From the NCBI RefSeq assembly GCF_003473485.1, contig NC_053049.1, forward strand, positions 7,192,001-7,256,000: a stretch of 64,000 nt of DNA, written 5' to 3'. This stretch comes from Medicago truncatula (lineage: Eukaryota; Streptophyta; Magnoliopsida; Fabales; Fabaceae). The stretch's first letter is position 1, and every line of letters begins with the position of its first letter. Positions 1 through 64,000 of this stretch are shown here, in pieces. The notes under the pieces are model-generated. The model worked only from the letters and a program-made list of their open reading frames with translations. It was not told the origin of the DNA and did no database searches. A program made the translations under genes and the position numbers.

Positions 1-615
1 TGATTTTTTAATTTTTCTGGGTGAGCCATGAAGGGCTCCGCCAGTGATGATGTGGTTTCTCAACTCTGAACCAATGTGGTGAAAAATACAACTGACCAAA
101 TTTTTTAGCTTGGAATCATTGGATGTGGAATCAGGTAGCAATCTCTAGATTCAATTATTATTTGGAACGCTGGTTGCTAGGAAATGATTTGAATCAATGA
201 GTTTTAACGAGAAAAATTAATATTCTAGACAACTCTATGTTTCTAACTTATATAGTATGAACTTGGAGTCCTCATCATATTGAATTTTTTTGTGCTCTTT
301 CTACAATGGAGCAAGTCTTTAAGATGAACCATCATCTTCTTCCTACTCTCTCTTCTTTGTTACTTGGAAAAAGGAAAAAGTTACATATAGATAGTTCGCA
401 TGAAAGTGATTAGTGTGTGTCAGCATGCACAGGCATCTTATGTCAATTGGAATCCTCTCTGGTGCCAAAGCAGAGAGTATCATTTTGGAGATAGAAACTT
501 TTTTCTTAAGATATGTATTTTATTCTCTAGAAGGACACCCTCTATTGGAGTAACTTAGAAAGAATATAATTGCAAATTAGGAGTGAAAAATTCTATACTT
601 GCTGAACAATGAGGT

Positions 616-700
616 ATTGGGTTGGCCTTGTGATACTGGCTTGGGATTTGAAAGCGTGCTCCTCCTTTAAGTCTCAAGTTCGATTCTTCCAGGGCTTCTG
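616..700 (+). repeat. SINE-like tRNA-derived head
   Basis: The stretch has a box A-like segment (TTGGCCTTGTGATACTGGC, 622-640) and a box B-like segment (GTTCGATTC, 678-686) at about the pol III promoter distance. A partial relative without box B lies at 43472-43530. I could not define a 3' tail or target duplication, so full element limits are unknown. Confidence 0.5.
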
Positions 701-1789
701 AATTTATGTTCTTAATCTCATGGCGCGGGTATTGGTGGGAATTTATCAAAACTTTACATACAACTACATTGATATTAGTAAACGGTGCTTTGGATGCACA
801 CAGTTCCAAGTTAATGCCGGATAAAAAGATTTATGATTATAATTTTTCTTGCGATGGTCCGAGACAAGGTGGTACTTGTGATATTTCGGCTTGGGATGCA
901 TTTTATTTGGTAGTTTTCACACGTTCATCAAAGAAAAACCTTGTTTAGAAGGAAATGCTAATGCTAACGTGGGGCATTATGGTCTTTGAGTTTAACAATC
1001 TCAGCTAATATCCTTCATTTATTGCTATATTAACTGTGAGTGAGGAAACTATTGATGTTTTGGATTTGGATCCTCTCCGTTGAAAATTTTCTTCAATTTT
1101 CTCCATTTTCAATCTTCACTATTAAAATACAACAACTACTATTCGTTATAATTTAATTTTCACTTTCTTTCTCATGATTGATGGTTGAGATTTCACATGA
1201 GAAAATTTAAGAAAATTTTCAATAGAGAGAATCCTAATCCGGATGTTTTTGTCCCTCCTACTCTCTTAGCATGCAATAATTTGAATAATGTTTTCTTTCA
1301 TTTAAAACAAAATGAACTATTGTCCAACCAAAAAAACAAAGCAATTAATTATTGATATGTATCCGAAACTCCCAACCACCAAATGATAGATTTACTTCAG
1401 AATTCAGATATAAAACGTGGGGTAGGAGAAAATTGTAATTTACAAAATAAATATGTCCAAGAGGGTATGAAGTAATTTTGTAGAATAGTACTATATAGTA
1501 CAATTGGCACATGATACCCTTATGCTATGCCATTTTTCTGTTAGAAGAACTTTGAAAAAACACATTAATAATGTGTTCTCCCTTGTCCCTAAGTATAGAA
1601 CTTTGTCGACTAAATCACAAGACATAAGAAAACTAGTAGTACGTAGCATTAAATTAGTTAACCATTGATATTGTTACAAATTTATCTTAGAATTGATTAT
1701 TGTTACCACTAATTAAGGATATGCTAGTAACCAAATAATTAATAAAGTTTATAAAGTAAGATGTTATAGAAGTTTGGTTGTGTGTGGAA

Positions 1790-2000
1790 AGAATTGATTT
1801 TGGTTAAAAATAACTTGACCAAAAGTGATTTGTGTTTGAATACATTCATGTAAAAATGAGTCAAATTTATGTAAAAATGAATCAAATTATAAAATTGTGC
1901 GTGAAAATCAATTCTAGAATCAAAAACTACATATCTTAGTTTCAAGTAGAATCAATTCTAGTCGACAATAACTAAACAATTCAGAATCAATTCTAGTTCC
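1790..2000. repeat. Interspersed repeat with AGAATCAATTCTAG palindromes
   Basis: Three copies or near-copies of the self-complementary motif AGAATCAATTCT occur between 1908 and 2000, preceded by two tandem TCAAATTTATGTAAAAATGAA-like pieces. It looks like a decayed MITE. No target duplication was found. Confidence 0.35.
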
Positions 2001-2858
2001 TCTAGAAGTGGAACCAAAGTGAAGGATGCAAATTATAAAGCTAAACATGTACCTAGTTACACCACATTGATTTCTATATCCTAAGGGTGGTGAATGAATG
2101 AAACAATATAAGGTGTTGATGCAAAGTTTGAAACCTTACAACCACTCTAGTTACAATCAATTGGATATATGTTATAGAGAATTTTGATGTGGGGGAAGTG
2201 TCTCTCTCAGTCTCTCCCCACCTAATCTTAAAACAGTAGTAAATATATTGCAAAATATTCATTGCACATGTTTTCTGGCTGTTGGGTCCATACATCACAA
2301 CATACAAGCACAAGCATCAGAAAGTTAATTTAAATTTGTCCTTGATTGATTGCTATTGCTACTACCACCCATTTAAAAAAGTAGACTGCATAAGCAACTT
2401 AATATGCTTTCCAGTCAAACATCTTAAGTGTGAAAATCTGAGACATGTTTTTTTTAACTTTTCTTCATGTTGAAGAAACAAAGCATATTATAATAATAAT
2501 AAAATATATCATCAAGACACACAAAAAAATCCTAATGTGGTCCCCTACATAACACAATAAAGATCACACCTTTTGCTAAAGAAAATTCACCCCAGCCACA
2601 CATAACATTTTGATCTTTAACTCTCTCTTGGCAGTATCCACCAGCAATTCTTAATCAAATAATAACTTCACTCATCTGCCAAGGATAATAAAGTATATAA
2701 ATTTGTTAGCGTAGTAGAAAAAGCGGACAGACATAGACAGAAGTGCCTATCTAGACGCTAGTAAAGTGTGATAATATTAAATAACTTTATGGATAATAAT
2801 ATTTATATTAATAATAACAAAAAAAAAACAAAAACATAGGAATGATGATAAATGATAA

Positions 2859-3271
2859 TCAACCTGTTGGAATTCTGGAGTTAGAAGCAAGATCTAGCCA
2901 GGAATCTGTGTTCTTTGGTGTCCACTCACCAAAGAAATGATGAAGTGGTTTCTGAGTTGTCTCACTTTCTTTGTCCTTGTTTGTTGTTCTTGTTGACTTG
3001 ATGTCAGTGCCTAAAACAAAACAGTGTTGTTCTTGTTGTTGTCTTGAATTATCATCATTGATATTCTGAAACTGTGAGCTTGAGTAAGACTTAAAGGGAT
3101 TCATTGATAGTTGTTGTTGATATGAATCATGATAACAGCTCCTAGATGAACCTGTAGCTTCTGGAAAGAAAGTTCTCTCATCCACAGTACCATCTCTTAT
3201 TCCTTGAACTTGCCTCCTTTATCAACAATCAAGTACAATAACACATACACAACAAAATATCAAAACCTAGC

Positions 3272-3326
<55 letters not shown>

Positions 3327-4302
3327 TATTATGATTTTAAATTGTAGTCTGCAATCGTAATATAAATATATTTAGAGGTCTCTATAACGGTATGACAACT
3401 GCAATTTCAACCGCATTAGATATAAATATAAAAGTTGGCAGCGTAACTGAAAAAACAATTTAGAATTTATTGGTTTTATACATACCTAAAGTCCTTGTCA
3501 TCCTGAGAATAAGATGTTGAGTCCAAAAAGAGGTGATGAGTAGTAGCATCTTGAGTTTGAAAATGAGAATGATCAAGTGGTTTAGTAGAGGTAATTGATT
3601 GAGAGTAATAGTAAGGGTTTAAAGAAGAGTTTTGGTAGGATTGTGAAAAAGATTGTGACTGATCATGACAAGCCATGGATGAAGTAGAGAAAGGGAAAGA
3701 AGAAGGTGAGTTTATGCTGCTGCTGTTGTTGTTCAAGGAGATGTTTCTGTTGCTGTAAGAAGATGCTGTGTTTGTGTTATTTGTTGGTGTTGTTGTTGAA
3801 GAAGAAACTACTAGTTCCACAGGCTTTCTTGAACGGTTTCTACCTCTGTGCATGTGTCTTTCACAGTACTTTGAGTCTGGATATGCTTCCTTTGAGCATC
3901 TCCATTTCTTGCCATCTGTTCTTCTGCACCTCCCTGGCTCTGGGTCTACTTTTCTGCCAAATCCCATTTCAAAACATCCCCACCCAACTGCACCATTCAC
4001 AGTTATGACAACAAACAAATATAAAGTATACACATATATATAATAACAACAACAACATAAAGTATATAGTATTTCTTTTATCATAAAATATAATAAAAAG
4101 AGTTATAACAATACTTACTTGGTGGATGAGGAAAGATTCTTGAAGATATTGAAGTGTCTAAACTTCTCTTAATAGAGTATATGAGATCTGGTGGAATAGG
4201 TGTTCCAGTAACCATGTATTTAAAAACTAGGGCTTGTTGTTCAAGTTCTTGCCATTGATTTGGTGTGAAAAGTGACCTATTTCTTGAACTTGCACTCATC
4301 AT
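2859..4302 (-). CDS. GRF: Growth-regulating factor (QLQ-WRC transcription factor), GRF5/6-like
   Basis: Plant transcription factor that, with GIF coactivators, promotes cell proliferation in leaves; it acts in the nucleus. Three exons on the minus strand: 4302-4119, 3987-3486 and 3213-2859, with GT-AG introns of 131 and 272 bp. They join in frame to 1041 nt, 346 residues. The QLQ domain is about residues 11-47 ([20 protein letters not shown]). The first junction restores FPHPPIGWGC. The WRC domain (about 75-117) has the C3H ligands C82, C92, C103 and H106 and a basic RNRSRK stretch. The rest is Ser/Thr/Gln-rich and ends with FFPEA, HHFFGEW and DSWLDL, tail motifs shared with Arabidopsis GRF5. 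The start is the first of two adjacent ATGs just before QLQ. A miR396 site lies in exon 2. The GRF5/6 assignment is by resemblance. Confidence 0.95.
3277..3323. repeat. (TA)n microsatellite in GRF intron 2
   Basis: About 23 uninterrupted TA units lie inside the 272-bp second intron of the GRF gene, about 60 bp from the exon 3 acceptor. Likely length-polymorphic. Confidence 0.95.
3815..3835 (-). promoter_or_regulatory. miR396 target site in GRF exon 2
   Basis: The sense strand reads CGTTCAAGAAAGCCTGTGGA plus A, encoding RSRKPVE at the end of the WRC domain. The complement matches miR396 (TTCCACAG..TTTCTTGAAC) with the single bulged base characteristic of GRF targets. This predicts post-transcriptional control by miR396. 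Confidence 0.93.
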
Positions 4303-5877
4303 TTTTTGAGAAACAAAAATAAGGATTTTCTTGAAGATGCTTTTATTTAAGAGGGTTAAGAGGGGTTGGAGATTATTGTACTGTGCATGGATGGATAATA
4401 GTTAATGAATATGAAAATTGTGTTCTGCCACCTCTTCACTAATTTTTGCTATGTGGTGGATGGGTGAGATAGTGAGTCTGAACTTATAATGACTGAACCT
4501 GTGATGCTTCTGTTTTTTTCTCTGCACCTGCCTTTGTTGTTGCTGCTGCTGCCCTTGTCTCTGACATCTTTTACACAAATTCATAAACTAATGTACAAAG
4601 AAAAAATTAAATGCAAATGCATGTTAGTCCATGCACCTTTGGTTTTGCTGTCTCCACATCATTCTTTGAAAACAGTGCCATCAGATTATGTCAAGTGTAA
4701 GCTGCTTAGCTACCTATACTGCCTATTTTATCATATATCATGATATAGCATCAATTTTTTTTTTCTCTTCCTTTTTTCTTTATAATTTTTAGATTAAGAA
4801 TATAAATTTGATTCCTGAAGTTTAATATTTGAGAGACATTCCAACCTCGCATAAACAATAAGGACATCCTATTATCAACTTATGAATTGGTTATATAGCA
4901 CGATCAAAAGATCTAAACCTAAAGTAAGATATTTTGGAGTGTTTATTAGAGGTCAAAAAGTCCTTAATCTATAAGAAATTATAGAAGTTTAGACTCAAGC
5001 TTGAGTCACACGACGAATGTGAGCAAAAAGTCTAACCATACCAATCGCAATTGTAGTCGGTGGTATAAATCTCTTTTAACAATCTTAGGATATGGTATAG
5101 CTTTTGAATATAAGAAAGTCTAGTACGTGTCATTTATAATCTTTTTTGGTTTAAGCATGCCTGGCATGATCTTATTCATAGATATGGGAGGTCATTGGCT
5201 AAAGCTGAATCCTTTTTTTTTTTTTTTTTAGGTACGGAATGATGTGTTATCTTTTGTTACATTTTCTCACCATTAGGCATCTTACTTTCAAGGATAGAAA
5301 TTAGGTTACAGTCAATTTTGGACTCTTATGTTTCATTGGGTACAGTCATGTCATGATAATCCTTTACATGTTTGGCTGTTAATATGATTTCTTCAACCAC
5401 AAGATGAATACATCATCTTTTTGGGCCATATAGGAATAACAGTAAGTGTGTGTTTCACTTCTCCTTTTTTAAATATTAAAGTTATAGCTTGGTTACCAAA
5501 AATAGGCTTTGGCCAAATCATTGTTTGAGGCTTTTCTAATACGGTATAAGATGAATTAAACAAGATGTTATAAGTACATGTCTGGATTATATTTTGTAGT
5601 TTCTAAATTTCAGATTGAATAGAAATATCAAGTTTGATACAACTTCTTTCTAAATTACTTGTAATTTTATAATATCAACACATACAATAATTCCAATAAG
5701 GAATTTCACATTTAATTTAAGTCATTAAACATTTAATTTCTCAAATGCATTTAAGTCATTAAATATTTTTTCTCTCTTGATTTTAACATTTAATTTCTCA
5801 AATGCATTTATTTTTTAATGGAGAAGATTTCATTGGACCCTCCAGTCACCGGAGAGGATCCATTCCCCACCAATAAC
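4303..5877. other. Upstream region of the GRF gene, no other gene seen
   Basis: This is the probable 5' UTR and promoter of the GRF gene (read on the minus strand). It contains a Gln-codon-like GCAGCAGCAACAACAAAGGC run near 4540 that is not supported as coding. A long T tract lies at 5213-5230. From about 4800 to 5877 I see only AT-rich unique-looking DNA. Confidence 0.5.
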
Positions 5878-6650
5878 AACAACGAGCAAATGATCAAGGA
5901 ATGCCAAGACACCAAATCTCTACTAAAAACTCAACGCATAAAGTATATATTATGGTTTACCTCTCGTATAAATTTAATATGTAACTCATTTATATAATAA
6001 ATGTGAGACACTTGAGTCCAACCATCTCCTTCTCAAGTGTGAGTTTTCTACATCCTATACTTGCACATCTATTAACCAATAGAACACGCCCTTACTACAA
6101 TGCGAGAAAGAGTTCAAATACAAGAATCCAACATCATGATCCACTCCAACTCCACAATTAAGTCGAACTAAGACTCTAATACCATTTGTTGAGGTGTTTG
6201 ATGGAGCGTCAAGAGCAATAGAACCAATGATCCATGACCACGGTAGAGAAACAACTAATCTCTATTAGAAATCTTAAGACGTTTGGTATATGAGTCACAC
6301 CTATTATATATCTAATATTTAACTCAACTACATTGGATGTGGGAAACCACTCACACTCGAATCCAACAATCTTCTCTTAAATGCAAGTCTCCCACATTCT
6401 ATATTTGCACTACATAATTCCAACATAACACGTTTTCTATGAGGACTTTCAATACAAGGATCCAACACTAGGATTCCACCTCCACTCTCCCCATCAAGTT
6501 GAATCAAGGCTACCATACCAGTTTTTGGGGATTCTAGAGGAGAGCTGAGAAAAACAACGAGTCAATGATCAAGGATCCGTAAGAGACTGAACACCACATC
6601 TCTATCCAAAATTTAAAGATTGAGTATATAAGTCAAATCTCTTATATTAC
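5878..6650. repeat. Degenerate tandem repeat, about 340-bp period
   Basis: Two full and one partial unit (about 5881-6210, 6211-6560, 6561-6650) repeat in the same order: AATGATC..., CTCTATT/CTACTAAAA, TATGAGTCAC/TAACTCA, ATCCAACAATCTTCTC-like, TTGCAC, AATACAAG(G/A)ATCCAAC, CCACTCCAACTCC-like and TCTAATACCA-like. Similarity is moderate. No reading frame is conserved. Confidence 0.6.
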
Positions 6651-7677
6651 CAACAATTTCCTCATAACCAATCAACTTGAAGATTACAACTTTTATTACT
6701 TTTAAAAATTATGATTTGAAAACTACTAATATAAATACCTCTTCTCTTTTTACATGCTATATTATATCTTCTTATTAGGAATACATGCTGTTTAATTCAG
6801 TCGTTCAAGCTTCATAAACTCCTAATTTGTGGTAACTAATCATATCATATAAAAATACAAGATACATGACAAATTTGAATGTCAAACAAATATCAATATA
6901 GCAGCAAAGTGAAAGGTCTTTATATTTATTTATTTTTGCTCCCTCACACACACAGTGTTTCAGAGTTATAAGCATTATTTATCATCATCATGATGATGTA
7001 ACTTTTGAAGTTCACTGATGCTGGTTGGTACAGTGGAAGTAAAAGACTATCTAGCTGGTTCGTGCTTCTTGTTGTTTTGCAATTGAAAGCACTTGTCTTT
7101 TTTTTTTTTTTTTCTTCTACAGAAGGTGTCAGGAAAGTGCACTCTGAGGGTTAAAACTATTCACAGACACTGTTTCTCTGTCCCAAAACACATGCTTTAT
7201 TTTTATTTTTCACACACCTAACTGAACCTTTCATATTGATTAACCCAAAAATTTCCTCAATAACATTTTCCTTTCAGCTTTTCTCTTTCTTTTTTTTGTT
7301 ATTTGCTGGCTGATTCTGTGCTGTTACATTGCAGGCTTAAAAAGATCACCTGAGTGCCTTTTGTTTTTTTCTTTGACTGGAATCATCAGAGACTATGCAC
7401 AGGACTTCTCCACTTGTAATTATAATATAATATAATATTTTTAGCATCATATACATTAATATATTAAACTAGTTTTGGATTTCTTGCACATTTTTCATTT
7501 GCTCATTATGATGCTTTTCTTTTAGCATCCAAAATTTAAATTTTATCAAAGTCATGGTGACATATTGCGATTAATTATACTAAATTAAAGACTAATTCAA
7601 ACACACATTATTTTGATTAAAATTTAGTTGAATATACAATGATTTATGCTAGCTAGTTATTAACATTAAAGTAAGTT

Positions 7678-8542
7678 AACTATGAGGATAATATTGATGT
7701 GTTGTTGGAATGTTCACTGCAAGGCAAGCTTGGCGTGTGGTTCAATTATGGAACACAATTGACAGAACTCTCCGAAAAAATTATAATATGGATGCACTTA
7801 TTTTTACTCTTCTTGATCAGCTGCCTTTGGTCCAAAGAGAGTTATTTGTGACGATTATGTGGAGTATGTGGAAGCGTAGGAATTTGAAATTGTGGCAGCA
7901 GCAAAATGAAACGATCATGCATGTATTGGAGCGTGCAAAGCATACCCTGGATGATTGGCGATCAGCCCAACAAATATGGTTGCAAAGAGAAGATGTACCT
8001 TTGACGCACCAAGGCAATTCTAGCGATAGTATGGTGGTGGAATGGTCGAAGCCGGCTTATGGTAGGTATAAATGTAACATTGATTCCTCCTTTTCTTCTT
8101 CCATGAATATGTGAGTATCAGGATTTGTCTTCGTGATGACAGGAGCGAATTTGTTAGTGCTAAAACATATTGTTTTTCCCCTCTTTGTAATGTTGTTGTG
8201 GGTGAGGCCGTAGGCTTTCATACGGCGTTGAAATGGATGGCGGAACTTCACTATGATAATGTCGACTTTGCTTTAGATTCTAACATAGTGGTTGATCATT
8301 TTCGGTCTTCTTTAGAGAATGACAATGAGTTTGGATGTATTATGCATGCTTGTAAACAATTGTTTCAGATTAGTTTTCAGAACTCTTATGTCGAGTTCAA
8401 TAGGAGGCAAACCAATGGGATCACTCATGCATTAACTAAGGTAGCCCCATCTCATGCTAGCTTCCATGATTATGATAATGTACCGTCATGTATTTCTTTT
8501 TTGATTGATAATAAGAAGCAATGAATTTCTCCTTTAAAAAAA
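7678..8542 (+). mobile_element. 5'-truncated LINE tail with RNase H remnant
   Basis: The end of a plant non-LTR retrotransposon. Translated pieces at 7710-8114 and 8111-8524 resemble the linker and RNase H-like C-terminus of LINE polyproteins (KPAYGRYKCNIDSSF, then RDDRSEFV, VGEAVGFHTALKWM, VEFNRRQTNGITHAL). The two pieces are in different frames with a stop between them (near 8110), so it is dead. It ends in an A-run (8536-8543) and is flanked by near-identical 15-bp direct repeats, ACATTAAAGTAAGTT (7663-7677) and ACATTAAGTAAGTTT (8543-8557). That fits target-primed insertion with 5' truncation. Confidence 0.85.
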
Positions 8543-8557
8543 ACATTAAGTAAGTTT

Positions 8558-9329
8558 GTATGATAAATTCAAAACTCAAAATCACACTTACAAGTTAACT
8601 TCAAGTTACACATAAATATTAGACAATCGAGCAATACACCACTAAGCTTTTTTTTTTTTATAGCAAAACCAATTATTGTAAAGGAGACAATTTTATGAAA
8701 AAAATACTCAAATATTTTAAAGAGTGTGTTCGAAAATTAGTATCTCCACGGACATCACTTTGGTGATATTGAGGTGCCAATGTCATGGCCAACCACAATG
8801 TCACAAGTGTGCAAAATGACAAAAAATGCTTGTTAGTGAGTAAGAAGAAAGTCATAATTTTTTATCATTTTGTACACTTATGATATTGTGATTGATCAAT
8901 ATCACCAAAGTGTTATCCGCATCTCCACACTCCCACCATGAGTTAAAGTGTGTTTTTATTTTATTTTAATTATTTATTGAAACGTCATGCGCTATAGTAA
9001 AAATATGCCAATGCCATAGAAAGATGGGTAAATGTGTGGTGGGATCTAGTCTATGCAGCTCCAAATTAGGGCCAAATATATGAAATCAATGTTACCTGTC
9101 TTTATAAGCACTTTTAACTCATAAAAAAACTTCTTTCTTTTAAAAAAAAGACACTCATACAAAAACTAAATTTAAACGTACCAATAACATGTGGGTAAGA
9201 TTTCTTAAAAAAAATAAAAATAAATAACATGCGGGTAAGATGTAAGATGGTTTGAATCTTTCAAGTAAGAGGTTGAATAATGCTAATGCTAGAGTAACAT
9301 TTTCAATACACTCTATTGTTGAGTTATAA
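8558..9329. other. Intergenic DNA, no gene seen
   Basis: AT-rich sequence holding one MITE-like inverted repeat (8737-8930) and a short direct repeat, AACATG(T/C)GGGTAAGAT, at about 9187 and 9227. Nothing else is recognisable. Confidence 0.5.
8737..8930. mobile_element. MITE with about 75-bp inverted arms
   Basis: The left arm (TCTCCACGGACATCACTTTGG followed by TGATATTGA) is the imperfect complement of the right arm (AATATCACCAAAGTG, TATCCGCATCTCC). Pairing continues inward through the ACAAGTGTGCAAAATGAC and TCATTTTGTACACTTATG segments. The superfamily is unknown and no target duplication was identified. Confidence 0.65.
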
Positions 9330-9338
9330 TTCAGTCGA

Positions 9339-10473
9339 GGGTGCCGTTTTCGATAGGAGATTTAAATAGTCTCCTATGGTGGATGACTTTATAAAAAACT
9401 AATTATTTTTTTTTTTTTATTTTACAATAAAGATAACATGTGTAAACATTAGATGGTTGAAGAACACTGAACTTACTGTATTCCCTTAACATTGAATTTT
9501 CTTCCCACTTTCTTCAACCTCAGCCAAAACAACCATAGGAAAAAAACATTTTCTTCCTCTTTCCGTTCTCTCATCTCTTCCGCCGCCGCCGACATCCTCC
9601 TTCCCCACCACCGTATTCTCCATCATCGTCAAATTATATACTTCATATTCTTCCTAATTACTTTTATCCAAATTTATCTTCATGTGTTCTTCCCAAATCC
9701 AATCTTCTTTCATCTTCACCAATTTGTTCTTAAAAATCCAGATCTAAAATCAATAACCAATCTTTCCTTAAGGAATTTAAAACCTGTTAACGATGCAACT
9801 TTAATTAATAAGAAAGAAGACCCACCAATATGATGAAACTGGCACAGCAGGATAGGATTGGACTTTTATCAATGAAATTGAACTAGCGCCACACAACATT
9901 AACAAAGGCTCACGACACCAACAACATGAAGGAAGCAAACCCACTACACAAATAAAATTTATACATCCTTAAGACATGTCGTTGCTTTCCACCCATTACA
10001 CAAACACCAAACCCCATCATTCTCTTAATCAAGAAGACAACCTACCCACTGAACTCTCTCAACAAAGCCTCAATATTGTTTTGTTTAATTGAATTATATT
10101 TTAATGATTTTCTTGTTCAATTGATGTTTGTGGTATTCCTGTTCATAAAAAATAATTGATGTTTTTAACAACAACAGCAATTAAAATATGAGAGGGATTG
10201 ACCAAAGAGTGGAAGTGTACGGTGTTAAAAGAAGGATGATGGGGTGGTGGTGAGCGAGTAGGGAATAAGCAGAGACATGGAGAGGGTTAGAGAAGGATAT
10301 ATGATGGAATAGTGTAAAAAGTATCTAGTGTTGAGAGAGTATAATAATATCATGGTCATCAAAAGTTTTCAAATATATCCAATGATTAACATCTATTTTA
10401 CAAAAACAAAATAAAAAAAGTCAAGTCTCCTACGGTAGGAGACCTAAAGAGATCGCCTACCGTAGCCTTTGCC
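9339..10473. mobile_element. Mutator-like element (non-autonomous), 9-bp TSD
   Basis: A 1135-bp element flanked by the perfect 9-bp repeat TTCAGTCGA (9330-9338 and 10474-10482). The terminal regions are related inverted repeats: GATAGGAGAT...TAGTCTCCTAT on the left, and on the right (reversed) GGTAGGCGAT...TAGGTCTCCTACCGTAGG. No transposase is seen. The interior has an unusually GC-rich, CT-rich patch (9560-9660) that may be captured host sequence. Confidence 0.75.
9492..9833 (+). other. Open frame inside the MULE, possible captured gene fragment
   Basis: A 113-codon frame with a Ser/Ala/His-rich start (SSAAADILLPHHRILHHRQ) followed by a hydrophobic stretch at about residues 48-70. I do not recognise a family. 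Its composition (CCGCCGCCGCCGAC near 9580) differs from the AT-rich surroundings, which is the only reason to suspect a captured 5' exon. Nothing shows it is expressed. Confidence 0.25.
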
Positions 10474-10482
10474 TTCAGTCGA

Positions 10483-13423
10483 ATATAAATGTATGTTATA
10501 AAGGACATACGTGATTATGTAACGTGAATATGTTACTAACACTCTTTCAAAAGTTTTAAAACTTATCTTCTTTAGATTACTACTAACTAACACTGAGAAT
10601 AACAGTCGCCCAATATTATAATTATATATTCCATGTGAGATTAGTCACTTGCTCAGAATGTAGATTATCAAATATCATATTCTCATAATTATATTTAAAA
10701 CTTATCTTCTTTCTTAGTGCATTTATAATGATGGATATTTTAGTTATTTAACACAAATTAAAGCTAAATTGGGAATTTCTATGAAACACGGATATGTACA
10801 TAGATATTGGAAACGATACAGATATCGACACACCGACGCCTTTAATAATATGAGAAAATCATATAATTTAGTATAATTTATAAGTATCAGTGTCGGACGC
10901 GACTCATGTTCGACACCGGAACACGCCTTATTCAAGGAGTGTCTTTGCTTCATAGGACATGAATATCTATAGAAAAATCCTCTTTTTCTTCTGTATTTGT
11001 GGCTTCCACGTAACAAATTTTATTAAAATAAACTACCAATACACTTTTTTTTAATAAAATTTATTACGTGAAATACAATGATACAAAATTATTGATAAAA
11101 CCTATTTAACATTTTTTTTTTTGAATGATATATACACGAGACATTCTTAAACATCCAGACACAGGGGAGGGGAGCTTTTATTATAGATGCTACGTAGTTT
11201 ATCACTCAGAGTTGTTCTCTTTTGTTTTTTGTAAATAGTTGTTGTTACTATTATTTACCCAACCAATAGCCTTAGGTGGCATAAATATGTATTCATCATA
11301 GACGTGACAATTTTTAATGCAAGACAGTCAAAACAGTAAACAATTAATAACAATAATCAGAGCGAAAATAAAAATAAAAATTATACTAAAAAATCCAGGT
11401 TGATAAAACAATTGCTCCCTCAAGTACTTTCAATTTCAACAATACTAACCAATAAAAAAAAAGTACTTTCAACAATACAGTATAAAATATAAATTATTGT
11501 TGCAAAATATTCATGGCAAGTCAGGACGAATAAATTACGAGATAAATTATAGACAGGAAAGTACTACGAATATCATTCAGTCATGAATTTAGGGGACACT
11601 TTTTTTATATGACATCACAATTAAATAAGGACATTCCATAAAAAAAACAAAAACTACGACCATATACATCTTAAACTTTGGATCGACTCCTATAAAGTGA
11701 CTATTTATTAGAAATAACGAGTCAAACATGATTTATGATTTACACTTTCCTAAAAAAAAAGAATAAAAATAATTGATTTGCTTGTAAACAAATGATATTT
11801 CTCGCTTAATTTTGTGGAGTGAATTGCTTACATCCACTTTTACATTCAACATGAGACATACATTTGATCTATCATCAAACTTTTTCTTAAGTATAGGTCT
11901 ATCTATCCATTCAGTTAGGACCGTTTCCCCTTAAATGGAAGTTTCTTTTTTTTTAAATTTTTTTATCCACATACATTTTTACCATCGTTGACTCATGATA
12001 TCAACTAAGATATGCCGCTTGGTCACCATTGCCGAAAGACATTCGATACAAGTAGTCGCTCAACTTTAGTTAAATAATTGACTCTAATACCACTATTCGA
12101 GCTAATAGCAACTGACAATGGGATTGAACGCCACATTAACATGTCATTAGCTAGTATAAATCACACTTGGCATACCATTAGATAGTATAAATAAACATCT
12201 TAAATTCCTAATGTAAAACTCCTACTCAAGATAAAAAAGAATGGTTACATATCTCAGTAAATATAGTTCAATTAATAAAGACATCGCATTATATATGCAG
12301 GAATGGAGTTCAAACCATAAATTCCTCACTTATTAACCTTAAAGGTAAATTTCTATCCAGTATACTATTAAAAATAAAATAAAATTATAACACTCATTTC
12401 CCACATACCAAATTATCACCTACAAATGTATCAACTCTCCACTTGATCATCCAGTAACGAGGATACTTCACCTCTTCATAAATCTATATATTTATAAGTG
12501 ATTTCCATCCATGAATATGAGAGAAGTGAACATTAATAATCCTATCTCTCTCTCTTTATCAATGTGGGATTCTCAAGTGTCAAAATACATTCGTTCACCT
12601 AAGGGTGGCTCTTAGCATGGGCGAGAGGGACGACCGTCAAAAGCACCATATTTTTAAGGGCATTAAAATTAATATTTTTACTTAGTGGTTAGTATTATAT
12701 AAATATGTTTTTTTTTTTAAATTGCTTTAGTTGATATTATTGAAAATATGTTTTTAGAGAACATGATTATAAATGAATATTTTACAAAAAGAAAAAACAA
12801 GAAGAAAGACATTTATATAATTAAAAGGACAAAGCTTTATTGATTCACCAAAGACAACAAAAATCTTAAGATTGACCCTGCTTTCACCTCTTAAATTTTC
12901 ACTCATCTGCATTTCCTTGGAAATTTGAACTATTTCCCAACAAGATGTAATTTTGTTCTCTTTTAAACAAGTAGAGAATATGACTCATTCACTTAAGTGC
13001 ATATATTTTTTTTTGACAAACACTTAAGTGCACACTTAAAATTAAATATAATGTATAGGATTGGTCCATGACCGAGTGAAACAAAATATAAACTCTTGTT
13101 TGGTTCTTTAAATAAAAATAAAAATAAACATACTCTTGTTTTGTCAATTTTTTTTTAGTCAAATAATACGGATTCAAAAAGATAAAATGGATAAGCCCCA
13201 AACCCAAATACAAAATGGTTGTTTCCCCTATTTGCTATTTATCTTGGAAAAAAATTGTTAGGTTATCTCTTAAAGCTTTTAAAAACATAAAAAAAATGTC
13301 CTTCGAAATTTATCTCTTGAACGGTCTCCGCATTTATGGGAGACAAAAGAACAACCATCAAATACAAAACACTTCCAGGAGTTATTTACTGGAAGAACAA
13401 AATCGAATTTTTAAAAATAAACC
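10483..13423. other. Intergenic DNA, no gene seen
   Basis: AT-rich DNA with one MITE (10779-10955) and scattered decayed repeats. The frame at 13215-13562 has no recognisable domain and overlaps palindromic repeats, so I do not call it a gene. Confidence 0.5.
10779..10955. mobile_element. MITE with CTATGAA termini
   Basis: Begins CTATGAAACACGGATA and ends (reversed) CTATGAAGCAAAGACAC, with GTGTCGGACGCG and TTCGACACCGG motifs inside. A flanking target duplication is not evident. Superfamily uncertain. Confidence 0.55.
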
Positions 13424-13443
13424 TCCGGTAGTTAACTACCGGA
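13424..13443. repeat. Perfect 20-bp palindrome
   Basis: TCCGGTAGTTAACTACCGGA is fully self-complementary. An imperfect version (CTTCCAGGAGTTATTTACTG, then GAAG) lies about 50 bp upstream, suggesting a decayed repeat of this motif. Function unknown. Confidence 0.9.
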
Positions 13444-13675
13444 AGTGTTATCAAGGACAATTTTGTAATTTTGAAGGGCCTAAAGAGATATGGAGGGGGC
13501 CTAAAAAGAAACCTCCCAAAAGGCTGAGCAAGGAGAAACAACAAGGCCCAAAGATAATTTAGCTAACTGCATCCACTGTTATAGTGGTAATGCTGTATAC
13601 GAAAATATGTTTAGATACACCCCCTTTGTTTGTTGTGGATTAGTAGATGTTGGTGGACTTTTTTGCAAAAAGAAA

Positions 13676-14130
13676 CGATATTTATTCATTTAAATTGATC
13701 GTGTACATTGATGTAAAACAAATTCAAAGCGCTAAAAACATAAACGATATTTATTCATTCAAATTGATCGTGTACATTGATGCAAAACAAATTCAAAGTC
13801 GCTAAAACAAAAAGAATGAATCTGCGAACAAATTCACAACATCTATATTAACAACATATAATATGATAGAGGACGTATGCCTACACATATGACTATATTT
13901 AAGTCTTTGGAATACTCATGTCTCGGATCTTCAAGTTGACGATGCAAAAGTCATTGATTGGATCTACACTTGATAAAAACTACTATTTCAACTTGAATCA
14001 AATAAACAACGCACAAAAACGGAAAATCAAAACAAACAAAATCACGATAAGACGACGAAATTACAAAACAAATGAAAAAAAAACTAAAAATATGTGCTTG
14101 CTTAAAAAACCAACATATGTTTAATCACAC
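13676..14130. repeat. Solo end of a long-terminal-inverted-repeat element, with internal 67-bp duplication
   Basis: The sequence matches in order the left arm of the elements at 26391 and 38051: TTATTCATTCAAATTGAT, AAGAATGAATCTGCGAACAA, GACTATATTTAAGT, GGAATACTCATGTCTC, then GACGACGAAATTAC. The first part is duplicated in tandem (about 13676-13742 and 13743-13808). No opposite arm lies nearby. Confidence 0.6.
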
Positions 14131-14148
14131 GCTATAGCATAATAAGGA

Positions 14149-14293
14149 CTCCCTCCGTTTTGAAATATAAACAAATTTTACTTTTTAGATTCATTCAATT
14201 AATAATGTATGTGGTCCATATTATGAACGACATACATCATTAATTGAATGAACTTAAAAAGTAAAATTTACTTATATTTTGAAACAGAGGGAG
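14149..14293. mobile_element. Stowaway-like MITE (145 bp)
   Basis: The termini CTCCCTCCGTTTTGAAATAT and its near complement ATATTTTGAAACAGAGGGAG bound an almost complete hairpin (arms about 65 bp). TA follows the right end; the left flank is GA, so the TA duplication is not intact. Confidence 0.8.
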
Positions 14294-15547
14294 TAACTAT
14301 CAATCGAAACTTGTCCCCAGCGTCTTTAATCTAGCAAGTTAATTCATATCAAGTTCTTTATTTTAGTATAACATCAAAATCTAAAAGTACTTTTTATTGC
14401 AATTTTTCAGTCTTATTACTCTATTATACAATATATTGCCCCATCAGACATTTAACACTATTATACATCTTATGAAGTAACTTTTTAGAGTGAGATTCAA
14501 GTCTATTTAACACTTAACAAGAAAATTAACCACAAAATGTTAGAATAGCAGTATCATACATAAGTTATAACCACAGAATATGGTAGAAGATATTGATAAA
14601 ATGAAGATAAATATCAGGCAGAATCATCATTTATATTTGCAGATATTTTGCCTAGTCGTTGTCCAATAAATATCTAAAGGAATCCCTGCAAAAATCTTGT
14701 TCTAGTTAACTAGTTAAAGTGAAAAACTGTGAACAAAAAACTTCAGAAAAACATCATAATTTTACAGTACTTTTTTTGAGCGTTACTGTTAATTTCCACC
14801 TTGTCTTTCAATTAGGCTTTTTAATTAATAGTTTAAATTCAATAACTAGTTCTCCTTGAACCACTAAAATTTTCAGCCACACATGTAAAAGATCCCTTAT
14901 TATCTTCAACATTGTCACAATAGTAATTATGCATTGCTACTTTAATTGGAAAATTGTAAGTAAAGCCTCTTTCTTCTACTTGCATAGTAAATGACAAAAC
15001 CTAACTCAATCGACAATAAATTTGTTATATATGCTAGCTATATACTTTTGTACCCTTAATGCAACGAGGTGTTCTATACCAAATGATGCTGATAAGAAAT
15101 CTTAGCATGAAGGACTGTTCTCTTGTCCACAAATATACATATGGTTCTTGTTGACACAACAATAAATCTTCTAGCTGTCATTAAAATGTCTGTTCATGAC
15201 CCTCTTCTTCTGCCCATGTGATGTTGGACCACATCTAATTACTTCCCTTTTTCCTTTTTGTTTTCATTCTGTTATTGTTTTGTTTCACCATGAAAAACAT
15301 TACCTGGTTCTCTAAAATTAAGGAAAATAATTGCTTTGTCTGTAAACTGTTTTTCTTAATTAACTTCTTGACATGACGTATTTGTGGGTTGTTATATTCA
15401 AAATGATGTAGATTGATGACATATATATATTTTAAGGAAAATGCTAACATGTGTCTCTGAAGGACTAGTTAAGGAAATAAGTATAATAGGAATTTCTTGG
15501 AACTTATGTAATCAAGTATTTAAAAGTGGAGAAAATACTGACTTCAA
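14294..15547. other. Intergenic DNA, no gene seen
   Basis: AT-rich sequence without recognisable coding or structured repeats. Confidence 0.5.
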
Positions 15548-15549
15548 TA

Positions 15550-15837
15550 CTCCCTCCGTCGCAATTTAACTGAGTTCTTTGCTTATTTCACACTTATTAA
15601 AAAAAATATATTAATGAAGGAAAGAGAAAAATGGTTTTAAGCGCTCTTGTCAAGTATTGGTGCATTTATCATTATCATAAATGCAAACTAGAATATATTG
15701 AATTGGGAGTGATGAAAGTAGTATTAATTAGAGTTATAATTGGAAAAAGGAATTAATATTGCATTAAAAAGTGAATATGTCAGTTATTTTAGGACAATAT
15801 TTTGACAAAAGGATCAGTTATTATGAGACGGAGGGAG
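15550..15837. mobile_element. Stowaway-like MITE (288 bp) with TA duplication
   Basis: Ends CTCCCTCCGTCGCAATTTAA and ATGAGACGGAGGGAG, flanked on both sides by TA (15548-15549, 15838-15839). This is the Tc1/mariner-type signature. No coding capacity. Confidence 0.85.
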
Positions 15838-15848
15838 TATAAAACTTA

Positions 15849-15990
15849 CACCCTCTGGTCACTATTATAAAAACTTTAAATTTTAGATTCATTCATTAAA
15901 TAATGTATGTGGTCTATAATAAAGACCATATGCATCATTAATTGAATGAATCTAAAATGTAAAATTTTACTTATAATAGTGACCGGAGGA
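15849..15990. mobile_element. Stowaway-like MITE (about 142 bp)
   Basis: The termini CACCCTCTGGTCACTATTAT and ATAATAGTGACCGGAGGA form inverted arms, with TA at both outer borders. A decayed relative is visible at 43880-43985. Confidence 0.75.
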
Positions 15991-15992
15991 TA

Positions 15993-17130
15993 TATCTTTT
16001 TTGTTTCCTTAACTGGTGTCCCGGAACACCGATAAACATGACTAATTTTTCAACTTCAATATATGTTATTAGCTAGGATTATAGTTATGGTTATTAGGAT
16101 TATAGTTAGAACTCATGATTTTAATAACAACCGTTCAACCATTGATTATGTTGAAATTTAAGTGTGAGTTAGTCTCACCTCGAACTAAGAATAACTTCAT
16201 TAAATGATACATAAGAGATGTAAAGTAAATACTAAATACTTTAAGATTTTGGGTGGAAATATAACGTGCATAACTCATAGAGTCCGTTCACTTTTCATAT
16301 TACTTGTTTTCATTTTCATTTTTCAACTAATAAAAAATAAGAGAATATAGATCCAACATTTAGTATTTTGAGAAATTTTCAAAATGCATTCCTGCTAGTT
16401 TTCCTATCTTCTCTTAATCACAATTGTTTATTACATAAGTCTTCTATCTCTCTCCTTGCAAACAATTTAAAATAAAATAAACATAAATTTTAGAAAATGA
16501 AAACAAATATGTCTTTCGAAAGTAAAACGCTTTAGTAGGAATCCTCATCTTTAGTTTGTTGTTGCTCCTGATGCTTCTCCAGGTTCTTGATTTGATTTGA
16601 TGGGAGAGCGGGAGTGAACTCGGGTGTGATTGATTAAATATAGTGATGTAGCTGATTCACACTTGAGGAAGAGTTTGTTGGAATTCAAGTGTGAGTAATT
16701 AGTTCCACTTCAACTAAACATGTAAAAGAGACGACTCATAATACTCTAACTGCCTTGAGAGTTTTTGATAAAAGTGTAGTGTTAATCTTTAGCCTAGTGT
16801 TCCTTCTCCAAACTCCTCAACAAATTATGACTTCAACTTAAAATCTTAATCTAGCTTTTTTTAGGGGAAAATCTTAATCAAAGTTAACATTGATTGGTTA
16901 ACACTTTGTCCAACCTTAAATATATTTTCTATCCTATTGACCTTTTCAGTTTCAAGACCCAAAATGGCAATAGCAAACAAGTTTTTCCTTTTACTGATCA
17001 AATGATTTATTAATTATGAAAGAAAAGGGAGGGGTAGGGGACCTTTGTCAGCTGGAATGTCCCATATTTTATAGCATTTGTCATTTAGTGCTGCATTGGA
17101 ATATGCTTACCCTCCAACTTGCAACAAAAT
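15993..17130. other. Upstream region of GLP1, no gene seen
   Basis: Contains decayed repeat pieces, including a half copy of the CCGG-TTAAC MITE family near 16010 and a TTCAAGTGTGAGT-type repeat near 16680, then the GLP1 promoter. Confidence 0.5.
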
Positions 17131-17134
17131 TTCT

Positions 17135-17143
17135 TATATATAA
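17135..17143 (+). promoter_or_regulatory. TATA box of GLP1
   Basis: TATATATAA lies 75-83 bp upstream of the GLP1 ATG (17218), leaving a leader of about 50 nt, similar in spacing to the other GLP genes here. Confidence 0.7.
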
Positions 17144-17217
17144 CGCCATTCTATAGCAAGAAATCTTCAATCCCACATTCACATTCAAACCAAATTCATC
17201 ATCAAACAAACCCAAAC

Positions 17218-17844
17218 ATGATTCAAATCATTTTCCTCCTTTCACTTTTCCTATCCATTTCCAATGCTTCTGTTCAAGATTTCTGTGTAGCAGATATCAA
17301 AGGCTCAGACACTCCTTCAGGCTACCCTTGCAAGCCAGCTTCAACAGTAACCTCAGATGACTTTGCATTTGAAGGCTTAATTGCACCTGGAAACATAACA
17401 AACATTATCAACGCCGCCGTTACACCTGCATTTGTTGCTCAATTTCCAGCTGTTAATGGTCTTGGTCTCTCTGCAGCAAGGTTAGACCTTGGTCCTGCTG
17501 GTGTTATCCCACTTCACACTCACCCTGGTGCCAGTGAACTTCTTGTTGTGACACAAGGTCACATCACTGCTGGATTTGTTTCATCAGCTAACACTGTTTA
17601 TATCAAGACATTGAAGAAAGGTGAGCTTATGGTTTTTCCACAAGGTTTGTTGCATTTTCAAGCTACTGCTGGTAAGAGAAATGCTGTTGCTTTTGCTGTT
17701 TTTAGTAGTGCTAGTCCTGGACTTCAGATTCTTGATTTTGCACTTTTTGCAAGTAACTTCTCTACTCCTTTGATCACTAAGACCACTTTCCTTGATCCTG
17801 TTCTTGTCAAGAAGCTTAAGAGTATTCTTGGTGGCAGTGGTTAA
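17218..17844 (+). CDS. Germin-like protein, ABP19/GER3 type (GLP1)
   Basis: Secreted one-domain cupin. Germin-like proteins form manganese-binding oligomers in the cell wall; this subgroup includes peach ABP19/ABP20 and Arabidopsis GER3. 208 residues, no intron, the usual family length. Signal peptide about residues 1-17 (hydrophobic, ending SNA). The N-terminal cysteine pair is C23 and C38 (DFCVAD...GYPC). Germin box 1 has H100, H102 and E107 (HTHPGASE); box 2 has H146 (FPQGLLH): all four metal ligands are present. N59 (NIT) is a possible glycosylation site. The ATG chosen is the one directly before the signal peptide; the frame is open further upstream (17119) but that part overlaps the TATA box. 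AATAAA lies at 18167-18172. Auxin binding or SOD activity is not shown by sequence. Confidence 0.95.
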
Positions 17845-18441
17845 GTAACTATATATGTGTTCCGACCTCAAGTCACATTTCCGAGGTATCTTCTGGTTTG
17901 AGGTACTGTGTAAGTCCGCACGGTTTTGCTCTTTGTAAAAGGCATCTGAGTGGACTAAGAAGTGTAGATGTTTTTATAAACTACCATTGACCTTGATTCT
18001 GAAGTAATGTGGAATTTTTTGGTGTACCGGAACAGTATGCTTATATTTTATGTTCATTGATAGTTGTTATTTGATTCAACCAATTTTCTTATTTTTTTTT
18101 TTTCTTTCTTTTTTTGAGTTCATTAGTTCCTTGTATGTAATTGAATTCCTTGTATCAATGTGAAGTAATAAATTTGTGAGTATGGTTTTATTTTTTCCAT
18201 TTGTCTGTTCCACAACTATATGTTGAGATTAATTTGTGTAGCTATATATTTTGAAGGACAATTTGATCCAATTTCCCATGTTGATATATAACCTGCATGT
18301 CACTGTTATGTTGAGATAAAGTTTTATCTTATTGATTTCTCTTTTCTAAAGATGATAGTTGTCCTAATTCAATTTGGCCCCACTCCAACAATGGGTGCAA
18401 CATGTTGTATATAAATTAACAGCTAATATTTATATAAAATG

Positions 18442-18480
<39 letters not shown>

Positions 18481-19219
18481 ATGAAATTTTCATGAGTGTT
18501 AAAATTTGAACTTAATTTACCAATATGATTGGGAGAGTTGGTAAATTCAATCTCCCCCTATTTTTTTTTTTTATTCCCTAAGTCGCTTATTTGAGAAGCA
18601 ATCAGATAAATATAAAAACAAATGTTCTACCGTTAACTTGATGATTGGTTTTATAGCGAACATTTCAAAGTAAAAAAACTTTACTTTGAATAGTAAAGTA
18701 AAGTAAACTATTCAAAATATACACCAATTTTTGAATAGTTTGTTTACTTTAATTTTCTTGATTTAAAAACATGATGATCACTTGCATTATCATTGTTTTT
18801 GAGAATTAGCAATTCATTTGACCACTGCCATAAATTGGAATACGACTGATAAATGCGTGACATGCAAATTGTAATTTGATCCAAAACTAGGCCACACACT
18901 TTCTTAACTGACAGCACAATTATTTAACTGATATGCATGCACCAATTTGCAAATGATATAACGTAATTTATAAGAACTAAAATTGTGTGTAGGACGCCAA
19001 ACGGTCGCAGAAACTAAAATGCTGGAGCAAAATATCTAGAACAGAGCACCCATTTGATATTTGATGGTACAAACAAAGAATCCTCTATCTTAGTTGATGT
19101 TAGCACAATAACAATACATGCCGTCTGTAAGTGCAACTTCAATTTATTTTTATGTTAAAGACCAAACTGTCTTGGATTTTTCTGTTTGAAATTAAAATGA
19201 AACTTAGCTCCTAGAGAAA
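17845..19219. other. Downstream of GLP1, no gene seen
   Basis: 3' UTR and polyadenylation signal of GLP1 (AATAAA 18167), then AT-rich DNA with a TA microsatellite at about 18448-18477 and a short inverted repeat of a TTACTTTGAATAGT-like motif around 18665-18745. Confidence 0.5.
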
Positions 19220-19415
19220 TGTTAACCGGTGCCTCCGGGACACTGGTTAAGGCATTTAAATGGTCCTGATTCTACAAAAGTCCTTGAGTAAAATCCTTTA
19301 ATTTTGATTGCGATTTTACGAGTCCCGATTTTGCTACTTCCTTTCGACTGGAAGTCTCGATTTTGATAACCTTATTTTGTAATCCTTAAAGAGTGCCCTG
19401 GGGGCACTCGTTAAC
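19220..19415. mobile_element. MITE-like repeat, GTTAACCGGTGCC termini
   Basis: Begins GTTAACCGGTGCCTCCGGGA and ends (reversed) GTTAACGAGTGCCCCCAGGG. The same ends bound a repeat at about 61774-61955, and halves occur at 16010, 57110 and 59690. Superfamily unknown. Confidence 0.6.
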
Positions 19416-19639
19416 AAGACCCTAGCTCATATTATGACCCATACAAACCAATGGTTTAGACCACCATGAATGAAAGTCAACAAAATCAATAATATGTGCG
19501 TCTTTAGCCACCACCAAGAGTGAAGATTAACACAATCCAGAAGCCGCTTCAACATTAATTCTTTATTGTGAAAAATACAGTCATTGCGCTCCTTTCAAAT
19601 AATTCAGATAAAAGCCAACCAAAATACCTAAAAACAACA

Positions 19640-20235
19640 CTAAATATCTTTCCTAAACCCACGAGAACCACCAAATTGTAGAGCATGCTTGTCAACATTA
19701 GAGTGATTTACCGTAGAAATTCGCAGCCACTTTAGGAAAGGGTGCCAAATGCCTTTGAAGAAATCACAATCAAGGACAAGATGAATAATTGTTTCTCCTT
19801 CTCGCACCCTCATGAACATAGTAAATATTCGGCATGCAGCACACCAAGATGATATATCCTTCATCGAGTAACCATCAAGATGATTATGAGTCCAAACCCA
19901 TTTATCCAAAACTTCATCTAGCAAGAAAATGTCATCTAAAAGAGAAAGACAATGACAACTGTTCTTCCACTCACGTAAGGAATTGCCTTCTCGACCGCCA
20001 CGCTTGTCCATCAACCCCTCATCCTTGCCTCCTCATCTCCGTAACACTAACACACCTATCAATACATAAATAAAATAGACGCATAAATCTAGACCTCAAA
20101 CACGCTCCATGCAATCAAGGATCACACCTAAAAGGTGTACTTTCTCCATCATCAATTCTGCGACTCACCCCTTCCTTAGACCAACTCGCTTCCCCTCCCT
20201 CCACCCCCTCTCTAATGACACACATATCCTAATAT
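19640..20235 (-). pseudogene. LINE reverse-transcriptase C-terminal fragment
   Basis: The minus strand encodes, in broken frames, pieces typical of plant LINE polyproteins between the RT and RNase H domains: RRIDDGEST, LHGACLRSRF, then LDKWVWTHNHLDGYS and a zinc-knuckle-like part ending LVLDCDFFKGIWHPFLKWLR. Stops and frame changes near 20025 and 20120 show it is dead. Neither element end was found. Confidence 0.75.
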
Positions 20236-20662
20236 GATTTTCCTCATCCCCACTAATTGGAAGACCCAAATAAACAAAAGAAAATTGCCTAATTTTACAA
20301 TTCAAAACACAGTCACTTTAACCAACTAAGATTCCTCTACACTGACACACCAACAAGTAAGCTCTTGTGAAAAATCACTTTGAGATCGGATATAAGTTAA
20401 AAAAGCATTAAAGTAGCCTTCAAAATTCTAATTTTTCCCAATTGTGTTGTAACAATTTGCACACAGTGTTATTATCTAGTTGTCTAACGTTAGACAACAA
20501 CCATGATTTTTCTCTTAAAGTTTTAACGTTATAGTCTTATCTGTTGTTTTTATGTTCTTTTATTTTTCTCCATGTATATTTTTCCCAACAAATCTAAAGT
20601 AATAAAAGATGAGTAATGCTCCTTAAACACCCTTTTAATAAAAGATAAAGGGTATGTTAATC

Positions 20663-21353
20663 CAGGGCCGTTCCTAGCGTTTTACGGGCCTTATGCATAA
20701 TATAAAAATAGGGCCCTTACATAATACATTATAATTTTTTTTAGGTCATTGTTGTGTTTTTTTATTTCACTTTTCACTACCAAATAAATGTTTTTTTAGA
20801 TAACATCTGAAAATAAATTAAATACTATATATACACCAAAACAAAATGAAATATCGTACAAGTAGAGAAAAATAGCACATCCGAAGCAGACTGAAATTTT
20901 AGCACCCCATTATCAAATAAAATAGAATTTACTTTGTAATGAAAATTATCTCAATTTCTTGGATAATAAATATCGTCGATATTTTTAATATTAGCGAAGC
21001 ACATTATTAAGAACAAAGGGCCCAATAAAATATCACTAATTTCTTCGATAATAAATTTTCAAACATATTATTAAGAACAACCAATTTTTTTTATAGGAGG
21101 GTGTATATAGAAATTTTTGTGCTGCATGGGATATATATAGCAAATCTCACTAATAGGGCAAAAAACATTAATAGATTTCAGTCCATTTCTATAACATGTC
21201 AAAGATTGGACCTTTTTAGAGAAGTTTACTATATATACCCCCTAAAATCCAAATATTTCTATAAACACCCTCACCTTAATTTTTTTTTGAACCCCCTACC
21301 AGCAAGGGCCCTAGACCGTCGCACTCGTGGCCTATGCCCTAGGGCCGGCCCTG
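20663..21353. mobile_element. hAT-type non-autonomous element (691 bp)
   Basis: Starts CAGGGCCGTTCCTAGCG and ends (reversed) CAGGGCCGGCCCTAGGGC, the short terminal repeats typical of plant hAT elements. The flanks TGTTAATC (20655-20662) and TGTCAATC (21354-21361) are an 8-bp target duplication with one mismatch. No transposase frame inside. Confidence 0.8.
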
Positions 21354-21361
21354 TGTCAATC

Positions 21362-22968
21362 TGTTGTACCAAAAATAAAAGGATATCAACCTGTAATTGA
21401 CGTCAAATCGAAAGTAATGCCTTCGTAGCCATCCCACTAGCTTTAAGATCTAAACTAAACTTAAAATTTAGAAAAAGTTGAAAATATTAGAAAGTCTTAA
21501 TGGTCACCCTTGGGCCTTGGTATACATGTGCGTTAGTGTGACAATATTAAAGGCTGTACTTAGGACTAAATCAATATTTTAGTTTTAAAAAAAATGAAAG
21601 TTTGACAATTTAGTTACTTAAATTTACCAAAAACTAGCTCCATTGTTAAGTAGTATATGACTCTATTTATTAAATCAAGGGAATTAAGAAAAAAAAAAAT
21701 TCCTCAAAAGAAAAAAATATTAAAATTAATTTGTTAATAATTGATATAGTTTTACAAGTTGATCTTTCAGAAGATATAATTAGTTTATATATTCGTCATG
21801 ATATTAATTTCAAGTTGCAGTAAAAGATGTCATATGAAAACTCTTAAGAGTTTAATCTAATGGTAAAATGACAAGCTTTGTATTGAGATGTTTTTGGTTT
21901 GAACAACCTTAGTATTTTTAAAGGGATGTAAATCTAAATCTTTTTTAGTATTCTTCACGACTTAAGATTTTCCTTACCTTGACCTTGATGCCACACCCCC
22001 TCACCCTAAATTTATTATATTAATTGAAAATTGCTTGTTCAAAAAAAAATATTAATTGAAAATTGTCAAATAACCAAGGGTATGATAATCCTCTCCTAAA
22101 ATATAAGAAAACTTAGGGGTGTACAATAATAAAGAAATAATTAGTGCAGTCAAATTTTGAATGTCTTATAAAAATGGATAAAGATTTTTTTTTTAACCCT
22201 TCTTATATTTAGAGACGGTGATAATAATTAAACATGTGTATGTTTGATAAGGTCAAACCACTAATTTATAGTGAGTGACTTATATCGTATAATCTCATAT
22301 AACTTTTTAATAGTTATTCTCTCACGAACTTATGTCATTTTTTGATATGCTATCTATGTAATATTTGAGTTTATAGTTTATTGTAGTTTACTAGATTATA
22401 AGCAAAAGAGTGTCTAAATTTGTTTGACTCAAATAAATGTTTTTTATGCACATTTAACGTTAGTAATCCAAAAACTATCTTTTTGCTTATATTTGAGTCG
22501 AACAAATTATAACATTCATAAGCTAGGTTATGTAATTTTATATTCATCAGATAACCAAATAGATAGTTTTATTTCTCTAAAAAAAATAGATAGTTTTGTC
22601 AACACTTTACATTTAAACACCATAAATTCATGAGCTATTATATATTTTATCCACCATAATCCAATTCACTTTCATTTTGAACGATGAGGAATCAAATTTT
22701 GCCCTCTCACGTGAAAATTTCACATGAAATGATGAATTCATGCAATGCAATAACCCCAGTGCTAGTTTAAGTATTGTCCTCTAAGTTATAGTCTCATAAG
22801 TCATAAGATCTAGTTTGACTTGTCAAATCAATATTTAACTCATGTTAACGTTACGTTGAAGGTCTTTTACATGCACAACTAGGCCTAATGCATGCATTAT
22901 AATTAAACCAATCACCATATCTTTAGGCTCAAACATTGCAATATTAATTCTTAATTATGCAAGCATTA
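21362..22968. other. Upstream region of GLP2, no gene seen
   Basis: AT-rich DNA with a duplicated ATTAATTGAAAATTG pair near 22020-22060 and short repeats; nothing coding is recognisable until the GLP2 promoter. Confidence 0.5.
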
Positions 22969-22977
22969 CTATATAAC
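22969..22977 (+). promoter_or_regulatory. TATA box of GLP2
   Basis: CTATATAAC lies about 70 bp upstream of the GLP2 start codon, the same spacing as in GLP1 and GLP3. Confidence 0.65.
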
Positions 22978-23045
22978 ACCTTACCAACCCCACATTTCTA
23001 TTCACTTACCAATACCAACACATTATTAATCCATCTAAACTCAAA

Positions 23046-23669
23046 ATGATTTTCATTATTTTCCTCTTAACCCTTCTCTCACATTCCACAACCAATGCTT
23101 CTGTACTAGACTTCTGTGTAGCAGATTTATCTTCTTCACAAACTCCTTCAGGCTACCCTTGCAAAAAATCAGTAACAATCAATGACTTTGTTTACTCCAA
23201 CTTCAATTCAGGAAACACTTCAACAAATTTTTTCAAATTTTCAATAACTCCTGCATTTGTTAATCAATTTCCAGCTGTTAATGGTCTTGGTTTATCAGCA
23301 GCAAAATTAGACCTAGACGTTGGAGGTATAATACCAATGCATTCACATCGCGGCGCTTCGGAGTTAATGATTGTAGTACAAGGTCGTATAACTGCTGGTT
23401 TTATTTCTTCTGATAATACTGTTTTTATCAAGACACTTTCAAAAGGTCAAATTTTGGTTCTTCCACAAGGTTTGTTGCATTTTCAATATAATGCTGGAAG
23501 GAATAAAGCTTCTGCTTATCTTACTTTTAGTAGTGAAAACCCTGGTTCACAAGTTCTTGATCTTGCTTTGTTTGGAAATAATTTGAGTTCTGCTAATTTG
23601 ATAAAGAGCACTTTGCTTGATCCTGCTCAAGTTAAAAAGCTTAAGGCTATTTTTGGTGGGAGTGGCTAG
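23046..23669 (+). CDS. Germin-like protein, divergent member (GLP2)
   Basis: Secreted cupin of the same subgroup, 207 residues, no intron. Signal peptide about 1-18 (ending TNA). Cysteines C24 and C39 are kept. Box 1 reads HSHRGASE: the ligands H99, H101 and E106 are present, but the usual HTHPG has become HSHRG. Box 2 has H145 (LPQGLLH). Possible N-glycosylation at N57 (NTS). The C-terminus ends in the family's KKLKAIFGGSG. It is the most divergent of the five copies in the linker (residues 28-66), so it probably split early. AATAAA lies at 23775-23780. The fold and metal site look intact; whether the Pro to Arg change matters is unknown. Confidence 0.94.
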   Translation: MIFIIFLLTLLSHSTTNASVLDFCVADLSSSQTPSGYPCKKSVTINDFVYSNFNSGNTSTNFFKFSITPAFVNQFPAVNGLGLSAAKLDLDVGGIIPMHSHRGASELMIVVQGRITAGFISSDNTVFIKTLSKGQILVLPQGLLHFQYNAGRNKASAYLTFSSENPGSQVLDLALFGNNLSSANLIKSTLLDPAQVKKLKAIFGGSG

Positions 23670-24140
23670 GGTTTAAGTACTTAGTTTTCTTGTTTTATTA
23701 TCCAAACCAATGTTGTTTGTTGTTTTGACAAGTAGTAGTAAGGTTTGGTAATTGTTTTGTCATTGAATTCCACTAATAAAAGTTGTGTGTTTGTTTTCTT
23801 CATTTTTCTGTTTCAGTCCCTAATGCCAAGTTTGTAATTAATTTGGCCATGGTTTGCAGATTAACATATATATATATATATTGGATCAAATTATATTTTT
23901 CCTTTGGTTGTTAAAAGTATGATTCCTATCCAATCCCTATGCATTTTACTAATTTTCTATCCAGCCATGGTTCTAATATTACCTGCAAAATTAGTAAATA
24001 TTATCTTTCTGTTGTTAAAGTACGGGTAATAAGAGTGGATAAGTGTCCTTCGTATATGGCTAGCACCAAACTTATTAGTTATTACCCATGAGGGTATGTG
24101 TTCGGGTGGGAATTTATTTATAAAGGTATAGAGATGAAAA
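23670..24140. other. Downstream of GLP2, no gene seen
   Basis: 3' UTR and polyadenylation signal of GLP2, a short TA run (about 23865-23881), then unique-looking DNA up to the start of the duplicated block. Confidence 0.5.
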
Positions 24141-24726
24141 CTATAGTATCTACTCAAAGAATACTTGTCGTCATCCCTAATTGTGCGTTAACACTCCTCA
24201 ATTCAAAATGACATAATAGCATGCTTGTTGAGGAAAAATTATTGCCTTTATTATAACAAAATTAGTTAATTTTTCTTTTGAGGAAAACTGAATTAGTTAA
24301 TGAAAATTAAGTAAACGACTATGAAGATAATTTAAATTTATACAAATCGTCACTTGACCAATCTTATTGCAATAAATTAATAAAAAGTCATTTCAAAAAG
24401 ATTTGTGGCTGATCCTTAAAAAATAAAATCATTCCGTGACAATTTTTTTTTAATCTTTTTTAAATCTTTATTCTAAACCTTCATCTCACTTCTGTCACAT
24501 ACAACTCAAACATCCACGTGCAATCAATCTCAATGAAAGATTAGACTACAGGATCTTTTATTATTACTCTTTGTGTACACGAACTGAATTCACTTAAGTG
24601 TTGCTTAAAATTCTAATTTTAGAGTTTACATGAATTGAAAGAACATATGTTGACTCACTTATTGTAACCTTACGTGAAATAAGACAACATATGTGTATGT
24701 ATTGCTTTAAAAACATTGAAGGTAAT

Positions 24727-24850
24727 ATTAGAAATGGTGGTTGGGTCTAACACAACCCTACAAAACCGGCTTGTGAGGTGATGATTGCCCCCACTTATAA
24801 ACAAATTGTCAAGCCAACTCCTAACCGATGTGTGACTCTTAACAGGTAAA
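24727..24850. repeat. Interspersed repeat inserted in block A
   Basis: Contains GGTTGGGTCTAACACAACCC and GGCTTGTGAGGTGATGATTG. It is absent from block B, where the flanking sequences join directly (near 37078). Related pieces lie at 46493-46684 and 47474-47520. Confidence 0.65.
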
Positions 24851-26094
24851 CTGAATTTAAGTAGGGTATATAAACTGAGTTTGCAAATTACAACTCTAAG
24901 TAAATTAAGATACTTGATATATATGTAAACTGAGTTCACATAATTTACGTAAATCGAGTTTACGTAGGCTATGTAAATCGAGTTTACATGGGCTAATGTA
25001 AAGTGAAGTGCTTAAAACTTGATACACCGCGTTCTTGAAATATTGCATAAATGGAGATGAACACTTAAGGGGTTGAACGATAGTGAAGACAAGTGTTTGA
25101 ATCTAATGGAGATGAATGCTTTTGGTTTCTAGAGATGGAGAGAACGACACATTCTAGATTTGCGATTGGATTTTGAATACCATTGAAAATTTATTACTTT
25201 TTATGGGTATATTTTTCATTTCCGGATGTAACCAGCATTTTAGGGGTTATTCTAGAAAAAATATAAATATTTTAATTAGTAAAATTACAACCCAATATTT
25301 TTTAATCTTTGATTTTCTTATTTAAGTTTTTTTTAGGGTGTATTACTATTTCAATATAATTTTTGTAATATCTAATGTCGTGCAATTAAACACCACCGTT
25401 TATATCGTGTGTATATATATAAATATATTTACCTAATAATCATTACGTACCAAATCTTGATGAGATTAGCAGAAGATCATCACGTGGACCAAGGGACTTG
25501 TATGAAATACATCCTTCACGAAGAAGAGATCGCTCGCCAGGTTGTGTGGGGTCATCTCGAAGGACATGATTATGATATTATGGATATATGATATATATAA
25601 AATATACAAAATATATGGGGGTTTATTGGTAAAAATAAAATAAAATAATACATGGGGATTAATTATTGCTAAGAATAAATTATTTTGAAATACTCCCCTA
25701 TTTATTTTAAATTCTCTTGACCAAATTTTTCTTTTTTTAAAATTCATTGAAATAAACCAAAAACAAATACTCCATTTCTAACAAAATATAGACATAAAGA
25801 GGATCAAAGCGTCAAATAGTTTTGCTCTCAATTTTTTTAATTTTAGAACATCTTTTGTTTATGTTTTCGTTACAAAGAGTATGCAAAATTAGACTGACTT
25901 ATTTTAATTCATTTATATATAATATATAATAGTATTTGTGATAATGTTTGTTAGAACCTATGAAAATAATTTATAACATCTAAGTTTAATTCCATAATTT
26001 TTCAGAATAGTTTATAGAAACAACTTAAAAAATATATTAAATATAAATGTTTTTTTTGTTTTAAAAAAGTATATAGAAATATTTATATCGATAA

Positions 26095-26097
<3 letters not shown>

Positions 26098-26125
<28 letters not shown>
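26098..26125. repeat. (TA)n microsatellite
   Basis: About 14 TA units in block A; in block B the corresponding run (37788-37800) is much shorter. Confidence 0.9.
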
Positions 26126-26238
26126 TATGAAGTAAAAAAATCCTTTATATATTATAAACGATTAATTATTTTGTTTATTCAAATATCACCTCCTATATTT
26201 TTTGTTGTTGTTGGAAAGACATCCAAAAACTAATCATT

Positions 26239-26312
26239 TTTGGTGGTGGTCGGGGTTCAACCCTGTATATATTATGCATCGTCCCTACCCTTTGAGTTAA
26301 GTTCACGAGGAC
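26239..26312 (-). mobile_element. Short tRNA-like retroposon (block A copy)
   Basis: On the minus strand a box A-like segment (CTTAACTCAAAGGGTAGGGA) and a box B-like segment (CAGGGTTGAACCCC) lie about 30 bp apart. The 74-bp insert is flanked by the perfect 16-bp direct repeat CCAAAAACTAATCATT (26223-26238, 26313-26328), the mark of a retroposed tRNA or SINE. No CCA or discriminator context supports a live tRNA gene. Confidence 0.75.
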
Positions 26313-26340
26313 CCAAAAACTAATCATTGATACGCGATAA

Positions 26341-26342
<2 letters not shown>

Positions 26343-26390
<48 letters not shown>
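26343..26390. repeat. (AT)24 microsatellite
   Basis: Perfect AT run next to the left end of the long-inverted-repeat element. The block B equivalent is at 38015-38050 with fewer units. Confidence 0.95.
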
Positions 26391-26392
<2 letters not shown>

Positions 26393-27415
26393 ACAAAAAT
26401 AAATGATAAGCATTTATTCAAATTGATAGAGTTCATCGATACAATACAAATTCGATAAAAATAAAAAGGATGAATTTGCGAACAAACTCATAGCATCCAT
26501 GTTAATATCATAAAACAACAAAGTACAAAAACCTACTCATGTAACTATATTCAAGTATCCGGAATACCCATGTCTCCGGATCTGCAACATGGACGACGCA
26601 AAGTCATAGAATGAATCTGCACTAGTCGAAGCAGATATGACAATCTAAACCGAACAAATACTTGCATGAAACAAGAAAGACAAACAATGTTGCACAAAGA
26701 CGACTAACAAACCAACGTCGCACTATGACGACAAAATCACAAAATAAAAAACAAAATAGATGTGAAAATCACTTATTACAATTAAAAGGAAAGAAAAAAG
26801 CGAGTTAGAAGGGTGATTTAGGGTCAAAAATTGACTCTAAATCACCTCTATTTGATAAATATGGGAGAAGAAACTACAGTTTTAGTGACGTCTCACAAGA
26901 AAGAAAGAGAAAAGAGAGTTTATAGAACGATATAGGTATCTCTAAGTAAATTTGTCAAAAAAAAAAAAGTGTCACTAAGTAAAACATAGATAAAATAGAG
27001 AATCAATATGGAAATATATAAAAAAAATGCAAACAAATAGAAGACCGTAGATATGTTAAATTAATTTTTAGTTATAATTTATTAAATAAATTTTTTATTA
27101 ATTAAATTTGTCAAAAATAAAACCTTATTAATTTAAATGACTAAAAAATGAGTGATAATGTGTCAACAAAATTCACTAAAATCTCTGGCCATCACCCCTT
27201 TCTTCTTCTTGTCTATTGAAGAGGGATGGTTTAGGGTCTATTCTAAGTTCTAACATAAAATCATTCATCGGAATTATTTTTCCTTCTTTTCTAGTTGAAT
27301 AAATGATTTCCATATATTTTTTATTCTTCTTTTGTTTGTTTTTGTGATTTCATCGTCTTTACACGACTCTATTTATTTTAATTTTTCGTCTTAATGTGGT
27401 GTTTATTTGATCCAA
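26391..27415. mobile_element. Long-terminal-inverted-repeat element, copy in block A (right arm truncated)
   Basis: The left arm (from about 26395) and the right part (27180-27415) are imperfect complements over several hundred bases, for example GATTTAGGGTCAAAAATTGA against the reversed GGTTTAGGGTCTATTC, and the TCACAAAATAAAA segment against TTTTGTGATTTCATCGTC. The outer right arm present in block B is deleted here. No transposase frame. Confidence 0.65.
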
Positions 27416-27806
27416 ATATCCACGAGATCATATGGTTTACGTACTGATTTATATTATATTACTTTTTTTGAAATAATTTACATTATATTACTAAAAAAAT
27501 GAAGACGCATTGGTGGCATATGAACTGGGACCGTCATTGCTTTATTATCATTGCTATATGTAGTTTTTATTTCATATGCTTGGGCCTATATTATATGGTC
27601 AGACTGTATTATATTTGGATCTTCTTACAGGTAAGCTGAATTTTATAAAATTTGAATCATCAAGAAGGTAACGTTTTCCATAGGACAAACATGAGTTACT
27701 ATAATTTAGACATTATCAATCCTTTGTTTTTTTCGGATAATTTTTTTATAAATTCTTCTTATATCACATATTATATTTTTTACATTTCCCTCCCTCTCTA
27801 CCTCCC

Positions 27807-27814
27807 TATAAATA
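27807..27814 (+). promoter_or_regulatory. TATA box of GLP3
   Basis: TATAAATA lies 66-73 bp upstream of the ATG and directly follows a CT-rich tract (27787-27805). The same arrangement recurs before GLP4. Confidence 0.8.
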
Positions 27815-27879
27815 GCTTGCCAATTCCATCGTTCCCTCATACCAAGTTCAATAATCAATAATCATCATCCAATAATAAG

Positions 27880-28509
27880 ATGAAGATTATTCACATAGTT
27901 TTTCTTTTCTCTTTTCTTTCATTCACTACTTCCCAAGCTTCTGTCAATGATTTTTGTGTAGCAGATTTAAAGGCTCCAGATACCCCTTCAGGCTATCACT
28001 GCAAACCCCTAGCAAATATCACATCAGACGATTTTGTCTTTCATGGCTTCAAAGCTGGAAACACCAACAACTCTTTCAACGCTGCACTTACCTCCGCATT
28101 CGTCACTGATTTTCCAGGCCTTAATGGACTAGGAATCTCAGCAGCGCGGTTAGACATAGCGGAAAATGGTTCAATTCCAATGCATACTCATCCTGGTGCT
28201 ACCGAATTATTGATAATAGTTCAAGGTGAAATAACCGCTGGATTTCTGACACCTACCGCAGTTTATTCTAAGACGTTGAAACCGGGTGATCTTATGGTTT
28301 TTCCACAAGGGATGTTGCATTTTCAAATTAACACTGGTAAGGGAAAAGCAACTGCTTTTCTTACTTTTAGTAGTGCTAACCCTGGTGCTCAATTACTTGA
28401 TCTTCTTTTGTTTTCGAATAATTTACCTTCTCAATTGGTGGCACAAACTACTTTCCTTGATCTTGCACAAGTGCAGAAGCTAAAGGCACGTTTTGGTGGA
28501 AGAGGGTAG
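27880..28509 (+). CDS. Germin-like protein, ABP19/GER3 type (GLP3)
   Basis: Secreted cupin, 209 residues, no intron. Signal peptide about 1-20 (ending TSQA). Cysteines C26 and C41. Possible N-glycosylation at N46 (NIT) and N63 or N64 (NNS). Box 1 ligands H102, H104 and E109 (HTHPGATE); box 2 H147 (FPQGMLH): the complete Mn site of germins. Lies in block A; its near-twin GLP4 differs at only six residues (11, 40, 58, 77, 127, 185). ATG is the first in frame after the TATA box. AATAAA at 28677-28682, within TGAAGTAATAAATTGTGTG, a 3' context shared by GLP3 and GLP4 and close to that of GLP5. Expected in the apoplast; enzymatic activity cannot be read from sequence. Confidence 0.95.
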   Translation: MKIIHIVFLFSFLSFTTSQASVNDFCVADLKAPDTPSGYHCKPLANITSDDFVFHGFKAGNTNNSFNAALTSAFVTDFPGLNGLGISAARLDIAENGSIPMHTHPGATELLIIVQGEITAGFLTPTAVYSKTLKPGDLMVFPQGMLHFQINTGKGKATAFLTFSSANPGAQLLDLLLFSNNLPSQLVAQTTFLDLAQVQKLKARFGGRG

Positions 28510-29111
28510 GGATATGATATTGTTTGGTCATGATCATAACCCACTCTCCTTGTGTAAATGTTTATTCCAATAATCACCTAGTGGTGGATTTGATTGTGTG
28601 TCTGTGTTATTTTATTTTATTCTATGTTTTAGCTATTCCAAATGTTATGATATATGGTTACTTGTGATAATGAAGTAATAAATTGTGTGTGATACATTTC
28701 TTGGTTCCTCTTTCTATCTCTCAACCTGTCTCCTAATTTTTTTGTTGAATTATGGCAACATTTAAAATTGAATTGAAGATTGAATGAGCACGACCTGGAG
28801 ATTATGATTTAATTAGCTCAATCACTTGAATCACAATTGAACTAAATGATTAATCTATAAATAAAAAAAGTAATTGCAAAAACAAATCTTATTAAATTAT
28901 TACGATTCAATCGGTTCAACCTTATTCAAAATGACTTCGATGCGACTATGATTTCTAACCCATTTTATTTTAGATTTAACTAGTTGAACTAATAATTTAA
29001 TAGAATATGCAACTTAGACTTATTTACCATTTTTGGGTGTTAGAAGTTAGAAAATTTTACATGATGTGGATAACATCACAATACAATTCAAAGTAGTGGG
29101 CTATAATTTAT

Positions 29112-29293
29112 GAGAAATGATATTTGAACAATAATTTTTAACAACTTTTGTGACAACTTTATCTCTCATACTCACATTAATTTTTTACTCTCTCTCTATT
29201 GCTTTGGTTTTTGTGTCACTATCTCATTTCTTTTGCAAAATTTTGATTGTCACAAAAGTTGTCACATGTATGGATGTTCATATAACACAACTC
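29112..29293. mobile_element. MITE with 9-bp TSD, absent from block B
   Basis: A 182-bp insert flanked by ATAATTTAT (29103-29111, 29294-29302). Block B has a single ATAATTTAT at the same site (41061-41069), a true empty site. The ends are inverted (GAGAAATGATATTTGAACA against GAGTTGTGTTATATGAACA), and inner ACAACTTTTGTGACAAC pairs with its complement. The 9-bp duplication suggests a MULE-type MITE. A relative lies at about 37150-37283. Confidence 0.88.
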
Positions 29294-29679
29294 ATAATTT
29301 ATTCATTAAAACCTTACTTATATATCAACAAGCAAAACTAGGCGTAAGACGATTGAGTCAGCCTCTACTTGGTAGTTGGTTCTAATCTCATTGCCATTGC
29401 TTCGGTGCATCAACCTCGAGAGTGTGGAAACGGTAAATTGGTTTGCGAGTACTGATTCGCGGTATTTTAATGAATTTGTTTGCGCAAAATCGTGAGCAAT
29501 TCATAGCAAAGTGCGTACGTGACAGAAGTATAAAACAAATCAAACAAGTTTAATTCAAATTTCACATATTGTATGTCAAACACAATAAATATCTGACCAA
29601 CTTGATAGAAGAGCTCATCTGCCATGAACATGCAGCAACCATTAGTGCAAACTGTAAAATTAGGTCATAGAAAATTCAA

Positions 29680-30011
29680 GGCTAAAATATGGTTTTAGTC
29701 CCTGCAAATATGTCTCGTTTTGGTTTTAGTCTCTGTAAAAAGAAAATTTTGTTTTTGGTCCCTGCTAAATAATTTGTTTTTGAAAATAGTCCCTAGCCCC
29801 ACTTTTGTGATGATTTGCATACGTGTTACATTATAACTGAACCAATTTTGTAGTTTTTGGTCCCTGCAAAATATTTTGTTTTTAAAAAAGGTCCTTGAAT
29901 TTTTTTTTTGTTTTTGAAATTTTTTGCAGGGACCAAAAACAAAAAATTTTGTTTACAGGGACTAAAACCAAAACGAGGCATATTTGCAGGGGCTAAAACC
30001 ATATTTTAGCC
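29680..30011. mobile_element. MULE-type MITE (332 bp) with 9-bp TSD
   Basis: Starts GGCTAAAATATGGTTTTAGT and ends with its complement, ACTAAAACCATATTTTAGCC allowing for one GGCTAAAACC variant. Flanked by perfect AAAATTCAA copies (29671-29679, 30012-30020). Arms exceed 100 bp. It belongs to the TTTTAGTCCCTG family also seen at 30160, 45263 and 59700. Confidence 0.9.
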
Positions 30012-30159
30012 AAAATTCAAATGCATAGTAGTGTGTACCACTACCAACCTGGATGTTGTGCAGGGGCAGCTAAGAAGCTTATAGTAAAATGGTCATATAG
30101 AGATTAAGGTTCTTGTATATGCAAAAACAATGATTATAAAGAGTCATATATTATATATA

Positions 30160-31970
30160 GGCTTAAATAAGTAAAAGGTCTCTGTAAGTTGGCGCATTTT
30201 TGGTTTTAGTCCCTGTAAGTTTTTTTGTTGCGAGACAAACCCTGTATTTACCAAACGTTTTGGATCTAGTCCCTGCCGTCCAATTCCGTGAAAAAATGAT
30301 GACCTTGCTAACGGAGCAATACGTGGCACTTCGTGAGTTGGCACTAGTTGATGACTGGGGTTAATATAGGGACTAAAACCAAAAATGCAATTTAACATAG
30401 GGACTAATTTAAAAAAACGTAATCATCAATTTTTAAATTTTAAAAACCAGTCTTTCCTTCTTCTTCCTCTCTCTGTTCTTTCCTTCTTCTTCCTCTATTT
30501 GTTAGTTCTTTAATTGCTTGTGCCCAAAAACTCAAACCTCATTTCCTTCAACGATGTCTTCTCATTCCATTTCTCATTCATCATCAAATGAGTTGCCTAT
30601 AAGTGCCAATTACTTCTTTAAGTTCTGCTTCATTTGTTCCTCCTTGAGTCTCCAAAAGCAAATCAGTGATAATTACTTCCATTTGTTTCCCCTCGCGCAC
30701 CTTAATCTTAGCCCATCCAACCAAGTTTGTGTCACCAAAATCCTCCTTATCACCAGGCCTTTTCCCATTAAGAAGTTCCATCATTACAACACCAAATGAA
30801 TAAACATCACCCTTTGCAGTGCACCTGAAACTTTGGTAATACTTTGGTGGAACATATCCAGGTGTTCCTGCTAGTGTGCTTACACTGAGATGTGTATCAA
30901 GTGCACTTATTAGTCTTGCCATTCCGAAATCCAAGACTCTTGACTCCATTTCATTGTCAAGTAATACATTGCTTGACTTCATGTCTTTGTGTATGATGTG
31001 AGGGATGCAATTATGATGCAGAAAACAAAGTCCTTTAGCAGCACCTCTTGCAATCTTCTTCCTTTCTTCCCATGTTAAAATTCGTCGATCACATGTCTTT
31101 ATTCTTCTGTGGAGCATCTCTTCTAGGCTTCCATATTCCATGTATTCATAAACAAGTAGCCTCTCTTCTCCTACTTTGCAGTATCCCAATAAAGGGACAA
31201 GGTTTTTATACTTGATTTTTTCTAAGGTTTCCATCTTAGCCATGAATTCTCTATCACCTTGGCAACTCAGTCGAATGAGCTTCTTTATCGCGACACATGT
31301 TCCGTCTTTGAGTGTGGCCTTAAACACTTCACCAAAACCACCACAACCAATGAGGCTTGCTGCTGAGAAGCCATTGGTTGCTTCAATCAACTGTGAGAAT
31401 TTAAGCTTTCTCAATTACCTCTGAAATGTTGCAATATTAATGCATAATGGCTCTTTCTCTTTATCAATTTTCCATGTTGTAGCAGCATGACATGCGAATT
31501 GGAGATGAACATCCTCATAATTTTTCTACAACCACATATTGACAACTCATTTGATGATGATTGACAAATGGAATGAGAATACATTGTTCCATGAAATGAG
31601 TTTTTGGTGTTAGGGCGCAAAGCTATCGAAGGGTGGGAATGGCAGAAATGAAGAAGAGAGAAATAACATAGTGAGGAAGAAGGTGGAAATAATAAGTTTT
31701 AAAATTCAAATTTTGATGATTATGTTTTTTATTTTCATCCCTATGTAAATTTGCATTTTTGGTTTTAGTCTCTCTAATAACCAATTGCCAACTCATCATA
31801 TGCCACATATTAGTCCGTTAGCCAGCGAAGCGTTTTTTTGACGGAAACGGACGGCGGGGACGAATGTCAAAATGTTAAGTAAATACAGGGGTTGTTTCGC
31901 AACAAAAAAAGATACAGGAACTAAAACAAAAAATGCGCGAACTTACAGGGACCTTTTTCTTATTTAAGCC
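30160..31970. mobile_element. Pack-MULE carrying a receptor-kinase fragment
   Basis: An 1811-bp element flanked by perfect 9-bp TTATATATA (30151-30159, 31971-31979). It starts GGCTTAAATAAG and ends with the complement CTTATTTAAGCC. The terminal inverted repeats are about 430 bp long and imperfect, and run inward to CATCATCAAATGAGTTG on the left and its complement on the right. The interior (about 30605-31525) is a BRL2-like kinase fragment. No transposase. These are the hallmarks of gene capture by a Mutator-like element. Confidence 0.92.
30605..31525 (-). pseudogene. Captured BRL2/VH1-like receptor kinase domain fragment
   Basis: Minus-strand reading from about 31525 resembles the juxtamembrane and kinase region of BRI1-like 2 (CHAATTWKIDKEKEPL, then INIATFQR). 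A stop (TAA at about 31412-31414) replaces the Gln expected before LRKLKFSQL. After it an open frame of 276 codons carries the Gly loop ([11 protein letters not shown]), the lysine VAIKK, and subdomains VI-IX. The catalytic HRD is HKD; DFG is kept (LDFGMAR); the PPE motif is PPK (GYVPPKYY). It breaks off after AELKEVI, in the TIR, and lacks subdomains X-XI. It cannot be an active kinase and has no LRR or membrane segment. BRL2 is intron-less elsewhere, so lack of introns says nothing about an RNA intermediate. Confidence 0.88.
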
Positions 31971-32172
31971 TTATATATATATTGTTCATCTTCAAAATGT
32001 CACGACGACAACGTAAATTAATGCGGCACTGCAAAAATAATATCACTAAACACAAACTGAAACAAATTTCTAGGGAGATATTCCTGATGGCAGTTGCATC
32101 GTTCAAGACAGAAGTAATTGTTCTTTAACTTATTTTCTAAATACGCATACAATTGTAAAACACAGTCAAATT

Positions 32173-32302
32173 TTATTGAGTGAAATTATGGTTGGAACGT
32201 GATGGAGATTTCCATTCCTCCAATTCTCTTCGTACACCTCTCTTGTTGTACCCAATTTCTTCGAAGGCCTTTAGGGATGGTGCTGTTCGTTCAACGGTGT
32301 TA
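32173..32302 (-). other. Possible orphan terminal exon of an unidentified gene
   Basis: On the minus strand a good acceptor (TTTTGTATTGGCAG) ends at 32303 and is followed by a 43-codon frame (NTVERTAPSLKAFEEIGYNK and on through a basic RGVRRELEEWK part) ending at a TAA (32173-32175). The frame has non-AT-rich codon content unlike its surroundings. I do not recognise the family. The copia element starts only about 40 bp upstream of the exon, so any preceding exon would lie beyond 42 kb, where I found none. It may be a remnant. Confidence 0.35.
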
Positions 32303-32403
32303 CTGCCAATACAAAAGATTAACAGTGTTCAATAAAATCCTATATGTTAGGAAACAAAGTGCTGAAGAAGAAAAATAAGCACAATCACAATATAAGAATA
32401 TAA

Positions 32404-35179
32404 TGTTAGGAAACATGGTATCCATGAAAAGAAGGAGAGAAAACTAAGAAACTCTTTCTATTGATGAAAATGGAATATTACAAAATGAGAAAAGTACCCT
32501 CTAATGGGGTGGTTACAAGTTATTTATACTACTCTCTACTAGGACTAATATGCTACTAATCTATATCTCTAATAGTCCCCCTCAAGTTGGAAGGTGTTCA
32601 AAACACTTCCAACTTGAAATGAGAAAATACAAGGAAAGATGCCAGAAATACATTGGCCAAGAACATAGCAACAATCAAAGGCTTATCCAACAAGAGGAAA
32701 CCACAACTCAAGGTGTAATCACCTTGGAGGAAGAAGCAGCAAACCAACGCTTAACCACCATCCGGTAGAAGCCAATCATCAACAAAGCCTTAAAAGGCAC
32801 AATGCTTAACCATCAAGAGTTCTCAATAACTCAAGACAGAAGCACAAGAAGAAGAAGAAAATGACGCTTAACCATCCTTGGACAGAAGCACAACGACGCT
32901 TAACCATTCATGACAGAAGCTTATCAACATAGCTTAACCATCATGAACAGAAGCACAAGACAAGAAGAGTAAGGATATCTAAAATCAATGATGATATCCA
33001 AAAGAAAAAGTGCAAGGAAGGGCCAAAGTTTACAATGGAAGGAGGTCATATGTTGAACAAACTGCACATCAAAGGTACCATGAAGCAACAAGACCAAGGT
33101 TCCAAAGTTAAAAAAGAGATGCGCTCCAATGCCGAGCCGAGACAAGAAAAACCAAATGCAAGCCAATAGAGATGCATAGCCATGTGAGGTGTCTTCAAAC
33201 CATAGAAAACAAATCCATGTTGATGCATTCAAACCATAGGCCAACAAATCAATACTTCCAACAATGAAGCTTAAGAAAATACCAACATAGCCAAAACCAG
33301 AAAAAAAAAAATGCAGCAGTAATGCTGCACAAAATAAAACCAAAATGCAGCTAAGAGACATCAAAATGAACTCAAGAAGATGCTTTAACGGTCTGCCCAA
33401 AAATTCATCAACGATCCAGGAACAATCCCATGCTTCAGATATCAAACCAAGGCTTCCAAAAACGATCCTAAGCCATCAAGAAATAAATCCATAGCCAATG
33501 AACAAAATGCAGTAGCAATATGAAGCACTGTACTGTGTTGGAATAGCATGCAACACTAACAAAATGCCTAATCAGCCTCACAATTTCATTTGTTCCTTTC
33601 ACACACAAGAATATAGAGAAACCATCTGAACAGCTTGGAGTGTACTAAAGGCTTCTTCAATTACTATTCAAAAAATGCTTGACCATATCAGATCCAACAC
33701 CATGATAAGCAATCAAATGCCAAACAAAACTTAGCCCACCAGTATGCAATATCTATAAGACTACCAAGTGTGATAGCAACACCATAAAAGAAACAAAGAA
33801 GTATGCCAAAACCAATGATATCCAAAGAGAATGTAGAACAAACAACCAAGCTGTAATTGGATCCCAAAGAATGCATCAAAAAAACTATACGTGAAAGGAA
33901 GATCCTTACATAACACTGCAACAACATAGCCATACACATAAGTCTGGGACCGCCAATCTTCAATCATCATATAAGAGTACCTTAACATGAACTGCTCCAA
34001 AAATGTAGTAGTGATGAAGAGGTTCACAAGAAAATGCACGCATAGACCAATAACGTCATGCAGCAGTCAACAACAGCACCTCAAAGCAAGTCCAATGCAA
34101 TGTTGGATCAGAACAAATTGCAGTGTTACCAACAACCATCACCATCAAACTGAACGTAATATGCAATAAGGACCAAAAAACACCAAAATATCAAGGTAAT
34201 AGAATCCAACTCTATCTGCACCACATGCACAATTGTATACAACCAGAGAAAATGAACTAATTGCAGCCTTGTCTAAATAGCAGAACATAGAACTTCATCA
34301 AAAGAATCATGAACCAAGAATCAATATGTTTGCAGTGAGGACTTGCTACAAACATCTTGTGAGCACAATAGTCATAAACTGCAGTTACAATAAAACTCGC
34401 TTATGAGAAACCGAATTCTCAATACAATACAATAATGAAACAGGGAAGAAGATGAAATATCAACGACACATAGAATCAATGCGAAAAAGACGACTCTGAG
34501 CCGAATCGAAAATTTTAATGAAGAGGAATCGCAAAAAAAAATAAAATTGAATCACGGATTCGAATCGAAACTGGAAATTGCGATCGAGTAAGAATTCGAT
34601 CAAGACTTTTGAATCACGTGGGAAATTGAACCAAAACTAACAGAACAAAGAAGAACGAACAAAGAAAATTGATCGAGAGAGAAAAGGAAATCGCCATTGT
34701 AACTGAATCGCAAACCCTAAGATTTGGGAAAAAGACACAAACGGAATCACGAAGCAATCGATCGAACAAAAAGATGTAAAAGAATCGAATGAAATTGAGA
34801 TGCAGATCAAAAGAGAAATCGATCGAACAAATCAATAACAGAAAAACGATTCGAGTACAAGACAAAGGAAAATGAAGAAAATGAAGTGATAAAAGAGAAA
34901 AATCAGAACGAAGAAGAAAAGGAAAACAACACGAGAAAAATGAACTTTTCTCGAGAAAATGCAGCGGAAAAATTGTTCAAGGTGGATACCAATCATGCTC
35001 TGATACCATGTTAGGAAACATGGTATCCATGGAAAGAAGGAGAGAAAACTAAGAAACTCTTTCTATTGATGAAAATGGAATATTACAAAATGAGAAAAGT
35101 ACCCTCTAATGGGGTGGTTACAAGTTATTTATACTACTCTCTACTAGGACTAATATGCTAATAATCTATATCTCTAATA
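32404..35179 (-). mobile_element. Young non-autonomous LTR retrotransposon (2.78 kb)
   Basis: Minus-oriented, with 171-bp LTRs at 35009-35179 (5') and 32404-32574 (3'). They differ at two positions that I can see. Flanked by TATAA (32399-32403, 35180-35184). The primer binding site TGGTATCAGAGC (complement at 34997-35008) abuts the 5' LTR and matches initiator tRNA-Met. A purine tract TTGAGGGGGAC abuts the 3' LTR (32575-32585). The 2.4-kb interior encodes no gag or pol; it contains repeats of GACGCTTAACCATC and ACAGAAGCACAA. Its size lies between TRIM and LARD elements. It must depend on proteins of another element. Confidence 0.93.
35009..35179 (-). repeat. 5' LTR of the young non-autonomous element
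   Basis: Identical to 32404-32574 except for G/A at about 35031 and an A/C change near 35161. The TGGTATCAGAGC binding site follows immediately at 34997-35008 on the minus strand. Confidence 0.92.
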
Positions 35180-35523
35180 TATAACGTGGAAACTTTAAAA
35201 CTGGATAAAAAACCACGACCGTTGTCTAAACCGACAACCAGAAAATGATTACTATGGGATTTTTTTTACAACACATAGACTTCTCTCACTCTCACCCCAA
35301 TGCTCCAGTACAATCATACTCTCACAAAGCAAATATTTAAACTAAGTCAGATATAAGCTTAAAGTGCTACTGACTGGTGCATCTACAAACAAAGAACCTA
35401 GGTCCAATATATAGTCATGGTCCTCCCATTGCTTCACCACACTAAGCGATGTAGGACTTTTCCAATAGCAAATATTTTTTAACCTCCTTATTTATTTAAG
35501 AAACTTGACAATCAAACCCAACA

Positions 35524-35740
35524 ATCTCCACCTTGATTGTACGAGTTTCATCTTTCGCTTCCATTGTTTATACTGACAATCATACTCCACCATAAAGAGT
35601 ATACTTCACTTGAAACTAGACCTTTCCAAGAATTTCTCCACGTCAAAACCTTGCTGAAAGATTACGGTGCAACTCCCATGTTGGATTTCAGGAAGTTCTT
35701 CAGCCATCGACACATCTCACCACACACCTTGCATTAATTA
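35524..35740 (-). pseudogene. 3' internal remnant of the old copia element
   Basis: Sequence next to the polypurine-like tract of the 3' LTR. It corresponds to the untranslated 3' end of a copia interior, ahead of the CTCCACC(TT)GATTG motif common in such elements. No frame is recognisable. The right limit is approximate. Confidence 0.5.
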
Positions 35741-36498
35741 ATTTCTTAAACAATTTATAATTAATTTGTATCTCGTTTAAAGACTACAAAATTTCATTGT
35801 GAAGGTTCTTATCATGTTCTAGTCATGCCTACAAAATTAGGGAACTAAATTTGACTTGTGAGTATACGCTTACGCGGAACAAAATTTCAATTTTGCATGT
35901 TTTGATTGAAAAATCAAAATAAATTTAAACGACTTCGAAATGCAATGAAACTTTACAGATCCGTTTTATGTATTTTTTTATAGATGTCTATGCAAATAAT
36001 GAGCTCAAAATTCGATTTATAGGTCGAGATTTCCATTGTTTTGTTTTTTGAGCTTTTGACACTTTAAAAATTCATAATTAATTTGTCGTATGTCGAAAAT
36101 TTATATATTTTTAGTGTAAAGCCATATTTTAACATTCTTAACTCGCCTCTAACAAATCATGAAAAAAATTGAATCTCTCGGTTTCTTTTTTGGACTTCGC
36201 ATATATTACAGAGTTATAAATAATAAAAATCTTGAGTTACATGGTAAGAATACATGTTATTTAATTACAGGGCCAATTTTCAGACTTCACGTATATTATA
36301 TGATCAATTTCAATTAATAATCTTATTTTAAATTGTACTTTTGTTGACTAAATGATAAAACCTATTTTATTTCGATTTTTTTAATTAAAATTAAAATTAA
36401 AAAAAAAGTTTCAATTTATGATTGTTGATATATTATGTCGCATGTGAATTTGCGATAAATTTTTTGCCCAATCTCCATAAATTTCCAGACTCCGCCAC
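35741..36498. other. Segment of unclear origin between copia remnant and block B
   Basis: About 760 bp of AT-rich DNA that ends exactly at block B with CAGACTCCGCCACTG. Its complement CAGTGGCGGAGTCTG resembles the terminus of plant hAT-like elements. The matching opposite terminus was not found, so it may be a truncated DNA transposon. Confidence 0.4.
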
Positions 36499-37149
36499 TG
36501 TATAGTACCTACTCAAAGAATACTTGTTATCATCCCTAATTGTGCGCTAACACTCCTCAATTCAAAATGACATAATAGCATGCTTGTTGAGGAAAAATTA
36601 TTGCCTTTATTATAACAAAATTAGTTAATTTTTTTTTTGAGGAAAACTGAATTAGTTAGTGAAAATTAAGTAAAAGACTATGAAGATAATTTAAATTTAT
36701 ACAAATCGTCACTTGACCAATCTTATTGCAATAAATTAATAAAACGTCATTTCAAAAAGATTTGTGGCTGATCCTTAAAAAATAAAATCATTCCGTGACA
36801 ATTTTTTTTATTCTTTTTCAAATCTTTACTCTAAATCTTCATCTGTCACACACAACTAACTCAAACATCCATAGACGTGCAATCAATCTCAATGAAAGAT
36901 TAGACTACAGGGTCTTTTATTAATACTCTTTGTGTACACAAATTGAATTCACTTAAATGTTGTTTAAAATTCTAATTTTAGAGTTTACATGAAATGAAAG
37001 AACATATGTTGACTCACTTATTGTAACCTTACATGAAATAAGACAACATATATGTATGCATTGTTTTAAAAACATTGAAGATAAACTGAATTTACGTAGG
37101 GTATATAAACTGAGTTTGCAAATTATACAACTCTACGTAAATTAAGATA

Positions 37150-37283
37150 GAGAATGGAGAGAGAAAAAGGAAGATAGAGAATAAGAAGATAATGTGAGTA
37201 TGAGAGAGAAAGTTGTTAAAATGTTTTTTTAAAGAAAAAAGTTGTTAAAATGTTGTCACAAAGTGGATGTACAAATATCATTT
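37150..37283. mobile_element. MITE-like piece in block B
   Basis: Ends with the complement of GAGAAATGATATTTG, as in the MITE at 29112, and contains duplicated AAAGTTGTTAAAATGTT. It replaces the 0.6-kb stretch found at the same place in block A. Left end uncertain. Confidence 0.5.
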
Positions 37284-37916
37284 CTCTATATAAAATATAC
37301 AAAATATATGGAGGATTATTGATAAAAAAAAACATGGGGATTAATTATTGCTAAGAATAAATTATTTTGAAATACTCCCCTATTTTTTTTTTTAAATTCT
37401 CTTGACCAAATTTTTCTTTTTTTAAAATTCATTGAAATAAACCAAAAACAAATACTCCATTTCTAACAAAAATATAGACATAAAGAGGATCAAAGCGTCA
37501 AATAGTCTTGCCCTCAATTTTTTTTACTTTTAGAACATCTTTTGTTTATGTTTTCGTTACAAAGAGTATGCAAAATTAGACTGACTTATTTTAATTCATT
37601 TATATATAATATATGGTAGTATTTGTGATAATGTTTGTTAGAACCTATGAAAATAATTTATAACATCTAAGTTTAGTTCCATAATTTTACAGAATAGTTT
37701 ATAGAAACAACTTAAAAATATATTAAATATAAATGTTTTTTTTTTGTTTTAAAAAAGTATATAGAAATATTTATATTGATAAGCTTATAATATATATATA
37801 TTATGAAGTAAAAACATCCTTTGTATATTATAAACGATTAATTATTTTGTTTATTCAAATATGACCTCCTATATTATTTTTTTTTTTGTTGGAAAGACGT
37901 CTAAAAACTAATCATT

Positions 37917-37990
37917 TTTGGTGGTGGTCGGGGTTCAACCCAGTATATATTATGCATTGTTCCTACCCACTGAGCTAAGCTCATGATGAC
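37917..37990 (-). mobile_element. Short tRNA-like retroposon (block B copy)
   Basis: Same insertion as at 26239. Box A here is intact (TTAGCTCAGTGGGTAG on the minus strand), with GGGTTGAACCCC as box B, and the flanking 16-bp repeats have drifted by one base each. Its presence in both blocks dates it before the duplication. Confidence 0.72.
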
Positions 37991-38012
37991 CCAAAAACCA
38001 ATCATTGATACA

Positions 38013-38050
<38 letters not shown>

Positions 38051-38052
<2 letters not shown>

Positions 38053-39280
38053 ACAAAAATAAATGATATGCATTCATTCAAATTGATAGAGTTCATCGAT
38101 ACAATACTAATTCGATAAAAAGAAAAAGAATGAATTTGCGAACAAACTCATAACATCCATGTTAATATCATAAAACAACAAAGTACAAAAACATACTTAT
38201 ATGACTATATTCAAGTATCCGGAATACCCATGTCTCTAGATCTGCAACGTGGACGACGCAAAGTCATAGATTGAATCTGCACTGGTCGAAGCGGATATGA
38301 CAATCTAAACCGAACAAATACCTGCATGAAACAAATAAGACAAACAATGTTGCACAAAGACGACGAACAAACCAATGTCGCACTATGACGGCGAAATCAC
38401 AAAATAAAAAACAAAATAGATGTGAAAATCACTTATTTCAATTAAAAGAAAATAAAAAAGCGAGTTAGATGGGTGATTTAGGGTTAAAAACTGACTCTAA
38501 AACACCTCTACTTGATAGATGAGGGAGAAGAAACTAGAGTTTTGGTGACGGCTCACAAGAAAGAAAAAGAAAAGAGAAATTTATATAACGATATAGGTAT
38601 CTCTAAGTAAATTTGTTAAAAAAAAAAAGTGTCACTAAGTAAAACATAGATAAAATAAAGAGAACCAATATGGAAATATATAAAAAAATGCAAACAAATA
38701 GAAGACTATAGATATGTTAAATAAATTTTTAGTTATAATTTATTAAATAAAAATTTTATTAATTTAATTTGTCAAAAATAAAACCTTATTAATTTAAATT
38801 GACTAAAAAATGAGTGATAATGTGTCAACAAAATTCACTAGAATCCCTAGTCGTCACCCATTTCTTCTTCTTGTCTATTGAAGATGAATGATTTAGGGTC
38901 AATTCTAACCTAAAATCACCCATCCGAATTGTTTTTCTTTCTTTTCTAGTTGAATAAGTGATTTCCATATATTTTTTTATTGTTCTTTCGTTTGTTTTTG
39001 TGATTTCATCGTCTTTGCATGACTCTGTTTATTTTGATTTTCCATCTTAATGTCGTGTTTATTTGATTGAGGTTGAAATATTAGCTTTGATTAGGTGCAA
39101 ATCCGAAGACATGAGTATTCCAGAGATTTGAATATAGTCAGGTTTGTAGGCATAAATACTTTGCAGTTTTATGTTAACATGAATGTTGTGATTTATCCTT
39201 TTTGTTTTTAGAGACTTTAAATTTATATTATATCGATATACTCTATAAATTAAAATGAATGAATATCGTTTATTTTTTTT
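38051..39280. mobile_element. Long-terminal-inverted-repeat element, complete copy in block B
   Basis: The left arm begins near AAAAATAAATGATATGCATT and the right arm ends near AATATCGTTTATTTTT. Reversed, the right arm repeats the landmarks TTCATTCATTTTAATT, AAGGATAAATCACAACATTC, GACTATATTCAAAT, GGAATACTCATGTCT in the same order as the left. Arms are roughly 350-420 bp, making it foldback-like. Single arms lie at 13676-14130 and about 48745-48870. No transposase. Confidence 0.7.
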
Positions 39281-39765
39281 AAAAAAAGTCAGCAGAATTA
39301 AAATACTATGATTTGCTAATTTGCTCATTCACCTATATTGTTTAGTTGGTTTATATTAGTAAGTTGGAATATATTATTATCCATGAGATCATATGGTTTA
39401 CGTACTGATTTATCTTATATTATTTTTTTTGAAATAATTTACATTATATTACTAAAAAAATGGAATCGTATTGGTGGCATATGAACTGGGACCGTCATTG
39501 CTGTATTATCATTGCTATATGTAGTTTTTATTTCATATGCTTGGGCCTATATTATATGGTCAGACTGTATTATATTTGGATCTTCTTACAGGTAAGCTGA
39601 CTTTTATAAAATTTGAATCATTAAGAAGGTAACGTTTTCCATAGGACAAACATGAGTTACTATAATTAGACATTATCATTCCTTTGTTTTTTTCGGATAA
39701 TTTTTTATAAATTCTTCTTATTTCACATATAATATTTTTTACATTTCCCTCCCTCTCTACCTCCC

Positions 39766-39773
39766 TATAAATA
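39766..39773 (+). promoter_or_regulatory. TATA box of GLP4
   Basis: TATAAATA follows a CT-rich tract exactly as in GLP3, 66-73 bp before the ATG, so the core promoter was copied with the gene. Confidence 0.8.
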
Positions 39774-39838
39774 GCTTGCCAATTCCATCGTTTCCTCATA
39801 CCAAGTTCAATAATCAAAAATCATCATCCAATAATAAG

Positions 39839-40468
39839 ATGAAGATTATTCACATAGTTTTTCTTTTCTTTTTTCTTTCATTCACTACTTCCCAAGCTTC
39901 TGTCAATGATTTTTGTGTAGCAGATTTAAAGGCTCCAGATACCCCTTCAGGCTATCAGTGCAAACCCCTAGCAAATATCACATCAGACGATTTTGTCTTT
40001 CATGGCTTCGTAGCCGGAAACACCAACAACTCTTTCAACGCTGCACTTACCTCCGCATTCGTCACTGAATTTCCAGGCCTTAACGGACTAGGAATCTCAG
40101 CAGCGCGGTTAGACATAGCCGAAAATGGTTCAATTCCAATGCATACTCATCCCGGTGCTACCGAATTATTGATAATAGTTCAAGGTGAAATAACCGCTGG
40201 ATTTCTGACACCTACCTCAGTTTATTCTAAGACGTTGAAACCGGGTGATCTTATGGTTTTTCCACAGGGGATGTTGCATTTTCAAATTAACACTGGTAAG
40301 GGAAAAGCTACTGCTTTTCTTACATTTAGTAGTGCTAACCCTGGTGCTCAATTACTTGATCTTCTTTTGTTTTCGAATAATTTACCTTCTGAATTGGTGG
40401 CACAAACTACTTTCCTTGATCTTGCACAAGTGCAGAAGCTAAAGGCACGTTTTGGTGGAAGAGGGTAG
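39839..40468 (+). CDS. Germin-like protein, recent duplicate of GLP3 (GLP4)
   Basis: Secreted cupin of 209 residues, no intron. Relative to GLP3 it has S11F, H40Q, K58V, D77E, A127S and Q185E; all other residues agree. Metal ligands H102, H104, E109 and H147, cysteines C26 and C41 and the glycosylation sites N46 and N63/N64 are unchanged. The frame is open from 39776, but the ATG at 39839 matches GLP3 and starts the signal peptide. AATAAA at 40636-40641. It has a complete copied promoter but lies inside an old copia element, antisense to it, and its block lacks the upstream stretch found at 25.0-25.6 kb in copy A. It looks functional; expression may differ from GLP3. Confidence 0.94.
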   Translation: MKIIHIVFLFFFLSFTTSQASVNDFCVADLKAPDTPSGYQCKPLANITSDDFVFHGFVAGNTNNSFNAALTSAFVTEFPGLNGLGISAARLDIAENGSIPMHTHPGATELLIIVQGEITAGFLTPTSVYSKTLKPGDLMVFPQGMLHFQINTGKGKATAFLTFSSANPGAQLLDLLLFSNNLPSELVAQTTFLDLAQVQKLKARFGGRG

Positions 40469-41257
40469 GGATATGATATTGTTTGGTCATGATCATAACC
40501 CACTCTCCTTGTGTAAATGTTTATTCCAATAATCACCTAGTGGTGGATTTGATTGTGTGTGTGTGTTATTTTATTTTATTCTATGTTTTAGCTATTCCAA
40601 ATGTTATGATATATGGTTACTTGTGATAATGAAGTAATAAATTGTGTGTGATACATTTCTTGGTTCCTCTTTCTATCTCTCAACCTGTCTCCTAATTTTT
40701 TGTTGAATTATGGCAACATTTAAAATTGAATTGAAGATTGAATGAGCACGACCTGGAGATTATGATTTAATTAGGTCAATCACTTGAATCACAATTGAAC
40801 TAAATGATTAATCTATAAATAAAAAAAGTAATTGCAAAAACAAATCTTATTAAATTATTACGATTCAATTGGTTCAACCTTATTCAAAATGACTTCGATG
40901 CGACTATGATTTCTAACCCATTTTATTTTAGATTTAACTAGTTGAACTAATAATTCAATAGACTATGCAACTTAGACTTATTTACCATTTTTGGGTGTTA
41001 GAAGTTAGAAAATTTTACATGATGTGGATAACATCAGAATACAATTCAAAGTAGTGGGCTATAATTTATTCATTAAAACCTTACTTATATATCAACAAGA
41101 AAAATTATTCGTAAGACGATTGAGTCAGCCTCTACTTGGTAGTTGGTTCTAATCTCATTGCCATTGCTTCGGTGCATCAACCTTAAGAGTGTGGAAACCA
41201 TAAATTGGTTTGCGAGTGCGCAAAATCGTGGAATTGCTAAAGTACTAAGATGATCAA

Positions 41258-41534
41258 TATTAATACATTCGAGTTTTTTCTAGAGTTCTTTGGCTGATGA
41301 CAGATTCTGCACATTCGCAAGAACATTCTTTGCCAAACATAGACGAATCGCACTTGTAACTCTCAAATCTAGTCCCTCCCACTTATCGGCCTCCATGTTG
41401 GAAGTGTTTCCTTTCAGCGCCTTGTGTAATTCTGATTGTTTCAACACATACTTGACTTGTGCTTTCCACAAGTCAAAGTTGATTATTCCATCAAACTTCT
41501 CTATGTCAAATTTGATTGCGCATGAATAAAACAC
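41258..41534 (-). pseudogene. copia gag N-terminal fragment
   Basis: Minus-strand translation KFDGIINFDLWKAQVKYVLK, then LHKALKG, DKWEGLDLRVTSAIRLCL and NVLANVQNLSSAKEL is the N-terminal gag region of Ty1/copia elements. The Trp normally after AKEL is a TAG stop (about 41280); beyond it KKLECIN continues the homology to about 41258, where it ends abruptly at block B. No start codon context is preserved. Confidence 0.85.
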
Positions 41535-41674
41535 ATCAGCTGCACAGTACCACCCTTCTTTAGCACCTTCACAATATCACTTTTTTTTTTTTTATGTGAA
41601 GATCAGACAATGCTGCAACCACATAACATACTAAGACTTATGATATCTCACCAACCAGAAGCTCTTGATACAAC

Positions 41675-42037
41675 TGTTAAGAAATAACAGAGCTGAAGAA
41701 GAAAAATAAGCATAATCATAACACAAGAATATAACGTGGAAACTTCAAAATTGGAGAAAAAATCATGATCGTTGTCTAAACCGACAACCAAAGAATTATT
41801 ACTATGTAATTTTTTTTACAACACATAGACTTCTCTCATTCTCACCCCAATGCCCCACTACAGCATCACTCTCACAAAACAAATATTTAAACTAAGTCAG
41901 ATATAAGTTTAAAGTGGTACTAATTGGTGCGTCTAAAAACAAAGAAATCTAGGTCCAATACATGATCTTGTCTTTCCCATGCTTCACCATACTAAGTGAC
42001 GTAGGACTTCTCCAATAGCTAACAATTGAACCCAACA
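41675..42037 (-). repeat. 5' LTR of the old copia element
   Basis: 363 bp with TG...CA ends (minus strand TGTTGGG...TTAACA), similar to the split LTR at 32345-32403 plus 35185-35523. It lies directly upstream of the gag fragment in element orientation and is followed on the outside by CTATA. Confidence 0.8.
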
Positions 42038-42042
42038 CTATA

Positions 42043-43471
42043 AACTTGACAATCAGATTCAAATGAGAAGAGAGAGAAAATAAGGGTCAAAAGATTGAAC
42101 CAATTGCAGCAAAAAATCCATTTTATATAGTTGTGTCCAAACAAACTAAATTACTTTTTTTTTTTTTGATAAAAAAAAAATAATTTTTATCACGGTAAAC
42201 AAACGTAAAATAAATTCTGATTTTTTCTTTATAAAATCTCTAAAAAATAATTTTTAAATTATTCAATGTAAAAATCACTTTTATCTTAATCTATAACAAG
42301 AGACTCTTATTAGTTTAAAATACGAATATAGAAAAAAAAATACATTAAATTGTGAATTATTGTAGAAACCCCATGTATCAACACGTCAACTAGCTAACGG
42401 ATGTCTATATATGTCTGTATATGCCTAGTTTGAACTTCATTTATAGGTTTTAATAAAATATTATTTTTGTTCTCAATTATTGTACTGTTTTAAAATTTAC
42501 TTTTCACTAAAAAAAAAAATAGTAAAAGACTACTATTAGACCATTTTTTAGAGGTTCATACTAGGTATAAGTTACAAGTTAGTTGTGTGTTACGAGTTTT
42601 TGTGTTGTAAACATAAGTTACAAAGTTCAAATATCATATTCTTCAATTATTTTTTTAATTTTTAGTTTTGGTAATAGTGGACCTTTTTTTTCTTCAAGCA
42701 ATTCAAGGTTTAATTAGAATTTCAATATTCAGATGAATAAGTGAGAAATCTAAGTCTAAAGACCCACTTTTGATATATAATACAATGTCTTTACCGACTG
42801 AGCTAGACTGAGGAGAATAATTTCATTTATAATTCTTTTTCATCTTCTCCATAATACTTTTTTTCTTCCATATTGGTCTTTTAATCTCAAATAAAATAAA
42901 GTCTTGTGTCAATCGACATTCTATTCTCATCTCAACTCTAAACCTTCCAAAATTAAGTTAACAAGAAATTTAGTTTTTCAATTTTGTATAAGTTAAAATT
43001 TCCCCCTTTTATTATATTTCATATAAATAAACAATTTAAGAATTTAATGTTTAATTTTATATAAATAAAGAACACATAATTTGGTAAGTCATTTCTCATT
43101 TTTGTAAGTATTTCCATATAATTTTTGCATGATCTGATCATGTCATGCACTGTAATCAAACACCACCGTTTACATGGAGTATAATTTAGATAAGTTACGT
43201 GTTAAATAATGACGAGAGATCAGCAGAGAATACTGAATAGCATGACCGTCAATTATTGATATCTATGCATGCATGAGTGTTTGTGTCATGACTCATCATC
43301 TTCCTTTCTTTACCTTTATGAAGGAGAGTCACCTTTAGCCCACCAGGTTGTGTAGGGTGATCTTGTCTCCTGATTCTCATGGTTGATTGTGATCTTGTTG
43401 ATAATTTATTAGGGGACTAATTATCAATATTAATGCTTATATAAACTAATGTTAAAAGCTTGGTATCCCAC
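42043..43471. other. Intergenic DNA upstream of GLP5
   Basis: No gene seen. From about 43150 to 43400 there are islands shared with 25380-25560 upstream of GLP3 (ATCAAACACCACCGTTTA, CCACCAGGTTGTGTAGGG). A tRNA-like GACTGAGCTAGACTGAGG near 42797 is not convincing as a gene. Confidence 0.5.
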
Positions 43472-43530
43472 TTAGGTTGACCTAGTGGTATTGGTTTGGG
43501 ATCTGGGAGTGTGCTCCTCTTTAAAGTCTC
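43472..43530 (+). repeat. Partial SINE-like head
   Basis: Matches the SINE-like segment at 616-700 through box A and the GTGCTCCTC(CT)TTTAA part, then breaks off before box B. Confidence 0.5.
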
Positions 43531-44135
43531 TTAAAAAAAATGTTACAAGCTTGTTTTGATATCTGATCGTGCGATTTTGGCTCTTATTTTTTGAGCCATT
43601 TTGACACATAAAATTTTTTACTCTTTGTTTTTCAACGTTAAAAACTATCATTTTTACCGGCAATTTATCCTTTATCCTTTATCTTTCTATATTTTGTTTT
43701 TTTACTGGCCTTTCATTAGGTTAATAGTTTTTGAAACATCCATGATTCATATTTAACATTATTTGAAGAAGTTAAGAAACTCGTGAGGCATAGTTGCTTT
43801 CTTTCTTTAACTTGATTGCTTTTTAAAAAAGAAAATTTTGTTGAAAACTATTAGTCAAACTATCACACCACTTCCTATATCTTACACCATTCGGTCACTA
43901 TTAATAGATTATATATATCATTTATTGAATGAACCTAAAAAATATATTTTTATTTATAATATTATAATAGTGACTGGAATGTGTAATAGATATTTTATAT
44001 TGTCTCATTTATTTTCTTTCATTCTTTCTTCCAATCCTTGCAAGAACAGCTCTATATATATATATAGCTAGCCAATACCAACGTTCCATCATACCACATC
44101 TATCTAATCATTAACAATCATCATCCAATAATAAG

Positions 44136-44765
44136 ATGAAGATTACTCCTATACTTTTCCTTTTCACTCTCCTCTCATCCACCACTTCCTATGCTTCTGT
44201 TCATGATTTTTGTGTAGGAGATATAAAAGCTCCAGAAACACCTACAGGCTATCACTGCATGCCTCTTGCAAACATCACATCGGACGATTTCGTCTTTCAC
44301 GGCTTTGTAGCCGGAAACACTAACAACTCTTTCAACGCTGCACTTACCTCGGCGTTTGTCACCGATTTTCCAGCTCTTAACGATCTTGGAATCTCCGCGG
44401 CGCGGTTAGACATAGCAAAAGGCGGATCTATTCCAATGCATACTCATCCTGGCGCTACCGAATTATTGATTATGGTTCATGGTGAAATAACTGCTGGGTT
44501 TCTAACAACTACTGCAGTTTATTCAAAAACGTTGAAACCGGGTGATCTTATGGTTTTTCCCCAAGGGATGTTGCATTTTCAAGTTAATTCTGGTAAGGGA
44601 AAAGCTACTGCTTTTCTTACTTTTAGTAGTGCAAATCCTGGTGCTCAATTACTTGATCTTCTTTTGTTTTCCAATAATTTACCTTCTGAGTTAGTGGCAC
44701 AAACTACTTTTCTTGATCTTGCTCAAGTGAAGAAGCTAAAGGCTCGGTTTGGTGGAAGAGGTTAG
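44136..44765 (+). CDS. Germin-like protein, ABP19/GER3 type (GLP5)
   Basis: Secreted cupin, 209 residues, no intron; clearly related to GLP3 and GLP4 but more diverged. Signal peptide about 1-20 (ending TSYA). C26 and C41 kept; H102, H104, E109 (HTHPGATE) and H147 form the metal site. Position 83, Gly in the other four copies, is Asp (ALNDLGIS), and residue 115 is His instead of Gln. N46 and N63/N64 glycosylation sites are kept. A TATA-rich run (TCTATATATATATA, about 44051-44064) lies about 75 bp upstream and AATAAA at 44969-44974 downstream. The gene lies outside the 97% duplication but shares upstream islands with GLP3, so it comes from an older duplication. Confidence 0.94.
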   Translation: MKITPILFLFTLLSSTTSYASVHDFCVGDIKAPETPTGYHCMPLANITSDDFVFHGFVAGNTNNSFNAALTSAFVTDFPALNDLGISAARLDIAKGGSIPMHTHPGATELLIMVHGEITAGFLTTTAVYSKTLKPGDLMVFPQGMLHFQVNSGKGKATAFLTFSSANPGAQLLDLLLFSNNLPSELVAQTTFLDLAQVKKLKARFGGRG

Positions 44766-46369
44766 GTATATTAGGATATTATTGCTTATGATCATACTCA
44801 ACTCTTTCTTGTATTGTTTGTTCCAATAATTCATCACCTTTAAGTGATGCATTTGTTTGTATGTGTACGTGTGTGTTTTATTTTATTGATTTCTATGTTA
44901 TACCTATCTCAAATGTCAAGATATGCGGTTGGATGATTTAGCGAGCAAGCTACTTATATTAATGAAACAATAAATTGTGTCACACATTTCTTGGTTCATG
45001 TCTCTCTTTTTTGACTTCTATCCTTTTAGCTATGGGCAATGACTATAGATGACGATATTAATGTTTGTAAAATTGAATCAATTAGTTCAATCGGTTCAAT
45101 TATAAGACCATCTTTAATGATACACTCTTAATCTTTTAAGATCCGGTGCCTATCAGGTATCCTATTGAAGAGAATTTTTTCGAGGTCTTACAAGACCTGA
45201 GGTCTCGCTTAAGACCCTCATTCTTAAGTGGGATCCACACATTTTAAATATTAAATTTTTTGGGTTAATTAAGTTTTTAGTCCCTATAAATATTCACAGT
45301 TTTGTTTTTAGTCCCTACAAAATAAAATCACACTTTTTAGTCCCTGTGACATTTTCCTTAAGCATTTTAGGGATTAAAAATGTTGATGGAAATTTTTTAT
45401 AGGGACTAAAAATGCTGACGGAAAATTTTATAGGGACTAAAAACAAAATTGCAGATATTTATAGGGACCAAAAACTTAATTAACCAAAAAATTAATATAT
45501 AATGATATAAAGTTATCGATAGTTGATTAGTAAGTCTCATTTAAGAAATTTCTATGAGATGCTGGGTTGGAGGGATTAAGTTCTTATTAGATACTACTAT
45601 GAAACAATTATAAATAAGTGATATCTATACATGAGACTCATTTAAGTATAAAAAAACGGATGTCTCTATTGTGGATGCTTTAATTGAACTAAAGAACTAA
45701 TAGAAATTGTGAAATACTACATAAATATACAAAATTATGAAATCTGATTGAATTAGTCGAAATGCAATTACTATCCTCTAATCATTGTTATGAATAAATT
45801 TGCAAATTTTCATTTTTTAAGTTCATTAATGAATTGATGTATCTAAACTATAGTCCAACAACACGAGTTAATGAATGAACTTGAAAGAGTGATTGGAGGG
45901 AGTACAATCCCTCCAATTGAATAGGTTCAACTTGATTCACAACAAATTTGATTAGAGTATGATTCAAACAAGATCATAGCAGGGCGATTCTCTATTTAGT
46001 TAGTTTAACCAACTTATTTAGTCAAAAAATTTAAACACACAGGGATAACTGTAGTTGTTTATGTTATTATATTTGCAATAATGTGATATTCGAAATATTA
46101 TTTTATTCCAAAGTAGGCCCATGACGCGTATTTGATGTGAAATAAAGCAAAAAGATATTGAATTAAAGCTGATTTTGCCCCTTTCATTTCATTCATATAA
46201 AAAAAGAAAAAGAGAGTTGGTTTTGAACCTCCCTAAAAAAGGAAATGGTTTAAATTTGTTCTAACAAATGTGCTCTTTGAATTAAAGCTGAAGATAACGT
46301 TTGGACGAAAAAGTTAAAGTGGCATGCATGCAGGGGCGTTGTGTGTGTGGGGTGGTGGGCGAAACATTA
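44766..46369. other. Downstream of GLP5, no gene seen
   Basis: 3' UTR and AATAAA of GLP5 (44969), then a MULE-like MITE (45263-45485), decayed Stowaway pieces near 45810-45910 and unstructured AT-rich DNA. Confidence 0.5.
45263..45485. mobile_element. MULE-like MITE of the TTTTAGTCCCT family
   Basis: Starts GGTTAATTAAGTTTTTAGTC and ends with the complement ACTTAATTAACC; the arms contain TATAAATATT and TTAGTCCCTA. The inverted similarity extends slightly beyond both ends, and no clean 9-bp duplication is visible. Confidence 0.65.
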
Positions 46370-46438
46370 CTCCCTTCGTCAATCAAATACATTAATTTTT
46401 ATTGACCATTTTTTGTTTACGTTTTGGGATGGAGGGAG
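46370..46438. mobile_element. Very short Stowaway-like MITE (69 bp)
   Basis: CTCCCTTCGTCAATCAAATA and its near complement TTTTGGGATGGAGGGAG, flanked by TA on both sides (46368-46369, 46439-46440). Probably internally deleted. Confidence 0.75.
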
Positions 46439-46492
46439 TATTTATGAAGTCTTTAAAAGAAACAAACTTAATAGATAACTAAAAGAATATTT

Positions 46493-46684
46493 GATACTGG
46501 CTTGTGAGGTGATAATTGCTCCCATTTATAAATATATTGTCAGACCATCTCCTATTCGATACGAGACTTTTAACACAACCCCTCTCAATCAGCACTGTTA
46601 AACTTGGTTCCTGGACATAAATGGTGGGTGGTTTGATAGCGAAAACCTGATAGCAGGTGGCCAAATGAATCTTAATAAGGCTAC
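46493..46684. repeat. Left part of an interspersed legume repeat
   Basis: GGCTTGTGAGGTGATAATTG and CAGGTGGCCAAATGAATC belong to a repeat that resumes after the solo LTR at 47474 (AATACCATCTTAAAAATCGA, GGTTGGATCTAACACAACC). It was an insertion target. Confidence 0.65.
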
Positions 46685-47468
46685 TGTTGATATTGACTTC
46701 AAATTTGTGGTCTGGAAGAACAGAGAAATAGTGACACGATTTTGGCATCGTGACACGATTTCAAGGGAGCCATGAGCTAGTTTGCAGGACGCCAAATCGT
46801 GACACGATCTTGGAAAATCGTGACACGATTCAGAAACTTGCTCGTTAAGTATCCCTGATAAGGACTTGTCTACCTTGGATCAGATGCAAATCGTGACACG
46901 ATCTTGGGAAATCGTGGCACGATTTCTTCAGAGGAAGACTAGTATATATTGTGTTCTTGTGCTTTTTTGAAAGAGAGCTTGGAAGAGCTTAGAGAGAGAA
47001 CTTGGATAGCAAAGGAGGGAACCAATGGGTTGAGTGTCTTTGTTGAGAGTGTCTCTTGGGTTGGGAAAAACATTGTAATCACCTTGGGTTTTAGGGTTCA
47101 TATTGTGAGAGTGGGGAAACACCAAAGGGTAGAATATAGGGTTTGTTCATGTGTAAAGCTTGAAGGCTAGAGTTCTTGTAACCTTTTGTAACACTTTCTC
47201 ATATTGGATTGGAGAGCTGCTCTCTCCCCCAGATTAGGCCATATTGGCTGAACTGGGTCAACAATCTTCTCGGTGTTTTGTTCTTCCTTTTATCACTTAT
47301 CTTGTTTATGGTTTGTTATCTCTTTGTGTGGTTTTGCTATACACTAGTCTAGGGCTGCTTTGTTGTTGTTTGTTTGGAGACCATTTGTTCTCATTGATTA
47401 CCACTATCTCTTGCTCCACACATCAATGTTTATTTCATTGGTGTGAGTTTGGAACCGGATTCACAACA
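46685..47468 (+). mobile_element. Solo LTR (784 bp), probably copia
   Basis: Begins TGTTGATATTGAC and ends ATTCACAACA (TG...CA), flanked by the 5-bp repeat GCTAC (46680-46684, 47469-47473), and splits an older repeat. It contains six copies of a CGTGACACGATT-type motif (46733-46922) and a CT-rich 3' half. No internal domain remains. The orientation is a guess. Confidence 0.78.
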
Positions 47469-47520
47469 GCTACAATACCATCTTAAAAATCGAGGTTGGA
47501 TCTAACACAACCTCACAAAA

Positions 47521-49277
47521 ATTTAAATTTAAAATCATCCATTTCTCTACACTCACTAGACTATTTGTCAAAAAAATAAAAAGAAAGAAAAATATATGTA
47601 GATAGCTTTACCTATATTAGTTAAATATTTTTAACCTACACTACTTTCAAATTGCATCATGACATAAAAAACCCGTATTGTGTTATTTTCAGTCTCTTTC
47701 TTCCTTGATTTTTTATTATTTCAAATGATATATAAAATTTATTTAATATCCAAGATATGGGAGTGACATCGTGAAGATTTGGAAGTTCAAATGAAGGATA
47801 TATATATACATGGGACTTCACCATTGATTTTTTCTTAAAAATATCGACCTAGATGTCAAGGAAACAAAACCACGAATCAATTTGATCCTTATTAATTCAA
47901 ATGGACAGAACTTAACATGTTTCTTGGATTACTTGATTCAACAAGCATATTCTCATTCTACACGATTAATAGATATAGGAAAATTCTATGGTGAAGTCAT
48001 GCAAATGATTTTCTGGTGACGTTAAATGGTGAATCATTGATCATTTGTGCGTTTAATTCATGTCACGTCAGATTATATGGCGTATTAGACATTTTCCCAT
48101 AAGATGTATTATTATATCTTTACTTATTGCAATTGTATTCCTGATTAAATCAAAATTAGACATAGATTTTCATTTGTGCACTAAGATTGAAATTCCTCTT
48201 AATATTTTGTATGAGGATTGATTTGTAATAAGATAAAGTTTAGTTTTAGAGTGGTTCACAAACAGGACACTAGTTGATATGACATCGACAGTTATACTAT
48301 TGCCTAAACAAAATAATTTTTTCAAAAAGTTAATTTTCTAACTGCACCGTAGAAGTTCCCTATTTCCGATTTCATCTAGCTTCAAAAGTTATTAATAGAT
48401 CTTCTATTGCTTCAAAAGATAAGTTTTATTTATTTATGAAATGGAACAGTGGCATATGGTGATGAACATATGATTGGAATGTGAAGTTCGAATGAAAGAG
48501 TTTCTTTTTTTTTATTTTTTTTTTATATACCGTCAAATGAAGGATATATTTGTGTATGACTTTATATGGGAAAATAGGGTTATCAAACCCACGTATTTAC
48601 CAACCAAACTGAATGTTTGTAATTGTTTTAGTATTTGAGGCAAAAGAGTTCTGAAATGAAGCGACAAAGATAGAATTCAAATCTCACCACAATAACAAAT
48701 TGACTATATATATATATATATATATAGGCTTAGATATTTTGCTGTTAATGCTATTAACATGGATGATGTGATTTTGTTCCACATTCATTCTTTTTTGTTA
48801 TTGGTAAATTTGAATTTGTAATGCATCGATGTACTCTATCAATTTTAATGAATGAACATCGTTTATTTTTTAGTAGAAAAGAAACTCCTTATAGCATCCG
48901 TTCACTCGTTCCCTTTTCAACAAATCTTGCCAAGATTTCTAATAAAATTAATGAAAGATAATTTTTTATCACACCTTACTTGTTTCTTGCACGTTCTCTT
49001 ATCGGAATTTAGATTTTACATCATGAAAGTGTAAAACGCGTTTTAATAAACCCTCTATTTTTTAGATTTTGTAATCCAAAAGTAAGGCGCGTGAGAAGGT
49101 CGGAAGATGCATGAAAAAATAGGTTCTCTTAATTTGGATTTTTTTGTAGGACTTCCACTTGTTAAAAAGTAATTATAACAAGAATAATCAAGCAGAGTAG
49201 CAGACAAAACCACCACATCAACTTTCAATTTATTTTTAACCATAAACATAAACAACATAATGCAAACTTCTTGCTTA
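47521..49277. other. Intergenic DNA, no gene seen
   Basis: AT-rich DNA with an isolated arm of the long-inverted-repeat element (about 48745-48870), a TA run (about 48706-48726), and the 3' flank of the first SABATH gene. Confidence 0.5.
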
Positions 49278-52200
49278 TTATGATTTTCTAGTCAATGATA
49301 TGGTAACATTAACGGAATTCATTCTCTCCTTGGATATTTGATCAATCAATAATTCCTTATAACGGCTAAAAACTTCTTCAATGATAGCTTCACCAAAGTG
49401 ACTAACTAGCAAAGGTTCAACCACAGCTCTAATGCACCCTGCAACATCATATTCATTATCATAATCACTTTCATCATTAGAAGTATTTGATTCTGTTTCA
49501 AACAACTCAATGTGATTGATGACAAACGATCCTTCATTGACAACTTCCAATTCCACTTCATTCGGAGACGGATAATAGTGCGGGATGTTAAAAGTATTCA
49601 CTTGATCTTCCCTTATAATCCCCTGTAGCATACAATATTAAGGACAAACACAAATAATTTTCCTATATAACTCATTTTTCATATAGGAAAATGATGTCTA
49701 TACCTGCAACACCATATCATTAAGAGCAGTAGCCAAAAAATCCCAATCGTCGCAACAATATTCCACGTCACATGGATCTTCATTTCTTCTTCCAACCATC
49801 GTTAGAACAATGCGACCCCCTTCAACCAATTCCTTTGCGCGACACTTGAGAAAAATCGACAAGTCTCTTTGAAATTGCTCGTAGTAAGCCTTGACGACAT
49901 TTGAGGGACTTGTGTCGCTGATGTAAATGTTACCCTTATTGTTATCTATACCTTCGGGAACCTAATTAACCAAACAAATAAAAATCAATTAGACATAGGT
50001 TCATATATGTATATCATATGTTTGCATCTATAGATTCAATCGTGTGCTTGCATGTATGTATATCACTGCACTACAACATAATTGACATTTAATAACACTT
50101 GAAAATTGTTACTGAATCATGAAAATGTTACTAATTAAATTGTTTACTAGCTAGTCTATACGCGATGATATGAGTATTTAGATATACAAACTAATTATTT
50201 TTAATTAAATAAAAACTTACTCCCTCTGAAATGAATCAAACAAGGGCACCTGATGAGTTAATTTTTGTGAGCCAAATTTTTAACCAGATGCATTGATTTT
50301 TCAACCACCGCTTTAATTTGTTTATATTTTATTTCAGAAGAAGTATTTTATAAGATTCTACGTATATTTGTGTGTACAATCAAATGGAAAATGACAATAT
50401 GAAAATTATGCATAAGCGAAAAACAACTTAGGACAATAATTTATATCTAGAAGTGTTGATAAAAAACGATTGAGGGGAAACTCTACAAACTCTATCGAAC
50501 ATTTTCAGGACATATTATATCATATTATAATTTTCTTAGAGAAACAAGGTGTTTCCAGGGATATCAATTAAGCAAGAGCATGTGTAAATATACAAGAAAC
50601 ACAATATAATTTTTTCAGATAATAATATAAACCTTTGATAGCCAGTGAAGACTGTAAGAGCAGTGGACGAAATGCAGACTTCGATCAGGAAAAACTCTAT
50701 CATAGAAAGAACCAGGAACACCAAAGAAGTAGCAAGGGCTCATTTCAGTTTTGATTTCATCAAGTAGTTTATGTTTAAAGCTATCAAGTGACTTAAAAAT
50801 GTTGTTGAAGTCATTCCCTGAAAGATCGTTAAAAAAGATCTTGTATTCGGGAGATGCATATTTCAATTGTTGGCAAAGCTTCTCCACAACCATGATGATT
50901 TCTGACACCACAGACAAAGTGTTTTGTCCACAAGAACAACCCAGATCTGCAATTGCAAGGCTTCTGGGAAGTGTGCTGGAGTAGAGGCTAGTTATGGCTT
51001 CCTCTCTTATATGTTTTGTTAAAGAAATTCCCTTTCCCTATAATGACATAAAAAGAAAATGTTTAGCACGGCGCGAGACATTACAAATTACCAATTATTT
51101 TCAATGCAATCATTGATATGTTGTTGGATTGAAAAGCTAAACTCTAAGTGTGAGATGAATAACAATGAGAGAATATGAATGAAATTATATAAAGTGGCGT
51201 AATCCTATGTATAGAGAGGATTTAAGCTAACTAACTAAGGTTACTTGACTAACAAGTAAATCATGTGATAAAGTTAATTTTTATCTAACTAACTAACTAA
51301 ATCTTATCCGACTAATTCCTAGTTAGTGTAAGGTATATATATACATAATAAAATCTAAGCTTAAATATGTATTTCATCTTGCAATTAGAGGTCGTTTAAA
51401 AATTGATCTCTATATTCGCTAATCCTTGTAAACTAGCCTTGCATTCTTTAATCATTTAAAATTTCATCCTTTGACCCAGTTAATCACTGTCAGATCATCA
51501 AATTAGCAAAATGGCATAAGAATGGACAAAAATAACCTCATCATCCTTCTTATTTTCTTCAATTTTCCAACGCTTAAACCATTCAACCCTCTTCTCTTCT
51601 CTTCATTTCTTTTCTGTAGATCTAGCACTGTTATTCTATATCCTCATCTTATTTCTCCTACGTGAATAATACCCAACATTTTCAAACATACCCAATATCA
51701 TTTACATAAAACCAACACCGAAATAGAGGTTTGAATTCAAGGTTTTGCTGGTAATTATTGGGCCACCATAAGTGCCTCTTGAATAAGTTTCTTCCCCACA
51801 CCAATCAAATTTAATATCAAATACAGTGTTGCCTATAAAACTAACCGTGCAAGCTACTAATACCTCAATCATTTGAGTAATGTAGAGCCAACTTGTTAAA
51901 TTGAAGATGAATAAAGTGGAACCTCTAATCGATGAAGGCATGAACTTTAAACACAGTAACGAAAATGAACATGAAAACTGGCTCTAACAATTGAAATCGG
52001 AAAACAAAGTTTACATGTGTCTGATGGAAGCTAGAGAAAGCCATTTAATCCCTTTCAAATCTTGTATGTAATTCTATCATTAGAGCCAATGTATCACATG
52101 GGTATTATAATTATGCTGTTAATATATATCATTTACCTAATGGGTTTACATTACCTTTGATAATTAAGTCTTGTTCGAAAATTGGAAGTGTTGGTCATTG

Positions 52201-53507
52201 TAAAATTGTTCATTGTCATGTTTTGGAGATGGGTTTTAAGAATCATGTTCATGTCGTGAATGAATTGGTGGGTATGTATGGGAAAGTTAGGAGAAGAAGA
52301 AGAGGGTGAGTTGTGATTTGTGTTTGGAGAAGAAGAAGAAATGAAAGAATACGGGTGAGAAGAAGATGAAGATAGGTCCCTAAAAAAAAAAAAAGATGAA
52401 GATATATAGGGGTAAAATTGTCATTTCACGTGTGGGTTGACCAATTACCAGAGCCACGTCATCAAATTAATGACGTGGCAGTCATTGACTGGGTCAAAGG
52501 ATGAAATTTTAAACGATTAAAGAATGCAAGACTAGTTTGCAAGGATTAGCGAATACAGGGACCGATTTTTAAACGATCCATAATTGCAAGGATAAAATAC
52601 ATATTTAAACCTAAAATCTATGGTGATGGGTGGTGGTGGTGGGGTTGGTGGTCCATTGTAGTAGTTGTACATTATAAATTAGTTCTTCATGCTATTTTTG
52701 AAATACAAAATAAGGTGAAATATATTTTTATCTCTGAAATATTTTAAAATTTGTTTTGGTTCAACAAATCTATCTTGCGAGCAATTTTACTCTCTACTGA
52801 TAAATCACCATAGATATTTTTTAATGGTTTTTAGGAGACATGTTTAAAAAACTATAAATGTTGCCCTGTACTTTATTTTTATTTTTATATGAGATGAATT
52901 AAACATGAATTTTTTAAATGTCCAAAAGTTTAAGATAAAAATAATAACGAAAATATGGATTATAAAAATAAATTTTAGACTAATTTTTTGTAGAATGTTT
53001 TTATGATATTTTAAACATAATATAAAAAAAATCACTTAAAAATATACGTTGACTTGGCAAAAGAAACTAAATATGTGATTTTTTTTTTTTTTTTTATGGA
53101 AATGAAAAACAAAAGTTTGAAAGTTCAAAAATGTTATTTAGGGTATGTTGTATATATCATCAAGTAATACGAACACAAGTTATGCAAATGCTATAATAAA
53201 TATCATCTCAATGCTAAAATCACCACCATGACTATAGTCACCAGAAAACCCAAGCTTGGTGATAACATCAATACCCGATCTATTTAGATTAATAAAAGAG
53301 AGGGAAATGTTAAATAATTAGTAATATAATTAAGAGGTAAAACTTAGAGTAAGTCTAATCATATAGAGTGATAAAAAAAAGTCTAATTGTAGAGTCAACC
53401 GATCTAATCTGTGTGTGTATATATGTATGTACCTGGAAAAATGAGTTGTTTGCATAACTTGTTTTCCCATCGCCTCCATTCATGTGCACTATCTTCCCCA
53501 CGTCCAT
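49278..53507 (-). CDS. SABATH family SAM-dependent carboxyl methyltransferase (gene 1)
   Basis: Transfers a methyl group from SAM to the carboxyl of a small acid (salicylate, jasmonate, benzoate or similar); cytosolic. Four minus-strand exons: 53507-53433, 51037-50633, 49961-49704, 49622-49278, all GT-AG and phase 0, giving 360 residues, the usual length. Exon 1 is MDVGKIVHMNGGDG through NNSFFQ, with Q25 at the conserved substrate-contact position. SAM motif at 56-64 (DLGCSCGQN), D101 in NDLSGNDF. The substrate pocket segment is SYSLHWLSK: Y153, H156 and W157. H156 stands where salicylate methyltransferases usually have Met, so the substrate is open. Intron 1 is 2.4 kb because it holds a Pack-MULE. 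No disabling change seen. Tandem partner at 54178. Confidence 0.92.
51358..52611. mobile_element. Pack-MULE in SABATH gene 1 intron, carrying a PPR fragment
   Basis: A 1254-bp element flanked by perfect 9-bp TAAAATCTA (51349-51357, 52612-52620). Termini AGCTTAAATATG and, reversed, GGTTTAAATATG. The inverted arms are over 150 bp (TCGTTTAAAAATTGATCTC, ATTCGCTAATCCTTG, ATCCTTTGACCCAGT, then the complements on the right). The interior includes a PPR-coding piece (52082-52300). The left interior (about 51660-51960) is unrecognised. No transposase. Confidence 0.9.
52082..52300 (+). pseudogene. Captured pentatricopeptide-repeat (PPR) gene fragment
   Basis: In one plus-strand frame: RANVSHGYYNYAVNIYHLPN, GFTLPLIIKSCSKIGSVGHC, KIVHCHVLEMGFKNHVHVVN, ELVGMYGK. 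These are the alternating motifs of a PLS-class PPR protein. About 70 codons, no start, and it runs into MULE sequence after GKVR. A stretch between AVNIY and LPN is shorter than in typical repeats, so a small deletion is likely. The fragment lies on the strand opposite to the SABATH gene. Confidence 0.8.
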
Positions 53508-54177
53508 TCTTGCTTCTTTTAGCTTTATTTCTCTCTAGATATAAATTTATGTTGTGTAATGTGCACTATCATTTAAAAGATATGTTGAGTAATGTGTACA
53601 CTAACCATTATTGCGAGTGCTACATCAATGGGGCCATCCCTGTTATTTTTACTTTTTTAAACAATATCTATTAACTTTATTGTACCTACCATTATTGGCT
53701 GGGTTTTAGATGTAGATATTCTTCTCCTTTAATTTATATATTTTTTATAATAAAAACTATAAATAAATTTAATTATTTTTTATCTTAATCTACGTAAGAA
53801 ATTTAGTGTCACAACCACATTAACATATTTGAACAAAATATATATATATGAATGACCTAAATAAGAAAAAATAAATAAAAAGACTAAAATGCTATAAATA
53901 AATAAGATAAATGACTCCAAGATGATTTTTGTCCAAAAAATATCAATGCTCATTGGCATAATATTTATTAGAAATAATTACTTATAAAAAAATCAAGCAA
54001 AACAATCCAACCAATTCGAATTGAGTTTAATGAACGGACATGATGAACTAAGGTTTGAATCTCATTGAAAGACACTTTAAATATGAGTATCTACAAACAA
54101 ACAATCCGTCACAATGACTTTCAATATCTTTTTTTAATCAAAATAATACAAACTAGAAAAAACAAACTTCTTGCTTA
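53508..54177. other. Region between the two SABATH genes
   Basis: 670 bp containing the promoter of gene 1 (read on the minus strand) and the 3' flank of gene 2. No TATA box could be assigned with confidence; AT-rich runs are frequent. Confidence 0.5.
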
Positions 54178-55822
54178 TTATGCTTTTCTAGTCAATGATA
54201 TGATAACTTTAACGGCCTTCAATTTCTCTTTGGGTAATTTATCAATTATGATTTTTTGGTGACGGCTAAAAATCTCTTCGATTATATCCTCACCAAAGTG
54301 GCTAACTACCAATGGTTCAGCCATAGCTCTCATTAATCGTGCAGCATTATATACATATTCATGATGATTAGAACCATCTACATACGCTTCAAACAACTCC
54401 AAACGATTGATGGCAAATGATCCTTCATTGAGAACTTCTAACTCAACTTCATATGGTGATGGATAATATTGAGGGACATTAAAAGTATTCACTTGATCTT
54501 CCTTTATAATCCCCTGTTGCATACAAAAACCATATTCATATTATAGACTAACACAAATCAACTTCTACTCTAAATAAAAATCTAAGTAGAGTGTTTTAGG
54601 TTCGAACTCCGATCCCTGCATATAACAATGTAATATCCCTGCTAACCGAAGTTATGCTCTAAGGAGCCAGATAAATAGGTTATTTATCTTTTATAGGAAG
54701 ACTTCTTTTTCATTTATAGGATGCTTATATATATATACCTCTAAGACCATGCCATTAAGAACAGCAGCTAAAAGCTCCCAATAGTAGCAACAATATTTTA
54801 TGTCACATGGATCTTCATTTCTTCTTCCTGGCATTGTTAGAACCATGCAACCCCCTTCAACTAGTTCCTCTGCACGACACTTGAGAAAAACCGAGAAGTC
54901 TCTTTTAAATTGATCATAGTATGCTTTGACAACATTTGAGGGACTTGTGTAGTTGATGTAAATGTTGCTCTTATTGTTCTCTATACCCTCCGGAACCTAA
55001 TAATTCCCCATAAAAAATACAAGGTGTTTCCTAAGGTATAAATTAAGAAACGGCACACAAAAATATACAAGAAACACAATATAAAAAATCAGGTAACAAT
55101 ATTTACCTTTGATAGCCACTGAAGGCTGTGAGAGGAATGAATGAAATGTAAACTTCGATTAGGAAAAACTCTACTATAGAAAGAACCAGGAACCCCAAAA
55201 AAGTAGCAAGAACTCATTTTAGTTTTGATTTCATCTTGCAGTTTCTCTTTAAAGTTGTCAAGTGACTTAAATATGTTGTTGAAGTCATTTCCAGAAACAT
55301 CATTAAAAAATATCTTGTACTCGGGAGATGAATGGTTCAATTGTTGGCAAAGCTTCTCCACAACCATGATAATATCTGATACCACAAACAAAGTGTTTGG
55401 TCCAGAAGAACAACCTAAATCTGCAATTGCAAGGCTTTTGAAAAGTGTTTTGGAGTAGAGGCTTGTTATGGCTTCATCTCTTATTGGCTTTGTCAAAGAA
55501 ACTGCATTTCCCTACAACAACATAATAAAGAAAATATTTAAAATCACTTAAAAATAGTTTTTAATTTTTCATAACTAATCTTTCATGGTATGGATTCAAA
55601 TGATAACAAAATTACTCATTTTAAATTAACCATAGGCATTAACTAATTAACTAACATCTTATGTTTTAGTTTGTACTATTCGTCCTGAGTAGGGATTGAG
55701 TTTTTAAATAAAATTTGTTGTTAAACAAAAAAAAAAAAAACTAATACCTGATGAAATGAGTTTTTTGCATAGCTTGTTTCTCCATCACCTCCATTCATGT
55801 GCACTACCTGCCCCAGGTCCAT
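54178..55822 (-). CDS. SABATH family SAM-dependent carboxyl methyltransferase (gene 2)
   Basis: Tandem paralogue of gene 1 with identical architecture. Minus-strand exons: 55822-55748, 55511-55107, 54996-54739, 54513-54178, GT-AG, phase 0; 357 residues. Exon 1 is MDLGQVVHMNGGDG through KNSFHQ (Q25). SAM motif at 56-64 (DLGCSSGPN), D101 in NDVSGNDF. The pocket segment is SHSLQWLSK: H153, Q156 and W157, whereas gene 1 has Y153 and H156, so the two may prefer different acids. Exon 3 contains a Cys/Tyr-rich YCCYYWELL. Introns are compact (110-236 bp). The frame is open upstream of the ATG, but M at 55822 aligns with family starts. No defect seen. Confidence 0.93.
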
Positions 55823-56164
55823 TCTTGTTTCTATTAGCTTTAGTTTTTCCTTTCTAAGTCTTTTGATGGAGTGTTCTTGTGTGCTTAATGATAGGTCAAA
55901 CAACTAACACATATATAGATGTGATGTTATAATGATATCGTGATCACTAAAAATTGAACTATACTTTCCTCAAAAAAAAATAAAAATTGAACTATACTAG
56001 AATAATACCTAACATTGACTTAAAAAAAAATAATGTCATAATCACAGGTCATACACTGAAAAATATCAATTAAAATTTGGACACCCTTAATTTTAAACTC
56101 TTGATCAAGATATTCTGTCACCTCACATGCTTTTATTGTCTTTTTCCTTTTTTCGTTGACGAAA
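55823..56164. other. Upstream of SABATH gene 2
   Basis: Probable promoter region (minus strand) up to the edge of the 1.8-kb tandem duplication. No element can be assigned. Confidence 0.4.
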
Positions 56165-57192
56165 GCAAACTTTTTTAATCCAAGTACTCTCTCACATCAG
56201 ATGCTTTTATAGGCTTTTGTCTCTTATGTTGCTTCAATTCATTATTTGATAGTACTATCTTAGCTTATTTTTTAGCACTTCGATACAATTTGTTAAACAA
56301 CATGCAGTTTACTTTATTAATGGATTTCTTGTTAGTTTATCGATGCTTTTGTATCATATTAAAAAAAAAAATGTTACTAAAGAAATATCATACATCGCTC
56401 CATAACCAACTTGAATTGAACTCACTTCTGTAACAACCGACACGGAATAAATCGACATTCAAGTTTAATGATTTTCGTTACTTGCTCAATACTGAATTGA
56501 ACTCAAGGAATAAATCACTTTTAACCCTAGATTTTTAATAGTGGACATAGAATACTTGTTTACAAAATAATTGTTTTTTGAGATACTAGATTATTTAGTT
56601 GTGAAAAAATTTTAGTGATGACACTAATTGTCCAAGAGATTAGGGTCATGTGTTTGATAAAGGAGACATTGAACTAATAAAATTGGTCTTGGTTTACTTT
56701 GCTAAATTGTTGTGAGCATAATCAAGTGAATCTTGCTCAAAATATAGGAAGGGACGCTAAGATATATATTAATTGAAATTGATTAAAGTCATTTATCAAA
56801 GTCACATAGTCCCTTCGTCCTATAATAGATGATCTATTTGACAATGTTCACCGTTGATTTATCATAATTTGACTATATTTTTTTATTAATATACAACGAA
56901 CAAAATCAAGATTAATCAATTAATTAATGAATTGATAAGTAAATTACAATTAACTAAGCAATTTGATTAGCAAAATTATAAGTTTCTGAAATTGTAATTT
57001 GTTTTGCTTACAGATCTAAACAGAAAAACGGTTAAAGTAAATTCAGCAGAAAATTGAATGTTTTGATCAAGTACATGAACATATTTTTTGTTTGAGTCAT
57101 GTTAATCGGGCCTTCAGGGCACTGGTTAAGGAAACTAAAAAGGAAATTTTAAATTGAAAATAACATATTTTATGCTTTTGAGGAGTTGACAA

Positions 57193-59647
57193 TGTAACGC
57201 CCCAATTTTATTTAATTATTTTTAGTTATTTAAAGTCCTTTATATGATTTTTAAATCATTTATGTTGTTTTGTGGTGTGGTGTATTTTATTAAATGGCTA
57301 TTTTTAGTATTTAATAGAATAAGTGAGAATTAGGATTTATTTTGGAGTTTGGGGGTTAAATTAGAATTTAATAGAAATAAGAGGAGTTAAGGAATATTGA
57401 GAGGTTATATTTATTAAGAAATAGAAAATAGAAGGGGGAAGCAGTTTTCACGTACAACAGAGAAAAAGGAGAAGAGTCAAGAAAAGGGAAGAGAACCAAG
57501 AAGGGCTGCGATTTCGATTATCTAAGGTAAGGGTGAGGCTAACTTACATTAATTTTAGTGTATATGATTCTGATTATGTTTTAACAAAAGTTATGAATAA
57601 ATTTGAAGAATTGGGAATTAGGGTTATGATGAGAATTGATGATTAAATGATGGAATTAGGGTGAATTGATGTAGAAACGATGAACAGACCTTAAATGTTT
57701 CATATATTGACGTTTAGAATCAGTTTTAAGGTTAGAACAATGGGTTTGGGTGAATTTTTGAGAAAAACTGTAACCTGGCCGTACTGTTATTCATCGCTCG
57801 CCTCCCGAGTGATGATCCTCGCCATAGCGAGTGATGAAGATCATAGCTCGCCTCGCGAGCAGGAGTTACTCGCCTCGCGAGTTGCATTTCGCAGCTCGCC
57901 ATGGCGAACAAATTTACTCGCCATAGCGAGTGTGGGCAGAGAGCTTGCAAGATTCTGTGTTTTTGAGCTGTGAGTTCAACCTTGGGTGTTTATGAGGGCC
58001 TGAACATGTACCCTAATGATTAGGCAAAGTTTTAGAAGGAGATTGAACTTGGAATGGTGTCAGAATGGAATGGGGAGTATTTTACACTAACTCGCCATGG
58101 CGAGTAGAGCCTCTCGCCTCGCGAGTTGTCCCATTTCAGAAGCCTTGTTTAGGATTTTGCGATCTTTTGTCGCACGTGATGATATGAGTAGACCCTTGAG
58201 GTAGGAGAGTAGTTATTCTTGATTATACGGAGATTCAGAGAGGACGTTTGTAATGTTTAATGACATCGACTTAGGTTGATGAACAAATGAGGAGATAGTT
58301 ATATATTATGAAAGATGTTGATATGAGTCCTACTCGTTGTATATGATGGTTATTATGGTCGTTGTCTCGCTGCTTGTTATTATATGTTGTTGAATTGAAT
58401 ATGATTTGCTGTTGATTGTTGGTTTATGCATAAATGCATTCAATTAGATTATACAAGATGTTAGTTCAGGTTGTAAGGTTGCAAGTTGTCGTTCTAAGTA
58501 ACGGAGTCATAGGTTGTTGATGTTGGCCAAGTTGGGGAGTAAGTCATAAGTTATTATGCACAGTCGTTGTCGTAGTTGAGTTGTATGTTGATATACACAA
58601 GTCGAGTCCTTTCATGATTAGGAAACCGTTGAGGGCTCATGCCCTGGAATGCTCGTCATTCAACCGTTGAGGGCTTATGCCCTGGAATGCTTTGTCATTC
58701 AAATGTTGAGGGCTTATGCCCTGGAATGCCTTGTCATTCAATCTGTTGAGGGCTCATGCTCTGGAATGTTAATCATTCAACCGTTGAGGGCTTATGCCCT
58801 GGAATGCCTTGTCATTCAATCTGTTGAGGGCTCATGCTCTGGAATGTTAATCATTCAACCGTTGAGGGCTTATGCCCTGAATTGCCTTGTCATTCAATCT
58901 GTTGAGGGCTCATGCCCTGGAATGTTCATCATTCAAATTTGTTGGGGCTTATGCCCCGGAATGCTTAGTCATTCAACGAGTTGAAAATAGTACCTCGTTG
59001 TTCGTTGTCGTTGATGGTGATATTGTCGTTGTTGTAGGTTGTGTTGTGGTTGTTGTTGTTGAGGGAGATATAGCTGTTGTGGTCGAGTTGTTGTTGTCGT
59101 TGTTGGTTGATTTAGTAAGAGTTATTAAAGTTGAAGAAGTATGAATATTTTTGTTGAAGTATAAGTTGCTTATTACGTTATTTAATTAAGTTGTTGATTT
59201 ATATATCTATTATTATTGTTTGTGAATCTCACCCCTTCTGCTTGGAATTGTTGCCCTTCGTATGGGTAACTTGCAGGTATTGAAGTTTATTAGAAGTGGT
59301 GGCTCAAAGTGTCTAGGGCTCTGATACGTACGGGATGGGATTTTTCTTATTGTTTTTCATTCCTATGTATCAAATTTGAATGTTGCTGACGTAGCCCTAT
59401 GGTTGATGAATTTATGTTGATAAGGCTTTATGCCAAGGATTTAATTATGGAGATTTAAACTATTGCTATCGTTGTTTTGATGCAAATTTTCCGCTGCAAA
59501 TTTAGTAATGACTTTGAAGGATGTTTATTAAATAGATTTTATATTCTATTTAAGAAATTTTGAAAATGTAGTGTGACATGCCCGTTTGGGAATTACTCTG
59601 ATGCATGAATTATTAATTAATTGATTTTTGGGAAACGGGGTGTTACA
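57193..59647 (+). mobile_element. Solo LTR, probably Ty3/gypsy (2455 bp)
   Basis: Begins TGTAACGCCCCA and ends GGGGTGTTACA (TG...CA), flanked by GACAA (57188-57192, 59648-59652). Unit 2 of the tandem duplication has the single GACAA empty site at 62258-62262. The size and TGTAAC...GTTACA ends suit plant gypsy LTRs. It contains palindromic CTCGCCATAGCGAGT-type motifs (57790-58130), a 39-bp minisatellite (58626-58978) and a GTTGTTGTC-rich part. No coding frame is credible. Confidence 0.9.
58626..58978 (+). repeat. 39-bp minisatellite within the solo LTR, nine units
   Basis: Unit consensus GTTGAGGGCTTATGCCCTGG followed by AATGCCTTGTCATTCAACC. Nine copies alternate between two variants (GGCTTATGCCCTGGAATGCC and GGCTCATGCTCTGGAATGTT), implying a 78-bp higher-order unit in the middle. 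Each unit holds a small hairpin, GGGCTTATGCCC. A frame through it is a by-product of the 39-bp (13-codon) period. Confidence 0.95.
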
Positions 59648-60038
59648 GACAACACAAGTTCCAATATAATACTTACTACATTTGACTCCTTAACAATGCC
59701 CAATGGGCACGGGTTAACATTTCCCTTTTTGTTTTATTCCCTACAAAAAGAAATCTTACTTTTTAGTCCTTGTAACATTTTCCCTTACCATTTTAGTAAT
59801 AAAAAATGGAAGCAAATTTTTTTTGCATGGACTAAAATGACGATGAAATTTTTTAACGGGATTAAAAATGCTAACGGAAAATTTTAGATATATACTAAAA
59901 AAATGCACTTTTTTGTAAAGGCTAAAAATAAAATTCAAAATATTTATAGGGAGCATTTACTTAATTAACCTATAATATATACCTAAAACCCACATAACAA
60001 TTGAGACACAATAACTAGGAAGTAGAGGCAAACAAGTG

Positions 60039-60073
60039 TGGGTGCGCACGCACGCATACGCGCGCGTGCGTGT
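60039..60073. repeat. Alternating purine-pyrimidine GC-rich tract (unit 1)
   Basis: GTGCGCACGCACGCATACGC continues as GCGCGTGCGTGT, about 35 bp of nearly perfect alternation in very AT-rich DNA; a Z-DNA-prone tract. The counterpart in unit 2 is at 62573-62603 and has changed in several places but still alternates. Confidence 0.85.
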
Positions 60074-60590
60074 TGAAAATATATTTAATATAGATATTAT
60101 TTACCAATTGTTAGAGATCATAAAATAACAAAATAATATTGAAATGATAAAAATATAAATTAATTTTTTACGTTTACAAATTTTAATTACACACTAATTG
60201 TCTTAATATATTTAGAACAATCGACATCGAATTCGATTGATAGGAATCTGAAGATAAAAAGAATTTAAAGTTTAAATAATCAATAAAATACTCAACATTG
60301 AAATCAAACTTACAACATGAACTATGATTTTTCATCTACATACCACTTAAACTTCGAGAGAACATGTTTACGAAATTTGACGTAGAAAATATTTTCAAAG
60401 ATAAAAATATGAGGCCTGAAACAAACTTTTATAATCCAAGTACTCTCTCACATCAGATGCTTTTATAGGCTTTTGTCTCTTATGTTGCTTCAATTCATTA
60501 TTTCATACTATCTTAACTTATTTTTTAGCACTTCTTACAATTTGTTCAACAACATGCAGTTTACTTTATTAATTGATTTCTTGTTAGTTT

Positions 60591-61302
60591 GGCTGTGTTT
60601 GGTAACACAAAAAAGCTAGTTTATAAGTTTGTTGGATGAAAATGTGATGTGTTTGGTACCAAGCTTTTCTCATGAGCTTATAACGTTTTTTGAAAAACTA
60701 TTTCAAATAGCTTTTGAGCTTATAGCTGGTAGCTTTTTATATTTTCTTCCAATTTTAACCTTTTATTAATATAGTTTAATTTAATTTTAATTAAAAAACC
60801 TACCCACATTCTTATTCAATTGACCACGTTTAAAAAAAAACTACCCACAATCTTTTTCAAATTTTCTTGTTCACTTTCTTTTTTACATACTCTTAATACT
60901 CTTAATTCAATAATAAATAATTTTATATAAAATTTACAATAAAGGGTGAAGAAAGTTTAGTTGAGTAAAATTCATTAAAAGAAAGTTTTGTTAAATAAAA
61001 AATGTCAATTGAATTCATAAATACATTTATCATTTGGGAGATGAAAATATTTTGAAATAAATTTAAACATTTAAAAAGAAATACAATAATTAATAAAAAA
61101 ATGTATATATGATTTATAAAAAAAGATTGTCCTTATACGTCATTTTATATTTATCAGCCATTTGAACAACTAATTTTACCAAATATTTTTTTATTTTAAT
61201 AAGCTAACTTTTCAGCTATAAGCTATCAGCTATCAGCCACCAGCTATCAGCTAGCTTGTCAGCTATCAGCTGACTTATAACTTCTTTTTACCAAACACAC
61301 CC
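60591..61302. mobile_element. PIF/Harbinger-like MITE (712 bp) with 3-bp TSD
   Basis: Starts GGCTGTGTTTGGTAACACAA and ends (reversed) GGGTGTGTTTGGTAAAAAGA, flanked by TTT. Unit 1 shows the empty site GTTAGTTTATCGATGC at 56331-56346. The right arm holds tandem AGCTATCAGC repeats (61215-61270). No transposase. Confidence 0.87.
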
Positions 61303-61638
61303 TTTATCGATGCTTTAGTATACAATACTCATATTAAAAAAAAAAAAAAAACAATGTTAAAAGAAATATCATACACCCGTCCATTGAGTTGAACTCACTT
61401 CCATAACCTTAGATTTTATAAGTTGACATAGAATTCTTGTTTACAAAATAATTGTTTTTTGAGATACTAGATTATTTAGTTGTGAAAAAAATTAGTGATG
61501 ACATTAATTGTCCAAGAGATTAGGGTCATGTGTTTGATAAAGAGACATTGAACTAATAAATTGGTCTTGGTTTACTTTGCTAAATTGTTGTGAGCTAATC
61601 ACGTGAATCTTGCTCAAAATATAGAAAGGGACGCTAAG

Positions 61639-61670
<32 letters not shown>

Positions 61671-61769
61671 TGAAATTGATTAAAGTCATATACTTCATTC
61701 GTCCTATAATAGATGATCTATTTGACAATGTTCACTATTAATTTAACATAATTTGACCATATTTTTCTA

Positions 61770-61955
61770 TGGGTCCTACTAACCGGTGCCCCCGGAGCAC
61801 TGGTTAAGCATACCATAAAAGAGAATTATTTTCATAAAAGGAAACTGTTTTTGACTTTATTATAAATTAATTACACAATTTCAATGCATTAACTACTATA
61901 TAATTTTCTTTTTCATATCCTTAAGTGTCTCAGGGACACCGGTTAACATTTCCCT
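61770..61955. mobile_element. MITE-like repeat, CCGGTGCCCCCGG termini (unit 2 only)
   Basis: CTAACCGGTGCCCCCGGAGC on the left and the reversed GTTAACCGGTGTCCCTGAGA on the right match the element at 19220-19415. Unit 1 lacks it (near 56882). Exact borders are uncertain. Confidence 0.6.
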
Positions 61956-62946
61956 TTTTCTATTAATCAATTAAAGATTAATCAATTAATTAATGGATTG
62001 ATAAGAAAATTACAATTGACTAAGCAATTTGATTAGCAAAATCATAAGTTTCTGAAATGGTAACTTTTTTTCCTTACAGATCTAAACAGAAAAATGGTTA
62101 AAGTAAATTCTGCAGAAAATTGAATGTTTTGATCGGGTACATGAACATATTTTTTGTTTGAGTCATGTTAACTAGTGTTCCAGTGCCCTCTAGTTAAAAA
62201 AAAACTAAAAAGGAAATTTTAAAGTGAAAATAACATATTTTCTGCTTTTGAGGAGTTGACAACACAAGTTTCAATATAATATTTGCTACATTTGACTCCT
62301 TAATCAATGTTTTGGGGCACTAGTTAACATTTTCCTTTTTGTTTTATTCCCTACAAAAAGAAGTCTTACTTTTTAGTCCTTGTAACATTTTCCCTTGACA
62401 TTTTAGTAACAAAAAATGCAGGCAAATATTTTTTGCATGGACTAAAATGACGATGAAGTTTTTTAGAGTGATTAAAAATGTTAACAGAAAATTTTACATA
62501 GACTAAAATATATACCTGAAACCCACGTAACAATTGAGACGCAATGGCTAGGAAGTAGAGGCAAACATGCGCGGGTGCGCGCACACATACGCGCGAGTGC
62601 GTGTTGAAAATAATATTTAATATAGACATTATTTACCAATTGTTAGAGATCATAAAATAACAATAATATTGAAATGATAAAAATATAAATTAATTTTTTA
62701 CTTTTACAAATTTTAACTACACATTAATTGTCTTAATATATTTATAACAACCGATATCGAATTCGATTGATAGGAATCTGAAGACAAAAGGAATTTAAGG
62801 TTCAAATAACCAATAAAATATCTAGCATTGAAATCAAACTTACAACATGAACTATGACTCTTCATTTGTATACCACTTAAACTTCGAGAGAATGTTTACG
62901 AATTTTGACGTATGAAAATATTTTCAAAAATAAAAATATGAGGCCT

Positions 62947-63651
62947 ATCACGGGGCTTAAAAAACTCGGGAGCCTAAAATTAGACATATGGATTACAACA
63001 CCATTGAAAAGAAAATGTTAGCATCAAAGCATAACCAAAATTAGACAATTTTTTTTGACTATCTTGTCTTGGAATAAAGCACAAAACGTAAAGAAAAGTA
63101 TAATTTAACAACAATAAATAATTAAAATAAACTTGTATTTATTATTAGTATATTTTTGTTATACAATGCATCATTTAGAATATTGTCATGGCTTCCATAG
63201 TATAAAAGGTTTACAATTTCCAATGGAAGGGCAAGACATGTAATTGTTTTTCGATTGATCCAAGCATAGCCTTATAATTTCAACGAACTCATTTGTACAA
63301 TAAAGTTTTGGGTCCTAACCAGAATTGTGCTTTTTTAGTTGTTGAGGATGAGGGACATTAGGGCTTGGAGAAATGCCTTCTTGCCTAAGAATATCAAAAA
63401 CATCCTTTTTCCTTCAAATGTTTTGTGCTAGCTCAATGTGTTTGGTTAAAATGTTATACGAGCAACTCCCATATTTTTTTCACTTGTACTGCCAAAAAAT
63501 TATTTCGTGGTCCCTTTAGATTTGGTCAAGAGTGATCAAGGTTTCTCTTCAATGTACTACTAATTTGATGAAATAAAACAATGACAATAATATCATAATA
63601 ATCAAGAATAAATAACAACAACATCAACAACATGAATAATAATAATAATAA
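62947..63651. other. Intergenic DNA, possible decayed coding remnant
   Basis: No gene called. The minus strand between about 63350 and 63480 gives short peptide-like stretches (HLKEKGC, FLGKKAFLQALMSL) without a continuous frame; they may be relics of a transposon gene. An (ATA)n-rich stretch lies at 63635-63650. Confidence 0.35.
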
Positions 63652-64000
63652 GGCTTAAATATGTATTTGATCCCTGCAAATAGGGGTCGTTTAAAAATTG
63701 GTCCTTGCAATCACTAATTCTTGCAAACAAACCCTGCAATTATTAATCACTTAAAAATTGGTCCTTGTACCCAGTTAAACGCATCCAGGTCATCTGTTTA
63801 CTGACGTGGCAACGTATAACCGGTTTTCAGTTGACAGGTTAGCTATATGGGCATGGGAATGGACGAAAATGCCCCTCTTCAGATGAGGGCAATGTAAAAT
63901 GACGTAACTACCCTCTAATCCTTCATTCTCATGGTTGGTACGAATTGCGATCTCTGGGTGAAGAAATTAGGGTTTGAAAAGGGGATTACGGTTTCAATGC
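63652..64000 (+). mobile_element. Left end of a MULE, continuing beyond the window
   Basis: GGCTTAAATATGTATTTGAT, then TCGTTTAAAAATTGGTCCTTG and GACGTGGCAACG match the arms of the Pack-MULE at 51358-52611. The sequence from about 63900 (non-repetitive, CTTCATTCTCATGG, GATCTCTGGGTG) may be internal or captured. The right end and target duplication lie outside. Confidence 0.75.

Follow-up and report, generated by a model that had tools for sequence, protein, structure and literature searches.

An intact germin-like gene, together with its upstream region, lies between the two LTRs of an old copia retrotransposon in Medicago truncatula, and the arrangement is best read as a host gene that was duplicated locally into a dead element and not mobilised by it. 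The window, by which we mean the whole 64,000 nucleotides analysed (NC_053049.1, positions 7,192,001 to 7,256,000), contains two copies of the gene segment, blocks A and B, of which block B occupies the body of the copia element (Table 1). With a probability of roughly one half, we consider that the segment was copied from the local germin-gene region by break repair into a gag-only copia that was already inserted.

Table 1. Coordinates within the window of the outer copia element, the sequences that it holds and block A
Feature	Position	Strand	Remark
Block A, other copy, plus own insertions	24142..29450	+	intact germin-like gene at 27880-28509
Left target-site duplication CTATA, outer copia	32340..32344	.	
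Outer 3' LTR, distal piece	32345..32403	-	
Nested copia-type element	32404..35179	-	LTRs at 32404-32574 and 35009-35179
Outer 3' LTR, main piece	35185..35523	-	
PPT side and 3' internal region of copia family	35524..35734	-	relatives match to 35733-35738, then diverge into other sequence
Right 764 bp (positions 473-1213) of high-copy ~1.2-kb nonautonomous hAT	35737..36500	.	left end missing, terminus at 36500
TATAGTAC, presumed 8-bp hAT target, edge of block B	36501..36508	.	A has TATAGTAT at 24142-24149 without hAT
Block B, direct copy of block A	36501..41217	+	
Intact germin-like gene, block B	39839..40468	+	209 aa, Cupin_1
Scrambled joint	41218..41267	.	13-mer, two order-swapped copia gag pieces, 11 bp without clear assignment
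Copia 5' interior with primer-binding side; gag truncated, in-frame stop	41268..41674	-	
Outer 5' LTR	41675..42037	-	
Right target-site duplication CTATA, outer copia	42038..42042	.	

The outer copia element and its relatives

The outer LTRs have TG..CA ends and, as the initial annotation had recognised, share one orientation and are bordered on both sides by the 5-bp target duplication CTATA, the hallmarks of an LTR retrotransposon; the 3' LTR is split by a nested copia-type element. Compared with the 3' LTR, the 5' LTR is missing about 35 bp close to its start, and alignment of the pair gives 50 differences in 361 sites (p = 0.139, K2P 0.157), so that the earlier estimate by eye of more than 10% is borne out at 13.9%. 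A PBS-like site and a gag fragment are located on the right, whereas a PPT-like stretch and ~210 bp of 3' internal sequence common to relatives are located on the left (PBS and PPT judged by eye). The proposed layout, with 5' LTR, primer site and gag to the right and PPT and 3' LTR to the left, therefore holds on both sides, but the left copia interior reaches only to ~35734. The segment 35737-36500 can be ruled out as copia interior, since it belongs to a high-copy hAT and is truncated. The gag piece of the window copy (79 aa) is without a Pfam match.

Other LTRs of the family match the outer 5' LTR at up to 88%, and the outer 3' LTR matches it at 85%. In a tree of 31 LTRs the two outer LTRs are sisters with a support of only 0.60, and path lengths place the 3' LTR nearer to other copies than to its 5' counterpart. 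Five control pairs of closely spaced LTRs were included, taken from C7 (two elements near 5.69 Mb and one near 22.96 Mb), C5 and C1 (one each), and in no case did the two members come out as sisters. Thus, the origin of both LTRs from a single element rests mainly on the target duplication.

Two relatives are seen end to end, one on C5 (36.6266-36.6285 Mb, AAAGT on both sides) and one on C1 (6195.6-6197.5 kb, AATTA on both sides), and have 598 and 607 bp, respectively, between the points that correspond to the flanks of the insert. The interior of the C5 relative encodes Retrotran_gag_2 (3.6e-31) and zf-CCHC, a CCHC knuckle, with no pol in the printed reading frames. Since both end-to-end relatives are short elements, the one examined with gag alone, pol was probably never present in the outer copia, which would represent a short gag-only type; loss of pol to the insert is rejected on the same grounds, and the earlier supposition that block B sits where pol should be is not supported. 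Judging by these relatives, ~0.55-0.6 kb of copia interior is gone from the window copy. Gag-only nonautonomous LTR elements are known as TR-GAG, and the family resembles them in its copia LTRs, PBS and PPT, 5-bp target duplications and, in the relative examined, a gag with a CCHC knuckle in a ~1.2-kb pol-free interior. The window copy is distinct in being broken and in enclosing a segment with a host gene. Block B sequence is present in none of 47 fetched loci of the family (29 places with ~1.5 kb of flank each, the loci overlapping), which rules it out as part of a mobile copia family.

Blocks A and B and the right joint

The product of the block B gene matches Cupin_1 (9.7e-38) and oxalate oxidase 1 (2et7_A, 3.3e-37), which confirms the complete germin-like gene reported there as a 209-aa cupin gene. 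Block A is located ~12 kb from block B in the same orientation, and germin-gene matches form an array of nine at C8:7.209-7.275 Mb. In a search of the 430-Mb genome that skips very common words, the left 650 bp of block B finds block A as its one other substantial match, along with two short matches on C3; the left flank of block A is single-copy. Block B also includes long intergenic DNA and foldback/MITE-like repeats.

The two blocks differ by 4.4% overall (189/4254), and do so unevenly. The core (27417-29102) has a K2P of 0.021, compared with 0.063 upstream and 0.059 at the right end; the raw upstream difference is 4.8% (65/1344) without the foldback stretch, with 145/2413 in the other upstream count. 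The single figure of ~3% given initially is therefore replaced by 2% in the gene core versus 5-6% in both flanks. The two gene copies differ at 13 codons, and 6 codons change the amino acid. The accompanying caveat, that gene conversion may have homogenised the blocks, is partly right, in that divergence in the core is lower than in the flanks by a factor of two to three. Given this contrast, it is as if the gene cores of A and B had been homogenised later by partial gene conversion.

On the right, contiguous A/B homology ends at 41217 (29450 in A) and the copia gag pieces start at 41228-41231; the gag homology does end close to block B, but the gap is tighter than the ~15-20 bp first described. 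Within the window, the 13-mer GCGCAAAATCGTG is present just twice, at 41218 and, on the A side and 31 bp beyond the break, at 29482 (29482-29494), while 14 of 15 copia loci carry at this position GCGCAAATTGTG, one substitution and one indel away. The two gag pieces stand in swapped order with respect to all 15 loci that contain the pair (these loci overlap and come from 7 genomic places), and the longest run common to the joint and one relative is 18 bp, whereas 2000 single-base shuffles reached no more than 14. Short stretches copied from sequence close by, here the swapped gag pieces and the 13-mer shared with A, are characteristic of templated filler, and the right joint looks like break repair of this kind.

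Proposed order of events

The earliest step would be the insertion at CTATA of a short copia, of a gag-only (TR-GAG-like) type as its relatives suggest, which then decayed. A double-strand break or stalled fork within its gag may have been repaired with block A, ~12 kb away, as template, such that ~4.7 kb or more was copied in and joined via short template switches, leaving the scrambled joint of 50 bp. The hAT may have inserted at the margin of the newly copied segment, unless it was already present. A deletion, placed here after the copying, would have removed the left part of the hAT, the further left flank of B and ~0.55-0.6 kb of copia interior, all of which are missing from the present structure. 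Later, the gene core of A and B may have been homogenised, and a second copia inserted into the outer 3' LTR. Block B alone is not the insert, as had been assumed, in that the truncated hAT separates it from the copia and its true left duplication edge is lost; a second switch junction is therefore beyond demonstration.

An ordinary tandem duplication that starts left of block A and extends into the copia would yield an identical present structure, provided that a deletion later linked the end of the second copy to gag and that a hAT inserted and suffered a deletion on the left. The two blocks are indeed in the same orientation, 12 kb apart and inside the germin-gene array, and fillers from both sides at the right joint are also expected of a deletion repaired by end joining. 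We nevertheless regard this course as unlikely, as it requires one more large event, in which a second kinase fragment and a further 3' LTR would have disappeared; a comparison of the window with itself finds neither of these extra copies near B.

The hAT terminus at the edge of block B

The terminus of the hAT fragment adjoins block B exactly, and A/B homology starts at the first base after it. Copies of this hAT have CAGGGGCGG..CCGCCACTG-type termini, and in the 10 copies with both ends aligned the 8-bp target duplications are exact in six and agree at 6-7 of 8 positions in the other four. The window copy retains one terminus only, with no other part, left terminus or partner hAT terminus found in the window. 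A second copy that starts at a hAT terminus, while the first copy opens with an unbroken target, is the arrangement expected of reversed-ends transposition, whereby termini in the copia would have attacked TATAGTAT beside A to generate a direct duplication, and a later deletion would have joined B to gag.

In maize, reversed-ends transposition of Ac/hAT elements makes tandem direct duplications, and fractured hAT elements at duplication starts are also known (PMC3744419). As in that description, a fractured hAT terminus, together with an 8-bp target (TATAGTAC/TATAGTAT, the site intact in A), marks the start of the second copy here. This contrasts with the absence here of a partner element in the window and of the rest of the expected duplicated unit: a complete second unit up to a partner is lacking, and B ends at 41217 against gag, so that an extra deletion on the right is required. 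Moreover, the identical boundary would result if a hAT had simply inserted into B and a deletion had followed. At 0.054, the branch of the hAT copy in its tree exceeds the per-lineage A/B divergence of about 0.03, which would favour presence of the hAT before the duplication, whereas the strict count of private changes, 17 of 714 sites (2.4%) versus 49 expected at the age of the LTRs, does not, and allows insertion after the duplication. Overall, reversed-ends transposition seems a rather poor candidate; if true, however, a hAT event known from maize would have duplicated an intact host gene segment of a legume-like genome into a retrotransposon, with the terminus still marking the edge.

Direction and relative age

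The occurrence in A of GCGCAAAATCGTG, which partly resembles copia gag, could be taken to mean that B is the older copy inside the copia and that A was copied from it along with the joint 13-mer. This direction is very doubtful, as the 13-mer is exact in A but altered in copia relatives by a substitution and an indel, A has 31 bp more between the two parts, and the left flank of A is single-copy with the hAT target uninterrupted.

The LTRs (50/361) are more diverged than the A/B upstream region, both for 145/2413 sites (Fisher p = 7e-7) and for 65/1344 sites without the foldback stretch (p = 2e-8). For transversions only, the gap is not significant (13/361 versus 54/2413, p = 0.14; versus 28/1344, p = 0.12), and methylation-driven transitions could thus inflate the difference in age. 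The initial view that the block landed in a copia already inserted gains support from the excess of LTR over A/B divergence, the lack of B in the family loci and the repair-like joint, with the transversions alone not significant; the converse that it had considered, A/B divergence equal to or above that of the LTRs, is not what is observed (K2P 0.063 upstream versus 0.157).

That the copia brought the gene segment in on insertion, through transduction or a template switch in reverse transcription, is highly improbable: B does lie wholly between one LTR pair with a matching target duplication, and transversions alone are compatible with equal ages, but captured sequence should be at least as diverged as the LTRs whereas total LTR divergence exceeds that of A/B, B holds long intergenic DNA with foldback/MITE-like repeats, none of the 47 family loci (29 places) carries it, and the joint is scrambled. 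Maize Bs1 is an example of gene transduction by a retrotransposon, and the present locus shares with that type a host gene between LTRs, but is distinct in its long genomic DNA with upstream region, its repair-like scars and a segment apparently younger than the LTRs.

Relation to known duplication routes

Our preferred reading, copying by break repair, has a counterpart in the grasses, where Wicker et al. 2010 reportedly described genes that moved near transposable elements when double-strand breaks were repaired (SDSA) with foreign DNA as filler. PMC3445842 cites that work and likewise presents such break-repair gene movement for grasses; as there, a gene segment here fills a break associated with a transposable element while the donor is intact. 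In contrast, the donor here is 12 kb off, the DNA was received by the interior of an old retrotransposon, and one edge would have been erased afterwards by a hAT and a deletion. No account of this locus is found among the literature matches listed. The locus appears to be a well-preserved case of a known plant gene-duplication route and not a new kind of element. As the old element encloses a gene that is intact, upstream region included, and the scars are still legible, events in the origin of this local gene copy can be placed in relative order. It also illustrates that the position of a host gene between LTRs is no proof of capture by the retrotransposon, and that an insertion beside a hAT end can hide the true duplication edge.

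The nested element and the flank of the 5' LTR

The nested copia-type element has LTRs with 2 differences in 172 aligned sites, a target duplication TATAA at 32399-32403 and 35180-35184, and a longest listed frame of 173 aa. Separately, an LTR-like stretch of 13-14 bp lies just outside the outer 5' LTR; the repetition of AAACTTGACAATCA near the 3' LTR start (35496) and outside the 5' LTR (42043), which had been flagged as a caution, is real, and the 13-bp match of flank and LTR was reached in 2 of 2000 single-base shuffles.

Copia element and its relatives

As the initial annotation proposed, the outer copia LTRs share one orientation with CTATA outside both ends, and their divergence bears out the suggested value of more than 10%: 50 of 361 aligned sites differ (37 transitions, 13 transversions; K2P 0.157), and one gap spans about 35 bp. 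A tree built from 31 LTR pieces places the two as sisters with a support of only 0.60, and by path length the outer 3' LTR is nearer other copies than the outer 5' LTR. With this support, and with no sister grouping for any of five closely spaced control pairs, the tree is a weak test; the main evidence that both LTRs belong to a single element is the target duplication. The copia-type element nested in the 3' LTR, whose own LTRs differ at 2 of 172 sites (1.2%), is a recent, probably nonautonomous insertion and, judged by this divergence, the youngest event. The repeat earlier noted near 35496 and beyond the 5' LTR is present as 13–14 bp of LTR-like sequence (42043-42060; counterpart 35496-35515), a match attained in 2 of 2000 shuffles; the 5' LTR lacks about 35 bp there, and the stretch is possibly another small rearrangement.

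Features of the composite copia locus, in window positions
Feature	Position	Strand	Remarks
Outer 3' LTR	32345-32403 + 35185-35523	minus	split; TG..CA ends; CTATA at 32340-32344
Nested copia-type element	32404-35179		interrupts outer 3' LTR; interior 2.4 kb; TSD TATAA; one 173-aa frame listed
Truncated hAT	35737-36500		positions 473-1213 of full element kept; terminus at 36500
Block B	36501-41217	plus	direct copy of block A (24142-29450)
Joint 13-mer	41218-41230		GCGCAAAATCGTG; directly after block B end 41217
First gag piece in joint	41231-41238		GAATTGCT
Second gag piece in joint	41239-41256		AAAGTACTAAGATGATCA; then 11 bp
Copia gag resumes	from 41268
Outer 5' LTR	41675-42037	minus	TG..CA ends; CTATA at 42038-42042

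A search of the genome (430 Mb, 42 contigs) with the outer LTR gave at least 41 matches (40 of 84 candidates scored), several of them paired at a spacing of 1–1.6 kb only. Two relatives, one at about 36.627 Mb on C5 and one at about 6.196 Mb on C1, are visible end to end and hold 598 and 607 bp between the positions that correspond to about 35738 and 41268 of the window; the C5 relative codes for copia gag (Retrotran_gag_2, 3.6e-31) together with a zinc knuckle, and its listed reading frames show no pol, which argues against the earlier placing of block B where pol should be. Because AAAGT and AATTA border both ends of the C5 and C1 relatives, respectively, these short elements moved as such. 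Judged from these relatives, the lost part of the window copy being unreadable, the outer copia looks like a gag-only type that most likely never had pol, and about 0.55–0.6 kb of interior would be missing. At C7:5686869-5699485 (loci L004, L008, L020, L060, L061), two near-identical copies of the short copia relative lie about 9 kb apart and therefore probably belong to a local duplication there also.

Edges of block B

The right joint (41218-41267), between block B and gag, is scrambled. Its 13-mer occurs at two window sites only, here and at 29482 in block A, 31 bp past the break. In all 15 fetched loci with both gag pieces (at most 3 edits per piece; the loci overlap and represent 7 genomic places), AAAGTACTAAGATGATCA lies 41 bp left of GCGCAAATTGTGGAATTGCT, and the window order is reversed, AAAGTACTAAGATGATCA lying 21 bp right of GCGCAAATTGTGGAATTGCT. 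The joint shares a run of up to 18 bp with a relative, whereas 2000 single-base shuffles gave no run above 14 bp. Such swapped short local pieces are the trace to be expected of template switching or of break repair with templated filler, and filler DNA and SDSA are described in plants (PMC4423477, PMC3445842). The simplest account is that a break inside the copia would have been repaired from block A; a tandem duplication with a subsequent deletion would lead to the present structure too, at the cost of one more event.

On the left, the 3' LTR of the same element is present, as previously described, but 35737-36500 is ruled out as copia interior, being a hAT fragment of a high-copy repeat (875 candidate places genome-wide, 40 scored) and the only part of this element in the window. 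The complete element measures about 1.21 kb and has the termini CAGGGGCGG and CCGCCACTG; of its copies, six of ten aligned to both ends have exact 8-bp duplications, and the other four agree at 6–7 of 8 positions. The terminus directly abuts block B (TATAGTAC), and block A has TATAGTAT at the equivalent point with different, single-copy DNA to its left; thus, block B is bounded on its left by the hAT, and the original left edge of the duplication is lost. Reversed-ends transposition of the hAT (PMC3744419) would explain why A/B homology begins exactly at the terminus, although plain hAT insertion and deletion also accounts for this.

Divergence and order of events

Block A is the one other substantial genome match of the left 650 bp of block B, beside two short matches on C3. 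The A/B difference, originally given as about 3%, is not uniform, and all values lie below that of the LTRs: K2P is 0.021 in the gene core (27417-29102; 35/1683 sites), 0.063 upstream (145/2413) and 0.059 at the right end (9/158). Core and upstream differ (p=5e-10), as do the non-coding core (21/1053) and upstream (p=6e-8), also when the foldback stretch, itself repeat-like and more diverged, is excluded (65/1344; p=2e-4). Since the non-coding core is also less diverged, these counts suggest gene conversion rather than selection on protein alone; the homogenisation envisaged before would apply to the core rather than to the flanks. The block B germin-like gene is intact, with 13 codons unlike those of A, 6 of them amino-acid-changing, and encodes a cupin (Cupin_1, 9.7e-38) related to oxalate oxidase 1 (germin).

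Block A alone carries an insertion of about 190 bp (29103-29293) with ATAATTTAT (9 bp) at both borders, which we take to be a Mutator-like MITE; a related piece with similar ends lies in block B at about 37150-37286. The foldback-type repeat of block B (38055-39279), with inverted arms, has related copies at about 13.7 kb (13734-14093) and 48.8 kb, and in block A one of its arms is gone (about 309 bp absent after 27416).

By total divergence, the copia insertion would be the oldest event (50/361 LTR sites against 145/2413 upstream, p=7e-7; against 65/1344 without the foldback stretch, p=2e-8), whereas a comparison restricted to transversions leaves the order undecided (p=0.14 and 0.12). The view that the block landed in an existing copia is supported by total divergence and by the absence of block B sequence from all 47 fetched copia-family loci (29 places, each with flanks of about 1.5 kb), and not by transversions. 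Transduction of the gene segment by the copia, against which transversions alone do not count, is disfavoured. In the hAT copy, 17 of 714 sites carry strictly private changes, near the A/B value and far under that of the LTRs, but its tree branch is longer (0.054); because these disagree, no order is assignable to hAT insertion and duplication. The outline initially drawn is real, with three details corrected, and the locus illustrates known processes well.

Surrounding gene array

Five germin-like genes lie in the window (C8:7192001-7256000), all on the plus strand (about 17.2, 23.0, 27.9, 39.8 and 44.1 kb), and C8:7209218 to 7274661 holds nine germin-like matches. At 30146-31982, a receptor-kinase-like frame of 276 aa on the minus strand (30584-31414; Pkinase 1.3e-38) overlaps an inverted repeat pair (30146-30605 / 31533-31982). 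A direct-repeat array with 71–94% unit identity (49221-62946) contains a methyltransferase-like frame of 135 aa (55089-55496, minus).
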